Shown here: positions 1 through 64,000 of the stretch, in pieces
How the letters are laid out: every line of letters starts with the position of its first letter
Numbering within the stretch: the stretch's first letter is position 1
From: Styela clava
Taxonomy: Eukaryota > Chordata > Ascidiacea > Stolidobranchia > Styelidae
Direction: 5' to 3'
DNA: 64,000 nt
Assembly (NCBI RefSeq): GCF_964204865.1
Contig: NC_135251.1
Span: 18,910,001-18,974,000, forward strand
Notes under the pieces: generated by a model
The model's database searches: none
Seen by the model: only the letters and a program-made list of their open reading frames with translations
Told to the model about the DNA's origin: nothing
Program-made: the position numbers and the translations under genes

Positions 1-860
1 TGGCAGGACTGAGAATACCTAACTGGTTTATCGTCATTATGTGAATAAAGGATTACATATTATTTTTACCGTTGACTGTTATCCATAGCAATGCTTTTTT
101 CCAATAGAAGTTCTAACAGAATTATTTTGCGCTTGAATTTATCACTTCAATCTTGAATTCATAACATAACTAGGGCTTGAATTTTAGAGAAAACACTGTT
201 AACCGGTCAAAATTACCTGCAGCATGACGTTTAATAAGCTATTATTTACATCCTGGCGCTTCTTCTCTTTCAGTCTTTTAGTAAAACCAATCCCAATATA
301 AATGCCATTTATGTGACTAAACTTTCAGTGTCAAGTGTCAAACTTCTACTTTGAGATATTATAAAGAAAGACAGCATCAACTGCGATTACAGGATTAGGA
401 GCTACCGTACCGTAGGTACCGTACTGCCTCTGTCAAATATGCACGACTTGATACGAGTGTACCGGTATATTCTGACATTCAACACGACATGGGATCTTGC
501 TTATTCAAGCGTTCGTCACTATTTTCCAAAAATGTCCATATGCTAATATCTGAATATATTGCTGTGACGGAATGCATATTTTTAAAGGGCATTGGATAAA
601 CGATATTGCAATATAATCGTGAGCAATATATTCCGACCGTAAACTAATTCTAATTCTGAACTTATCATTATCATCATGAATTTCCATAATCAGCAATATA
701 TACTAGTAAGCTTACTTCAATAATTTTCACATTTTCTGGTGCTCACCAATACAGTTAATGATATTCTTCAAAATTAAACGCTGCGGGAGATAAATTTGCG
801 ATTAACTAACCATTTTTGAAGAAATTGCACTGCATAAAGCAAAAGGTGAATTTTATCTGA
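1..860. other. Non-coding, no gene recognised
   Basis: AT-rich sequence with only short chance reading frames. The one visible peculiarity is a GGTACC/CCGTACC-rich patch near 400-425, a motif that recurs elsewhere in the window. The last stretch leads into the tandem duplication that starts at 861. Confidence 0.6.
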
Positions 861-2024
861 GATGTAAGTTAACGGTAAAAAAAACGTACCGGTATCTGTT
901 AACCATCTAAAATCGGTTAACCGAGTAACCATTCCCAGCTCTAAACACGGTACCACTGATTGGCTTACAACAAGAAAATGCAACTAAATACCACATACCA
1001 TGGTCGCTACAGCCAAACCTATGGCGACCATTACATTACCTCAATGATGGCGACTGAGTTTTTAGCTGCCACAATCCAATGACAGGCTGTTGTTACCGAG
1101 GCAGCAAATTGAAAACCAATGGCAGGTAAATTTTGCTTTTTTTATTGCCTCTTATAAAATAATACTATATTGCAATATAATTGCAATAAACAGTATCAAT
1201 CTATAAATAAAACATCACAGTATTACATAACAATATCATGGCAAATCATTTAGATTTTGATAAATTATTGCAGTAAACAATATTAATAAATAAATTTTCA
1301 TCTTATCTATAATTAAACAGGAGGGCTATGCTCAAATATATGGACACGTGGGGCCACGTAATTTTGATGACGTCATAGCGAAAAAAAAGTAATAGCCTTC
1401 TGGAGAGAAATTTTATCTTTTTGAAAACGAAGAACAAAACAAGATGTAAGTTAACGGTAAAAAAAACGTACCGGTATCTGTTAACCATCTAAAATCGGTT
1501 AACCGAGTAACCATTCCCAGCTCTAAACACGGTACCACTGATTGGCTTACAACAAGAAAATGCAACTAAATACCACATACCATGGTCGCTACAGCCAAAC
1601 CTATGGCGACCATTACATTACCTCAATGATGGCGACTGAGTTTTTAGCTGCCACAATCCAATGACAGGCTGTTGTTACCGAGGCAGCAAATTGAAAACCA
1701 ATGGCAGGTAAATTTTGCTTTTTTTATTGCCTCTTATAAAATAATACTATATTGCAATATAATTGCAATAAACAGTATCAATCTATAAATAAAACATCAC
1801 AGTATTACATAACAATATCATGGCAAATCATTTAGATTTTGATAAATTATTGCAGTAAACAATATTAATAAATAAATTTTCATCTTATCTATAATTAAAC
1901 AGGAGGGCTATGCTCAAATATATGGACACGTGGGGCCACGTAATTTTGATGACGTCATAGCGAAAAAAAAGTAATAGCCTTCTGGAGAGAAATTTTATCT
2001 TTTTAAAAACGAAGAACAAAACAA
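861..2024. repeat. Near-identical tandem duplication, unit 582 bp
   Basis: The block starting GATGTAAGTTAACGG at 861 begins again at 1443, and the two 582-base units (861-1442 and 1443-2024) look almost identical over their whole length. The only difference I noticed is one base near the end (CTTTTTGAAAACG versus CTTTTTAAAAACG). Both units end inside the same MITE. Copy 1 is cut off mid-MITE and copy 2 continues to the MITE's other end at about 2080, so the duplication came after the MITE insertion and is young, or is an assembly artefact. Confidence 0.9.
1318..1442 (-). mobile_element. MITE copy, truncated (family A)
   Basis: Begins CAGGAGGGCTATGCTC and contains the shared family segments AAATATATGGACACGTG, GACGTCATAGC and AATAGCCTTCTGG. 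It is cut at 1442 by the tandem-duplication junction, so the GGACACG end is missing. Orientation is called relative to the copy at 30842. Confidence 0.75.
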
Positions 2025-2080
2025 AGAGGAGTTCCTGCTTAAAATGCAAAACGATCGTTATGTCCACTACGTGTCCAATA
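1900..2080 (-). mobile_element. MITE copy (family A)
   Basis: Same element as at 1318, but it reaches the other end: ACGATCGTTATGTCC followed by ACTACGTGTCCAATAA at about 2051-2080. Its ends match the copies at 4378, 30842 and 51075. The inner ends GGACACGT and ACGTGTCC are inverted relative to each other. No coding capacity is visible, so it is non-autonomous. Confidence 0.75.
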
Positions 2081-2229
2081 ACAATGTCATCCCAGACGAC
2101 CCTATACATATACATAAATTATAACTTAATACAATAGTTAGAATAATATAATAACAATTATCTGTTTAGAATAATAACATTACTGCAATCTTTAAATAAA
2201 TTCCATTTTTTTCTATGTATGTGAAGTTT

Positions 2230-2870
2230 GCCATTTTTTAATGCTGAATATTTTTCACTATCACGGATATCACATAGAAATTTGAAAAACACATCAAAAA
2301 TCGGTTTGTGCTTCTGAATTCGGCATCTATATATATATAGAAACGGGCAGCCAATAATACACAGTTAACAAATTGCAAATTAGGAATATCATCAAACCCC
2401 ATGAAACATTCTTTTATACTAAGACTAAAATTCAAATTCTCCGTTTTGAAAACTATCCATTGGTCTACCTCAGACCAAAATTGACTTGTTATGGAACAAT
2501 AATAAAACAAATGTAATAAGGTTTCAATATGTTGTTTACAGAATTCACACATATTTGTATCCCCTAGTCCAAAGCCGTGTAATGTGTAGTTGAGAACTAT
2601 AGATTTATAAAAAAGTTTAATTTGGAAAGATCTTAATTTGGTTTCAATGGTTGATGAAAACGAATTTTTGAAGTAGCTATATTAATATTAAAGGACTCTT
2701 GCCAAAATGATTTGTACATACTAGAGGAAACAAACTTTTTCATTATTATGCTGTTATAAGCATTTTTACACAAAAAGTTTTCAGTGGATGCCATAACCAC
2801 GCCACCACGGCAGGGTGGGCCGTAAAGTGGAAAGAACTGCGCCTGCAGATAGCTGCGTCCCATCAACGCA
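2230..2870 (-). mobile_element. L1-like LINE, 3' end of ORF2 (zf-RVT region), degenerate
   Basis: Read on the minus strand, the stretch from about 2640 encodes KLRSFQIKLFYKSIVLNY, then a zinc-knuckle-like CEFCKQH...ETLLHLFYYC...QFW, then VLLAARFYIYID. This order is what the C-terminus of L1/Tx1-type LINE ORF2 proteins shows after the reverse transcriptase (the zf-RVT region CxxC...HLFxxC). An upstream piece in another frame (2633-2866) reads NAYNSIIMKKFVSSSMYKSF, also typical of this region. Frame changes show that it is dead. No endonuclease or RT core is present here. Confidence 0.72.
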
Positions 2871-2879
2871 TTTGTGTGA

Positions 2880-2945
2880 GGGCCAGATTCGGGTTTTATT
2901 TTTTTTTCCCTACGGTAGATTTTTTTTATTTTTTGTTATTATTAC
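2880..2945 (+). repeat. Fragment of the ~195-bp tandem repeat, split by a hAT insertion
   Basis: CAGATTCGGGTTTTATTTT followed by a T-rich stretch matches the unit found at about 4870-4930. The unit is interrupted at 2945 by the hAT element at 2946 and resumes at about 4366 with TATATATTATA. Confidence 0.6.
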
Positions 2946-4357
2946 CAGTGGCGGCGCGTGGTCATTTTGACAACCGGGGCAAGCTACTGCGGGACCAAGT
3001 CACCCCCATCTACGGGGACAGGATGAACGCTGTAAGTTCTCCCATCATTTTATGAGTATAAAAACCATTCCATCGGAACAACCAATCGGCAAAAGCGACA
3101 ATTTTTAACGATAAGAAAGTGTCTTTAAAACCGGTCCAAGTCAAGGGATTAATAAATATAGACATAGTTTATTTTGAAACCTCTTTCAAAAGGAAAGGCA
3201 ATATTTACCCAGATAAATACAATGACATATTAACAGAAACTTCGGGAAAGCAGACAAAACCTAAAATAAGGTTTAAAACGTTACTATGAAAAACGGAAAG
3301 TTAATGCAAAGATAAGGACATGCGTCGCTCACTCATAGATATATATGCTGCTAGACTTCTACTGCTTGAACAGATATGTTTTTCTCGACGTTTTGGTTGT
3401 GCCGACGAATAGAAACCGCGCGTCCTTCATCCAACTGTGCTGCAATATTAACATTTTCGAATGTACGGTATTTTACTGCATTGTCCAGATGCTCCATAGA
3501 AGATTGATGATCCCTGGCACGCTCGGAAAGATGTTTAAGATCTCTAAAACCAAATTTACACCAACGTGAGTCACGGGCGGTAGCAAAAAGTAGGCAATAA
3601 AAACAAAAAAGTGCATTTTTGTCCTCGCTGTAACACAACCATTCGTGTTTTTTATACCAAGTTTCTGCGCAGAATGTACGCCGACGCTTTCCTCCGTCAT
3701 GGGATTGTTCCAGTGAACAATTTTTTGGTTGATAAGGCCCAAGACGTTGTACTTCTAATTTTTGTTCCAGCGGCAGCTACGAAAACAGAGTGCGAAGTAG
3801 TGCATCAACCTTATTCATTATGAGGTCTAAGGCTAAGAAATGCGAAGCCGGAAAGAAGTGAGGAGCTCAAAAGGAATGTGGAAAATAGAAAGCAAATGGA
3901 CTAAAGGTCTCTAACTGATTCAAATAGCGAAACAAGCGACAAAAACGAAGGCGAGGAAACTATCAACTCTTCAAGCAACCAACGAACGAGAAGGAATGCG
4001 TGAATATGTCAACACGTTGTTGTAAGAAACGTCGGCATTGTGTCGTCATAATTTCGGGGCTAGCCCCGATCGGCCCCGATGATTTAGTAAAAGAAACAGA
4101 AAACAAATGAGACAAACGCGGCGAGTGGAAGATAAAAGAGAGAATACGATATACATGAGCAACCGGGGCAAAATCGGCGTCGCCCCGTCGACGTTCGGCG
4201 AAGGCTTTGCGAGCGAAAAATGAACCATGTCGGGAGAATATGGCTAGTGTAGACAGTCTGTGCAACCGATATTGAGGTATTTTTCGAATATTTTTTATTA
4301 TACCGAAAAAAGAACCGGGGCATTGCCTCGCTTGGCCCTATTGACGCGCCGCCACTG
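2946..4357 (-). mobile_element. hAT transposon with ZMYM1/TTF-type transposase remnant
   Basis: The 1,412-base element is bounded by terminal inverted repeats CAGTGGCGGCGCGT at both ends and by an exact 8-bp target duplication ATTATTAC (2938-2945 and 4358-4365). On the minus strand, 3638-3351 encodes a TTF/ZMYM1-type zinc finger: CYSEDKNALFCFYCLLF, then WCKFGFRDLKHLSE, then IAAQLDEG and SIRRHNQNVEKN. This is the N-terminal part of hAT transposases related to zinc-finger MYM-type protein 1. The reading frame is broken and the catalytic core is missing, so this is an internally deleted, non-autonomous copy. It is inserted in a unit of the ~195-bp tandem repeat. Confidence 0.9.
3351..3742 (-). 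pseudogene. hAT transposase fragment (TTF zinc finger), broken
   Basis: Remnant of the transposase gene in the hAT element described at 2946. The TTF finger's Cys pattern (C...CFYC...WC) and the following LDEG and SIRRHN motifs are readable. The upstream part lies in a different frame and the gene stops at 3351, so no active transposase is possible. Confidence 0.75.
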
Positions 4358-4377
4358 ATTATTACTATATATTATAA

Positions 4378-4769
4378 CAAGAGAGCTACGCCCAAATATA
4401 TGGACACGTCTGTTCGCAGTACAGTACGGTTTACCGTACCGTCAGATCACAGTCTACAAATATATTCACACCAAGCGAAGCAGTACAGTAGGACACAAAA
4501 TTGCGTCCGATGTCCGCAGAACGTTTAATGACGTCATAGCAAACGAAAACAAATCTCACAGAGCTAACAGAAATATTTAATATGAATAAAAGTAATAGCT
4601 TTCTGGCAAAAAATTTTATCTTCAACCACTGAAAATTTCAAAGCAGTTGGTCCAGTATTCGAAGAGAAAAGCGGTTCTTTAATATTTTCACTAGGTGTGT
4701 TATTCTGTGTCAAATAACAAGAACAACATAATATTGAAACGATCGTTATGTCCACTACGTGTCCAATAA
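4378..4769 (-). mobile_element. MITE copy (family A), nested in the ~195-bp repeat
   Basis: Starts CAAGAGAGCTACGCCC and ends ACTACGTGTCCAATAA. It contains GACGTCATAGC, AATAGCTTTCTGG, CCACTGAAAATTTC and TTGGTCCAGTATTCGAAG, all shared with the copies at 30842 and 51075. A GTACCGTACC-rich patch and about 100 further bases are specific to this copy. It lies 12 bases beyond the hAT target duplication. Confidence 0.8.
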
Positions 4770-5440
4770 GTTATTATAATGGTGAACAAATTATTAGAAT
4801 ATTTTCAATTACCTGTTGAATTTTGACATAAAATACCATTATCGGGGAATATTCATATCGATCGATAGAGTCAGATTCGGGTTTTATTTTAAAATCTTTC
4901 CCAGGGGTAGAAATTTTTTTTTTTTTAATATTCGCAAGATAATTTACTATATATTATATTATGTTTATTTCATGGTGATCAAATTATAAAAATATTTCCA
5001 ATCAATTGTTGAATTTTGACATAAAATATCATTATCGGGAAATTATCATATCGGTCGATAGAGCACGAGGTTTTATGTTTTTGAAGTCTTCTTCCACGGT
5101 ACAATTTTTTTTATTTTTTTGTCACTAGCAAGATGATTTGCCTTATATTATAATAAGTTACTTTCATGTTGAACAAATTATTAAAATATTTTTCTAATCA
5201 ACTGTTGAATTTCGACATAAAATATCATTCTCAGGAAATATTCATATCGGCCGAGAAAGCTTGATTGGGGTTTTATTTTAAAGTCTTCCCTAGAATAGAA
5301 TTTCTTTTCTTTTTTTGATATTTGTTAGATAATTCACTATATATTATGATTATTCAATTTCATGATGGATGATTCGTTAAATCATTTTTGATTTAACTAT
5401 TGAATTTACACATCAAAAACCATCAAATGTGTCTCGGTGA
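4770..5440. repeat. Tandem repeat, ~195-bp unit, about 3.5 copies
   Basis: The marker GTTGAATTTTGACATAAAATA recurs at about 4814, 5008, 5203 and, degraded, 5399, giving spacings of 194-196 bases. Each unit also has a GGTTTTATTTT segment, a T-run and an ACTATATATTAT segment. Units differ at many positions, so the array is old. A further fragment lies at 2880. Confidence 0.85.
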
Positions 5441-5639
5441 TTAAATGTTATTAATTTGCCTATGAATTCATGTTTATTTTTCATTTTAAAATATGTATAT
5501 GTGTAAATCATTTATGGTTTGTTTATACCTATTTTTGTTATTCATGAAAACGAACAGGTGTGATATTTGGCTTATGTTTCAATTTTCTTGTTACGAGACC
5601 CTGTATGGAATGTTCCCCGAGCATCGACTTTCTTGTTTA

Positions 5640-6115
5640 CTTCGTGACATTGGCCAATCATCAAGATGCAAAAAGTGACGTAACAATGCTTCTTTTTCGC
5701 ATCCACTTAGAAACTTTTCTCACGCAGACAGGTTTTCAGGCGTGGTCGTAAACATTACCTCGTTTTCGTGTTCTTGAACTCTATTCGTTAGTTTTCAGTT
5801 GTGTATCGGAAATTTAAATATAAATCAGATAATTCAATGATCACTCCTAGGATCACTCACTCCTGTCTTCCTAGGAGTTTTAATTTGATCGCAGTAATAA
5901 AAAATTAGTGTAAAAATAGTTGTGATAGACTAGGCTAAAATTCTTTACCGGTACTTCCAAAAAACAGGTTGTTGTATGCGATGAATCATAATGATGGTAC
6001 AGACGCCAACTCGAGAAACCACTCTTAAAATAAGTCCCGAAAATTTTGCAATGGTAAAGTATAGGAAGAAATTTTCGGGGGTCAAAAGTCAGGGAATGGT
6101 CCCGCATATCTGGCA
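5640..6115. repeat. Dispersed repeat, second copy at 19190-19555
   Basis: Several blocks occur in the same order in both places: GTAAACATT.CC, GTTAGTTTTCAGTTGTG or its variant, AAAAATTAGTGT, GATAGACTAGG, and TTTTGCAATGGTAAAGTAT followed by AAATTTT.GGGGTCAA. The copies are diverged. No ends or coding capacity were recognised. This copy ends about 120 bases before the TIGAR-like start codon, so it contributes to that gene's upstream region. Confidence 0.6.
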
Positions 6116-6197
6116 ACATCAGATTGAGATATTATTGTACAGCTGAGTTTAACTGATTCACTTTCTCTCCCGGTATCTGTGAATTAGGTTACAATTG

Positions 6198-6213
6198 ATA
6201 CCGGTACCGGTAT
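6198..6213. promoter_or_regulatory. 16-bp perfect palindrome upstream of the TIGAR-like gene
   Basis: ATACCGGTACCGGTAT reads identically on both strands and lies 22 bases before the ATG at 6235. Palindromes can be dimeric transcription-factor sites, but similar GGTACCGG sequence is scattered through the window (for example near 400 and 31190), so a function is not shown. Confidence 0.35.
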
Positions 6214-6234
6214 AGTCTAAAGTTACTTTTCAAC

Positions 6235-6972
6235 ATGAGTCTTGGAAAATATGGTGGATTTCATGTTACATTTGTTCGACATGGTGAAACAGACTTAAAC
6301 AAAAACAAAATTGTTCAAGGACAGGGTGTGAATGCTGTGTTGAATGAAAAAGGACAGGCACAGGCACGAGCTTTAGGAGAATATCTTACTCATGAAGTTT
6401 ATTCACATGTGTATTCGAGTGATCTCCTTCGTGCAAAAGAAACATGTGAAATAATACTTTCACAAAATGACCTTAAATCAATCTCAGAACGCCTCATTTT
6501 TGATGAAAGAATTCGAGAACGAAATTACGGAGAAGCAGAAGGATTTTCAAAAGAAGCTTATGAAGCAATGATCAAGTCAGGGAAAGAAAAACCCGATGGA
6601 GCAGAATCTTTAAGTGAAGTTGCAGCAAGAGCAGTGTTATTTTTTAATGGGTTGTGCGATATGGTATATAATTTGAAAGCTGAATCTGTTCCAAATATAC
6701 TTGTTGTGTCACATGGCAGATTACTTGCAACACTAATGACTGAGTTTTCAGAAAAATTTGGCTGCTCTTTTCCGCCTGGAAAACTGGGTGTGGTCGGGGG
6801 TAATACATCTCGTACATGCTTCAAAGTACAATTCCATAAAGACTATGGAATTAGTAATTGCCAAAAACCATTTTCGAAAAGAATACAAATGCATTGTACT
6901 GCGTTGAATAACAGCGACCATCTGAGTGAAAACCAAATCAATTCAGACAATGACATAGATGCAAAAAACTAA
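6235..6972 (+). CDS. TIGAR: TIGAR-like fructose-2,6-bisphosphatase, histidine phosphatase family
   Basis: The 245-residue protein is of the histidine phosphatase (phosphoglycerate-mutase-like) superfamily. The RHGET signature sits at residues 15-19 with the phospho-accepting His16. The general acid region IRERNYGEAEG gives Glu95, and the second catalytic His160 is in VVSHGR. TIGAR enzymes dephosphorylate fructose-2,6-bisphosphate and related sugar phosphates in the cytosol, lowering glycolytic flux. The core LNEKGQAQARALGEYL and YSSDLLRAKET segments also fit TIGAR better than plain PGAM. The gene is intronless here, while vertebrate TIGAR is multi-exon. The His-Glu and Glu-His spacings look shorter than in human TIGAR, so some surface insertions are absent. 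The first ATG of the frame is used. A related broad-specificity phosphatase cannot be excluded. Confidence 0.85.
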   Translation: MSLGKYGGFHVTFVRHGETDLNKNKIVQGQGVNAVLNEKGQAQARALGEYLTHEVYSHVYSSDLLRAKETCEIILSQNDLKSISERLIFDERIRERNYGEAEGFSKEAYEAMIKSGKEKPDGAESLSEVAARAVLFFNGLCDMVYNLKAESVPNILVVSHGRLLATLMTEFSEKFGCSFPPGKLGVVGGNTSRTCFKVQFHKDYGISNCQKPFSKRIQMHCTALNNSDHLSENQINSDNDIDAKN

Positions 6973-8160
6973 TGCTTGTATATCATTAAGTTGAATTAAT
7001 AAGTTAGTACAAGTCCATTTATAATACACTTCAATTATCTGCATCTTTACAATTGAGCACATTTTGTACATTTCCTCATTATCACAGAGTGCAATTTAGT
7101 CCAATTATGTTTATTTGTTTTAAATTATTTGCTCCTCTTCTTTTCAATATATATTTAGGAAATGCAGAATGCACTTATTTTTATAATCATGCCACCGAGA
7201 CTAAATTAAATTGCAATCTCAACAAATTCCTTGAGCTGTTTTTCAGCTAAAACATCAAAATTTGGTTTTAGTTTGGCTGTGGCAGCATCATGCTGTCCTG
7301 ATTGAATTACCGAACAGGTCAGAGTTGGCCTGCAGGCTGTAATTTGTCCATGTCAGGCTTACACATATTAAGATGTGTTTGAAAAATTTATATCGGCTCC
7401 TGTAAGACTGGTAGGAGGTTATTTTAATTGAAGATTGGTGAAATATGCAGCCTGTTTGTTATTCAGCTGTTTGCCACCAGTAAAAAAACCCTCAAATTTA
7501 ACCCATGCCCCACTTACACGCAGCACACTTTAGGCGGCTTTTGGAAAAAATCATCTTAATTCCTGCTAAAATGTTCGGGATCAGAATTTTTTTTATATAT
7601 GCTTCATCTGTGATCGTTTGCATGAAGATTATGATTTCCTTTACTGCACTATTCAATTTTAGATATCAATAAGATTTCGCCACTGACAATCAGTAGGAAG
7701 TAATCAGTTATAAATTTTATTATTTATTGGATATTATATTAATAAATGGATATTATATTGTCATAATCAATAGAAACAAAGTGTGTTATTCACTCATACT
7801 GACAGTTACGGTGACTCTTTATAGCATGGGCTTACGGTGTTATATTTATAGACAATATGATGGATATTAATCAATCGTATCTATGACTACATTTTCCATA
7901 ATACCTAAGCTACCGAAAGTAATTTATAGGACAATTAATGACAACATATCTGTTTCAAAATTTCTATATATTTTGATGTCATTTAACATAACGGTGTGGT
8001 GTTATTTTTTATTTCAAACGGTTTAAGAAATATTGTGATTAGTGCAATCATTGGATTTAAACGGTTACAAAAACTTTAATCCTCTTTATATACTCTATAT
8101 ATGCACACGAACTTGTAATAGCTTATATCACTAATTCTAACTAGAATAAAAGTAGATAAT
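6973..8160. other. Intergenic, TIGAR-like to GPANK1
   Basis: No further gene is visible. The two genes are on the same strand, 1.2 kb apart. I saw no convincing AATAAA close behind the TIGAR-like stop codon and no recognisable transposon end. Confidence 0.5.
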
Positions 8161-8625
8161 ATGGGTGTCAATGGCTGGCAAAACAGACTGGACTTGCTAA
8201 TTAATCCTGTGGAGTTTGTTACTGAAACTGGTTCAGATGATACAGAGGGTGCAAAAAAGTTGAAAGAATCATCTAAATGCTCGTTAACTGGTGACGAAGC
8301 TAAAAAACTATACGAAGATATCATCAATGAACCTCTTGTCAAAGTTAAGAAGAAATCCATTGCTAAACACCGGTGTAAAAAGGAGAGAAAAGAAAAACAA
8401 TTGGTTCACTTGAATGATCAAGTCGAACAACTCACTGTGAATGACATGTTCAAAGCTGCCCAATGTGGGGATATAAAATCTGTTAAAGCTTGTATTTTGA
8501 AACACAAGTTGGACATAAATGCAACTGACCAGTACTCATGGACTCCTTTGATGATGGCAGCACATGAAGGTCATATGCATGTGGTGACGTTTCTTTTAAC
8601 GGAAGGAGCTAATTGGAAAGATAAG
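8161..8625 (+). CDS. GPANK1: GPANK1 exon 1
   Basis: Codes for residues 1-155, ending inside the ankyrin repeats at NWKDK. The frame continues beyond the donor only as read-through intron, to a stop shortly after 8680. The donor GTAGGT is a good consensus. Confidence 0.88.
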
Positions 8626-11600
8626 GTAGGTAGGGTCTATCAATATTTCACAATAATTAACAATAACAGTGACGTATCACTCGACTAAAATTGAGTCTCT
8701 CAATTTTCATATACCATGGAAAAAGGTCATTTGGGCCATTCCAAGCAACTGTTGAATTTCATCAATTTTTTAAAAGTGTAGTGAAAATAATTGTTTCGTA
8801 TTTTTTATATCTAAAGACAATTGAATTTTATTGGACTGCTTTCATTTCACAGAAAAGCTAAAATCTCACCTAGGTTTTTGATGATTCACACAAAGTGGCC
8901 TAAAATGTAGAAATTTAAATTTAATTCACAAGTTTTGTGATGGATCTTAACATGAAGTGTTTGATAGTCTGGTATAATTATTCCTTTTCATATGAATGCA
9001 CTGGACTTATGTTAATAAAGTTCAAGTTTTTGCAGTGCTGTAGAACAGGGATCCTCAAACTTTTGGTGTCACGGAGCCCCTGAAGAGGATGACTATTATT
9101 CACGGAGCCCCACAATAAATTTTAAAATTGTTACTTACCAATTATTAATATTCCTTAGTTAGTTAAAATTACTTTACTCAATTTTAATGCTAAAACTTTT
9201 TAATAGGAATAATACAAGCCATGAATAAATCTAAATTTCACAGATAAATTATAAATATTAGGGCTGTAAATTTGACACTAGACATATTAATAAATTCGGG
9301 GTTGAAGATTAGAGAGGTTCTTCTGATATTTTTGAAGACTGAAAAATCGCTAATAACGTGCGCGATTGCATCTTGATAAAATCACCGATTATTTTTGCCA
9401 GTTTGATATGTTTTTTAGTCCGTAAACATTTGCACGTCGGTGTTTATTCTCTTTTAATCACAAATTTTCCTCGGAATATGCATAAATTGCTCCATGAGGA
9501 AGAGGATAATTGCTTTTTTTTACGTGTGGAATTATGAGTTCAGTGTGAAAAACAAGCTAGTATATTATATATCATCGACGACGATATGCTAAGAATAAAT
9601 AATAAAGGGGTGTATTCGCAACCCAAATTTCTTGAATGAAAAGCGGCATTTTAAAATATTAAAACGGTCACACCATCTGTTTTGTTTTAGCAGACTCGTG
9701 ACAGATTGAAAAAGCTATTTAAGACAATGTCAATAACAAAATTTGGTGTTATTTTAGGTTTTCTATGGAAATTATACGGTAGTAACAGAAATCGAAATAT
9801 CCATTCTGAAACTACCGACTGAGCCGCATGCGACTTTCTCGATATGTGACGATATATAAGATAATTAATGTAAAGTATATCAATCAATTTTTTATTGCAA
9901 TACAATAAATTTTAATCGTCCGTATTTTGTCCAGATCTTGTGATTTTTCAAACGGTGATATATATATATATATATATCTTTAAAAGAATCTGAGTGGCGG
10001 ACATCATGCGATAGGGCGAAGTCAGCGTTCCTATAGGAATGGCGCAAATTTGTCGAATTCGCTAAATTGCTGTAGTCTGCAATAAAATGAGTCATGATTC
10101 TGCTTTACATTATTTCTAATATCTTACGACAACAGCGTCGTCCAGGATATGCGGCAGTCCGACTTTGATTCTCGTTCCATGTCCGTGGATTGCCGCGGTA
10201 ATTCTGAGCAGTAATGATTTTATGTTGTCGTAAGTCGACGCAACCGCAGGTTACATTGAACACAATTAAGCCAAAAAACATGGCATTTTAAACATTCCCC
10301 CATCGGTCAGAGATTGCGCACTTGTAAGTTGTACTCATGGAGATTTTAACGCCGACCTTGAGATTTTATCTTGCTCAAAAAGTAATCTTCAGTGCTGAAA
10401 GATCAAATCCAATTTGACGAATCCCAAGATCGTAAAAATACGATTTCCATCTATTTATAGCTGTTACTTGGCAGTTTAGAACCGTTTTTATGTTATTTTA
10501 GAATAGTAATCGTAATAGTAATATAGACGCAAAGACGAGTAGCGATGAACACAATTAAATAATCGTGCTCGCGTCGGCCATAGATTGAATATTTTACGCA
10601 ACAGAAAACTCTTTATCTGCCAGAAAGGCATTTTTTACCAAGTTGCCTAATCGCGAAGAGTGTTGCGCGAGAATTTCTGATTACAATTTTGAACATCCAC
10701 CTCCCTCTCTTTTAAAATTCTGGCTCGCTCCTGCTTGTAGATAATGTCATATTTGAATTACCGCCTTGCGATAATTCGACGCTACTGTTGTCACATTTTA
10801 TTAATGCAGTTATTGCGTCTTTGGACATTTATAAAAGTAGCCAAGTAATCGAATAGCCCGCGGAGCCCTTAGGTTTCTCTCACGGAGCCCTGGGGCTCCG
10901 TAAGGAGCACTTTGAGAACCTATGCTGTAAGACATGTGTTCACCTATTTAGCTATTTACTACCATAATTTTAAGAGAGGATTTAGGTCCGCTGTCCCAAG
11001 TGAAAAATTGTCCCGTAGTGTCACGTACAATGTGCACATTATCATCATAGATCTACAGTGTTACATTGAGTAACTTAAGTGGCTTCAGTTACTGTACCAA
11101 AATATTGAGGGCTCCTGCTGTACCATTGCAACAATTTACAACAAAACACAATGAACTGTTGAAATATGGTGGATTTGCCGTCCCGTAGTGTCACGCTAAT
11201 ATTTTATATCCACCAAGTAAGTCTTGTGTGTAACTTTTGTGTAATTTCGTTTAATTCCATACAGCAACTGATTGAACAAAGAAACAAAACATGTAGCTGG
11301 CAGTGTAAAAATATATTGCATACCACAACATGCAAAATTTCTGGAATTGTCCTGTAGAGTTACTTGGAATAGCCCATTTAATGAGTAGGTCCTCAATGCA
11401 CAACTTTCAATGACTTGATTATTAATTATTAACAATAGGTTGTGTTGTTAATCTGTCTAATTTTTCTCCAAATTTGTTCACCTTCTAATTCCAAATAATC
11501 AAGATCTAAAGATAAAACTAGCTAGTTAAGTATTACATACTTAAGTTAGTAGTACAGGGGAAAGAATACATGAGTTTCCGAAATGATAACCTTTAATAAG

Positions 11601-12263
11601 TATTACAGTAACTATGAAATCATCATCTTCTTGTTGCAGGTTGATGCAAGTGGATATGACGCACGAGATTTAGCATGTTTGGGTGGACATGGGGATACGG
11701 CGCATATTTTCACAAATTCAAGGATGTATATTCAAAAAATCAAGGTTGAGAGATGTAGAGAAAAGGTTCTGAAAACCATCAAACGTGAAAAGCTATGGTG
11801 TGAAGTTTGCAAATGCCATTACTATGCAACAGATGGCGAAACTGAGCATAGTTCACACAATTCATCTACTCTTCATCTGTTTAATGACAAGGATTCATCT
11901 CAACCTCATTCTTCTCATTTTTATATCTCTGTTGCAAATAAAGGCTATCAATTGATGCAGAGAGATGGATGGGATGGTGAGAGTGGACTCGGACCTGGAG
12001 GATCTGGTACTAAATATCCAGTCAAGACAGTCTTAAAACGAGACCGACTAGGATTTGGTGCTGAAAATAGCGAAGCAAAATCAAAAGTCACACATTTTGG
12101 GGCAAATGATAAAAATGCAGTTAAGAGACACCATGAGGAAATGAACAAAAAAAAACACAAAGGGACATCTTTCAATTCTAAGACTAAAAGGAAAAAAGAT
12201 ATGTCTAGGAGACAAGCTTTAGAAAAAGAAAAGGAGGTAAATTTCCGAAGACTGTTTCATTAA
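8161..12263 (+). CDS. GPANK1: GPANK1: ankyrin-repeat and G-patch domain protein, two exons
   Basis: Exons 8161-8625 and 11640-12263 join in phase 0 (donor AAG|gtaggt, acceptor ttgcag|GTTG) into 362 residues, close to human GPANK1 (356). Order: charged N-terminus; ankyrin repeats at about residues 97-180, with WTPLMMAAHEGHMHVVTFLL before the splice and DARDLACLGGHGDTAHIF after it; a C2H2-like finger (Cys209, Cys212, His228, His234); a G-patch at about 254-300 (GYQLMQRDGWDGESGLG ... RDRLGFG); and a Lys/Arg-rich C-terminus. G-patch domains activate DEAH-box helicases in RNA metabolism, so a nuclear RNA-related role is likely, but the specific function is not established. The 3.0-kb intron contains a hAT element. 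The start is the first in-frame ATG. Confidence 0.9.
9046..10924. mobile_element. hAT element (family B) in the GPANK1 intron
   Basis: Starts CAGGGATCCTCAAACTTTTGG and ends GAGCACTTTGAGAACCTATG, imperfect terminal inverted repeats of hAT type, with CGGAGCCCC subterminal motifs at both ends. The flanking 8-mers CTGTAGAA (9038-9045) and CTGTAAGA (10925-10932) are a degraded target duplication. It aligns along much of its length with the element at 30002. No transposase is readable. A TA-dinucleotide run lies near 9958-9977. Confidence 0.85.
11640..12263 (+). CDS. GPANK1: GPANK1 exon 2 (terminal)
   Basis: Codes for residues 156-362: the last ankyrin helix pair, the C2H2-like finger, the G-patch and the basic tail, ending VNFRRLFH. 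An AATAAA that could serve as its poly(A) signal lies at 12508-12513. Confidence 0.88.
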   Translation, partial: VDASGYDARDLACLGGHGDTAHIFTNSRMYIQKIKVERCREKVLKTIKREKLWCEVCKCHYYATDGETEHSSHNSSTLHLFNDKDSSQPHSSHFYISVANKGYQLMQRDGWDGESGLGPGGSGTKYPVKTVLKRDRLGFGAENSEAKSKVTHFGANDKNAVKRHHEEMNKKKHKGTSFNSKTKRKKDMSRRQALEKEKEVNFRRLFH

Positions 12264-12507
12264 AGTTGAAGCTAAATTATTATTCTTAATGCTCTGAGCC
12301 TCTGACCATGGTTTGGTGTCTCATTTTTAATGATAAGACGTCTTTTTTGAATTATTTGTCAGTCTTGTTTTATTTCACATTGCTATTTTAATACTGAAAT
12401 CACTTGGGCTAATTGAAAAGACCCCACTGTTTTTTTAATATGCATATACAGTGGCCTTTATGAAGTTTTTTTCTTCCTGTTAAACATATTACAATGAATC
12501 AAGATAA

Positions 12508-12513
12508 AATAAA
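12508..12513 (+). terminator. Candidate poly(A) signal of GPANK1
   Basis: AATAAA 245 bases after the GPANK1 stop, on the coding strand and before the next transposon. Position is plausible; cleavage is not shown. Confidence 0.4.
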
Positions 12514-12761
12514 TCTTGGTACAATCATGTTTGTAAGGGAAATATGTGTTCGAGTGTCTCCTTATCTATGTTATTTAGTAGGCATCAGATGACTAATATT
12601 AATATAAAAATTAGGTTCTAAAAAAAATAAAACGTTATAAAATACCGTATATTAAAGCGATTAAGGAATGTCAAACAAACTTACGTGCCCTGTATTCTCA
12701 CCTACGAACCCATGCAAGGTAATCAGAGGTGCGGTGGCGAGCGTACACCTATTGCTTAGCA

Positions 12762-14128
12762 CAGAGTATCCCAACCTTTTTTTGGTCGCGGACTATTTTC
12801 TCACCGGCGAAAACCTTTGCGGACTCAATTGCAACCGAACTCTTTGAGAATAGGCAATAAAACTAAACACAACGGAATTTTAATGAAGTTCAAAATCGCC
12901 GCAATTAGGCGTTCGTTAAAAAAGCTGACTTTTGTAATGGCCTTTTCTGTCGCACAATATTCAATCCATGACAACGACGAGAATTTAAAATGTCTTTCTA
13001 TTTTAATTTAATTGTATTCATGGTAACTCGTGGTTGCGCCGACTTACGACAAGATGAACGCATTACTTCTTTAAAATGCCACGGCAATCTGCGAACATAA
13101 TAATGTGAGAATACATTGCCCGATTATATTTAGTTTTGATACATATATTTTGCGATTTTGCAAATTTGGGATCGCCGTTGGAAAAATCCTCCTATCTGCT
13201 ATAAATTTCCAGAAAGTACAACTTGATTTAGTACTTATTAAAAATATATTTAAAGTATATTTGTAAATCAGAAATACCTATTCATCGCCTTGTTTTATTA
13301 TTAATTTAATTGTGATCATTTTGATTCTCGGTTGTGTTGACGAAATAAAAGCAATACTACTCAAAAAAGATCATGACAATCCATGGACACAAAAATGCGT
13401 CGTGAAGTGCCCGATTATATTTTGTTTTGATTCGTATTTTTGTGAATCCGACAAATCTGAGCTGTTAGTACAACACTTACGGCGCTCCAGTACTGTACGT
13501 ACCAATGTGGCGACAGTAAAACAAAGAATCCTGAGTGAAAATGCCCTGGTACTATACTGCGGTAGCACCCAAAGTTTTGCGATTTGCAATGTCTAAAAAA
13601 GCGTTTTTAATCGGTTGCGGATCATCATAAAACAAAACTTATGGTGTTCTCCGTTCTATTTTTAGTATTGCCGCTTTTCAATTCAGAAAATTTGAGTTGC
13701 CACCCTTGACACCTACCAGAAAAAAAATTATTCCTCGTTGTTCGAACTCGCGAGAAACACCACTTAGGTATCTATCGAAGCGCGTGCAGACTCGTGTTTT
13801 CGTCAAAAATCCGCAAGTGAGTTATGAAATCCAATCGTTTGATTAAGCGACACCCAAGTGACCTGTCCCGTCACCTGTTACCAAATTTTCGAGAAGTAAA
13901 TTGCTATTCTAATAGTTGTATATTCGAACATATGCCCAGCTCCCCTCAGTAACCATCATCTATTGATTAATGTTATGTGAATAAACTTGCTTTTTATGTT
14001 TTAAGTAAATTCGAACGTAAATCGTAACTTTGCTGATAGTTAAGTTTTGCAAAAATGTTTGCGGCCCGCAGCGAATTTTGGCTCGTTGCGGACTCAACAG
14101 CTTCGCGGACTCGGGTTGGGAAACATTG
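12762..14128. mobile_element. hAT element (family C), non-autonomous
   Basis: Terminal inverted repeats CAGAGTATCCCAACC and CAATGTTTCCCAACC (read inward), with GCGGACT motifs just inside both ends, are flanked by an exact 8-bp duplication GCTTAGCA (12754-12761 and 14129-14136). It is 1,367 bases long. Short frames inside resemble nothing I recognise, so it is a deleted derivative. Confidence 0.88.
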
Positions 14129-14310
14129 GCTTAGCACCATGCGTCACACCGCCTAGCAAACAAATTCCCCGCTGATTAGAAGTATATATCACAAGATTAC
14201 ACAAAAAGTATTATATTTTGGAATAAATTGAGCTAACTCCGATGTTTATGTGTTGCGACACACCTCAATTTTGCCTATATATCAAATTGATTCATGACTG
14301 CCGAACAAAC

Positions 14311-14685
14311 TTATATTCTCGAGTATATACCTAGTATTCCCTTGCAAGTAGGACATGTGTGCACAACATCTTTGGTTTCGTCGAACAGACATGGAAGCCA
14401 TGCTAGTAGTCCACATCCCGTCAGGCACAACACGCCAGCAACGAGCCAGGTAAATCCTCCGATTTCATGATGCGTCGCTGTTAAAACTTCATTACCACAA
14501 AGAGTGCAGGTACACTGTATAGGAAGGTGAGAAAACGCTTGAAGTTGGTATACGACACCTTGCGCAGCTGGTCTCGTTACAAAACGAGTATCCCCAGTGT
14601 TCTGAGGAAACTGGTAATTATTAGATTGATCATTAAATTTTGATCCCTCAACAAGGCTGGAGTAAGGTGGGGGATTCTGAGACAT
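14311..14685 (-). CDS. LITAF-domain protein (LITAF/CDIP1-like)
   Basis: The 124-residue protein is read on the minus strand from ATG at 14685. The N-terminus is Pro-rich with a PPPY motif (residues 5-8) of the type bound by NEDD4-family WW domains. The C-terminal half is a LITAF domain: CTCTLCGNE, then a hydrophobic stretch (about FTWLVAGVLCLTGCGLLAWL), then HTCPTCKGILG. The two CxxC knuckles bind one zinc while the hydrophobic segment lies in the membrane, so family members are monotopic proteins of late endosomes and lysosomes. Length and order fit a complete single-exon gene. Whether it is orthologous to LITAF or CDIP1 cannot be told. Confidence 0.9.
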   Translation of the reverse strand: MSQNPPPYSSLVEGSKFNDQSNNYQFPQNTGDTRFVTRPAAQGVVYQLQAFSHLPIQCTCTLCGNEVLTATHHEIGGFTWLVAGVLCLTGCGLLAWLPCLFDETKDVVHTCPTCKGILGIYSRI

Positions 14686-17600
14686 CTCCCTTAGAGTTGC
14701 AAATATCCTTTACCGAGGTAGTTTAGTACAGTACAATAATATCTTGACGTCCTCAGTTAAATTCTGAAATAATACTGCTATGCAGAACCGAAAGTAAAGA
14801 CTCGGCGATAAAAGGGAAAGCCCCTGCATCGCTGAATACATCGATAGCATTGGTGATGTCACAAAGTATCACTAAGGTCTGTGCACATTTAATAGCCAGG
14901 GACCAAGGACTGATCAGCTAAGATCCAAGACAGTGGTTTTCAAACTTTTCAAAAATTATTTCATGGCGGACCCCTTGCAATTTTTTTTAATGATTTATGG
15001 TTAAGATCACAACAAAAAATGCGCCGTATAATGGAAACATTATAACGAACAAAAGTATATAACAAAGTTTAATGGGATGGGTGCACTTGTTCCGTTGTAA
15101 AGCAGCATTTAGAAGCAAACTGGCATAACTACACTGCCTACTGTAACTCCCTCCTATCCCATCAAACATGCAAAAAGAAGCGTCAGCTACACCTCTGCAG
15201 TTAGTTAACTTGTAATGACAGCAATGGAACTAACTCACTCTGTGCTATTACATGCTCACAGCTTTGTGATATCACAATGGGGTAGCGTGGGCAAAACTGA
15301 AAGTAAAAAATAAGTGTATTCAGTAAGGATGCTAGGTATGACTACGTACAAGCATTTGATTCCCATCCGATTCCTAAATTTTCGATTTCGCTTCTCGATT
15401 CCGAATCTCGATTTCTTGACATATCTTGCCGAGAAAACATCCACTTAAACAATACTATATGAAATGAAAGTATGAGACACAAGAGCTATGTTCAAATATG
15501 TGGAAGGACAAGAAAGCCAAAACTAAGTAGTATGGGTATTCAATCTGTCACAGCAGACAAAATGAATTTTCGTGTTGGAAACAGAAAAACACCTGTTTCT
15601 TGCTGAGAGGTTTTTTGGGCACGAAATGGACCTATTGCATTAATTTTTAGAGAACGTTGACATTAAAAACAGTTGAATCAAGTTTTTTGACTGCTGCTTG
15701 TTGGAGAGCCTAAATTTACCCATTAGCCACGCCAAGTTTCCAGAGTGATATAGCATAGAATGACTGGCTTATGTACGTGCCGGTAAATATTTTATAGGAC
15801 ACGAAATGTACATATATATGGATCGTTTTGTATATATGCTGTTCTTGTTCTTTATCGTCTTAATTTCCTCGTTAGTATTTTTCTTCAGCTTTTCTTTTTA
15901 CTACAATTGTTTTGAAATTTTCAATGGTTATATCATGAAAATTATGCAGAATCTAAATTATAATTTTAAAATCAACCACGCCTGTTGTTGGATCCATTAG
16001 CGCCATCAGTGTGTAGTTCCTTATAGTGAACAAGTTATGAGCTATTTCGTTTTTGTTGTCGTCATAAATGTGAGTGGGTTTGTTTCGATTTTCTGGTACA
16101 AGAAAACAAAGAAGCAATACAGGGCAAAACAAACAAATATTCGGAAAATCAGGAAAGTAGGCAAAATCCAAAAATATTTAAGTCTACTGGAAAATCAAAC
16201 CTATCAAATATCCGTTACATTTGACGTTTGACTGTTCATGTTATTCTCAGTTTCGATCAGTTTTCCACTATAGACTCCATTTGCGTTTCCCACGCGATAG
16301 TATGTCCCTCCGCCTCATGAAGTATCAATGTCTCATTTCATTACTCGCATTTGATGCGTTTCTTTATTAATCTGTAGACTGAGCTGGTGAAGTGGGTTAT
16401 TGATTGGTGCAATTTGCTCATTTTAATATCTTATCAATTCAAGATACAATACATTTGTGCAAGTGTGCATCATGACTCTTGAAATGAATAGAATAGTCAT
16501 TTTCACTCTTGCTACAGCATCCTTCCGTTATACGCATATGGGTACACCAGGGCAAAGGCATATAGACCAAGGAAAGGCAGTTCCACGTAACCCCAACTGT
16601 TAGGGTTAAATATATTTGTTGTAATTTTCCGCGTTAGGACTGAAATTGTGAAATTATAGTTTGCTAATTAGGATTTATTTCTTGTCTTTTGCTTATTTGT
16701 TTAGATTGATAATAGTTCAATACGGGCTGCACTGAACTCGGGATTATTGAATTGCAATTTGCGAATTTGTCTCTCATGTTGATTATTTTGGGTGATATTC
16801 TCGGCGTATTTACTTTGATTCATTGCATCTGAGTCGTCAGACATGAGTGCAATTTGGAAGAATTATTGACCGAATTAAGTTTATTGCCTCAATAAACGTT
16901 GTAGGGTTCAGTATCGTTACTGTAGTGCTCATTGTACATGTTTATTTCAATGACTCTATATTATCCAAGGGTACGGGGTAACACACCACCTTGGCCATTG
17001 TCATTTGATCAATTTTAAATGGACGCTTGGCACGATTGTGTTCTCAAAAGGTTGGGAACTGATAATTTATTCTAACTTGCTAAAGATGGAAATTATGGCG
17101 TAGTTTATAATATATTTCATGGGGAACTAAAGAGAAGCTTCACTTTAATTTTTTTCTGTATATATATTCAAAGAATATCATTTTAGTGCCAAGTTGGTAC
17201 TTTTAATGGCTTTATTTATTTGGGAAACACCGAATATTATTTTTAAGCCCGATTTCACGTATGACGTGTTGAAGAGAATACAGTGTGACTCTAACAAATA
17301 AATAGATAACAATAAACAAAACTATTCTCCAGTTGATATCTTGCGATAAAGTGAGAGAGCGCCTATTTGATATAAAGATTACTGAAAAGTAGGTATTTTT
17401 GATTTATTAACATGGACATGTTTGAAGTTTTCCTGTATCTTTGAATTTTCATTGAAATATCCCTTGCATCGCAGTGATACTATTGAAAAATGGTGCGTTT
17501 TGGCATCTGCACATGCTGTCGTAATAATAATTTTGGAGATGGGAGAAAAAATATTGACGAGGTGATGACTTTCATCATCATCTCGTCAAAGGCCAATAAA

Positions 17601-17690
17601 ATTTTAACAGCATTGTTCATTCGAGATATCAGAGATGAAACATAGCTCACGGGTTTGTTAAACACAATCCAAAAGCATGCGGATCGAAGG
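14686..17690. other. Intergenic; fragments of repeats only
   Basis: Contains a solo hAT-type end at 14931 (CAGTGGTTTTCAAACTTTTC ... GGCGGACCCC) with no partner end found, and a diverged family-A MITE start near 15480 (ACAAGAGCTATGTTCAAATATGTGG). No coding region was recognised. Confidence 0.5.
14931..14980. mobile_element. Solo hAT-type terminal repeat
   Basis: CAGTGGTTTTCAAAC followed by ATGGCGGACCCC has the look of a hAT left end. The matching right end was not seen, so the element is probably truncated. Confidence 0.5.
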
Positions 17691-17840
17691 CCCGATCACC
17701 GCTTAAATCTGGTGAAACAATTGTGGTAATACAATACCGGAGAATATTCCTGGCTCGGCGGCAACCCGCGCTAGGTACCTGCGTAAATTCGAATCGCGCG
17801 TGAGTAATGCTGGACTCCCCGCCGTCTTAGAGTGGTTCAC
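17690..17840 (-). repeat. tRNA-derived SINE-like sequence
   Basis: On the minus strand, from about 17835, the order is a box-A-like TCTAAGACGGCGGGGAG, then a box-B-like GCGATTCGAATTT about 30 bases later, then a unique tail containing CTCCGGTATTGTATTACC. The spacing and order fit a Pol III promoter inherited from a tRNA, but no cloverleaf is intact. Confidence 0.45.
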
Positions 17841-19189
17841 GTAATGACTTGTCTGTTACGGCTTCTTTTGCCAACCGCGTTTGGACGCATCGTGCTTCCA
17901 TTTTAAACAAAACTGGTAAACAAAAACTAGACTTAAAAGATTATTTTCGTTAAGACAAATTCCTTTGAACAAATTGATGCAGTATTTGAGTATTATATAT
18001 TCCATAACTCGTCTTCTATCTATAGAATAATCAAATTTTAGCGTCACAATATACCAGAAAATGTAAACACAACTTGACTGTCGCCATGCTATCTATTGGT
18101 CCAACAATCAATTCAACGCTGGAAATGTATTATGTCTCAAACAAAACATCGATGTATAATCTACCTCATTAAAATCCAGACGAGGATAAAGCACAGGATA
18201 ATTGATGTAATATTGAATTTTTTTTCTCGTCGACGAACTCAGCATCGAATTGAGACATATAAATAACGTGGACGAATAGCACGCTTCTTTTTCACTCGCG
18301 TTTTACGAAAATGATGTGGAGCGAATACTCTGAGTTTAGGCATTTTAGTGTTAACGTTGTTTCGCAAATACCGGACTTGTTTCAAATATGTGTGGTGCTT
18401 GTAAGAGTGATAACTTTATTAATTCTAATCGTGTTTTTTAGGATATTAGAAAATATTAGACGCATTAATAATTCATGTAAAAGTTGATTACATATTTAAT
18501 AATTTAATGACGCTTAAGCGTAAATTCTAATCTAGTTTTGGCTTTTTAATTTTATTGCCATTTATGAAGATAACCAAATATACTAAAATTGATGGACGGT
18601 TTTGTAGAAGTAGTTTTTTGTTTTGTTGTTTGTTCTCTCGTCACTAAAACGTTCTTAACTTAAATAGAGAAATCGCACGCGATCGACAAATGAAAGAAAT
18701 AAAGAGCATTAAAACAACTGTATAAATTGTTTTCATATAAAACTCATTAATATCTTATTCCATATAATAGTGATTTTTTAAGCTTCAAGTTTTTTCTTTC
18801 TGATTTCGTGTACAAATTTGAGAGATATTCAGGTAAATAATTTCAATAAATAGGCTACAGACGCAGGACAAAGCGAATGTTTGTGTTTACGCGCCTTAGT
18901 TGACACATTCGTATATATTTACGCTGAATAGAATTAATTTAGTATTTTGTAGCTCAAACGTCGTTTGCTGGTTTTTTAGGTTTACCGACAGCAAATTTTA
19001 TGTTATTTACGTATTACTAATTGTGATCCATCAATTAGATACGTCGCGGCCCATTCCCTCTACTCACTCTATAGGTCAACTTATGTGTACGCGCGTCTTT
19101 AATTAAGTTGTGTCACATGTTTCCCGTACTAGGTCAAGGGTTAGGTACCTATCACTAAAGAATAATTTGCGAAGCATCTATCTACTTGT

Positions 19190-19555
19190 TTATTTCCCTA
19201 GTCATAACAAATCAGTAATGAGTCAAAATATGACATTTCAATTGCAATTTGTGCAGCCGCTCAGACAAATAATCAAGCATGGTTGTAAACATTGCCGCCT
19301 TTTCGTAGTTTTGCGTGTTATTAGTCAGTTTTCGGTTGTGCTTCCAAAAAAAACTTGAATTTAGATGCAATATTGAAAAATTAGTGTCGCAAACGCTACG
19401 ATAGACTAGGTTTAGTATTGCTATCAGTATCTGATGATGTTCACTTTACAATTGCCGATTCTCAAAAACGCTCTCAAAATAAGCATACAACATTTTGCAA
19501 TGGTAAAGTATCCAGAAAATTTTTTTGGGGTCAAGGATCTGGAAAACGTATATCA
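19190..19555. repeat. Dispersed repeat, second copy
   Basis: Diverged partner of 5640-6115. The best shared blocks are GATAGACTAGG near 19400 and TTTTGCAATGGTAAAGTAT near 19490. Confidence 0.55.
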
Positions 19556-22500
19556 TGTGAACAGTAAACTATCATTTCTGCCGTATATAACATCCTAATC
19601 GTTTTGGTTGAATTTCTGCATCGCTTTATTTAACATTGTTTTATTGATTTACCTCGCATGCGGATGCTTGTTTAAGAACTCCGAGTTACCAGCTTAATGA
19701 GTGGCGCCTGTCAAATGCTTATTGATTCTTTTCTAAGAATACTTCCTGGAAACATCGATATCTATCACCGCTATATTTGCTAGTTAGTGGCTGTCAAAAT
19801 TTACTCCACACCATTGGTCAAAGGGGCTGAATTAAAATTTCCGAAGATAGAAAATCAGTAATTGAAGACGAGCAAAGTTTATATTATTTATGATTTATGG
19901 GTTTTTTAAATTCGAATTTGCGAAGGTAGTACAGGTATTTCGAAGCACTGGTACGATTTTGTGGAAGTCAGTTTGCAAGGTTCCGTTGAGAGCAATCTAT
20001 ACAGGTGAAGAGCTTACTGCAGTGAAGGTTTCCAGGCCGTTGATGCTAGTATTGGTGTTTTGTTTTGTCAAGGACATGTCTTTTTGCGCGGTGCTTGGAA
20101 CTTGATCTTCATACTTGTGATGTTAAATTGGATAAAAATATGAATGACGTTTAAAAATGAAAATACAAGAATGCAATTATATTACATTAGCGTGACGACC
20201 CGTGTTAATAAATAAAATAATATTTTCGACTGAGCAGAACAAAACAATTAGGAAACATACAATAAACATAATTATGAATATGTTAAATTCTTTTAAAAAA
20301 TGTGATGAGAACCAAAACAGTTTCGTAAACTGATGCATTTATTCAGGGCAGCAAATTTTAAATACATTTAAAAAAATTTGGGTTTGGTATGGTTTATGGA
20401 AGAGTAGGCTTTCGTAGTTAAGGAACTCGACTTGATAAACATCAATTTCGTTTCCTCTACAAGTCTCCAAAGCAAGGTAGACCTAAATTTAGTTAAGATA
20501 TTTTGTAATCGTCGGATTCGTACAATAAAGGACTGTTTGTCTCGGTTACACAATATCGTATCAACATGAACCGGAAATAATAATAACGAAGGTAACTGGA
20601 TTTTTAATTAAAGTAATATAAAATTTAGCTTTCCACGACAGTACGTTTAATCCTACATTACGCAATAAATTGTTTTCTCATTTAATTAATACCGTTTGAC
20701 ATTTGACTCTTACGTAGATCACCGGTTACAAGATTTTTTCCAATAAGAATTAGTCAGTTTAAACTCATCAATATAACATTTTATGGTCATGTTTTTGAAA
20801 AACGATTATGTGACTAGTAATTGATGAACCACATTGCAAACTGCTACAAAAAGTTGTAAAATCATATATTTTGGATTGTAAATTAAAACAAAATATTTGC
20901 GGCAATGTTCCAAAATAGCTCACTAACATAATTGTCAACATTGGGATACAGGGTAATTTGTCTAATGGTACACCAATTTATCGATGGATTTAGTGAAACG
21001 AGCGAAATTACGGATAACACAATTTTTCAGGTAAATTATATGCTACTTTTGTTGAAAAGTGCTAAGATTAACTTCAAAATTTAATTATTAGTTTTAACTG
21101 TGGATTGCAAGATTATGTCGAGTGTATGAAAATTCTTTGGCCAGACGCTAAAATAGCAGTTTAAAAAAAGTGCAAATTTGAGTTATTGTTTGGTGAAAAT
21201 TGGACGTAACTTTACATTATTATACAATTTGGGAGGGCTGTAGTGCGTACTGCATTAGTTTGCCGTCGAAATGAGAGATCATAATGAACTAACTAAAAAT
21301 AAAATAAAACAAACAATCAAATACAAAGTTGTAACTATAAAGACAGGAACTATGTGAATTTGTACGCACAACTGGTAATCGATTTCTTTTTTTCATGAAG
21401 CTTTTCACGCTTTTACTTGTGATGAGGGGTTACGGCAAAGAGCCATTGATTCGCGGCGTTCGGTATAGTTCAGTTCGGTATAGCCTAAAAATTGTTTATC
21501 TTTTAAGTAAACTGAAGTTCGTGAGTTTCGAACACGAGATATCTTAATAAAAAAACACATGTTAATACTAAACAACCATTTGCCGTCGATTTCAAACTGA
21601 CACATGCTGAAATTTTATATTTTGTTAACGATATTAAAAAGGACTGTTTTGAAATTACGAGGTCTATTCAAGTTTTCTATTTATTGCTTACTTTATATTC
21701 TGTATTTTCGTCATTTGTAGTTCCCCTATTGCGATATGAAGACGTTTCACTGAGACATTGATATGTTGATTGGCGGTGATTTTAAAGCTGTTTTGAATTC
21801 AGCCTTTTACTATAGATTGGAATATACCTGCTTACTCTATCATAATAAACGTAATAACATTGATTTATTCATGCCGAGTGTAGTATAATCATTAGGTATT
21901 TGAATCATAGTTGGCGAGTCGAATTCTTTGTGACGTTTGGGCCCTTATGTCTGACGCTGCCCAATCATAAATGAGGTGAAATTTCATGATTTGATAAATA
22001 CGAAGTTAGTTATTTGTATGAATAATTAATTTATGTATATGTTACGACAATAGTGACCGACTGCCATATTATGAATATTGGTCCAGGCAATAAAAAAATG
22101 ACAAGAAAAACTAATACAATCTGTATTCTTGCGTCATATTTATACGTACTGTGAACTATACCTTTTTTAATTTTTTGCGTTTTAGAATTGTAATTTAATA
22201 TATAACAATAACATATTCTTAGGCTAGTTCTATAGGTTCTTTACTCGTCGCGTGATACTACCGAGAACAATCATTCAATATGCGGGGAAGAAAAGGCGTA
22301 TTGGCACCGCAGAATTCATTCTTGAACACGATAGCAACTAGGTTTTATGGAACCCGTGAGTAAATTTGTACATATGTACTCTCGTATGACAAATCGATAT
22401 ATCTGTTGATTGTCAAAAATGTATTGATATTTTCTGGATAAATTAGCTTTGATTTTTTTTGTTAAAATGACAGATTTCTCGTGAATTTGTTCATTCACAT

Positions 22501-25500
22501 TTTATTCGGTGGTTTCATAGTGAAAATTGCGGGGATTCAGTTTTGCAGTGATGATCCGTATCTATTAATCTGCTTTCACTGGTTCAATAGGTATCGTAAT
22601 CAATATTCATTTTTTCAATTAAATTGGCCACTTTGATACTCAGAGATTCTATTCACCTTAGACTAGATTTAGAATCTTGTTTATTCATTTTCGTTACACC
22701 TGAGAGCTGTTCTGTTTTTGTCCCACATTTTTGGCCCAACATAATCCTTACCTTATATAGATTTGTTTTGTCTTGTTTTTTTATGATAAGTCGTTGTACT
22801 CTTGAATTGGAGTTCTATTCTTGTATAGTGTGCCTTGTCATCATCCATAAATAAACATTAATACTATTTTGTTTGGTACTATGACATGAAATGTGCTTTG
22901 TTTGATATACAATGCAATTGACTTGTGGCGTAACATGCCATAAATTTCAATATTAACATGTAGATATGTTCGAAGCATTCAGAAATCTATCTCATATTCA
23001 ATATTTTCGTCAATAAAGTTTAAAGAGAATAATAATGAAATTGTAATGCTGTCGTCATGAGAATAAATACCTGGAGTTCGAACCTCCCCACCACCGTTAG
23101 ACGTCATAATAAAAAAAGCCATACGTTTTAATTCGAGAATGTCGTTATTTACGGGAGTATTACAGTGGGTGGACTATAACGGAGACCCTGATCTGGTTGA
23201 AAATATAGCAGTCCGTTGGGTATTGATGACATATCAAGAGTCTTGTTCAATATGATGCACCGCCATGCTTTCTCTTAATTTTGGTAATCATAAATGACCG
23301 ATTTTAATAATTCCTTAAAATCGTCTTGATGATGGGTGCAAAATCGTTTTTTAATTTTACATAAAAAAGGGGTTTTAATTTTGAAGATGAGCATTGAAAA
23401 TTTAAAACACTTTACTTTAAATTAGACTTGACTTCGCTTTGGAAACGTTTCGCTAGTAGCGATGGAAAATTTCTTTGAGTTTGAAATGAATTCTAAAGAG
23501 TATTGTTTTCTTCGCACACGGCGCTTCGAGAAACAGGATAAAGTACCTAAAACATTTCGATATTCACGCCCATGGTACGAACCCATAGTATTTACTGATT
23601 CCAGATATTACGTATTATTACTGAGTGAAGTGTGTTTCAATGAAAAAGAAACAAATTAAGAAGTATATTCATAATTTATGAGCATAAACAATGACACGAT
23701 TATGTCATATCGCCACACGCACTGCAGGGTGGATGCGTCGAATAGAGGCGTCAAATAGTTATGTAATATACTGAGTTGCTATTAAAACAAAACTAAAATT
23801 CTATCGATTTTCACGTAATTTCAATTACTGACATGTTCTGTTAAAAAATGCGAGGTATTTACTGTTTTTTTGGGGTTATCCAATCTGATTCACAACCCAC
23901 AAAATATATTTTAACAGTCAACAGATCCTGTATGTTGGCCCTTTTACCACCTTCATGTGCGTTTTAGTTAAGAATATTTATTTATTTAATTTGTATTATT
24001 TTACTACGATTGAGTCACCCGAGTCAAGTTGTCCACTAAAATAGTGTGAATTTACTTTTTTTTCTATATTGTATTAAATAAAATTGGATTTCTCCGATCC
24101 ATACTCAGACAATTTGATGCTCAATACTTGTATCCAAGTTAAGCCTTGTATTCATAAATCTAATCCCCCTTAATCCTAGGACATGAAAAGTGTTTTTCCA
24201 AATTGATATTTTTAATTCGACAATAAACTTTACGTGGTACTTTATAAAGTATTACCCTCTATTGAAAATAAATGGATGATGATGTACAACGATTGAAGTA
24301 CTTTAAATTCAAGTCACTGTTAGAATTTTATTCGATACAATAAATGTCATTAATTCGTAATATTTACACAATTGACGAAGCAGCATAAAAAAATATAGGA
24401 GGCACTTATAACATAAAATTTTGAAAACGCTCATTATGAAACTTATATTTTATATACACGAAGATGAGGCATTCGTTTCAAACATCTTTAGGCGGCATTA
24501 GGCTTTGATGAGCAAATATTAACGTTAGCGACCACCACCAATTGTACAAAAAAGAAGTGAAATGGAAAAGGATGTACTTCGTTTAGTTGGCTTAAAACTT
24601 TGTAGTAAGCGTTCAGAAAATTTGCGCTGACGATCACCGCTAAGGTGCTTATAAATTCGCAAAAAATAAACCGTATAAATATATATTTCCTCCTATCAAA
24701 CAACTTCAGACTGAGCAATAGACGACGATACCTCCGATTCACCATCCGCGACTCAGAACAGGTCTTATGTCGTCACGTGTTCTGGTACAACGAGATGTGG
24801 TATTTATTGTAAAAACTCTGATGATGACTTCATGTTGAGACGGCCCAACTTTCAATTGGCTTCCCAACGATCCTTCCCGTTTGTGGCACCATATGATAAA
24901 TAATTAAAATATGCAAATGCATTTTTTATTTACCATTATTTCTCGGCACTTTTAAATCTCCAATAATTACTTGTATTCATCAATATCTCCCCGCCTAAAA
25001 ATAACTCAAACTCTAAGAAACAGAGTCATAACAATTGAAAATCGATGTTTCTCATTAACAATTGTCAGTAAAACTTTAAATAGTTTCCCACAAGAGTTGT
25101 GGCGCGGCCTACAACTAGGCTACTTATGAATAATAAAACAATGAAAATAGGATAAAAAAAAGGAGATGGATACTTCCATAAGTAATGACCATTTTATTTT
25201 TATGCATTTGGTCTATTATTGTACGGTCCATTAATAATAAAATTTCATGAGAAATAAAATGCCATTATTCATTGTCTGAAATGACTGGTTTTATATAAAA
25301 AACATCAGACGACTCTAAATGCAAATTTCAAACGGCACGAAAAATCCAAGACCTAACCCGGCCCTGTCATAATTGTAAGATTAAATCGCTTAAAACAACG
25401 AATACAAACTTGGGGGAAAAGAGGGCTAAAAGCAAAGCGAATGCATTTTGTAGTATACATAAGTATATATGATGATCAATTTTGATGAGCTTATTCAAAA

Positions 25501-28500
25501 TTTAATGTTATTTCTATTTATAGATACTTTTGTTAACACACGCATATAAAATGTGAAGTAAAAATTAATTTAAAAACTTCAACTATAAAGTGTTTCATTG
25601 CTACAACCTGAAGATATTCTTGTCTTGTTTTTGCATACACACTTTTTTCAAAGTCTAGTGCAAATTGGCGAATGTTTTTTTACTCTAACCTGCAACAAAC
25701 AAAAGAAAACGTTCAACCAAATATTATCTAATCACCATAAACTTGAAATTGATAAGTGGATCTGTAATATTCGTGTTTGCTGTTTAAGGAATGTATTACA
25801 AGACTCGTGAATATAAATATGAAAAATTGTAGCGATGTTTTACACCATTGGATTGCGCTTCTGAAGGCTGCGTGTCCTAAAATATTTTGATGCGCTGGAC
25901 CGTGGCAATAAATCAATATACCTTTACCAGTTTATAATGTTATTGAGATAAATTGTATGTTATTAAATTGTTCGGATTGTTTTGTGAATTTAGTCGTTTT
26001 CAGTTCACTGTTCGTCTTTTTAATTCCAACTGACATTACACAAAGCAGCTAGTGTGAGCCCATGCCCTAATACAGTAACATTTTATACATCCTTTGAAAA
26101 TAGAATTTTTATGTTCAACCATAAAATTTGATTGTTCAAATCGTCTTAAAATTAAAAATTTATGCGGTTTAATCGAGTATAAAATATTTTTTTATTAGTT
26201 TTTTTACATTAACTGTGTTATACATCAAAATTAAACTGTCTGAAAAAAAAAAAATGAAATTCATACTTTGGTAGTTCTGTACAGAAAAGCAAGATATATG
26301 CGTTTATAGATTTATATTTCTAGCCATTAATCCCACGTCAAGAAATTAACTTTAGTGTGACCAGATAAAAACATTCTATACGCAAAAGTATTTATTAAAT
26401 CGTATTTCCACCAAATGTTAATGGTTTTGAACGTAAACATCATTTGTATATACTATCATTCAAACACAAATAGGAACATGAATATACGTATATATAAAAT
26501 TGGACACAAGAAGGGGTTCTCATATAGCTTCCTTTCATAATATTTGCTATGATACAGACAATGCCGACATTTATTCAACATTACCTAATCTTTTAAATAC
26601 AATGTGAAAATATACAGTGATTGTCGTATGTCCATCGAATAATTGATTGTGCCACTATATGACCGCCGCGCTTATGTCCCTTGGGATCGATTTCGACTTT
26701 TATAACGGACCTGAATTTTAAATTTAAGATTATGAAGCCTCGAGAAAATCACAAAAAACTGAATGCAGATAAATGAGATGATGTAAGTTACTTCAGTGAA
26801 TATTTCACAATTGTCTAAGAAGATGAAAAATATTTTAAAGATATTGAATATTATTTAATTTATTTTCTTATATTGGTTTATCGAATTAACAAACTCAAAT
26901 CAGGCATAGAGGTTTTCGTTCTTTAGTTTCAACAAATGCAGTTTGGAATTTCGTATTTGATAATTAGCACTAAGTAGGCGAATTGTATGTAGGTGATCAT
27001 TTTTCAGAAATATCATACCAACTATAATTCTGTGAAAAATCTTTAAATCACAAATTTGAATTTATTTTTCATTACCCATTGCTTTTTAACGGACAACAAA
27101 TCATTTTATAAACCTGGTATCGGGTAACATGAATTTTAAATAGTTTTGAGATACTTAAGTTTAACTGTATTTATCCACAAATAAAGTGTGGATAGTCTTC
27201 ACTATCAACGATCCTAAATATCGACATTTTGTTAAAACCATTGTTGTATAAACGATGCCCAAATCGACCTCTGGTAAAGAAAATTTTCAAAGTAAAATCG
27301 ATGGCGATAGGAACGGGTGGTAAATTCCGTTTTCGCTGTAAAATTGCTATTGTTACTGATCGTTCTAACTGGCATTTGCATTAATTATTCACCGCCGTGA
27401 ATCAATAAACATACCACAAAATCTGGTATAGATAGGTAATTGTCTTAACTATTGCTTTACATAACGTCGATCTTTAACCTCTACACACTGGTATAGAAAA
27501 TAGGTGTGAGGCACCTCTGGGAGGTTTTCCTAATTCGGAAATAATGTCAAAAACTCTCCCGTATACAAAACTGCAAAGTTGGCGGGACCGCATGATATTG
27601 CCCCCCCATGATCACTCTATCAAATGTAATAACATGACAGCAATATATTCCGAACAGCTCCCAACATATCACCGACTGCTGTCCTGGCAGGTTATCTCAA
27701 ATCAGTATAGTAAGTATAACAGTGAGTTGTAATCGACTCCATAAAGTATACGCTATGCGTGATGTCAATCGTTTGATTAATATACGACTCAAGTAATCGT
27801 CCAATTCACAATTTATAGTTATAGAATATAAATCATTATAAACGTGATTGAAAACGTAAGAATTTGATAATTCATCTTCTTCGAGTTTTTTAAAATTATC
27901 AAAATAATTTTTCATTTATCTCATTGGTTTTTCAAAATAGGAACTAAGAATAACATGGATATTCTTGGGTCACAAACACGTGTTTTTTATCACAATCAAA
28001 AATTTCATGACAAAATATGTTCGTGATATCAACTCTACAATAGTTATTTATTATAAAAAATACATAGGCGGTGTTCACGATAAAAGACATGGGGCACATC
28101 TGGTACATCACATGGGTAATTACCGGAAAACGCGGTGTAATCACGCGGAGAATAAATTGTAGATTCATAATCAAAAATAGAAGCTTACGAGGCTGATGGG
28201 GAAGTAATCTTCCTACGGAAGAAGAATAAAATCACCGTGTATACATAGTTAACCAACGAAATCATGAGATAAAAATAACCGAAATATTTGATATCAGGTG
28301 GGAATTCTGCCGTCATTTGAGTACTCCATAATAGGTACAATATTAATTCAATTTGAATATTTCTTGTTTGTCAGAATGTAATTTTAGCTTTCTCTGATCA
28401 ATTCATGATTTTTCAAAGTAATAGCGCGGGGTGCGATCACAGCGCAATATTTTTCCAGAGTAGTGATTACGATATTCTTGTCATTTATCAAAATCTTAAC

Positions 28501-28517
28501 AAGATGCTCATGTGCAG

Positions 28518-28563
28518 CATACTATGACGTAATGACCTAATCAGTACGTGACGTCATAGTATG
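28518..28563. promoter_or_regulatory. 13-bp inverted repeat containing a CRE-like site
   Basis: CATACTATGACGT at 28518-28530 and its exact complement ACGTCATAGTATG at 28551-28563, separated by 20 bases. The right arm includes TGACGTCA, the consensus binding site of CREB/ATF proteins. It could be a hairpin, a regulatory site or the core of a short MITE. Confidence 0.4.
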
Positions 28564-29597
28564 GAGAAACATTGAGTTGTGAGCAACTGAATACGTCACA
28601 TTCTTATGAATTTCACCCAAATTTAAACCTGACTGAAATTTTGATTAACTTGTTTACGATACATGAATTTTTATATTAATGGCCGTGAAATGAATCATCA
28701 AAAAAGTGTTTTTATGTTTATGTATGTGCTATACACGTTCCTGGTACTAATTAGTTTAGTCTGAAATTTGAAATACTCATTTTTCGTTGGGTTTTCAATT
28801 AGCGCCTATTAGGTGTACTTCGCATTAGCTCACTTAAATAACGCCGTTTGTGCAATCAACGGAAAAATACATTACTTCGTGTGGAAAATAAATTAGACCA
28901 TTCACGCTCGCTATAATTGCCTTTATTGTATTTTCGATTTGACTTCTCTTCCCTAGGGCTTATATCAACACAAAGGGAGGGATATATAAACTGATTGTTT
29001 TTGGTTATTGTCGACGAAATGCGTTTCTTTGTTTGATTTTCTTGAAAAATCGATCAAATTAAAATCCTAAATATGTGTGATTTCCCCCTGTGGGAGATTA
29101 TTAGAAGCGGGGTGACTGCATTTGAGACAATCATTGACAAAAAAAATCTATTTTACTGAAGTCGTGTCGTTAAATATTATTACTGAAATTGCCAAGGTTG
29201 TTTTGAGGTTATAAGGCTTATAATATTAAGTCTTTTTTCGCAACCAATGGACTAACATAGATTTCACTTTTTCGATACCTAAAAGTAGAAAAAATTGCTA
29301 GAAGTTCTAGTCTCGCATTCCGCCGGGAATTTTGTTGCTTTTTCGTATAAACGGGCACATACGAAAAATTTTTCAACATTAGCCTGGGATTTCCACGAAC
29401 ATAGGGGCGTATTAGTCATTTGGCATTCGTGTCCTTTTATTTGAGCATTGCTATCTTGTTATTATACACATAACATCAGGATTATTAATTCATTTAATAT
29501 TTTTTGTTAATTCAGTGATCTTCCGATAGAAAGGACGAAATTCAAATACTGATTTTCATAATTATGAACTAATGCACAAACTAAAAACACGAATAAT

Positions 29598-29785
29598 CGG
29601 TGACGTACATTTGAACCCATACATTTGCACCCGTATATCCGCGGGTTCAATTTATATGAGGGTGCTAAAATCCATGGGTTAAGGTTAGTTTGGGTTCAAA
29701 TATCCATAGGTGCAATAGTATGCAGGTGCAACTGTCGGGGGTTCAAATTACGGATTCAAATGTACGTGGGTTCAAAAGGAATGAA
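29598..29785. mobile_element. Palindromic MITE (family D)
   Basis: Begins CGGTGACGTACATTTGAACCC and ends in ATTCAAATGTACGTGGGTTC, so the ends are inverted copies. In between, GGTTCAA or its complement recurs many times. The same element lies at 51655-51826 in the opposite orientation. Confidence 0.65.
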
Positions 29786-30001
29786 ACCGAATAATCGAAT
29801 GGTCACCATTATACTTGTTGGTGCCACTTGTTGCACAAAATTGATTGATTATAACGTTGTTTTTTCTTAATTTAACCAGGTTTAAAGTTAACACAAAAGT
29901 CTAACCCAACCTAAAATTTCTTTGTAATCTTGTATCAAGACGTTGAAAGTATTGCACCGTACAGGAGGGGGTGTGTATAGCAAATATTCCATGGTCTAAC
30001 C

Positions 30002-31664
30002 CAGGGGTTCTCAAACTTTTGATGTTGCGGAGCCCTTGAAAAGGTTGACCATTATTCACGAAGCCCCAAAATAAATGTTAAAATTGTTACTTTCCAATTA
30101 ATATTCCTGAGTAAGTTAAAAGTACTTTACTTAATTTGAATGCAACACCTTTTTAATAGGGTTAATACAAGTCATAAATGAATCTAAATTTCAAAGATAA
30201 ATTATATATACTAAAGCTATAAATTTGACACTTGACAAACATATTAATAAATTAGGGGTCGAATCTTTTCCCTTTTGACATTTTTGGAAGACTTAAAAGG
30301 CGCTAAAAACGCGCGCGATTGCATTTTGTTACAATCGCCGATTGTTTTCGTCAGTATGGCGTGTTTTAAACCTTAAACCTCTTTACGCCGATGTTTATTC
30401 TTCCTAAATCAAAAATTTCCATTGACATATACGTGTATTGTTCCACAATGACAACGATAATTGCTTTTTTGTTCTCGTGGGGAATTATGAGTTCAATGTA
30501 AAAAAACATGTTATCATATTATAGTCATCGGCGACGAAATACTAAAAATAATAATTAATAAAGAGGTAAATCCGCAACTCGAATTTCTTGATTGGAAAGC
30601 GGCATTCTAAAATATTAAAACTGAAACTTAAATGGGAGATAACACTATAAGTGTTGTTTCAGCAGACTTTTATAGACATTGTGAATCACAAAATTTAGTT
30701 TTATGTTTACTTTGGTTATTCATCGTAGTAACTGCGAAATCGAAACACAGGCAATTGTGCATGCGTTGTACCTTTTAGCCGCATGCAATAAAATAAATTA
30801 CAATCGTTCATATTTTGCCCAGACCTTGGGTATTTTATGTTATTGGACACGTTTAGTGGCCATAACGATCGTTTCAATATTATGTTGTTGTTGTTGTTGT
30901 TCTTGTTCTTTGACACGTTTATAAAAAATCGCTTTTCTCTTCGAATACTGGACCAATTGCTGTGAAATTTTCAGTGGTTAAAGATTAATTTCTTCGCTAG
31001 AAGGCTATTACTTTTATTTATTTCAAAATTTTGCGTGAATTCTATGAAATTTGATATTTCGTCTAAAATTTTGCTGTATTATTTTTTATCTATGGGAACA
31101 CGGATTTTAGTCAGTGTCATGACTGGCTGTACGTTTTGATTCGGCAAAATTCTTGCTACTGGAAATTCAGAACTTTTTTGAGGGTACCGGTAGCGTCAAA
31201 GGTACCGGTAAAGACTGATTCGCTCTGGTCTAACGTGTCCATATATTTATGCGTAGCTCTCTTGTTTTAGAATAGTATTCTTTCATTTTAGTAATCTTAA
31301 TAGTAATCTCGAATCAAACGTGAGTGACGATGAGCACAATTAGAATTATTACGACAAGACACTTTAAATGCAATTTAAATGAAGAATGTTGCGTAGAAAT
31401 TTCCAATTCCAATTTTGAACCCCTCCCTCTTAAGAATCCTGGCTGTGCTCCTACTTATAAATAATGTCATTTTTTAATTCCGCCTTTTTGCCATATTTCG
31501 AGGCTATATTGTTGTCCAATTTTATCAAAGCTGTTATTGCTTCTTTGAACCGTTACAAAATTAGCCAAGTCAGTATTTTGAAAAGTAACCGAATAGCTCG
31601 CGGAGCCCCTGGGTTTCTCTCGCGGAGCCCTGGGGCTCCGTACGGAGCACTTTGAGAACCTATG
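30002..31664. mobile_element. hAT element (family B), carrying a nested MITE
   Basis: Starts CAGGGGTTCTCAAACTTTTG and ends GAGCACTTTGAGAACCTATG, with an exact 8-bp target duplication GTCTAACC (29994-30001 and 31665-31672). Much of its length aligns with the element at 9046. Differences: it lacks about 500 bases present there (roughly 9935-10480) and carries a family-A MITE at 30842-31264. Confidence 0.92.
30842..31264 (+). mobile_element. MITE (family A) nested in a hAT element
   Basis: Runs from ATTGGACACGTTTAGTGG to GCGTAGCTCTCTTG. It contains AACGATCGTTTCAATATT, a TTGTTGTTGTTG run, CTTCGAATACTGGACCAATT, TTTTCAGTGGTTAAAG and AGAAGGCTATTAC, all shared with the 51075 copy. The hAT copy at 9046 shows the uninterrupted sequence TTTATGTTATTTTAGAATAG near 10488, so that site is an empty-site reference for this insertion. 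Two GGTACCGG patches near 31190-31210 are copy-specific. Confidence 0.85.
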
Positions 31665-32012
31665 GTCTAACCCCGTCATTTTTAATACTTTCTAACAATG
31701 ATAATAATATAACCAGCAATTGAAGTGACATTTCATAGTACCAAGTACCATGCCCTGATTTTGACAACATCGCATTGATTTAGCTAAGAAGCGATCAAGC
31801 CTTGGCGCTTGACAAGTTTGTGAAACTTGTGTATTGGATACTCGAGAGCACAATGTTATGTGTTTAGGTTGAACTTCCAAACTACTATACTGCGAGAATA
31901 AAACTTAGTTAGACATATTTTTAAATTATATAAAATTAATTTTTATTGTCCAGAATTTCCGATATGCTTTTGAAAACTTCAACTGAGGGTGACTGGTATT
32001 TTTGCGTTTCAG

Positions 32013-33787
32013 AAAGTTGTTTTATTCTCGGAAGTGCACAGATACCTGGTGTATATCGCATCGTATATTGTTCAGATGGATTCTGCAAACTAACTGGTCA
32101 TCCACAGGCGCAGGTAAATATATAAATTACTTACTGTATTTAAAATGAGTAGCAAAATATGTATGATATGCATGTTATGTATTGGTGTCTCAAAAACGTC
32201 ATGTCCCACGTGTCCCCCTCGTACCACTTCTCACACTTATCCCCCCTGTCCCATTGGGGCAAGTGGGACACGACAATTTCGAGACCGGGTATGTATGATA
32301 CAATTTGATGTCGTGAGGAAATTTGCCCTTTGCTTTGTTTAAATGAGGAGCATTCTGCTGCTTGGGTGGTTGAATAAGATACAATTACGTTATAAAAGTC
32401 ATATGATTTGATTAATTCTCATTGTAATTTGGATAAAAATAAGCAATTGTTATCATACTATCACCTCCAATTGCAAATATTATAATAAATGATTATGAAT
32501 AAAAACGTCAAAATATTGCCTAAGATGTAATATTATTTACCTGTATTGCAGGTCATGCAAAAAAGTTGCACTTGCAGTTTTTTGTACGGAAAAAAGACGA
32601 ACGATGATGACAAAAAAGCTATTTGGGATTCATTGAATAAAAAGAAGGAATTTCACACAAAAATAATGCTTTATAGAAAAGATGGTAAGACTGGTAATTG
32701 AAAACCTAGCTTTCGTTTCTGGATTTTCGGCGGTTTCCTACTTGACAACCGAACCCATCGATTTCAAATGTTCAGTAGTTTATCTCCAAAATTAATCTCC
32801 ATATTTTGACAAACTTTTTTTCTTCGCGGGTGAGCGAGTTTTGGATTTTGAGAAGACTGACGCTACTACATCGAATTTTTGCCAATCGAATTTGGCTCAA
32901 AAACTCGACTCGGTTTTTGTACCGTGTCTATTTGTGAATAGCCCTCTTGTCCAATGACTTATTTTACAACGACGCTTATTAATGTTGGTTTTACCTTATT
33001 GACAATCTCAAATAAGCATAGCAAATCACTCGGCATTAATCAAACTTTCCTGCTATTCGTTGGCTTACGTCTGATTCCATCAACATTCACCTTCAACAGC
33101 GACAGATAGCCCTGTATGTGGGTCTAACGTCATTGCATCACTCGCATGACACCTAGAACTTACATTCAACCGACACACAACCCATATTCATAATTACTCG
33201 GTCGGTCTGGCAATATCTTAATTGTAACGTCCTTACAAGTTAGTCTAACGTGGCGTGCCATAGGTTGCCGACCACTGATATTATTAAGCATCTACTAAAA
33301 CAACATAAATCTTTTGAATATTAAAAAACATTTTTCTTTAAACGATTATGTTTTTATTTGAGATATTTTGTTTAACAAAATGTTTGCAAGGCTGGAAAAA
33401 ATAGGAGACAACCTGACTACCCCGCACAGGTACTACGGTGGCGACGACGCTGGCCCATCACATCAGACTTTAGGATTTATGCATGTTATATAATTATAAT
33501 TTATAATGTCTCGATATAGCGTTGGATAAAGCTGAAGATGTATGATATTGTTAACCGGGGTTCGCAGATCAACAATTTTTATTTTAACGTCTTAACAGTT
33601 TTATAAATTACAGGATCCATGTTCGAATGCTTACTTGATATCGATCCAATCCGTGATAAGAGCAAAAATGTTATTTGGTTCATGGTGTGTCTTAAAAACC
33701 AGAGTCCTGAAAAAGTTACAGAAGAAGATGCATCGGAGCTCGAAAAAAGCCTCATGGAATCGTCGAAAACTTTGTCTAGTCTTAAAA
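32013..33787 (+). CDS. KCNH (ELK) PAS-domain exons 2-4
   Basis: Three exons encode the eag-type PAS domain: [20 protein letters not shown], then [41 protein letters not shown] and [16 protein letters not shown] and VMQ...C.F..G are the hallmark of EAG/ERG/ELK channels. In this family the PAS domain packs against the CNBHD and tunes gating. The donor of exon 4 is read at AAAA|gtatgg (33787), because this phase joins correctly to the next exon; the frame otherwise stops at 33807. Confidence 0.88.
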
Positions 33788-36700
33788 GTATGGCTATGGT
33801 TAATTGAACAGCTACAAATCTTTATCCAATGAGTTTTTGGGAAGGATTTTTTCGGTATTGGTTAGCGAGATCAATACATCAAAGATTTCGAATTTTATTC
33901 TAGTATGAAGCATTTTCATTAATAATAATGATTTATATATTGCACATTATATATAATACACCGTTCATTGTGGACCCGATAAATACCCTGAGGATTAGTG
34001 AATATCTTCCCATGCCTGCGATTAAAATTCCCATGGTATTAAGCGTGGTGAACCTTCTCTCTTTTCTCTCTCAATATCAGTTTGTTCGGTTCAATTAACT
34101 TATATAATTCGAACCGAATCCACCAATTGTTGCTTGCCAATCTTGTCTTCGCCACTAAGCCGTATCCAATATTGACAAGTATGGAATGGATATGGTTTAT
34201 TAAAATAGACGATGCTGTTTCGATTCCAATTATTCGCAGAAGGAAAATTTTTCGATTCATGATATTTGTTCGGTGTATAGATATTAAAGTTTGAACCACG
34301 ATTTAACATTTCGCTAACTCTGCTATCGATCGAATTACTACGGGACTAATTACTTATCCTTCTTCCATTCTTTTGTGCCGGTGTATGCATATAATATAAG
34401 GATGCTGATTAAGAGTAACTTTATATACTAAGCGATTTAAGAGTCTTGTTGTAAATTAACACAAACATATTTGTCACAAACTCTGCATGGTGTTTTCATT
34501 CATTCAAAAAAGTTTTAGAATGAATTTTATTGAATTTTTATTTTTAGGAAAATTTAAAATACTAATTACATGGCTTAAAACATGCAGAACTAATACAACT
34601 GATACTGCAGTAAATAATTGTCGACCTAGAAAGTAGAAACTACTATATCAATTTGTATACGATAATATCACATTCCACATTATTGCACGAAGGAAATGTG
34701 CAGATCGTTTTGCTATATTTCTTACGGTAGTTATCCTTGTCGTTTGAAAAAAAAATACTTTTCTCTAAAACTAATAGGTCAATCGATTACAGTAGCCAAA
34801 GAATTCTATTGCTTGAATTAACTTTTTTTTTTCAATTTACCATGTCCTATTTTACCAAAGATATTTGTTCGCCGATTATTTCAGCAAACCCTGTCCTTTC
34901 AGGCATTCCGTACCTGTACCATTTTGCGACCTTAGTATCAATATATTTGAGTATTGTATTTTTATTGATTCGCAGAAGATTCTGATTGCACTTCGTTGGG
35001 AGAAATTGAAAATTCATCATGTATGCCTCATCAGAGACGACGAAGTAGAGCAGTTCTTTATAGTTTATCAGGCCATATTGAAAGAAAAGATTTGACCTCA
35101 TCAAGAATAAACAGTTGTGCGTCAACTAGCAACGTATGGATTTTAAATCTTCCATTTATTTTTCTATCTTTCCTATTCTGTGATGAATTTAATGTTTTAA
35201 CATTGTTTTAAAGCTGTTTACAAGCAATGGACATCGTGCTTTAGAATATGAAGCTTTCACAGACATCAAAAAGTCGGTATTCATCGTATTGCACTACAGT
35301 ATAACAAAAATATTATGGGATTGGATTATTTTTTTATGTACGTTATACGTAGCAGCCACTGTTCCGTACTATGCAGCGTTGCAGGTAAAGCATTTAGTTG
35401 TATGTTTGCCCCGCCCCCCTTTTCACTTATACGGTAAAAGTTATATTAAGGTGAATTTGAACCATTATGGTATATATAGCTCAGCAGTTGATGATTGACC
35501 GTTGAAAATATTTATGTTCAATAACAGTCAATCAGGTGTTTGTGACTCGTTGAATCCAAATCCCAAAGTTTCAAATTCATATAGCCTATTGCCTTTTGAT
35601 ATATAAATTCAATGCATTTGAGGGATTCTATTATGCATAATTACTTATCGATTTTAATCGGTAAGTATGTTGATAGGTATTTGTCTGTCTGTATGTGTGT
35701 TTGTCTGTTAGATGCACGCAATATCTCACGAAAGCGAGATTGAATCTGCTCCAGATTTTGCATGTGCATTCATCATATCTCGGACCAGAAGCATATTGAT
35801 TTTGGGTGAATTATGTCGTATAATTAGCGAGTTATTAATTAATTAGTGATGGGACACAAGGTGTCACTATGAAGTAAGAGCGCTGTTTTGGGGGATCCCC
35901 TAACTTTCGATCGATAAGTCATCGGTCTCTGACCGATATTCTCGTTTTATATTTATACGCGTGCTGGTTTGCTAGTTGTCGTCTCTAGCACACATCTCAC
36001 TCCAATTCATTTTCTCATAATTCCTGCCCAGTTAGCGACATATACAGGGTGACCCAAAAGAAAAACAGAACCCAGGTAATTTGGAACATATTCTAGAGCA
36101 GGGTCGGTCAACCTTTTTGGCCGACGGGCCACATTTAGTTTACTAATATTTGCGCGGGCCACTTAACATGGTAATTATTTTCTAGTTTTGCTACATTGAC
36201 TAAAAGTTGATGAATAAACAAACAAAACCCTCGCATCAAACTTTCTCAATAATAAGAACAATAAAAAAAAAAACGAAGATACTGTAGAGTCAACGAAGGT
36301 CCTTCTACGCGTAGATATTTTGGTGTGAAGTTTGGCAAAATTTCAATATTCGCTGAAATGGACGATGTAGCAATGCGAAGCCAATTTTTCATATGACTGT
36401 CAGAAATTAGTGATCTCACAGGGGATTCAAAGCGCCAAAGCAATCCAAAGTTGTCAACTCATTAATATTTTGCTTCATTGCCAAAACATCAAGGATTTTA
36501 TGCATGTACATACCACGCCTAAACACATAGCATTGGCAATTATCATTTATGCCCCCAGCAGATTTGACCAAGTAATATTTGGTTGGTGCTACATTTGAAC
36601 GAAAGACCACGTGATAAAATAAAAGAAGATTGTCTCACAGATGAGATACAGTTAAAGAGAGTAGTAGAAGACCCAAGTGTGTAAGCGACTATTTAAGTAT

Positions 36701-39700
36701 CGATATCTTCCAGTTGGTTTCGATTCAAAATGGCACTCATCGCTCGTTTGAAAGGGCTAGCAGAGCGCATTTCAGGAAACTGAATAAATTTTTTGTATCA
36801 AATCTTTATATTAACTACATCACTTGAAAAATAGAAGTTTTACGCACTTTTTTTTTTTATTTATTTCCGAAAATACAGCGCGGGCCACTCGAAACTCCTC
36901 GGCGGGCCACATGTAGCCCGCGGGCCAGGGGTTGGACGACCCTGTTCTAGAGAGAACATAGCTTCTGTGAAGACCGTCCTGGATTATTGAAACGTTTGGG
37001 TACAATCATATGCGAACAGAAGCTAAAACATTGAATAAAAATGTTTCATTTTTGTAGAAGTAATAAAGAAATGATGGGTTCTGGTTTTGGTGGGTCATTC
37101 TGTGCAATTTTCCGAAATTTCTAACCTTAAACGAATAATTTGTATTCCCATATCAACAGACTTGGCCAGGACTTCAACACTTATCAACGAACGCAAGCAA
37201 CAATACCAATGGAACCATCACAAATTCATACAGCATACACGACCACTGTCCAACTTACGTATTTGACGTTTTTCTAGAATTTATATTTATATTTGGTGAG
37301 CAAATAATTCATTTTTTTTTTCATAATTTTTTTAATAATGTTTCTCTTCTAATTATTGAAAACGATTTGGACCTATACATCAGTGTGCTAAGTTGTTGTT
37401 ATTTTCAAAGACAAAATCCTTTTTCGCTCAAGCTACTGGACCAATTACTGTGGGATGTTAAGTAGGTAAATAAGGGTCAGTTTTAGAGCTATATATAAAA
37501 TGCTATTCCATTTTTACATAATAAAACGGAATGTCTGCCGTTGCTCAGTTATGGTATTTTACAAAATGCTCAACATTGATTTTTATTGACTAGTTTTTGG
37601 CGAGCAAGTATGTATGTTTTTGTTGGTAGAACCGGTGCTACCTAAGTGTTTTGTATTCGAGCATTGCTTTCTTCTACCACTTCAAAATTTTTTCAATTTC
37701 TATTTTAAGATATACTTTTATCTTTTCGAACAACCTTTGTGGACAAGATGGGCCAGATCGTTTCTCTGCCAAAACAAATAGCGATTAACTATGTGAAGTC
37801 AACTTTTATTGTGGATTTAATCACAGCTATACCTTTTGACTTTATAAGTCATCTTCTATCTACCTCATGGGTAAGTGGGTGGTGGAAAATTTCCAAATAT
37901 TTTATTATTTAACCAGTAGATGTTACGCGAGACCAACTCCGTCTTTGTCAATGCTTTTGCGCTAGTAGTTCCGCAGTCGTATAATACACGGTTGCTGCAG
38001 CGGGATTTGACATGACCAGATTATGCTATGCTTGTCTGCTGAAATTTGACTTTAGCCGGAAGAAACGTTACAGAAACATTTGTGTTAGTGGGCAGCATGA
38101 CTCTTGAATTGCTCGTATTCAAATTTGACATTTGTAACAGATGTGGCCGATTTTTATCATCACGTTTAGTCATTTTCACTATTGCATTTTTATCGTATGC
38201 ATATGGATTTTTATTCGACGTTTTTATGCGTCTATAGGGCCAAACAAGGCTCTCAACGCAGCCTTTGCTAAGTAAAGATTCCCAGGTTTATGATTATTCC
38301 AATTGGCATCCGTCACCCAATTTATTATAGTGTGTGAGATAATGAGCATTGGATTTGAGCCGGAGATTATTGACCTGTGATGCAAACATATAGTTACGTC
38401 CAACACTTTAACCACAAGGTCACACCTTTGCTACAAGTTTATTTTTTTAAGCTCAATATTTTTCGTCTCATGTAGACAGCAGCTTTGTCATTGACAGTTT
38501 GTCTGGTGTCTTGTCTATAGAAAAAGTGTGAAAACATCACATCCGTATATGCATTACATCATCTAAGTTTTTCCCAAATCTGCATTAACATTGTTTTATT
38601 CTGACCAGAAGATTTCAGCTCGAACCCCAATTGCCATGTTGAAAACTGTGCGACTTGCGAGGGTTCTCAAACTTTACAAAAAGATTGACAATTGGTCTCA
38701 ATATCGAATTGTCGTTTTGTTTATGCTAATGTTCATGTTTGGCATGGTGGCACATTGGATGGCTTGCATATGGTTTGGTATAGGATGGTCCGAATTCCAG
38801 AATCAAGAATTTGTCTCTTCTGGAGGGACAGGTCAGTACTCCTTCTATTTATGAAATTATTCAATTTTTAATGTTATTCGTCATATTTTATTACTTGTCA
38901 ACTTTTTTAATGATGAAAAACCTAATGAAAAGCTATTGGGATGAAAAAAATTCAAGTTTCAATTTCATATGTACTAATTTACTAACAGCTAATAATAAGT
39001 AAAACAAGTTTTTAAACAATTGATGAATTTATTTCATTTTGTTTAATTGTATTCAACATGTTGCTTTATACAACATATTCTTTACTCACAGGTTGGGTTT
39101 ATGAATTGAGCGACGCGATGCATTTACCTTTCTATGCAAATAATACGGGAGGTCCTGGAGTTCAAAGTGCATATTTGACTTCACTGTATTTTACATTGAG
39201 CAGCTTGACAAGTGTCGGATTTGGAAATGTTTCAGCCAATACCAACGTGGAGAAAATCTTTTCAATTTGCGTCATGATTATCGGAGGTGTGAGAAAATTT
39301 ATAAAATGAATCATGTAATGAATATTAATATATTTGAGCGTAAACGCCAGTTGACGCACAAATTTCATGCACTGCATACGAATGGCAATCTGATACTGAA
39401 TAATGTATCTCGCTTCCGTTTTCTGAGATTAGGCGTCTTATTTTAAGAAATTGTTTATGCAAAGCAGTTTTCATTCCAATGCATCCAAAACGTGTTTATT
39501 TATTATACCACACGCGCAAAAGCATAGGTCGAGATTATCATTATAATGAGCGATTGTAATTCGATATTAGCACTAATGAAGCCACAATAAAGCACTTTAC
39601 AGCATCTCTATCGATTGTATAGGAAAAAACAAATGTCTCACTCATTATTAACTCGCGTACGTGACAACACAACGATAGTTTATTATACAACAGTACTGCA

Positions 39701-42700
39701 TTAATTGTGTGGTAATTATGCACTTTTTAAATACCATTTCAGTCGAAACAAGAAGATATTGAATTCATTTCAATGAATGATCGATTGCAGTAGCTTTTAT
39801 AACGTGATCTAATCTAAGTGATCTAATCAGTAAAATATAACCATTGTTATATAACAGCAATCATGCATGCCGTCGTATTTGGAAGCATCAACGCCATAAT
39901 TCAACGTATGTACGAAAAACGATCCGAGTACGACAGGAACGAACGAAATTTGAAAGATTTTATCCGCGCGCGTGGGTACGTGGGCTATAATATTTTTTTC
40001 ATGGTGTATAATATTTTTTATTATCATCTTGTTGTTTAAGTTACTTGGTCACTGAGATATAGAATACCTACAAGGCAAATTTACGTTCTTTGTAAGAATT
40101 TTCTAGAAATGTTTTCCATTTATCTTATAAACAGGAATCCAAGCTAGACAACCATGGTGTGTATTTGGCCCTTGAACCGAATACCTGCATTCTATGGAGA
40201 GAGCATTGCCTGTCCCAAGGTTGCCAAACAGGTTATTGCTAATGTGCAATTGTATTGTAATTTCCCATTACAAATCGTTTATTTATATGATATATATAGA
40301 AAAAATTACAAGTGTTTGTTTACAGAATACCGAAACCTCTGAAAACGAGAATGATTGAGACATTCCAGGCAAAATGGGCATTAAACAAAGGCGTCAATGA
40401 AGAACAGGTATAAAAATTTATATATTCAAAATCTAACAACAGTAAAGTTTGTAACCAGTTTAACCAACATCAAACTTGTGAGAGGTACATCTCATATGAT
40501 TTCAGGTATATAATATAATACTTTGTCACAAAAGTAATGTTGTCGCGCTTTAGATACATTGTAAGGTCATGTAATTCGTATCCAAACTCCTAAACCCCCT
40601 AAATTTTTTGAGTGCTTGTAAACTTGATTTGAGCATATTCGAAAGCAATAAATTGTCCTCAATTTAGTTCACTTTCTGAGCGCGAACAATCATTTAAACA
40701 TACATGGAATGTCTTCATTATGATATATATTTTGGCCGTTTGCAAATGTTTCAATGTTGTCGAGGGCTTAAATGAGATGCTAAGATGTATATTTTTATTT
40801 AATCCGAAGTGTCTAAAATATCAATTTTAAGTGCAGCCCAAATCCTTGATCGATATCAAGGGCCGGACTTCATAAATAATGTTTTGGAGTAAAGAACTCA
40901 TTGAAGTTTATCTTTTTTTTATTCAATCAATGATTGTGATTTGTTAATTTTGTAATTCTTCTGTATTCTTATTAGGTCATGAAACTTTTGCCTGATAATT
41001 TGAGAGCTGATGTGACAATGCATTTGCACAAAGACTTGCTGAATTTGCCTGTGTTCAAAAATACGGACCAGGTAATTGGGTAGTTTGTTTTACGTTATTA
41101 GCAGCAAACTACCGAAAATTTCAATTCATTTATTTGTGTTGATACCACGGTGTTGGTCCCATTAAATTGTGTCCAGTACAACAAATATGACTGGCTGATA
41201 GAGTGAGTGGCGCTAGCATGAAAAAGCTTCTGGCTGAGGCAAACCAGTGACAGCTTTATCTCAAGCGATGTTCATACAAAATTCTATAAGAAGATTATTA
41301 TAGCTTTCACAGTTGAAATTGAACCCATATGCTATATCCTATATAAATATAACCTATATAATAAACAAGTAGATTATATTTTGCAAAAGATGGGAAAACA
41401 GAAAAATTCGATTATACCGTTTATTCCCACATGTGGTATTTACATACTAAACAGCGGATATATTGATTAGATTTCAACATAAAATAAATTTTGTCCATTT
41501 ATTCAGCCATAATCATTCAAATTAAATCCTCTTTACCGAAAATTATTCATAAACCAATCATTAAACAAGAGGGCGATGCTCAAATATATCGAAACAGAGG
41601 TGAATGACTGATTTGACGATTTAAATCAGCTATTCTCCTATTTCAATCACTGTAGCTGACCTGGCTGAGCACGCGGGTTTGTCAGATGCAACACGTGACA
41701 CGTGTGAGCACAATATACGCAAACCCGAAAATTTGGGATGAATTGTTCGAATTTTGAAAAGATTTTTTAGCACTTTTCCAAACTGTCAAAGGACAGTTTT
41801 TTATTCTACTTAAACAACAGCAACTTTACAAACCGATCCATATATAAAGTTCGTTTCCAACAAGTAAGCAACAACAAGATTGTAAACTGTTCGAAAGCTC
41901 CAATCGATAAAAATTTTACCACCTATATATATATATATATTAACGAAAAAAAAACTATTTCTTCCAGGGTTGTAAAAGATATGTATCACTCCACGCAGGC
42001 AGAAGATTCATTTCTCCTGGTGATACCTTTGTACACGTTGGAGATCCACTGGAATATGTTTATCTCCTATGCAGTGGATCATTGGAAGTTTCTAGAAATG
42101 ACATAGTTTCGGCAATTTTGAGTGAGTTACCTGCAGTCAGTAAAAGTCTAAAATGTGTTTTCAAACGATTTTGAAGATTTCATCTACACAGAAAATAGTG
42201 CAATTGTTTTAGCGAAAATATCATAAAATAACGTATACTGTATATTATCGGAATACCTCCAGTAATGAAAACTGAAATAAAATTTCCCTCCCATCTTCTT
42301 TGAGAAGAAAAATAAATATAATTCATGTTATTACAGAAAATAATTTTTTTTAATGAGCATTTGTTATTTTTTTCGTGCAGGTAAAGATGATCTTTTTGGT
42401 TCTGACATTTTGAACGATAAGATACTTGTGTCATTTGCTAATGTGAAAGCTTTAACTTTCTGTGAAATACAATGTTTGTCAATAGAGGGGTTGAGAAAAA
42501 TCAAAGATTTGTATCCAGAACACTCAGACATCATTGATGAATTGAGGTAATACACAAAAATTATTGTATATTTTTTGCATATAATATAAGCTATGTAATT
42601 TTACAGCTATCTTCCTATCCTAATTTTTGTGAGCACATGTTTGAATTTTTCAAAAATTTGAATTTTTCAAAAATTGGACGTATAAATATGAAAGGTAACC

Positions 42701-45700
42701 AATATGAAAAATATTTGGGGACGACTAATACCCTGAATAATAAAGAAAATCGAGCACTAAAAAGAATATTAACAGCCTGATTTATTTGAATGAAAAGGCT
42801 TATTGAATCCAAATTAAAATAACAAGGTAATCGTAGCTACTTATTCTAACCATGGCGACATAAACTGACGTCGAATCGTATACGAAAAAGGCAAAAGGCG
42901 TGAATCCATCCAAAATGAACTGCAGCAATTCCATAAATACCACAAAATATAAATGTCATGAGTCCCGTCATCATAGGCGGACACATGAAGCTTTTGTATT
43001 TCAAGGCCACTGCTGAGTACAAAAATACAGAGTTAGATCGAGAAATTGTATATTCGTCAAAATATTTGAAGTATTTTTTCATTTTCCAGGGCTGAATTTT
43101 CGTGTCAACTTTGGGAGGAAATCATGCTGAATACAGAGGGTAAATTGTTTGTCTAGGGTTGAGGGTATTTCCGAATGCATTGGCTAAAACAGCGTGTCTT
43201 ACCCCAAAATATTTTACTAGAATCTTTTGAGTAAGCTCCAATAAAACAGCCAATAAACAATAAATTCCAACATGCTACTTCAGAACGACCTATTTTCACG
43301 TCACAAAAAAAACCTAAACATTCCTTGTTTGATTTTTAAATAATATATAATTGCTCTAATATATAACAATATGATATATTGACGAGAAACTTCTTTGAAA
43401 ATTTTTCAGAAATCGAGCGTCAGACAAAAATTGAGAGCTGGAACCAACATTACAGCTCTCAAGGTGATGTTGAAGATGACAGTGATAATTCATCCTGCGT
43501 TTTTTATCCAGCTGTTACTATTAATTTAAAGACTGATATAGAGAAGGACGTAACTGACCAGAAAAATGCATCGCCATTGCATCAAACTGAAAACAAAGAA
43601 GACGAGGAGAGTGAAGTGATCGACTCTAAAATAGGTATATTGAAACGTTTGGCAAGATTAACTCTCGACAAATTATATAGTGCATATTTGATTACATCGT
43701 TAATTGCATTGTGAAGTGGTATTCAAAAAAAACTGTGAGTATACTTAAGAGAAATACGCAATATCGTTTTCATTTTTATAGATGAAATGGAGCCACTGAT
43801 AAATTCAAATACAAACCCTACGCCTGCATCGGACGCACTGCCCAAAGACCAGAGTCTGGCAGATAAACTCAATACACAGAGTTTAAATGCGGGAGTGCTT
43901 CAAATTAAACGAAAATCATTCCAGAAGCATTCTGTAACGAACAATGATGGTAACTCGATTATTAATAATGTTTTATAGTTTTATTAATATAACCTTGTCA
44001 AGTAATATTTTTCATTAAACCTCAGTGTCGTAAAGTTTAAACAAAATTGAAAACATTCATCTTTTGAAAATTATTACTCTAACATACTTTTAAGAGCATA
44101 GAAAATTTTATTACTTACGGTGAACCTAAATTTTGCAATGGCCTTTTGGCCGCTAAAAAATACCCTCTTAAAATAAATTCGCTTCGGTTACACTGTAGCC
44201 CAATATCTCAATTTTGCCAGTAAAAAAGGTGCATCACTGTTGGACACTAAGAACATGGTGGTATAAAATATTAAAATACAGTATTTTTACATAACTTTTA
44301 ATATTTTTCAGCCATAACACCAGCATTTGGTTCCCGGTCCTGTTTCACGAAGAAAAAACAGAAGAAATCGGTGAAAAAGTAAGTATATTTAATTTACCAA
44401 TTTCTTAATAATACAAACAAACAATATTTTTTAATTTTTATACTTTCGAAAGTTACATTTGAATTACATAGCTATACTATTTTTCAGGAGAGTCAGTTTC
44501 CACGATTGTATCAGCGAAAACAGCGCGATTGATATTTCAAGAATAAGTCAGCTCTTGGGTAAAACTGGAAACTTGCGGTTAGTATCAGTTTGAACAAAGT
44601 GCATTGGAAAAAATCAAAACACTAAATGTTACAATTGTGAACATACTTGAAATAACAGCTTTGAATAGTTTGGGAAAAGAGAATTGAAGTTGCTGTTCAG
44701 TTAGCTTAACTAAGTTACCATCACTTGTTCAATATTTCAAGTCATATTCAGTCAATGATCCGCACGATGCTCACGTTATAAAATAGCAATGAACTGTATT
44801 GAATATGTGAACTAGACAGATGAATATGGTTTCACACACAGAAAAAGCAGGTGTCTAAGTGATGTCGTAGGATAATGTTGGGCTTTGTAATTAAATGAGA
44901 TGTTGTATCCAATACCTTTCGTGGCCTTTCATCATCCTCATTAAAAATATTTTTATGTCTGTGGGTGCTTACACTATTCGCATATTGATTGATTTTGTAA
45001 TATAATCATATCTAGTGATACCATATTCGAGGAAGCTTCAACAACCGGACAACGGTCTGAATGCAATGGAGCTGTAAGGTATGTTCGACATTGAATTTTA
45101 TATTGCTTATTTCATATGTAAAAATTATCATATATTATTGCTGTTTTATTTCAGCACAATTCTGAGTTGAAAAAGAAACAAGACGCAATTTTAACTCTCA
45201 TATATATTGTAGAAAATTAGCACATTTGTGTTCAATTATGTCTCATAACTATTTACCATGTCGCCCAATCAAATTAAGTAATTTGTTTTGAACTACAGTC
45301 GATTCACATGGGCGTGATGGCCTAGCTGTTAAAACGGTGGGCTTCAATGTGTTGGCCGTGCAGGTTAAACAACTCGAGTTTAATTAAACCCCAAATCCAC
45401 GATCTCAACGAAGGTGTGATGAATTGTGTATTGTAGGCAATCCCGAACCGGAGAGGTTTCGGTGCTAGGAGGATTAGTCGTGAATAAGCATCGTATAGAA
45501 AATATCACTGCTGATTTAAGATATATTTTCTAGAAACCCAGGTGCGTTTCGTCCAACTTTAGAAGAAACCTGTCTGAAACCCGGGGGCCAAGGATCGAAA
45601 ACACGATCACCCCAGATAAAAAGACGATTGAGGATACGCACTACAAATGACTTGTCTGACCTATCAGATAGCGATCGAATAAACTTCTTGCCACGAACCG

Positions 45701-48700
45701 TGAGATACATACGAGACATGAAAAAACATAACGAGGACATTGCACATGGGGTCGGAAATTCACCTGCAACTGCAACAGAGGGCAACAAACCTTTTGACAT
45801 TCCCACTTGTACTTCGATCTCCAAACCAGCTGGAACAGCTGCATTTACACAATCTGAACCAGACTCTAATCTAATATGCGAAGGTAAAGGATTTCATACT
45901 CGGATAAACGAAGTCGAGACAGAAGTAGTAGACGAAATAAATGAAAATAAGGGTAATAATTTTAATTTTGATAATAATGAGTGATAACAGGGAAACAATA
46001 ACTGGTCTTTGAGTCTGGGTGTTGTCCCCGGTACGATTAAACGTACTTAAGCCTTAGCGGAATAAATCCCAACTGAACTCTATCGGGGGTAAAAAAGCAT
46101 ACACTAGATCGCAATGACAAATCTTCCTGTATTGTAAAGTTGCGAGATAGAATTGAATTGTTCCAAATATATAGCGAAAGACAAAAAAAAAAACCTCAAT
46201 ACAGTATACGGCTGAAATCTAAATTACGAGATTAAACTAGAAATAATAAAACAAAGACGAGCAACTCTTGAGCGACAGTAGAAAATACGGCATCATCTTT
46301 TTCGCATTAAACATTGCATGAACATTCGGGCAGCGACTTTAGTACAGGAAAATACTATTCGCTATTAGCAATAAGAGGTTAAAAGCATTGAAATACACTT
46401 TACATACCCTCATTTACTAGCTAGAATATACTAGCTATAATACTTAAAAGTTTATTATAATACAAGGTTGTAATGAAAAAATTTCTCAAATATCCTGATT
46501 TCAGAAAAAAAAAACGTTACATTAACAAAAACAGTCGTTGCAGGTTACATCCATCACCCATGTGATTCTTGTCATGTCCATTACGGTTTAAAATATTCTT
46601 GCTTATTGAATTGAAGGGATCGTAAAGACATCGAGTGCCAGTCCACCGTACTTTGGAACAATAGCAGGTTTGAAAAAAAGAAGACGCCGTAGGAAGGTTA
46701 CTCAGCGACAATCTGACAAGGATGAAAGTTCAACATCTGCCGTAGAGGAAGGTTTGTAATTAACTAAAATGGCATAATAATGAGCAATTTATGTATTGTA
46801 GAAATTGGCAGTTTGCCAAAATTTGTATTCACCAACAGTACTCATAGGTAGAAAAGGTATTTAAAAGTATTGCCATAAGCGACCACTTTTATAGACACAG
46901 AAGGCTTCTAAAGATATTAAAGGCTATGGTACTACATAACTACGGGCTCTGCAAAAAGATGCCAAGAAGTGTTAAAGCCAAGAAGAACTAACTATTTGCT
47001 CGATGACGCTGACAAAAGTGCCAAAAAACGTAATGCTTACCACGGCATTCATCTTCTCGAATGATGCTTTTTTATATATATATATATTTGTAGTTTTCGT
47101 CGATAGGGTTGGTAACGGTCCATACATATACTGCCAAGAATATGCATATACCGCCAATTCATATACATAAACAGTTAACCAAATATACATATACTGCCAA
47201 ACACATATGCATATATAGCCAACCCAATATACAAATACAGCCATTTAGGTGGAGTACAAGTACTGCCAGATCCTTTCATAAGAATGCAAGATATATATAT
47301 ATATATATATATATGTATATGCGGTTGCATCTACGAGTTATATGCACATTACGATACATAAAATATCCGCAGATTCAAGCAGATAGACAGATATATGGCA
47401 AGTCGCAACCAATAACATAATACCCCACAACAGCTGGTCGTTCAAATAATTAGTGCGTTAAGACATACAACTGCCGGTGCGCGTGGTTCTTGATAGATAG
47501 ATGGCACCAATCTGTGATGTCATTGTACACCTCAACAGCTCATTTTGGATAAAATGAGAAATGGAATGCTGGCTGAAAATCCTTTTTCAGTGAAATATTC
47601 TTCGGCTATTGGCTATAAACTGTCCACAAACTAATCAAATTAACGTTTGGCGGAAACAATCATTGCACCCTTGCAGTTTGTTACATTCAAAACGCGTCCG
47701 CCATAGTATTCTATTGAATGAGGCTACTCTCGTTACGCTTACAGAAAACCGCTTTTGATTGAAATATGAGAAATGACTTGTAACAAGCCTAAAGAATATG
47801 AATAAAATATCATGATATAAGCACCATTCGGCGGCAAGCCTACCTTGGTACAGGCAAATACCATTCACATTAGTAATAAGTGGTTAAAATGATTGAAATA
47901 CACTGTATGTATCTTCATATACTAGCTACAATACTTTTAAAGTTTGGGGAATGGATGCAACTTTTGTTAAATATCATAATACAAAGTTGTAATGAGAAAA
48001 TTTCTCAAATCTCCTGAATTTCAGAAAAACGTTACATTACAAATTACATTTGTTGTAGGTTTCATTTATCACCCACTGTAATTCTTGTCATGTGTATGAC
48101 TTTTTAAAATATTCTTGCTTATTGAATTGAAGAGATTGAAAAAACATCGAGTTCTAGTCCACCGTACTTTGGAACGATAGAAGATTTGAAAAAAAGAAGA
48201 CGCCGTAGGAAGGTTACTCAACAACAATCTGACAAGGATGAAAGTTCAACATCTTCCCTAGAAGAAGGTTTGTAATTAACGAAAATGTCAGAATAATGAA
48301 CAATTATTTAATGTAGAAATGTACGGTTGGTAACGTCCCATACATATTATACTGCCATGAATATTATGCATATATCGACAACTCATATACATATACAGAC
48401 AACCAAATATGCTGCCAAAGTCATATGCATATATCCAACTCAATATACAAATACAGCCATTTAGGTGATGTACAAATACTGCCAGATATTTCATAAGAAT
48501 ACAAGGTATGTATATGCGGTTGCATCTACGAGTTATATGCACATTACGATAAATAAAAAATTCGCAGATCCAAGCAAATAGACAGATATATGGCAAGTCT
48601 CAATCCAATAACATAATACCCCACAACAGCTGGTCGTTCAAATAATTGGTGCGTTAAGACATAAAACTGCCGGTGCGCGTAGTTCTTGATAAATGTACAA

Positions 48701-51053
48701 TAGGCACATATCGATGATGTCATATTACCCCTCAACATTTCGTCTTGGGTAACATGAGAAATGTGCTGGCTGAAATTCTCTTCTCAGTGAACTATTCTTT
48801 GGCTATTTGCAATAAACTGATCAAACTAATTAATTAACATTTGGCGAAAACTATCATTGCCCATCTTGCAGTTTGTTTAATTCTAAACGCACCGCCATAG
48901 TATTTTGTTGGATGAGGCTACTCTCGTTACAGCTTGTGATTGAAATATGAGAAATGACTTGTAACAAGCGTAAAGTAGAAGTAAAAAAATTTCATGATTC
49001 AAGCTCCATTCGCCGGTAAGCCTATGCATACTGTTTGCGCAACATAAGACATAAAAATCGTCAGTGAGCGTTCTTGATAAATGTCACAAAAGTTCTTGAT
49101 AAATGTACAATATGTACCAATTTATGATGTCATAATACCTCACAGCAGATCATCGTAGATAACACGAAAAATGTGCTGGCTGAAAAAACTATTCTTTGGC
49201 TGCTGGCATTAAACTGTCCACAAACTAATGGCTTTGTTTAAGAGACAAATTACTTCCCGACGCAGATAAGAACATCAAGTTGTTGTCAAACTGGGTTATG
49301 CCATGACGACAAAAATGGCTGTAGCAAATTGGTAATATAACGTGGTTTAGCGTGTGTAATTTCTATGCTCATTGCTATTTGCTACATAGAATACTTTGAA
49401 GTGTTTTTTTATTCCATCATATATGAGTGACATACCTTATTTACGCAAAGCAGATGTACCGGATACGGCATCATCGCACAAAGTCAGAAGGCCATCAGTG
49501 GTTGAAATGAAACATACTCGCGAGAGAAGTCCAAATAGTAGGAAACAACAGCAAAGACAAAGTTGCTACGACGAAATGTGTTCGCGACACTGCAATTCAC
49601 AACTCGAACAACTGAAAGAGAAGTTCGATGATTTGCAAAATGTGGTAGGGTTCGCTTTGAAACAAAGAACATTTTTATGTTCATCTGTAATTGTTGCATA
49701 TTTTATTTCGTCCTCTCTGTACTTTGTTCTTCTCAGGTGGTTCAAATGAAGAAAATAAAAAGTACAATACCTTTTTAGTCGTCATAATCATTTTATTTCT
49801 TGCAATTCGACAAATTACTATTTTGTAAAGCAAAAATTTCGTAATGGTATTGAAAAGTTAGTATGATTTTAGAGCCCTGCAATAAAGGCTCTCATTCCAT
49901 TTTTTCAATATCTCTGAACAAACTTTGAACCCAATTTTACTAATAAAAAATTCCATAGAATCTTCGAATTTAGATTCTCACGTAACGTGAATGGCATCAT
50001 TTCAAAACATACACCGTCACGAATATTGCGTATTTTATATTATAGTATTTGTATCTAATTCAATTTTTCCAGGTGATGCAGATTTCAGTCAACATGAAAG
50101 AAGTGTTAACCACTGTAAAGGAAATGACATCAAACAACCCCGATGAGAGATATATCAGAAATACAGCCCCGAAAGAAAAACGAGAGATACAAACTGATGA
50201 AAATTTATTGGTAGATCAGCGTCTACAATATGGTTATAGTCGGTCACATTCCAGCCACAATTTGCGTCAGTCAGGTTTTAAAGGAATGACGCCATTGCCC
50301 AAATGGTCATCAATGGAAATTATGAAAATACCAATAAAGTCTGAAAGGACACCATGTGAATATTACCCGCAATCCAACGTACGGCGGCACAGCACAGGTG
50401 TTTTTAACAGAGAGTATCCGATTGAACGTTCGAAAGATCAAGGTTGGACACAGTATGAATCGGCAAACTCCTCATCGGCTTCACGACGTTCCAATCATAT
50501 TTGCGCCAATTTAAGGCGACTAAATGGCTTCCAACACGTAGAAAGGCCGTCTCAAATATCTACACAGGCCGGGGGAGCGCACGCATTGTCTCAAGAAAAC
50601 ACTTCGATGCCGGAGTTTCTTCGGGCGACCAGACATGATGAAGCAATTCTGCTTTCACCGACTTGTTTGCCACCGCCATCTTATACTTTACGGTCATCGT
50701 CAAATACAAATTTTTTAGGCTCGTCATCACATGAGATTAATGCAACAACAACACATTATGAGGACAATGGTAATTGCCGCCACATTTCATCACCATTGAT
50801 CAACGACTCGTTATGCTCGTTTCAAACTGACCCATCACGATGTCAATATGGTATTCCTATTCCTAACTCCATCCCGATGTTGACAGTGAGCACTTACAAT
50901 AACACAAATGAATGCAATCCTGCTCTTCCCAAACCACAAGTAGTGCAGCAAATACCGGGTAATCATCTCACTATACCCATGACACAACTAGGTGGAGGAT
51001 GTGAAAGTGGATACAATACATCGAGTCCTTCCTTCGAAATGTGCTTCCCATGA
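32013..51053 (+). CDS. ELK-subfamily voltage-gated potassium channel (KCNH family), 25 exons modelled, first coding exon missing
   Basis: Exons: 32013-32113, 32552-32684, 33614-33787, 34976-35133, 35214-35384, 37160-37295, 37710-37870, 38609-38831, 39092-39286, 39858-39975, 40326-40407, 40976-41071, 41968-42121, 42381-42546, 43090-43139, 43410-43634, 43782-43949, 44312-44378, 44488-44577, 45016-45078, 45534-45952, 46617-46751, 48133-48267, 49451-49644, 50073-51053. All junctions are GT-AG and phases agree throughout, giving 1,530 residues; vertebrate ELK channels have about 1,000-1,100. Order: PAS (1-120), [14 protein letters not shown] linker, S1-S6 with filter SVGFGN (459-464), C-linker (IPKPLKTRM), CNBHD (583-700), long tail. 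MHAVVFG and IIQRMY after the pore, and GSLEV in the CNBHD, favour ELK (KCNH3/4/8) over ERG or EAG. It is a plasma-membrane K+ channel. The PAS exon needs an upstream exon ending in phase 1, not found. Confidence 0.9.
33240..33277. mobile_element. Solo hAT-type right end in a KCNH intron
   Basis: GGCGTGCCATAGGTTGCCGACCACTG reads as a hAT end (inward CAGTGGTCGGCAACC). I did not find its partner in the same intron. Confidence 0.45.
34976..35384 (+). CDS. KCNH (ELK) exons 5-6: PAS-S1 linker and S1
   Basis: Exon 5 (34976-35133) carries [19 protein letters not shown], a linker motif conserved in ERG and ELK channels, followed by a Ser-rich segment. Exon 6 (35214-35384) carries a short pre-S1 helix, then [20 protein letters not shown], the S1 helix, and the start of the S1-S2 loop. 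Confidence 0.88.
35385..37159. other. KCNH intron with hAT insertion
   Basis: The intron between S1 and S2 exons. About half is the hAT element at 36099-36944. A GT-rich run near 35660-35710 precedes it. Nothing else is recognisable. Confidence 0.6.
36099..36944 (-). mobile_element. hAT element (family E) with transposase C-terminus, in a KCNH intron
   Basis: Ends CAGGGTCGGTCAACC and, read inward, CAGGGTCGTCCAACC, with GCGGGCCAC motifs near both ends and an exact 8-bp duplication TTCTAGAG (36091-36098 and 36945-36952). On the minus strand near 36440-36300 it reads [20 protein letters not shown], matching the end of the hAT dimerisation region (typically D.HL...LRIA.S...PDI). The element is internally deleted at 846 bases. 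Confidence 0.92.
37160..37870 (+). CDS. KCNH (ELK) exons 7-8: S1-S2 loop, S2, S3
   Basis: Exon 7 (37160-37295) has the extracellular loop with three N-glycosylation sequons in NASNNTNGT, then S2 ([15 protein letters not shown]). Exon 8 (37710-37870) has [14 protein letters not shown], the conserved S2-S3 linker, and S3 ([16 protein letters not shown]). The acidic residues in [10 protein letters not shown] and FIVD are the expected voltage-sensor counter-charges. The intron between contains a diverged family-A MITE fragment (CTACTGGACCAATTACTGTG near 37433). Confidence 0.88.
38224..38430 (-). repeat. tRNA-derived SINE in a KCNH intron
   Basis: On the minus strand from about 38430: TGTGGTTAAAGTGTTGGA (box A type), then CTCCGGCTCAAATCC (box B type) about 45 bases later, then a non-tRNA body with ATAAACCTGGGAATCTTTAC. 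This order and spacing suit a tRNA-headed SINE. A target duplication was not identified. Confidence 0.55.
38609..39286 (+). CDS. KCNH (ELK) exons 9-10: S4, S5, pore
   Basis: Exon 9 (38609-38831) carries S4 ([14 protein letters not shown], regularly spaced Arg/Lys) and S5 ([20 protein letters not shown]). Exon 10 (39092-39286) carries the turret with one N-glycosylation sequon (NNT), the pore helix YFTLSSLTS, the filter SVGFGN and the start of S6 ([12 protein letters not shown]). GFG is the potassium filter variant of EAG/ERG/ELK channels. The turret is much shorter than in vertebrate ELK channels. Confidence 0.92.
39858..41071 (+). CDS. KCNH (ELK) exons 11-13: distal S6 and C-linker
   Basis: Exon 11 (39858-39975) continues S6 with [17 protein letters not shown]. 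Exon 12 (40326-40407) gives [20 protein letters not shown]. Exon 13 (40976-41071) gives [20 protein letters not shown]. These are the C-linker helices that couple the CNBHD to the gate and they match ELK most closely. The residue before IPKPL is read as Gly (GG|A across the junction), where relatives usually have Arg or Gln. Confidence 0.88.
41566..41600. mobile_element. Family-A MITE end fragment in a KCNH intron
   Basis: CAAGAGGGCGATGCTCAAATATATC matches the CAAGAGAGC end of the family-A MITE. The following 350 bases are too diverged to align by eye, and the other end was not seen. Confidence 0.4.
41968..43139 (+). CDS. KCNH (ELK) exons 14-16: cyclic-nucleotide-binding homology domain
   Basis: Exon 14 (41968-42121): [19 protein letters not shown], then [12 protein letters not shown] and VSAIL. 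Exon 15 (42381-42546): KDDLFGSD, then [20 protein letters not shown] and LYPEHSD. Exon 16 (43090-43139) continues after DEL with [12 protein letters not shown]. In KCNH channels this domain does not bind cyclic nucleotides, because a C-terminal strand (YNL or FNL) fills the pocket. Aligning [14 protein letters not shown] to the vertebrate pattern puts CQL (residues 694-696) at that place, so the aromatic residue is replaced by Cys. Confidence 0.85.
43410..45078 (+). CDS. KCNH (ELK) exons 17-21: proximal C-terminal tail
   Basis: Five small exons (43410-43634, 43782-43949, 44312-44378, 44488-44577, 45016-45078) encode a low-complexity tail rich in Asp, Glu, Ser and Asn. A basic patch ([18 protein letters not shown]) spans exons 19-20. 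RVSF resembles a basophilic kinase site or a PP1-docking RVxF motif. All junction phases agree, which supports the exons although no domain is recognisable. Confidence 0.72.
45311..45500 (+). repeat. tRNA-derived SINE-like sequence in a KCNH intron
   Basis: GGGCGTGATGGCCTAGCTGTTAAAACGG resembles a tRNA-type box A region. The expected box B (near GAGTTTAATTAAACC) is degraded. A body with CCCGAACCGGAGAGG follows. It ends about 30 bases before exon 22. Confidence 0.4.
45534..45952 (+). CDS. KCNH (ELK) exon 22: tail
   Basis: The 139-residue exon begins after ttttctag. It includes a basic segment ([16 protein letters not shown]), an acidic [10 protein letters not shown], and a polar segment ending [10 protein letters not shown]. 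There is no known domain. The exon is kept because it is open throughout and its phases (in from AG, out with G) fit its neighbours exactly. Confidence 0.7.
46617..46751 (+). CDS. KCNH exon 23a (first copy of duplicated exon)
   Basis: The 135-bp exon, phase 1 to phase 1, encodes [20 protein letters not shown] followed by [17 protein letters not shown]. The acceptor is ttgaag and the donor is GAAG|gtttgt. The Lys/Arg cluster KKRRRRRK could be a nuclear-localisation, phosphoinositide-binding or RxR-type ER-retention signal. Being a multiple of three and phase-symmetric, it can be included or skipped without changing frame. Confidence 0.72.
47105..47320. repeat. CATATAC minisatellite and AT dinucleotide run
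   Basis: Degenerate repeats of about 20-24 bases built on CATATACTGCCAA run from about 47120 to 47250, followed by an AT dinucleotide run near 47289-47313. The related block in the second unit is 48335-48480. The frames crossing it are rich in Tyr, Thr and Ile and are not genes. Confidence 0.7.
48133..48267 (+). CDS. KCNH exon 23b (second copy of duplicated exon)
   Basis: It has the same length, phases and splice sites as exon 23a. It encodes [20 protein letters not shown] and then [17 protein letters not shown]. All differences from 23a keep the frame open; about eight residues change, several of them conservatively. Both could be used in tandem or alternatively. Confidence 0.72.
49451..51053 (+). 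CDS. KCNH exons 24-25: coiled coil and Ser/Pro-rich C-terminus
   Basis: Exon 24 (49451-49644) ends with [14 protein letters not shown], and exon 25 (50073-51053) starts [18 protein letters not shown]. Joined in phase 0, they form a heptad-like coiled coil, as found at the equivalent place in KCNH tails. About 300 residues rich in Ser, Pro, Asn and His follow, ending SFEMCFP at the stop. The exon 24 acceptor was put at cgcaaag|CAG because only this start matches phase 1; an alternative at catag (49390) is out of phase with exon 23. Confidence 0.78.
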
Positions 51054-51074
51054 GTTTTCAGATAAGACTAAATT

Positions 51075-51319
51075 ATTGGACACGTTTAGTGGCTATAACG
51101 ATCGTTTCAAAATTTTGTTGTTATTGTTATTTGTCTCCGTCTCCATTTTTAAAAAATCGCTATTCTCTTCGAATACTGGACCAATTGCTTTGATATTTTC
51201 AGTGGTTAAAGATAAAATTTTTCTCCAGAAGGCTATTACTTTTTTTTCGCTATGACGTCATCAAAATTATTGCCACTGGGTGGCGCTACGTGTCCATATA
51301 TTTGAGCATAGCTCTCTTG
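51075..51319 (+). mobile_element. MITE (family A) immediately after the KCNH stop
   Basis: It runs from ATTGGACACGTTTAGTGG to GCATAGCTCTCTTG and lies 21 bases after the KCNH stop codon, so it is presumably inside the 3' UTR. It shares CTTCGAATACTGGACCAATT, TTTTCAGTGGTTAAAG, AGAAGGCTATTAC and GACGTCATCA with other copies. It is 245 bases long, against 423 for the copy at 30842. Confidence 0.85.
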
Positions 51320-51654
51320 TTTAGGTAATAACTTTATCCTCGTCCCGACTGGGTTCTAATTATGTGAGGTACATTAACACCACTTAAAAAAGCTGATTGA
51401 CAAGCAGCTTGAAAAAATATTTTGCGCCAAATGGAATTTTCTCAGTACGGCATTGTTTACAGAATTCGTTTCGGCATGGGTGAAGTGTTAAGCCTTTTTG
51501 AGATCTTAAATTTGCAATGCCATTATAGAAATATCCAGCGCATTTTCTTCGTTCAGAGTTATTATTGTTTAGGGGATATAGCGATAGTAACTTTGTTTAC
51601 CTTCACACTGATGTAAACGGGTGTCGTTATATAGCGCAAATACGACTGGAGGTT

Positions 51655-51826
51655 CCATTACATTTGAACCCACGTACATTCGAACCCATGACAATTGCAC
51701 CTGCATACTATTTGAACCCATACCAACCCTAACCCATGGGTTTTAGCACCCGCCTATAGATTGAACCCGCGGATATACACATGGGTTCAAATGTACGTGG
51801 GTTCAAATGTACGGTCACCACGACTG
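51655..51826. mobile_element. Palindromic MITE (family D), second copy
   Basis: It starts TTACATTTGAACCCACGTAC and ends GTGGGTTCAAATGTACGGTC, reverse complements of each other over more than 15 bases. GAACCCA/TGGGTTC units recur inside. It matches 29598-29785 in opposite orientation, including the central CCCATGGGTT and GCACCTGCATACTAT segments. Confidence 0.7.
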
Positions 51827-53335
51827 GAGGCTGGAAAGGTGCAACGACCAAACTCTAAGCATTTCACATCAATTTAACCCAATCCTAATAGATTCGAAAC
51901 ATTCTTTTAGCAAGCGAATGTTAGTAGAACTCACAATTGTTTGTCCGTCTTGTGTTTTTTTACACCAAATGAATAAAAAAAATTAAGTATATATCTATTT
52001 CTCCACTTTATTTCACTTGAATTATTTGTGATCTTGTATTTGCACCTGTATCTATTTTGCACAGCACTACAACATTAAATTTTGTTTAAATAAAAATTAT
52101 TTCATCCTAAATATAGCCTCTGTCTACATTTCGTAGTTACCAGTATCACAGTATCATGTTTACTCTTGGTAAGTTTACCAGATTCTGTAGTCTACTAGGT
52201 CAACGACGTTGGACGGATAGGCCTACAGGCCGGGCAGTGGTTTGTATCGTGAGGAAATTATTGGTATATTATAAAGTTTCCACTCTCGTTCAGTCAATCA
52301 GATCATTGGGAATTTTTTCAACTTAGAGTTGCTGTTTTATTTTATATTTTCAGCGAACACGTCATATAAATCCAATGGTCCCCAGTCCCGCGCAACTTTT
52401 AAATGACGACGGCTGCGAAGAATACCACGATTTTGACTAAATATTCGTCACATTGTTTCGACTCAAACATCTCTTTTGCTAATGCCCCCGGACTAAAAAG
52501 AATTTTATTACGGGATATCATATTATGTGCACAAATATTCAGAGATTCAATAGTTAAAGCAGCGCACACAATAGTCCCAGAGCGTGACATTGTAAATTGA
52601 GTAAGATTCTGATCCACGCAGTCCTCGTCGGTAGCGGTGGCGCAGAGAGGGGAGGGAGCAGCCGCAATCCAAACAAACCGCCAGCAAAATGTAGGCCAGA
52701 AATGCCATAATCTGCTAGTAAAAGGGGTGAAAATGATAGGGAGTCCAAAGTTAAGCGATTCTTAAAAATAGAAATCAGCTACTAGCCCGTAGGCAGCTCA
52801 AGTGAAAGTGAGGAAAAAATAAACAAACAGTCCCCCGGGTGATAGTGAAAATACAGCAGATGAGGAAAAATGCATAGAAATCAGCGACTAACCCACGAGG
52901 TGATTGTGAAAATACAAGTCAGTAACGAGCCTCAACTAGCAAGCAGTCTAGGCAAAAAAAATAATAAATAGATGAAAAAAGGGATCGACCCCAACCGCGA
53001 GCAGACGGGACACAATAAAAAAAAAAAACGCAGCGAAGTAGCGGAACGCGAGAGAAACAAAGTTAACAGTCATCATCAATAAAGAACACGTACGTAACAC
53101 TACCTAACTCGAAGAAACGAAGTTGTGAAGTGTGAAATTGGGAAAAGTGTAGAAAAAACAATTAGAATACCACAAAGCAGTCGAAGGTAATGTGAAAGAA
53201 AATTCACCGAGGCTGCTGGGCTGGTGCAGCAATAAATTGTTTGTTTCCAAATAAAATCATGCAGAACAACATTTTTGTTTTTCTCACTTTTATTATCTCA
53301 TAAAATAAAACGCAGTGCCGGTTGCCTATGCGACT

Positions 53336-53367
<32 letters not shown>

Positions 53368-54776
53368 CGGAAATATGTTGAGCAGTAGCACCGAGTTCGC
53401 AAAATCAGAACGTCACGCTCAGTGGAGTAAAAACGGTGTTCCCATTAATAAAAATCAAAAAGCCAAATTTTGGATAAAATATCGCATCTCATAGAATTCG
53501 TAAAAAATTTAAGAACAAATAAAGTAAGTGTAATAGCCTTCTAGTGACAATAACAATCTTCAACAACTGAGGATTTTGATAAATTGGTCCAGTAGTTCGC
53601 CGTCGCTGGTATAGGACACAGCTCTTAAAGTAGAGTTCACGTAGCGCTTCATTTTCTATAATTGCTGTTTGGGTTATTCTCATAAAAATTCATCGCGTTT
53701 TCTTTTGTTGTAATAGTTTGAGATTCTGATTTTCTTCTGCAATATAAAATTGATTGCAATGAACAATGAATGGAAAATATTACACTAGAAAAAGCCTTGA
53801 TGAAATATAAAAAAAAAACAAAAAATTGTAAAGAAAGAAGGTGCTATCCATTTAATCTGGTTACAATACATTTAGAAATAGATTGGTAAAAGAAAAAAAC
53901 TTGAGAAACTGGTTTTCAAACACTTGGACTCTTTTTCAATGGTGGATGGGAGTACCCATGCTTTCAATTTTTGTATAGCGTTAGAATTGGGTCTGTGTGC
54001 GTGTCTATTTAGTTATATTGATAAAATAAATCAAATTGGAGATGCCTAGATTGAAACACATTGCTACGTATATCTATAACGATAAGTGGCTATCTATAAT
54101 ATTGAACTGTGAATTATTTTTTCATTTTATAATATATTATCTGATCATTCAAATTAAACCAGAGCATCGGGATCGGTAAGACTGAGCTAACGGCCGAGTC
54201 TGTTGGAAAAATGGCGGATTAGCCTGACGATCGAGCGATAGGTTAAAAAATGAGCAAAAAAACAGCACAGTGCATAAGAGGGGTTTTAAATGTAAATTGT
54301 GGAAAAACAAGTTTTTTGAGTTGTAGAAAACTTTGTTTTATGACCCGAACTCTACCAAAGGGTTCGAAAATTGACGTATCACCATAAAAAGTGTAGGTAA
54401 AATCCGAAAGCAATGACACTTGGCTTAGTGACATGTAGTCAATTGATTATCACTCCCGACTTCTAATATGTTTTGCACTTCTGTAGGATATGGACACATG
54501 AATAATAATTGTTATTGCTATAACTTAACTGTATAGTCTCTTAAATATGTGAAAGGACATATTTTTTTTCAATTCGCACTTTTTGAGTTGAGGTATATAA
54601 TATTTTTTTCTCAACAGATTTATCTGGGATATTTCAAATGGAAATGAGTTTCTTTTCAGCTTCTCACACACTAGCATATTGAAATATTTACATTTGTAAA
54701 CTTAAATACAATCCTGAACCGTAGGTTCAAATATTTGTTCAAATAAGGCAAATTGCAACATAAAAAATGAACGTAC
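51827..54776. other. Non-coding; fragments and low complexity
   Basis: No supported gene. A purine-rich block at about 52620-53050 repeats GAAATCAGC.ACTA.CCC and GTGAAAATACA motifs two or three times. An AT run lies at 53338-53366. A diverged minus-strand family-A MITE fragment (AATAGCCTTCTAGTGAC ... AATTGGTCCAGTAGTTCG) lies at 53530-53620. Confidence 0.5.
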
Positions 54777-55461
54777 TTTCTTTTGATAACCAGACATCCA
54801 ACGATAGTTATAACCACAACAAACACCAACATCACCATCAGAAGTCCAATTACTGAAGCCCATTCCGGAACAGTTAGAAAATCTTCTTCCGACATTGTGG
54901 TCGCATCTGTTGATGTTAGTAATTTGTTAAAGGTGTTCTAATGAACTTTTATTCACCACATCGCCAACCACACTGGCCAAAAATGTAGGCTTCGTCATAA
55001 TGTTAAGTAATGGTATCGTCCTTTTTTAAATATGTATACGCAGCAAATCATATCATATTTATCGTACGCCACTAGATATGTCCCGCACACTGGACAATTG
55101 TTCTACGCGCTAACTTTTCAAAAACGTTTGCACTAAAACGACCAAAAATTTTCCGAGGTCAATGATGGTTGACAACAATAGCCCGTCCAATTCAACTGAA
55201 AATGTAGAATTTTTTAATCATGTCCTCCTTATACACGACTTTACATCTGAGTCCCAACATAGATCTGAAAATATTATTACTACACTGCTCAACGTCATCA
55301 AAAATATAGTATGGTGCTATAAATGGTGTGTGTTGGAAATATGTTGTTACCTTTTTGATCGTAAACTACTGTTTCTGTTCTTTCTAAATTATAAATTCCA
55401 GTTTCTTCAGCAGGGTTAGTTATGGCGAAAACAGCCATCCTCGGAATCATGATATACTTCG
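54777..55461 (-). CDS. Unrecognised minus-strand membrane protein, two exons seen (partial)
   Basis: Two minus-strand exons join in frame: 55461-55351 (acceptor gtgcag, donor G|gtaaca) and 54906-54777 (acceptor caacag, donor AA|gtacgt). They encode MIPRMAVFAITNPAEETGIY, then ERTETVVYDQK, D at the junction, ATTMSEEDFLTVPEWA, then a 25-residue hydrophobic helix (SVIGLLMVMLVFVVVITIVG) and CLVIKRK. Hydrophobic helix followed by basic residues fits a type I single-pass orientation. Exons upstream and the cytoplasmic end were not found. It might instead be a degenerate gene. The exon-phase match is the main support. Confidence 0.45.
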
Positions 55462-58459
55462 CTGCACCCAAAGGAAATAAGGCAGTAACTAACGGAATCT
55501 CAAACTCTCTAAATCTAGTACGTCCTGTTCAATACGATAATATTTAACCAAATAAGAATAAATTTCTAGATTCCGAATTATTATTGGATGGGGCGCGGCG
55601 ATTATTGACTTGGCATTTTGTGGACGTTGACCCTTATGATTCAAACTCGTTTTCGAAATGACGATAGCATCTTACGTACAAGATGTATCCAATTATATTG
55701 CGTCGCTAGATATTTTTTGAAACATGTGTATTGTGCCATATTGTAACTTGTCAAACGTGCTACGATTACGTTCGTAGGAATATACTGTTAATTGAATTGT
55801 AAGTGTAAAACTAACATTATTGTCAATTGCACGCCATTGCGTCCGGAACAATTTGCCTCTATATCGCAAATTTACCTTGCCTCATCCAAATAAAATCCCA
55901 TCTGTCTTATTCTAAAGCTTTTTATTGTCATCATAAAAATAACAAGAACAACATTTTTACCAATTTAATTTAAAATTCGCGTCACTCACATCTTAAACTC
56001 AAACATTGTAACACATTCAAATAACGCACTAATGCCGTCCGAAGAAAAACGAAGACAAAGGCCCAATTTGATTATATTTGCGCTCATTACACATTCATTT
56101 CGTGCGGTTTGAATGGATATTATAGACTTATGAAGTAAGATTATTTGTGAATGTTAGAATCGACGAACGACGTGTGTGGAAATTGAAAGACAGATGACAC
56201 TATATCAGCGTATCGACGTATCTCAACAGTTCAAAGTGAATCACATTATCGACGTATTATGTGTTTCAATAATTATCCACAAATTTAAGCTTGGAACGAA
56301 AAATTGAATCCTATAGATGGCAAATCTTTTTGCATATATTATGAAATGTAAGATTGAATTAATTCAAATTTCCAGACTTTTGAATAATGAGACTTTCGCC
56401 AACCGATATCAAGTTATGTTATCAAAAATAAACAGGTATTGTTGATTTTACCACGAAACCGGCTAATTGAAATCCAACAACTTATTTGATCTGACGCCTT
56501 TTCATTAAAGCTATGTACTTCTAGTCTTTATTAGTAATGCATTAAGATAATAATAGACAACCAAAGACAATAAATTAGATAAATAAATAAATAGACAATA
56601 AATATAGATTTTTCAATCATTGAATTAAACTACATCTCGGCCTAATTTGATTTTTGATATCGTGTCTCCACGTCTGGCCAGATCTTACGAGTCTCCAGAT
56701 ACATATATACTTCTCACAGTAGCTTAACAATTGACGGCCAATTATATTATCAGCGATGGATATGTGAACGGCGAATCATACTTGCATTGTGTAGACTGTA
56801 GATACTTCATAGCAGTTTTAGTACAGATTCTGTAATAATTTATTACGCACATAATCAAAGGAATTTTAAAATGAATACATGTACTTATGAATATTGTACT
56901 GTTTTTCGGGTATAATATAGGAGGGTTTTACAGCTAAACTGGCGCCCGATTATTACCTAATAAGGATATTCCAAATAGGAAAAAGCATCAAACAATGTCG
57001 TTCAATGATCAACTGGTTATCTTATTGACTCAGGTTTTGTTAAACTGTTTAATATCGAGTACAAAGTTCAATCTGGATGATTCAAACTTCGAGAAAGTAG
57101 AATCGCATTAAAAAAATGGAGAATAATTGTGTAAAAAGTACCGAGGAAATACGTCAGAAACATTCGTCATGTGGAATACAATTCTGCAAGTCGGAATTTT
57201 TCGTATGTGTGAGTGGTTTGACACTTTTCAACCGCTTTTGCAGTTAGATGAGTTGAAACTCTTGTTGTTATTTCCGATATAGAAATGCTAGAAACTGCAT
57301 TGCTATCTCAGGCTGAGTTTTCATTGGATAAAACACACGTCGTTGATAGGTATACGAGTTAGAATGTGGTTTCAGAAAGTAATCTACGGATCGATTATTT
57401 TAAACCAAGGGTCGGCAATCAGCGGGCCAGTTTGAAACTAAATTTATTTGGGCATCGTTATTCAAAAACTCATATTTTACTAAACTTGCGGGTCCAACTC
57501 AACTGTAAAACGCAGTCGAATTCTAATGTTCGATATTTATTGACGATAAATTTTTTCTTGTTGACCATTACTTTACGTAAATTTGTAATATTTAATCATA
57601 CCGTGTTCAAATTATGTTTATATGGTCTCCGAGATGAATTGGCGCTAACGGTTTGGCAATGCACTGCTTTTCGATGGTTACCGACCACTGTTTCAACTAC
57701 GTACAAAGCTAGAAATATATTTGACTGGATTTTTATATTATCATCGTTGTAATATTGAAAGATTATAAAATTGGAATTTGATGAATTACGCCAGTGTGTC
57801 TAAATATCTATATCCTCCAATTGAGACAATAAAAAAATATTATTAAAAATGTTTGATCTGAATAAATCTCAAATTGGTCGACAACAAGAATTTTCCGATT
57901 ATATTGATAGAAATGCGTATACTATGCGTTTGCTATGCCACTCGTATGCAGGCAGGAGACGCTGGAGACGCATGTCATTTCATTTATATAACACACATTT
58001 CATTTATATAACGTTGACGAACAGGTTCCATTTGTATTGTTTAAGATAACAAAATAATATTATCTTATCATTCCAATCAGCCAGAACTTGAGATTTTTTG
58101 ATATACAAAGAAAGCAAACCGACTGCGATTACTCGTACGTTCTTTCAACTATTTCGATTCACATGACGGTGTCTTTGTAATCATTTCCTGTGTTTGTTAG
58201 GTCAAATCCAGAATCAAAGGTGAATAAAGCGTGTATCCAAAGTCAACGCATGATTTCGAATAAAACTAATCGCTGACGAAAATCCCCTCGCATGAAATAT
58301 TTATCCGAATAAATATTTTTGGCCTCAAAACAAAAGCACTTCAATAATAACGAAATAATGGAGACTATAATCACAACGTTAAGCGATATTATCGTATATT
58401 CAAATATATGATGTTTTGTTTTCAGTTAGCTCATCAAATTACAATTGAATGAAGTTATT
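55462..58459. other. Intergenic between divergent membrane-protein candidates
   Basis: No exon is supported. It contains a possible short hAT-like MITE at 57406-57690. A 128-codon plus-strand frame (57366-57752) lies almost wholly over that element and is rejected as a gene. Confidence 0.5.
57406..57690. mobile_element. Short hAT-like MITE
   Basis: It starts CAAGGGTCGGCAATC and, read inward from the right, CAGTGGTCGGTAACC. The inverted GGTCGG.AA.C ends suit a hAT MITE of 285 bases, but the flanking 8-mers (TTTTAAAC and TTTCAACT) match at only 5 of 8 positions. Confidence 0.45.
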
Positions 58460-61400
58460 ATGGGGATTGTTTTCTGGATGAAGATATTTTTAATAGCACA
58501 AGGTATGTAATACTTGTTATTGTTATCAACCACAGTGTGTGTTTGTAGATCGGTAACTTGGGATAAGATCATTCACTTTCAGTTTCAAATAGAACCTTAA
58601 TTTCCACTCCGATTCTAAGAGTCATGTCAGGTCGGGAATTGAATGGACTTTGTCTTGGTATTGAGGAGATGTCTGTTTCAAGTAAAGAAATACTTCCAAA
58701 TGTTAGATATATTTCCACGACATATATATATAGGTCATAGCATCATTGTTTTCCACAAGCATGGCGCTTTTCTTTTGTAGATTGCTTTGATGAAAAATGT
58801 GTGGGAGCTATTTTCTATCAGCGTTAGTAATCAGATCAAGGATGAAAACCCTACTGCCATGAAATAATGTTTTTTTACAGGACTGACTTCTGGACATGCG
58901 AAGTGTCTGCAAAAAATATCTTCTACACGCATAGAGTTGTACACAACTGACAGATCGAAAAACTGCATTTGGTCCACTAAGATAATTGCTTCGAATGACA
59001 AAGTTCTAAATATAACTATAACAGAACGAGTTGGAGGAAAATCGTTGGTTCTTTTCGGTGAGGAAAAAAAGATCGAACAGTATTTGCAAATATGTTCTCT
59101 GGCATCGAATACAAAAATTAGTTATCTCTATGTTCGTAACAGGCAATTTCTGTAAAGAAATATGCCGTTTGTGTTATATTTTGAAGAGATGCGGATAAAG
59201 ATGTCTTTTCTATTCTATTGAAGGGTCTTGCTGCACACCGAAACAAATGTAACACACATGTACACGGAATTACATTATGTTAGTGTACAGCAAGACTCAT
59301 GAATTAAATAGAAGCCTTACATATAGGAGTTGCCACTTGCGCATGGCTTTGTTTGGAGCGAAGGCGTACGACGTTGTTAGAATATATATTGTTTGAGGAT
59401 GTATATAAAGTAAAGTATTGTTAGCGGGTGTTCAATCAGATTACGGAACTAGTTTTACGGATGCCATTATCACATTTCCCACGCTCAAGTATAGGAAATG
59501 ACATATGTTATCTTGTTACACTTGACCACACGATTTAAGCTTTCTATGGATATAGACTGATACTTGATTAGGCATTTAGTGCGCTTGATTTCTCTCCTAT
59601 TAGTTTCCTAGTTCGAATTTCAATCAGCAAATACAATCAATTATGCATGACGCACTATTTCACGTGGCTAGTGATTTGTGCAAACTTGGGGCCAAAGCTT
59701 GAGTCGACGCTCAAGAATAATTATTGATTTTATTGAGATATGATAATTTTTTTTATCACATGGGAGGAAAACAAATATTTTGACAACACTTTTGTCTGTT
59801 TGGCCTCCCAAATCGAGTATGAAAATAGTCAAACGATTGATTGTTCCAAATGTATGGGTGTGGATGGCAAAAGAGAACGTTTCTTTATTATTTATAAAAT
59901 TCAAACACTTCAAAAGCAACGATATTGTTTAGTAAAGATTTCATGTTTGAGAGTTGAACTCGACAAAATGGACCCAACCTAAGTACGAGAAGAATAATTT
60001 AATTCTGGAGTTATTGTCTAAAAAGTAATTGAAACGGAAATAAACCTATACGGATCTATTAGATCGAAATATTTAGTGGCTTTCAATGTTTGCAGCCGCC
60101 AGGAAGTTATTATAATTTTATTTATTGAGTGAATATAGGGCCCATCATTTCACCAAAACTGTTTCTCTTGTTTCAAATGATGATAGTTTATAAATGCTTG
60201 TCTGGGAATCTTGGTCAGACTAAGGGTCGAGGAAATAACATTGTGTTAGTTCGTACAAGATTTTAAATCCCTTTTGTAAAAATCGCTTTTATTCCAATTG
60301 CTCCTCAGGGAATCCGATGATAACAATGAATAAACGATGCTTCATCGTCACTCCTCCCGGTACCCGCTGTGTCTTTACGAATACAACCTCATGTGATATC
60401 TTGAAGAAAAAAGACAAATATATCTCTTTTCGTACGGCAAACGTTGGGGACAAACTAGTGTTGCATACCGAACATGTTGATGATTGTCAGAAGACGGAAG
60501 GTATATTGACTTTTCTTGTGTTGTATATGAATCGCGAAAAACAATGTAAATGTAAATACTATAAGTAATATTGAGTATAAAATCATTATGAGCGTCATTA
60601 GAAAACGAGTATTAAATATAAGATCAGACAGTTACAATTTGCAGAATTATCTCATAGCAGGATAAGTAAAAATGTTAGATTCAGTGACCGTTTGCAGAAG
60701 TATCCGAATGAAACGAAGTACGAGTATCGGTACGCACTCATTGGCGACCATTGGAATAGTCGGAATATTCAAATAAAAGTAATTTGCTCGCTTTGCTACG
60801 TCTGCACCGCCTTTGTGACTATGGATCAGTCACACACAGACCTTAAGTTTGTACAACATGAATGAATATTACATTAATGTTATTATTATATCAGGTACAA
60901 ACACAACTATTAGTTCATTCTTCACCAGTCTCCGTCCAACCACAATGAGAATAAAAAGCACAAGACATCAAGAAACAACTGCAAAACAAGTCAAGGACAG
61001 TTCAAGTAAGTTTCCTCTTTCAACCAGATATCAAGACGCTGATTGTGACTCTTGGCCTAATTATATGTTGATGATCGAACTAACCTGGATTTACATGTAC
61101 CAGAGTCTACATTTTGGGGGCATTTGTCGGTACCAACCATAATAAGCCCCACTTTATTTTCATTAAACAGCAAAGAGTTCTACAACGAAACATGAGGAAA
61201 AGAGCATGATGAATATTCCGGAAATCAAACCTCGAATAAATCCACACAATGTAGTGACTCAACGTGCTTTCTCAGAATACGACACTAGCAATGCGATAGT
61301 TCGAATGCCAGAACAAGGTAAGAAGATAGCGGATACATGTCCCCTTGTCGACATTTTATTGCAGTATTAGTCACGAACAACTAAATGTAAATGATATGAA

Positions 61401-62954
61401 CTTCATACTACAATGGTCTATTAAAAAGGCCTTAAATATCATTAGCAAATAATTGAAATTCAAAGGAGTTTTTTTGTTTACATTCCGCGAATTCATTTTT
61501 ACTAATTTGTCTTGATATAATTTAGGTATTTCAACAATGACTATAATTATATTATGCGCTGTTGGATCATTTCTCATCATCATCGGTGGACTTATTGCCG
61601 TCTGTATAATTAAACAAAGGTAAATTTGTAAATGTATTTTTTGCTCGAATCTGATATGATCGCAGCTAGTTTAATTGCGATCAAGCATTTATAGGCCCAA
61701 AGCACTCACGACTTTGGTGCCTTACATACAAAGAATCATAGTAAGAGGAATGTAACTGGTTTTCCGTGTTAACTGAAATTGAAAGGGTAAGTTTCAGTAT
61801 ATATTCATTACTGATTGATGGCCAAATAATTCATTTAGATGATATTTTACCCCAAGCCAATACCTTCAGTGCAATCGAATATCAATAGGATTGAAATTAT
61901 GGTGAAATGCTATTTAAACATTAAAAGGCTGACGCTTTTTAACAGTATTGAAGTTACGGTGAAATGCCATTCAACCGTTCAACGACTGACGTTTTTAACA
62001 GCATCGAAGTTATTGTGAAATGCCATTTGAAGTTTATCGACTAACGCTTTTAAACAGTATTGAAATTACTGCAAAATGCTTTTTAAACATTCAACGACGG
62101 ATGCTTTTTAACAGTATTGAAGTTACGGCGAAAAAATGCTAGTCGAACGTTCAACGAACCGATGTTTTTCAACAGTAATGAAGTTACGGCGAAATGCTAT
62201 TTAAAAGGTCCAAGGCTTGAGCCCCCTAGGCTTCAACCTACCTTGACTAATGGTAAACACGACCTGGTTCAATTTTCTATATATATTTCATACATTCCAT
62301 CTGATGCCTAATACGGTTTCATGCAATTTCCTTTACCATACCAAGCGTATACCAAATAAAGTCGCACACATTTATATAGAATACATCTGTTCGATATTTT
62401 TAACAAGTGCTTCAATGGTAATTTTCAGGCGACAACCACCTAAATGGAAAAATAGAAATCCACACATTTCGAGAACTACTTCAATTGCTTCTGTGTGCTT
62501 TGCACCGGAGAATCCTGATCGTGTCTACGAGTCAATTCATTCTAAAAGGAATCGAGAAAGAAATAACACCGATGCAAGTACTCAATCACAATCATTATAT
62601 GTAGAAATGGCGGCGACAGGATATAAACAACGAAATGTATATGCCAGCGTGAAATTGTACTCAACACCATATGAGAATATACCGGAAAATCCATCTCACA
62701 CATCACACAGACTCGATTCAGGTTACATCATTCCAGAGTATCACAATGATACGTCGTTACCTTATATAAACATGGGAATTGTTATAAGAAACGAACTCAC
62801 TCGACAATCAACATATGTAGATATGTCGCAGACGTCTGTGCCGAAGTCACCTAATTCATCAATTGTCGAACCGCGATATGTCAACTTGCTGTCAAGCTCA
62901 AGCGCTGATAAAGCTCAATCTAATATTTACGAAAATTCTAATTCGAGCAAATGA
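58460..62954 (+). CDS. Unrecognised type I membrane receptor with multi-phosphotyrosine-motif tail
   Basis: Likely exons: 58460-58502 (signal peptide MGIVFWMKIFLIAQG), 58881 to about 59135, 59738 to about 59970 (end uncertain), 60309-60500, 60895-61005, 61171-61317, 61526-61619 and 62429-62954. From 60309 on all phases agree. Extracellular exons 2-4 contain paired Cys and a CUB-like C.W pattern (NCIWSTKIIASND ... LNITITE). Exons 5-6 are a Ser/Thr-rich stalk. Exon 7 is the transmembrane helix (TIIILCAVGSFLIIIGGLIA) followed by KQR. The last exon encodes about 175 cytoplasmic residues with tyrosine motifs YESI, YVEM, YASV, YENI, YIIP, YINM, YVDM, YVNL and YENS. YxxM recruits PI3K p85 and YxN recruits GRB2 when phosphorylated. 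I do not recognise the family; an adhesion or immune-type receptor is an inference. Confidence 0.62.
58881..59135 (+). CDS. Receptor candidate, extracellular exon 2 (CUB-like)
   Basis: Continues the signal peptide in phase (G|GA). Cys-containing: AKCLQKISSTRIELYT, then KNCIWSTKIIASND, LNITITERV (an NIT sequon) and QICSLAS. C...C.W.I.A....L.I.I is reminiscent of the first half of a CUB domain, but no full CUB could be assembled. The donor is read at TATGTTC|gtaaca; if unused, the frame ends in a stop at 59155. Confidence 0.5.
59738..60500 (+). CDS. Receptor candidate, extracellular exons 3-4
   Basis: Exon 3 starts after attgag at 59738 in the required phase and encodes TFVCLASQIEYENSQTIDCS, then a KCMG segment and YKIQTLQKQRYCLVKISC; its donor is ambiguous (possibly TTTCAT|gtttga). 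Exon 4 (60309-60500) encodes RCFIVTPPGTRCVFTNTTSC (an NTT sequon) and VGDKLVLHTEHVDDC. The even, paired Cys suggest disulphide-bonded domains. The join between the two is the weakest point of the gene model. Confidence 0.45.
61526..61619 (+). CDS. Receptor candidate, transmembrane exon
   Basis: A 94-bp exon between ttttag and AG|gtaaat encodes ISTMTIIILCAVGSFLIIIG, GLIAVCIIKQ and an Arg completed by the next exon. One hydrophobic helix of about 24 residues followed by basic residues is a textbook stop-transfer segment. Confidence 0.65.
61889..62210. repeat. Minisatellite, ~57-bp unit, six copies
   Basis: ATTGAAGTTACGGTGAAATGC or variants recur at about 61889, 61948, 62003, 62059, 62116 and 62177, each followed by AA.G.TCAACGACTGACGCTT-like sequence and TTTTAACAGTATTG. 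It lies in the intron between the transmembrane and tail exons of the receptor candidate. Units differ at 10-20 percent of positions by eye. Confidence 0.85.
62429..62954 (+). CDS. Receptor candidate, tyrosine-rich cytoplasmic-tail exon
   Basis: The acceptor is attttcag, and the AG|G phase matches the transmembrane exon. The exon encodes RQPPKWKNRNPHISRTTSIA, then at least twelve tyrosines in spaced SH2-type motifs: RVYESI, SLYVEM, NVYASV, TPYENI, SGYIIP, LPYINM, STYVDM, PRYVNL and NIYENS. It ends SNSSK. No kinase or other catalytic domain is present, so signalling would need recruited partners. Confidence 0.68.
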
Positions 62955-64000
62955 AAAATACAGAACTAAGCTATAACGAGAAAAAAAGATTGAAAGTGTC
63001 TCATCCAGTCTATTCCGTAGTAGACGAAAAAAATAAAAGACATTCACGCGTTTCCTGTATAAAAAAAGTATATATTATTATTATTTATTTCATGTTAGTT
63101 AGCAGCCTATCTGACTGTTGCAGTCGAAATTGTTTTTTACAGTTTCTTAATGCAGACTGTAACATGCATATTATTCTTGTGTGTAAGTAAAATTATCTGA
63201 TAGAAGATGTATGTATCCTACGCCGAATTGCGTAGAAGAAAGAAGTGCAAGTAAACCAGTTAAAACGTTGAAAAAATGAAACATTTTAGGTCGGATTTAT
63301 GGTCAGAATTTGGCCTCTAACATTTTTCTAGGTAATAAGTTGAGAGTTTAACTTAACTGATAGGTGTGAGCCAAGTTTGGAATATTCTTGATAACTTCAA
63401 AATGCTTATATGAGTTTTCATTGTAGTCATCGTGGCCACTATTCTCGATGATGTTGCGCCGAGTAAGATTCAATAAATTTACCCACCATCTAACAATAGC
63501 CAACAAACTTCCGAAAAAGTTGTCGCCGATTTTTATTTGTATTATCTAATTAAGCCAGAATTGAGCAATAGCCATCGCTAGTCCTGACCTAACCAACCTG
63601 AGAAGCGATTGAAGTATTTTAGAAACTATGGTCGTCGGGTATTGTCATTGCGACATGTTTCCCAATCTAACCTGATAAAATTAAAAGAGCGATGGCTTGC
63701 CTTTTGTTTGTCATTGCTTATTCGTTAACGTACAACTCAACTACAACACATATAAATTAACACCAAGCAAGCAGAATCCACTCACCTAACCCGTAAATAT
63801 ATGCCTAACCTGGTCGTCCAGGCGATTCGCGAATGTTATGAGCCTGCTTGTCATTTCAACCATGATTCCTTCAAGCTTGAATACCGTAGACTCGTAGAGG
63901 ATAAAATTATGTGCGCGTTTATGTCTGAGTTAAATTTTTGCTGATATTTGAATTCGGATTATGAGACTCCGGTCACTCACGAGTTGCGAGTAATTAATTT
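62955..64000. other. 3' flank of the receptor candidate
   Basis: No recognisable gene. A frame starting in the ATGA overlap (62951-63190) contains HPVYSVVD and is discussed among the findings. A candidate poly(A) signal AATAAA is at 63472-63477. Confidence 0.45.
63472..63477 (+). terminator. Candidate poly(A) signal
   Basis: AATAAA on the plus strand, 518 bases after the receptor stop codon. Usage is unknown. Confidence 0.25.

What the first reader, a model, noticed from the sequence alone, without database searches (positions are those of the whole stretch)
58460..62954. Orphan single-pass receptor with a dense array of SH2-docking tyrosines
Signal peptide, Cys-containing ectodomain, Thr/Ser stalk, one transmembrane exon, and a ~175-residue tail with three YxxM motifs (YVEM, YINM, YVDM) plus YENI, YVNL and YENS (YxN) and YESI/YASV (YxxI/V). 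Such a tail is built to recruit PI3K p85 and GRB2-type adaptors, as in IRS or CD28-like systems, yet I recognise no ectodomain family. In an invertebrate, a co-stimulatory- or allorecognition-like receptor is conceivable. The tail and transmembrane exons are read directly; the signalling role rests on known SH2 preferences; the biological role is inference.
Basis: partly seen in the sequence, partly recalled or inferred. Interest (0 to 1): 0.82.

Follow-up and report, generated by a model that had tools for sequence, protein, structure and literature searches.

The report
Sea squirt orphan receptor, tyrosine-rich tail
A sea squirt gene encodes a cell-surface protein whose inner tail carries many likely docking sites for signalling proteins used by immune and growth-factor receptors; the gene looks real, but its outer part matches no known family and its biological role is untested.

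Summary
The gene is as described. Seven coding exons on the + strand (58460-62954) join into a 429-aa type I membrane protein, letter-identical to NCBI's "uncharacterized protein LOC120336083 [Styela clava]", a sea squirt. The 175-residue tail has 12 tyrosines: 3 YxxM, 5 YxN, 2 YxxP and 4 Yxx[ILV]; 11 of 12 fit at least one class. Composition-preserving shuffles reach the YxxM count in 0.026% of 100,000 trials and the 11-of-12 count in 0.001%. No ITIM, ITAM, NPxY or kinase domain. The ectodomain (6 Cys, S/T-rich stalk) has no Pfam match above cut-off, CUB, Ig and sushi included; PDB gave only transmembrane peptides at E 0.4. Three protein searches returned only the protein itself, so motif conservation is untested. 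Most likely it is a PI3K/GRB2-recruiting scaffold receptor that works like CD28, DAP10 or LAT without belonging to those families. An immune role is only a hypothesis, though a review reports LAT and SLP-76 not found in ascidians.

The parts
58460..58502 (+). Coding exon 1: start and hydrophobic signal-like segment (MGIVFWMKIFLIAQ), phase 1 donor
   Evidence: Donor AAG|GTATGT; in-frame stop upstream at 58427
58881..59057 (+). Coding exon 2: ectodomain part 1 (residues 15-74, Cys 23 and 43, sequon N58)
   Evidence: 177 nt, phase 1-1; part of NCBI protein P0001
60309..60500 (+). Coding exon 3: ectodomain part 2 (residues 74-138, Cys 84, 94, 102, 133, sequon N98)
   Evidence: 192 nt, phase 1-1
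60895..61005 (+). Coding exon 4: S/T-rich stalk (residues 138-175, 42% S/T, sequon N140)
   Evidence: 111 nt, phase 1-1
61171..61317 (+). Coding exon 5: membrane-proximal stalk (residues 175-224)
   Evidence: 147 nt, phase 1-1
61526..61619 (+). Coding exon 6: single transmembrane helix (residues 224-255, no charged residue in the core)
   Evidence: Hydropathy; helix 227-254 in the AlphaFold2 model, pLDDT 85-89 at residues 231-250
62429..62954 (+). Coding exon 7: cytoplasmic tail (residues 255-429) with 12 tyrosines, and stop codon
   Evidence: Motif counts and shuffles
63032..63037 (+). AATAAA, candidate polyadenylation signal 77 nt after the stop codon
   Evidence: Pattern match

Best explanation
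The gene encodes a type I plasma-membrane receptor-scaffold of Styela clava. A small, probably disulphide-bonded and beta-rich ectodomain on an S/T-rich stalk binds an unknown ligand or partner (inferred). Clustering lets a cytosolic tyrosine kinase (Src, Syk or Abl type) phosphorylate the tail, since the protein has no kinase domain of its own (no Pfam kinase match: shown; which kinase: inferred). Phosphorylated YVEM, YINM and YVDM then bind the SH2 domains of PI3K p85, and YENI, YINM, YVNL and YENS bind GRB2/GADS-type SH2 domains. YSTP and YIIP could bind CRK-type SH2 domains. The result would be PI3K and Ras/Rac signalling at the membrane. Sequence features are shown; every binding and signalling step is inferred from SH2 preferences established in vertebrates.
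For: Hand-built seven-exon model identical to an NCBI protein. The four exons between the first and the transmembrane exon are symmetric phase 1-1. Single TM without charged core residues, so signalling through its own tail is the simpler reading (inference). All 3 Met of the tail sit at Y+3: P 0.00026; 9 of 12 Tyr in YxxM, YxN or YxxP: P 0.00001. Highest YxxM|YxN count (7) of 235 stop-to-stop ORFs of at least 60 aa in the window, next best 3 (all but two of the others are shorter than this one). Residues 1-224 have 3 Tyr and no YxxM or YxN. Passages read: p85 SH2 binds pYxxM (PMC7982423), Grb2-family SH2 binds pYxN (PMC6669380), DAP10 YINM binds p85 and DAP10 also binds Grb2 (PMC5852076), DCBLD2 YxxP binds CRKL (PMC6029619). 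PI3K, Grb2, GADS, Crk, Src and Syk family homologues are reported in Botryllus ampullae (PMC12065747 section 12).
Against: No orthologue was found, so there is no sign of selection on the motifs. Phosphorylation, surface expression and ligand are unknown. The motif classes were chosen after seeing the tail. Seven of the tyrosines also fit the endocytic YxxPhi pattern, and TPYENI (Y336) fits the TxYxx[VI] switch motif of SLAM-type receptors (1 seen, P 0.09, class recalled), which would allow SHP-2 or SAP instead. The ectodomain model is unreliable (mean pLDDT 38.9).
Confidence: 0.6

Rival explanations
1. Endocytic or sorting receptor: the tyrosines are YxxPhi signals read unphosphorylated by AP-2/AP-1, so the protein is a scavenger or recycling receptor rather than a signalling scaffold.
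For: 7 tail tyrosines fit Yxx[MILVF] against 2.2 expected, P 0.0013. Y288 ESI lies about 34 residues from the end of the TM helix.
Against: Such receptors usually need one or two signals near the membrane (my knowledge), not seven spread over about 120 residues. The pattern does not explain why Met takes 3 of the 7 Phi positions, or the YxN enrichment (P 0.0023).
Confidence: 0.17
2. Fast-evolving lineage-specific gene whose tail tyrosines are mostly not functional: low-complexity, Tyr/Asn/Ser-rich sequence from an AT-rich genome.
For: No relative returned by three searches; coding GC 34-43% by codon position; 12 Tyr and 17 Asn in a 172-aa stretch of the tail.
Against: The shuffles keep that composition and still give P 0.0003 to 0.00001 for the YxxM and combined classes. 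A clean seven-exon structure and an independent annotation argue for a real protein.
Confidence: 0.13
3. Immune or allorecognition receptor in the narrower sense (a special case of the best explanation): expressed in haemocytes or epithelia, polymorphic ectodomain, activating co-stimulation.
For: A related ascidian, Botryllus, has type I receptors with tyrosine-motif tails encoded in the fuhc locus (PMC12065747). The tail has motif types found in DAP10, CD28 and LAT (CD28 YxxM recalled).
Against: No Ig or sushi match, no ITIM or ITAM, no paralogue returned. The neighbours that I could name are a potassium channel and ordinary cellular genes, none an immune receptor. No expression or polymorphism data.
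Confidence: 0.1

Closest known systems
DAP10 (HCST) / CD28-ICOS co-stimulatory tails
   Same: YxxM for p85, and the same four letters YINM as DAP10, which PMC5852076 (passages) reports to bind p85; DAP10 also binds Grb2
   Different: Tail of 175 residues with 12 Tyr instead of a short tail (length of theirs recalled); ectodomain about 200 aa without an Ig match; no charged TM residue for pairing. Details of CD28/ICOS recalled
LAT and the transmembrane adaptors TRIM, SIT, LAX
   Same: Several pYxN sites on one membrane-anchored tail; LAT has three (PMC6669380 passages); TRIM has a YxxM (PMC7982423 passages)
   Different: A real ectodomain with 6 Cys; no CxxC after the TM (LAT's CxxC recalled); LAT is described as lacking conventional YxxM, this tail has three
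DCBLD1/DCBLD2 scaffolding receptors
   Same: Transmembrane scaffolding receptors with multiple tyrosine motifs phosphorylated by Fyn/Abl to recruit an adaptor (PMC6029619 abstract and passages)
   Different: [quoted passage not shown] here 2 YxxP and no such domain
Botryllus fester co-receptors (FcoRs)
   Same: Ascidian type I receptors, long tail with tyrosine motifs including YxxI/L/V (PMC12065747 section 11)
   Different: FcoRs are 520-610 aa with IgV, sushi and two Ig domains and can encode ITIM/hemITAM; this is 429 aa with no Ig or sushi match and no ITIM
IRS/GAB/DOS docking proteins
   Same: Multi-YxxM and YxN docking array (recalled)
   Different: Those are cytosolic with PH/PTB domains (recalled); no such match here

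Membership tests
CD28/ICOS family | Ig V-type ectodomain | tested here: not met
   No Ig family listed by Pfam with the limit at E 10 (HMMER's filters drop most matches above about 0.1)
CD28/ICOS family | YxxM p85-binding motif in the tail | tested here: met
   Y312, Y367, Y384
CUB-domain receptors (incl. DCBLD) | CUB domain in the ectodomain | tested here: not met
   No CUB hit for the spliced protein or an exon-2-extended form (same filter caveat). A C-x18-NCxW start looks CUB-like by eye only
DCBLD1/2 | Seven or eight intracellular YxxP | tested here: not met
   2 YxxP, not enriched, P 0.22
Botryllus FcoR | IgV, sushi and two Ig domains | tested here: not met
   No such Pfam hit; description from PMC12065747 section 11
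Botryllus FcoR | ITIM, hemITAM or a core Y-x-x-I/L/V in the tail | tested here: inconclusive
   ITIM 0; Yxx[ILV] 4 against 1.9 expected, P 0.10; no GYxxL (hemITAM core, recalled) seen on reading the tail
LAT-type transmembrane adaptor | Several pYxN sites on a membrane-anchored tail | tested here: met
   5 YxN, P 0.0023
LAT-type transmembrane adaptor | Minimal ectodomain and juxtamembrane CxxC (recalled) | tested here: not met
   About 200-aa ectodomain; in TM and tail Cys only at 234, 250 and 278
IRS/GAB | PH or PTB domain, cytosolic | tested here: not met
   No PH or PTB match; one TM helix
Any of these | Phosphorylation-dependent binding of p85, GRB2 or CRK | not testable with these tools
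   Needs phosphopeptide or cell assays
Any of these | Motif conservation in orthologues | tested here: inconclusive
   No relative returned; the method needs shared 5-residue words

The most novel reading that the evidence does not exclude
Ascidians are reported to lack LAT and SLP-76 although GRB2, GADS, PI3K, Src and Syk relatives are reported in one of them. This protein may be a receptor that carries a LAT/CD28-like docking array in its own tail, so that the scaffold step of immune-type signalling is built into the receptor. It would have a new ectodomain family, perhaps peculiar to styelid ascidians.
Probability: 0.1. Interest if true: 0.8.

Novelty: new variant of a known kind. Interest (0 to 1): 0.42.

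Why it matters
If the tail binds p85 and GRB2, tunicates, the sister group of vertebrates (recalled), would have a receptor that couples directly to the co-stimulation pathways (PI3K, GRB2) without a separate adaptor. A review reports that LAT and SLP-76 homologues are not found in Botryllus or other ascidian genomes (PMC12065747 section 12). How ascidian tyrosine-motif receptors connect to those pathways is therefore an open question, and this gene is a concrete, cheap candidate to test.

Tried and rejected

Exon 2 and exon 3 as duplicated modules: they look alike by eye (DKVLNITITERVGGKSLVL / DKYISFRTANVGDKLVL), but P is 0.11-0.20 in four comparisons against 2,000 shuffles each; not supported.

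CUB domain: looked plausible by eye, no Pfam support. WH1 (E 0.04-0.08, below cut-off, over 27 residues, in the ectodomain) and DUF1918 (E 0.34, extended form only) judged chance. The two PDB hits (ErbB2 TM peptides, E 0.38 and 0.4) are TM-on-TM similarity.

Structure prediction without an alignment was poor for the whole protein (mean pLDDT 38.9) and for exon 2 with its in-frame extension (41.2). I ran no fold search, because such models give meaningless matches.

Relatives: the whole protein (E up to 1), residues 218-429 and residues 15-145 (E up to 10) each gave only the protein itself, from 1814, 316 and 55 candidates. A cis-paralogue search by tblastn in the window gave only the gene's own exons below E 0.5; the best other hit has E 0.76.

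Papers: LOC120336083 is in 0 papers of the library. The other nine searches listed no paper on this gene, as far as titles and abstract starts show; some searches listed only part of what they found (25 of 183, 8 of 19, 15 of 24, 15 of 159, 10 of 15, 8 of 26).
Full report
What is there. The region 58460-62954 (+) holds one gene with seven coding exons. All six introns start with GT and end with AG; exon 1 ends in phase 1, exons 2-5 are all phase 1-1 (177, 192, 111 and 147 nt), and the transmembrane exon joins the tail exon in phase 2. The joined coding sequence is 1290 nt including the stop and gives 429 aa. An in-frame stop at 58427 lies upstream of the ATG, and AATAAA begins at 63032, after the stop codon. 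A search of 5.77 billion proteins returned one protein, identical over 429 of 429 residues and named by NCBI "uncharacterized protein LOC120336083 [Styela clava]" (2 member sequences, one contig of 31.3 Mb). I spliced and typed the query before seeing that record, so the two models are independent. NCBI's may itself be a prediction; no call shows whether it has RNA-seq support. The host is thus Styela clava, a stolidobranch ascidian of the family Styelidae; that it is solitary is recalled.

Anatomy. Residues 1-14 are hydrophobic and signal-like (no signal-peptide program was available; AlphaFold2 puts a helix at 2-24). Exons 2-3 (residues 15-138) hold six cysteines (23, 43, 84, 94, 102, 133) and two sequons; exon 4 is 42% Ser/Thr with a third sequon. 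The only strong hydrophobic stretch is at 223-255 and has no charged residue in its core. The tail (255-429) has 12 tyrosines: YESI 288, YVEM 312, YKQR 320, YASV 326, YSTP 332, YENI 336, YIIP 354, YHND 359, YINM 367, YVDM 384, YVNL 405, YENS 422. Only YKQR fits no class that I counted.

Chance. Shuffling the tail, which keeps its composition, gives 3 or more YxxM in 0.026% of 100,000 trials, 5 or more YxN in 0.23%, 9 or more tyrosines in YxxM, YxN or YxxP in 0.001%, and 11 or more in any of these or Yxx[ILV] in 0.001% (an earlier run on 172 residues agrees). YxxP alone (2, P 0.22) and Yxx[ILV] alone (4, P 0.10) are not enriched. ITIM, ITAM and NPxY patterns are absent; one TxYxx[VI], TPYENI at Y336, was counted (P 0.09). 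In one search an acidic residue at Y+1 or Y+2 was only mildly enriched (5 against 2.1, P 0.04). Among 235 stop-to-stop ORFs of 60 aa or more in the window the ORF with this tail has 7 YxxM|YxN and the next best has 3, though all but two of the others are shorter. The classes were picked after seeing the tail, so these P values are optimistic. The plainest one (all three Met at Y+3) still survives a tenfold correction.

Relatives. The whole protein, the TM-tail part (218-429) and the ectodomain (15-145) each returned only the protein itself, from 1814, 316 and 55 candidates. The tool needs shared exact 5-residue words, so a diverged orthologue could be missed. I could not search the window's own genome (five requests not answered).

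Family tests. Pfam with the limit at E 10 gave only sub-threshold WH1 and, for the extended form, DUF1918; no CUB, Ig, sushi, PH, PTB or kinase family was listed (the filters drop most matches above about E 0.1). PDB gave only ErbB2 TM peptides at E 0.4. The AlphaFold2 models without alignment are too weak for a fold claim. The whole-protein model has only strands between residues 33 and 131; the model of exon 2 with its extension has three strands and, in the extension, a helix.

How it probably works. p85 SH2 domains bind pYxxM (PMC7982423 passages). Grb2-family SH2 domains bind pYxN, and LAT carries three such sites (PMC6669380 passages). DAP10's YINM, the same four letters as Y367 here, binds p85, and DAP10 also binds Grb2 (PMC5852076 passages). 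DCBLD2 shows that a receptor with many tyrosine motifs can be a scaffold driven by Fyn and Abl (PMC6029619 abstract and passages). By these preferences the tail should recruit PI3K and GRB2-type adaptors once phosphorylated. I put this at 0.6. The main rival is a sorting receptor, because seven of the motifs also fit YxxPhi (P 0.0013).

Context in ascidians. A 2025 review (PMC12065747; abstract, sections 11 and 12 and passages read) describes Botryllus FcoRs, type I receptors whose tails can encode ITIM, hemITAM or YxxI/L/V motifs. It lists PI3K, Grb2, GADS, Crk, Src and Syk relatives in the ampullae, and states that LAT and SLP-76 homologues are not found in Botryllus or other ascidian genomes. 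The present protein shows none of the FcoR ectodomain types, but its tail carries docking classes that LAT and CD28 carry in vertebrates. That makes the most novel reading worth a test; nothing here shows that the protein is immune.

Verdict. Observation confirmed; molecular interpretation reasonable but untested; immune or allorecognition role unsupported. It is a new variant of a known kind (multi-motif scaffold receptor) with an unrecognised ectodomain.

Noticed in passing
59058-59155 +: Past the exon 2 donor the frame stays open for 31 further codons (EEKKIEQYLQICSLASNTKISYLYVRNRQFL) to a TAA. Retention of intron 2 would give a short secreted form of the ectodomain start.
   Followed up: partly
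61890-62205 +: Intron 6 contains a 57-nt tandem repeat, 5.5 copies, 76% matches.
   Followed up: no
54671-54937 -: Minus-strand ORF with a strong transmembrane-like segment (EWASVIGLLMVMLVFVVVITIVGCLVIKRK) between the channel gene and this gene; no Pfam hit at E 0.01. Possibly an exon of another single-pass protein.
   Followed up: partly
38567-51053 +: Exons of a KCNH (ERG/EAG-type) potassium channel: PDB match to KCNH2 E 2e-14, Ion_trans/Ion_trans_2. The long ORF 50046-51053 has no Pfam hit and may be its C-terminal tail (inference).
   Followed up: partly
6199-6972 +: ORF with a histidine phosphatase domain (E 3.9e-32), TIGAR-like by memory.
   Followed up: no
8122-8688 and 11574-12263 +: Ankyrin and G-patch ORFs, together resembling GPANK1 (recalled).
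   Followed up: no
14311-14709 -: LITAF-like zinc ribbon ORF (E 5.5e-20).
   Followed up: no
2238-2681 -: zf-RVT match (E 2e-8): probably a remnant of a non-LTR retrotransposon (inference).
   Followed up: no
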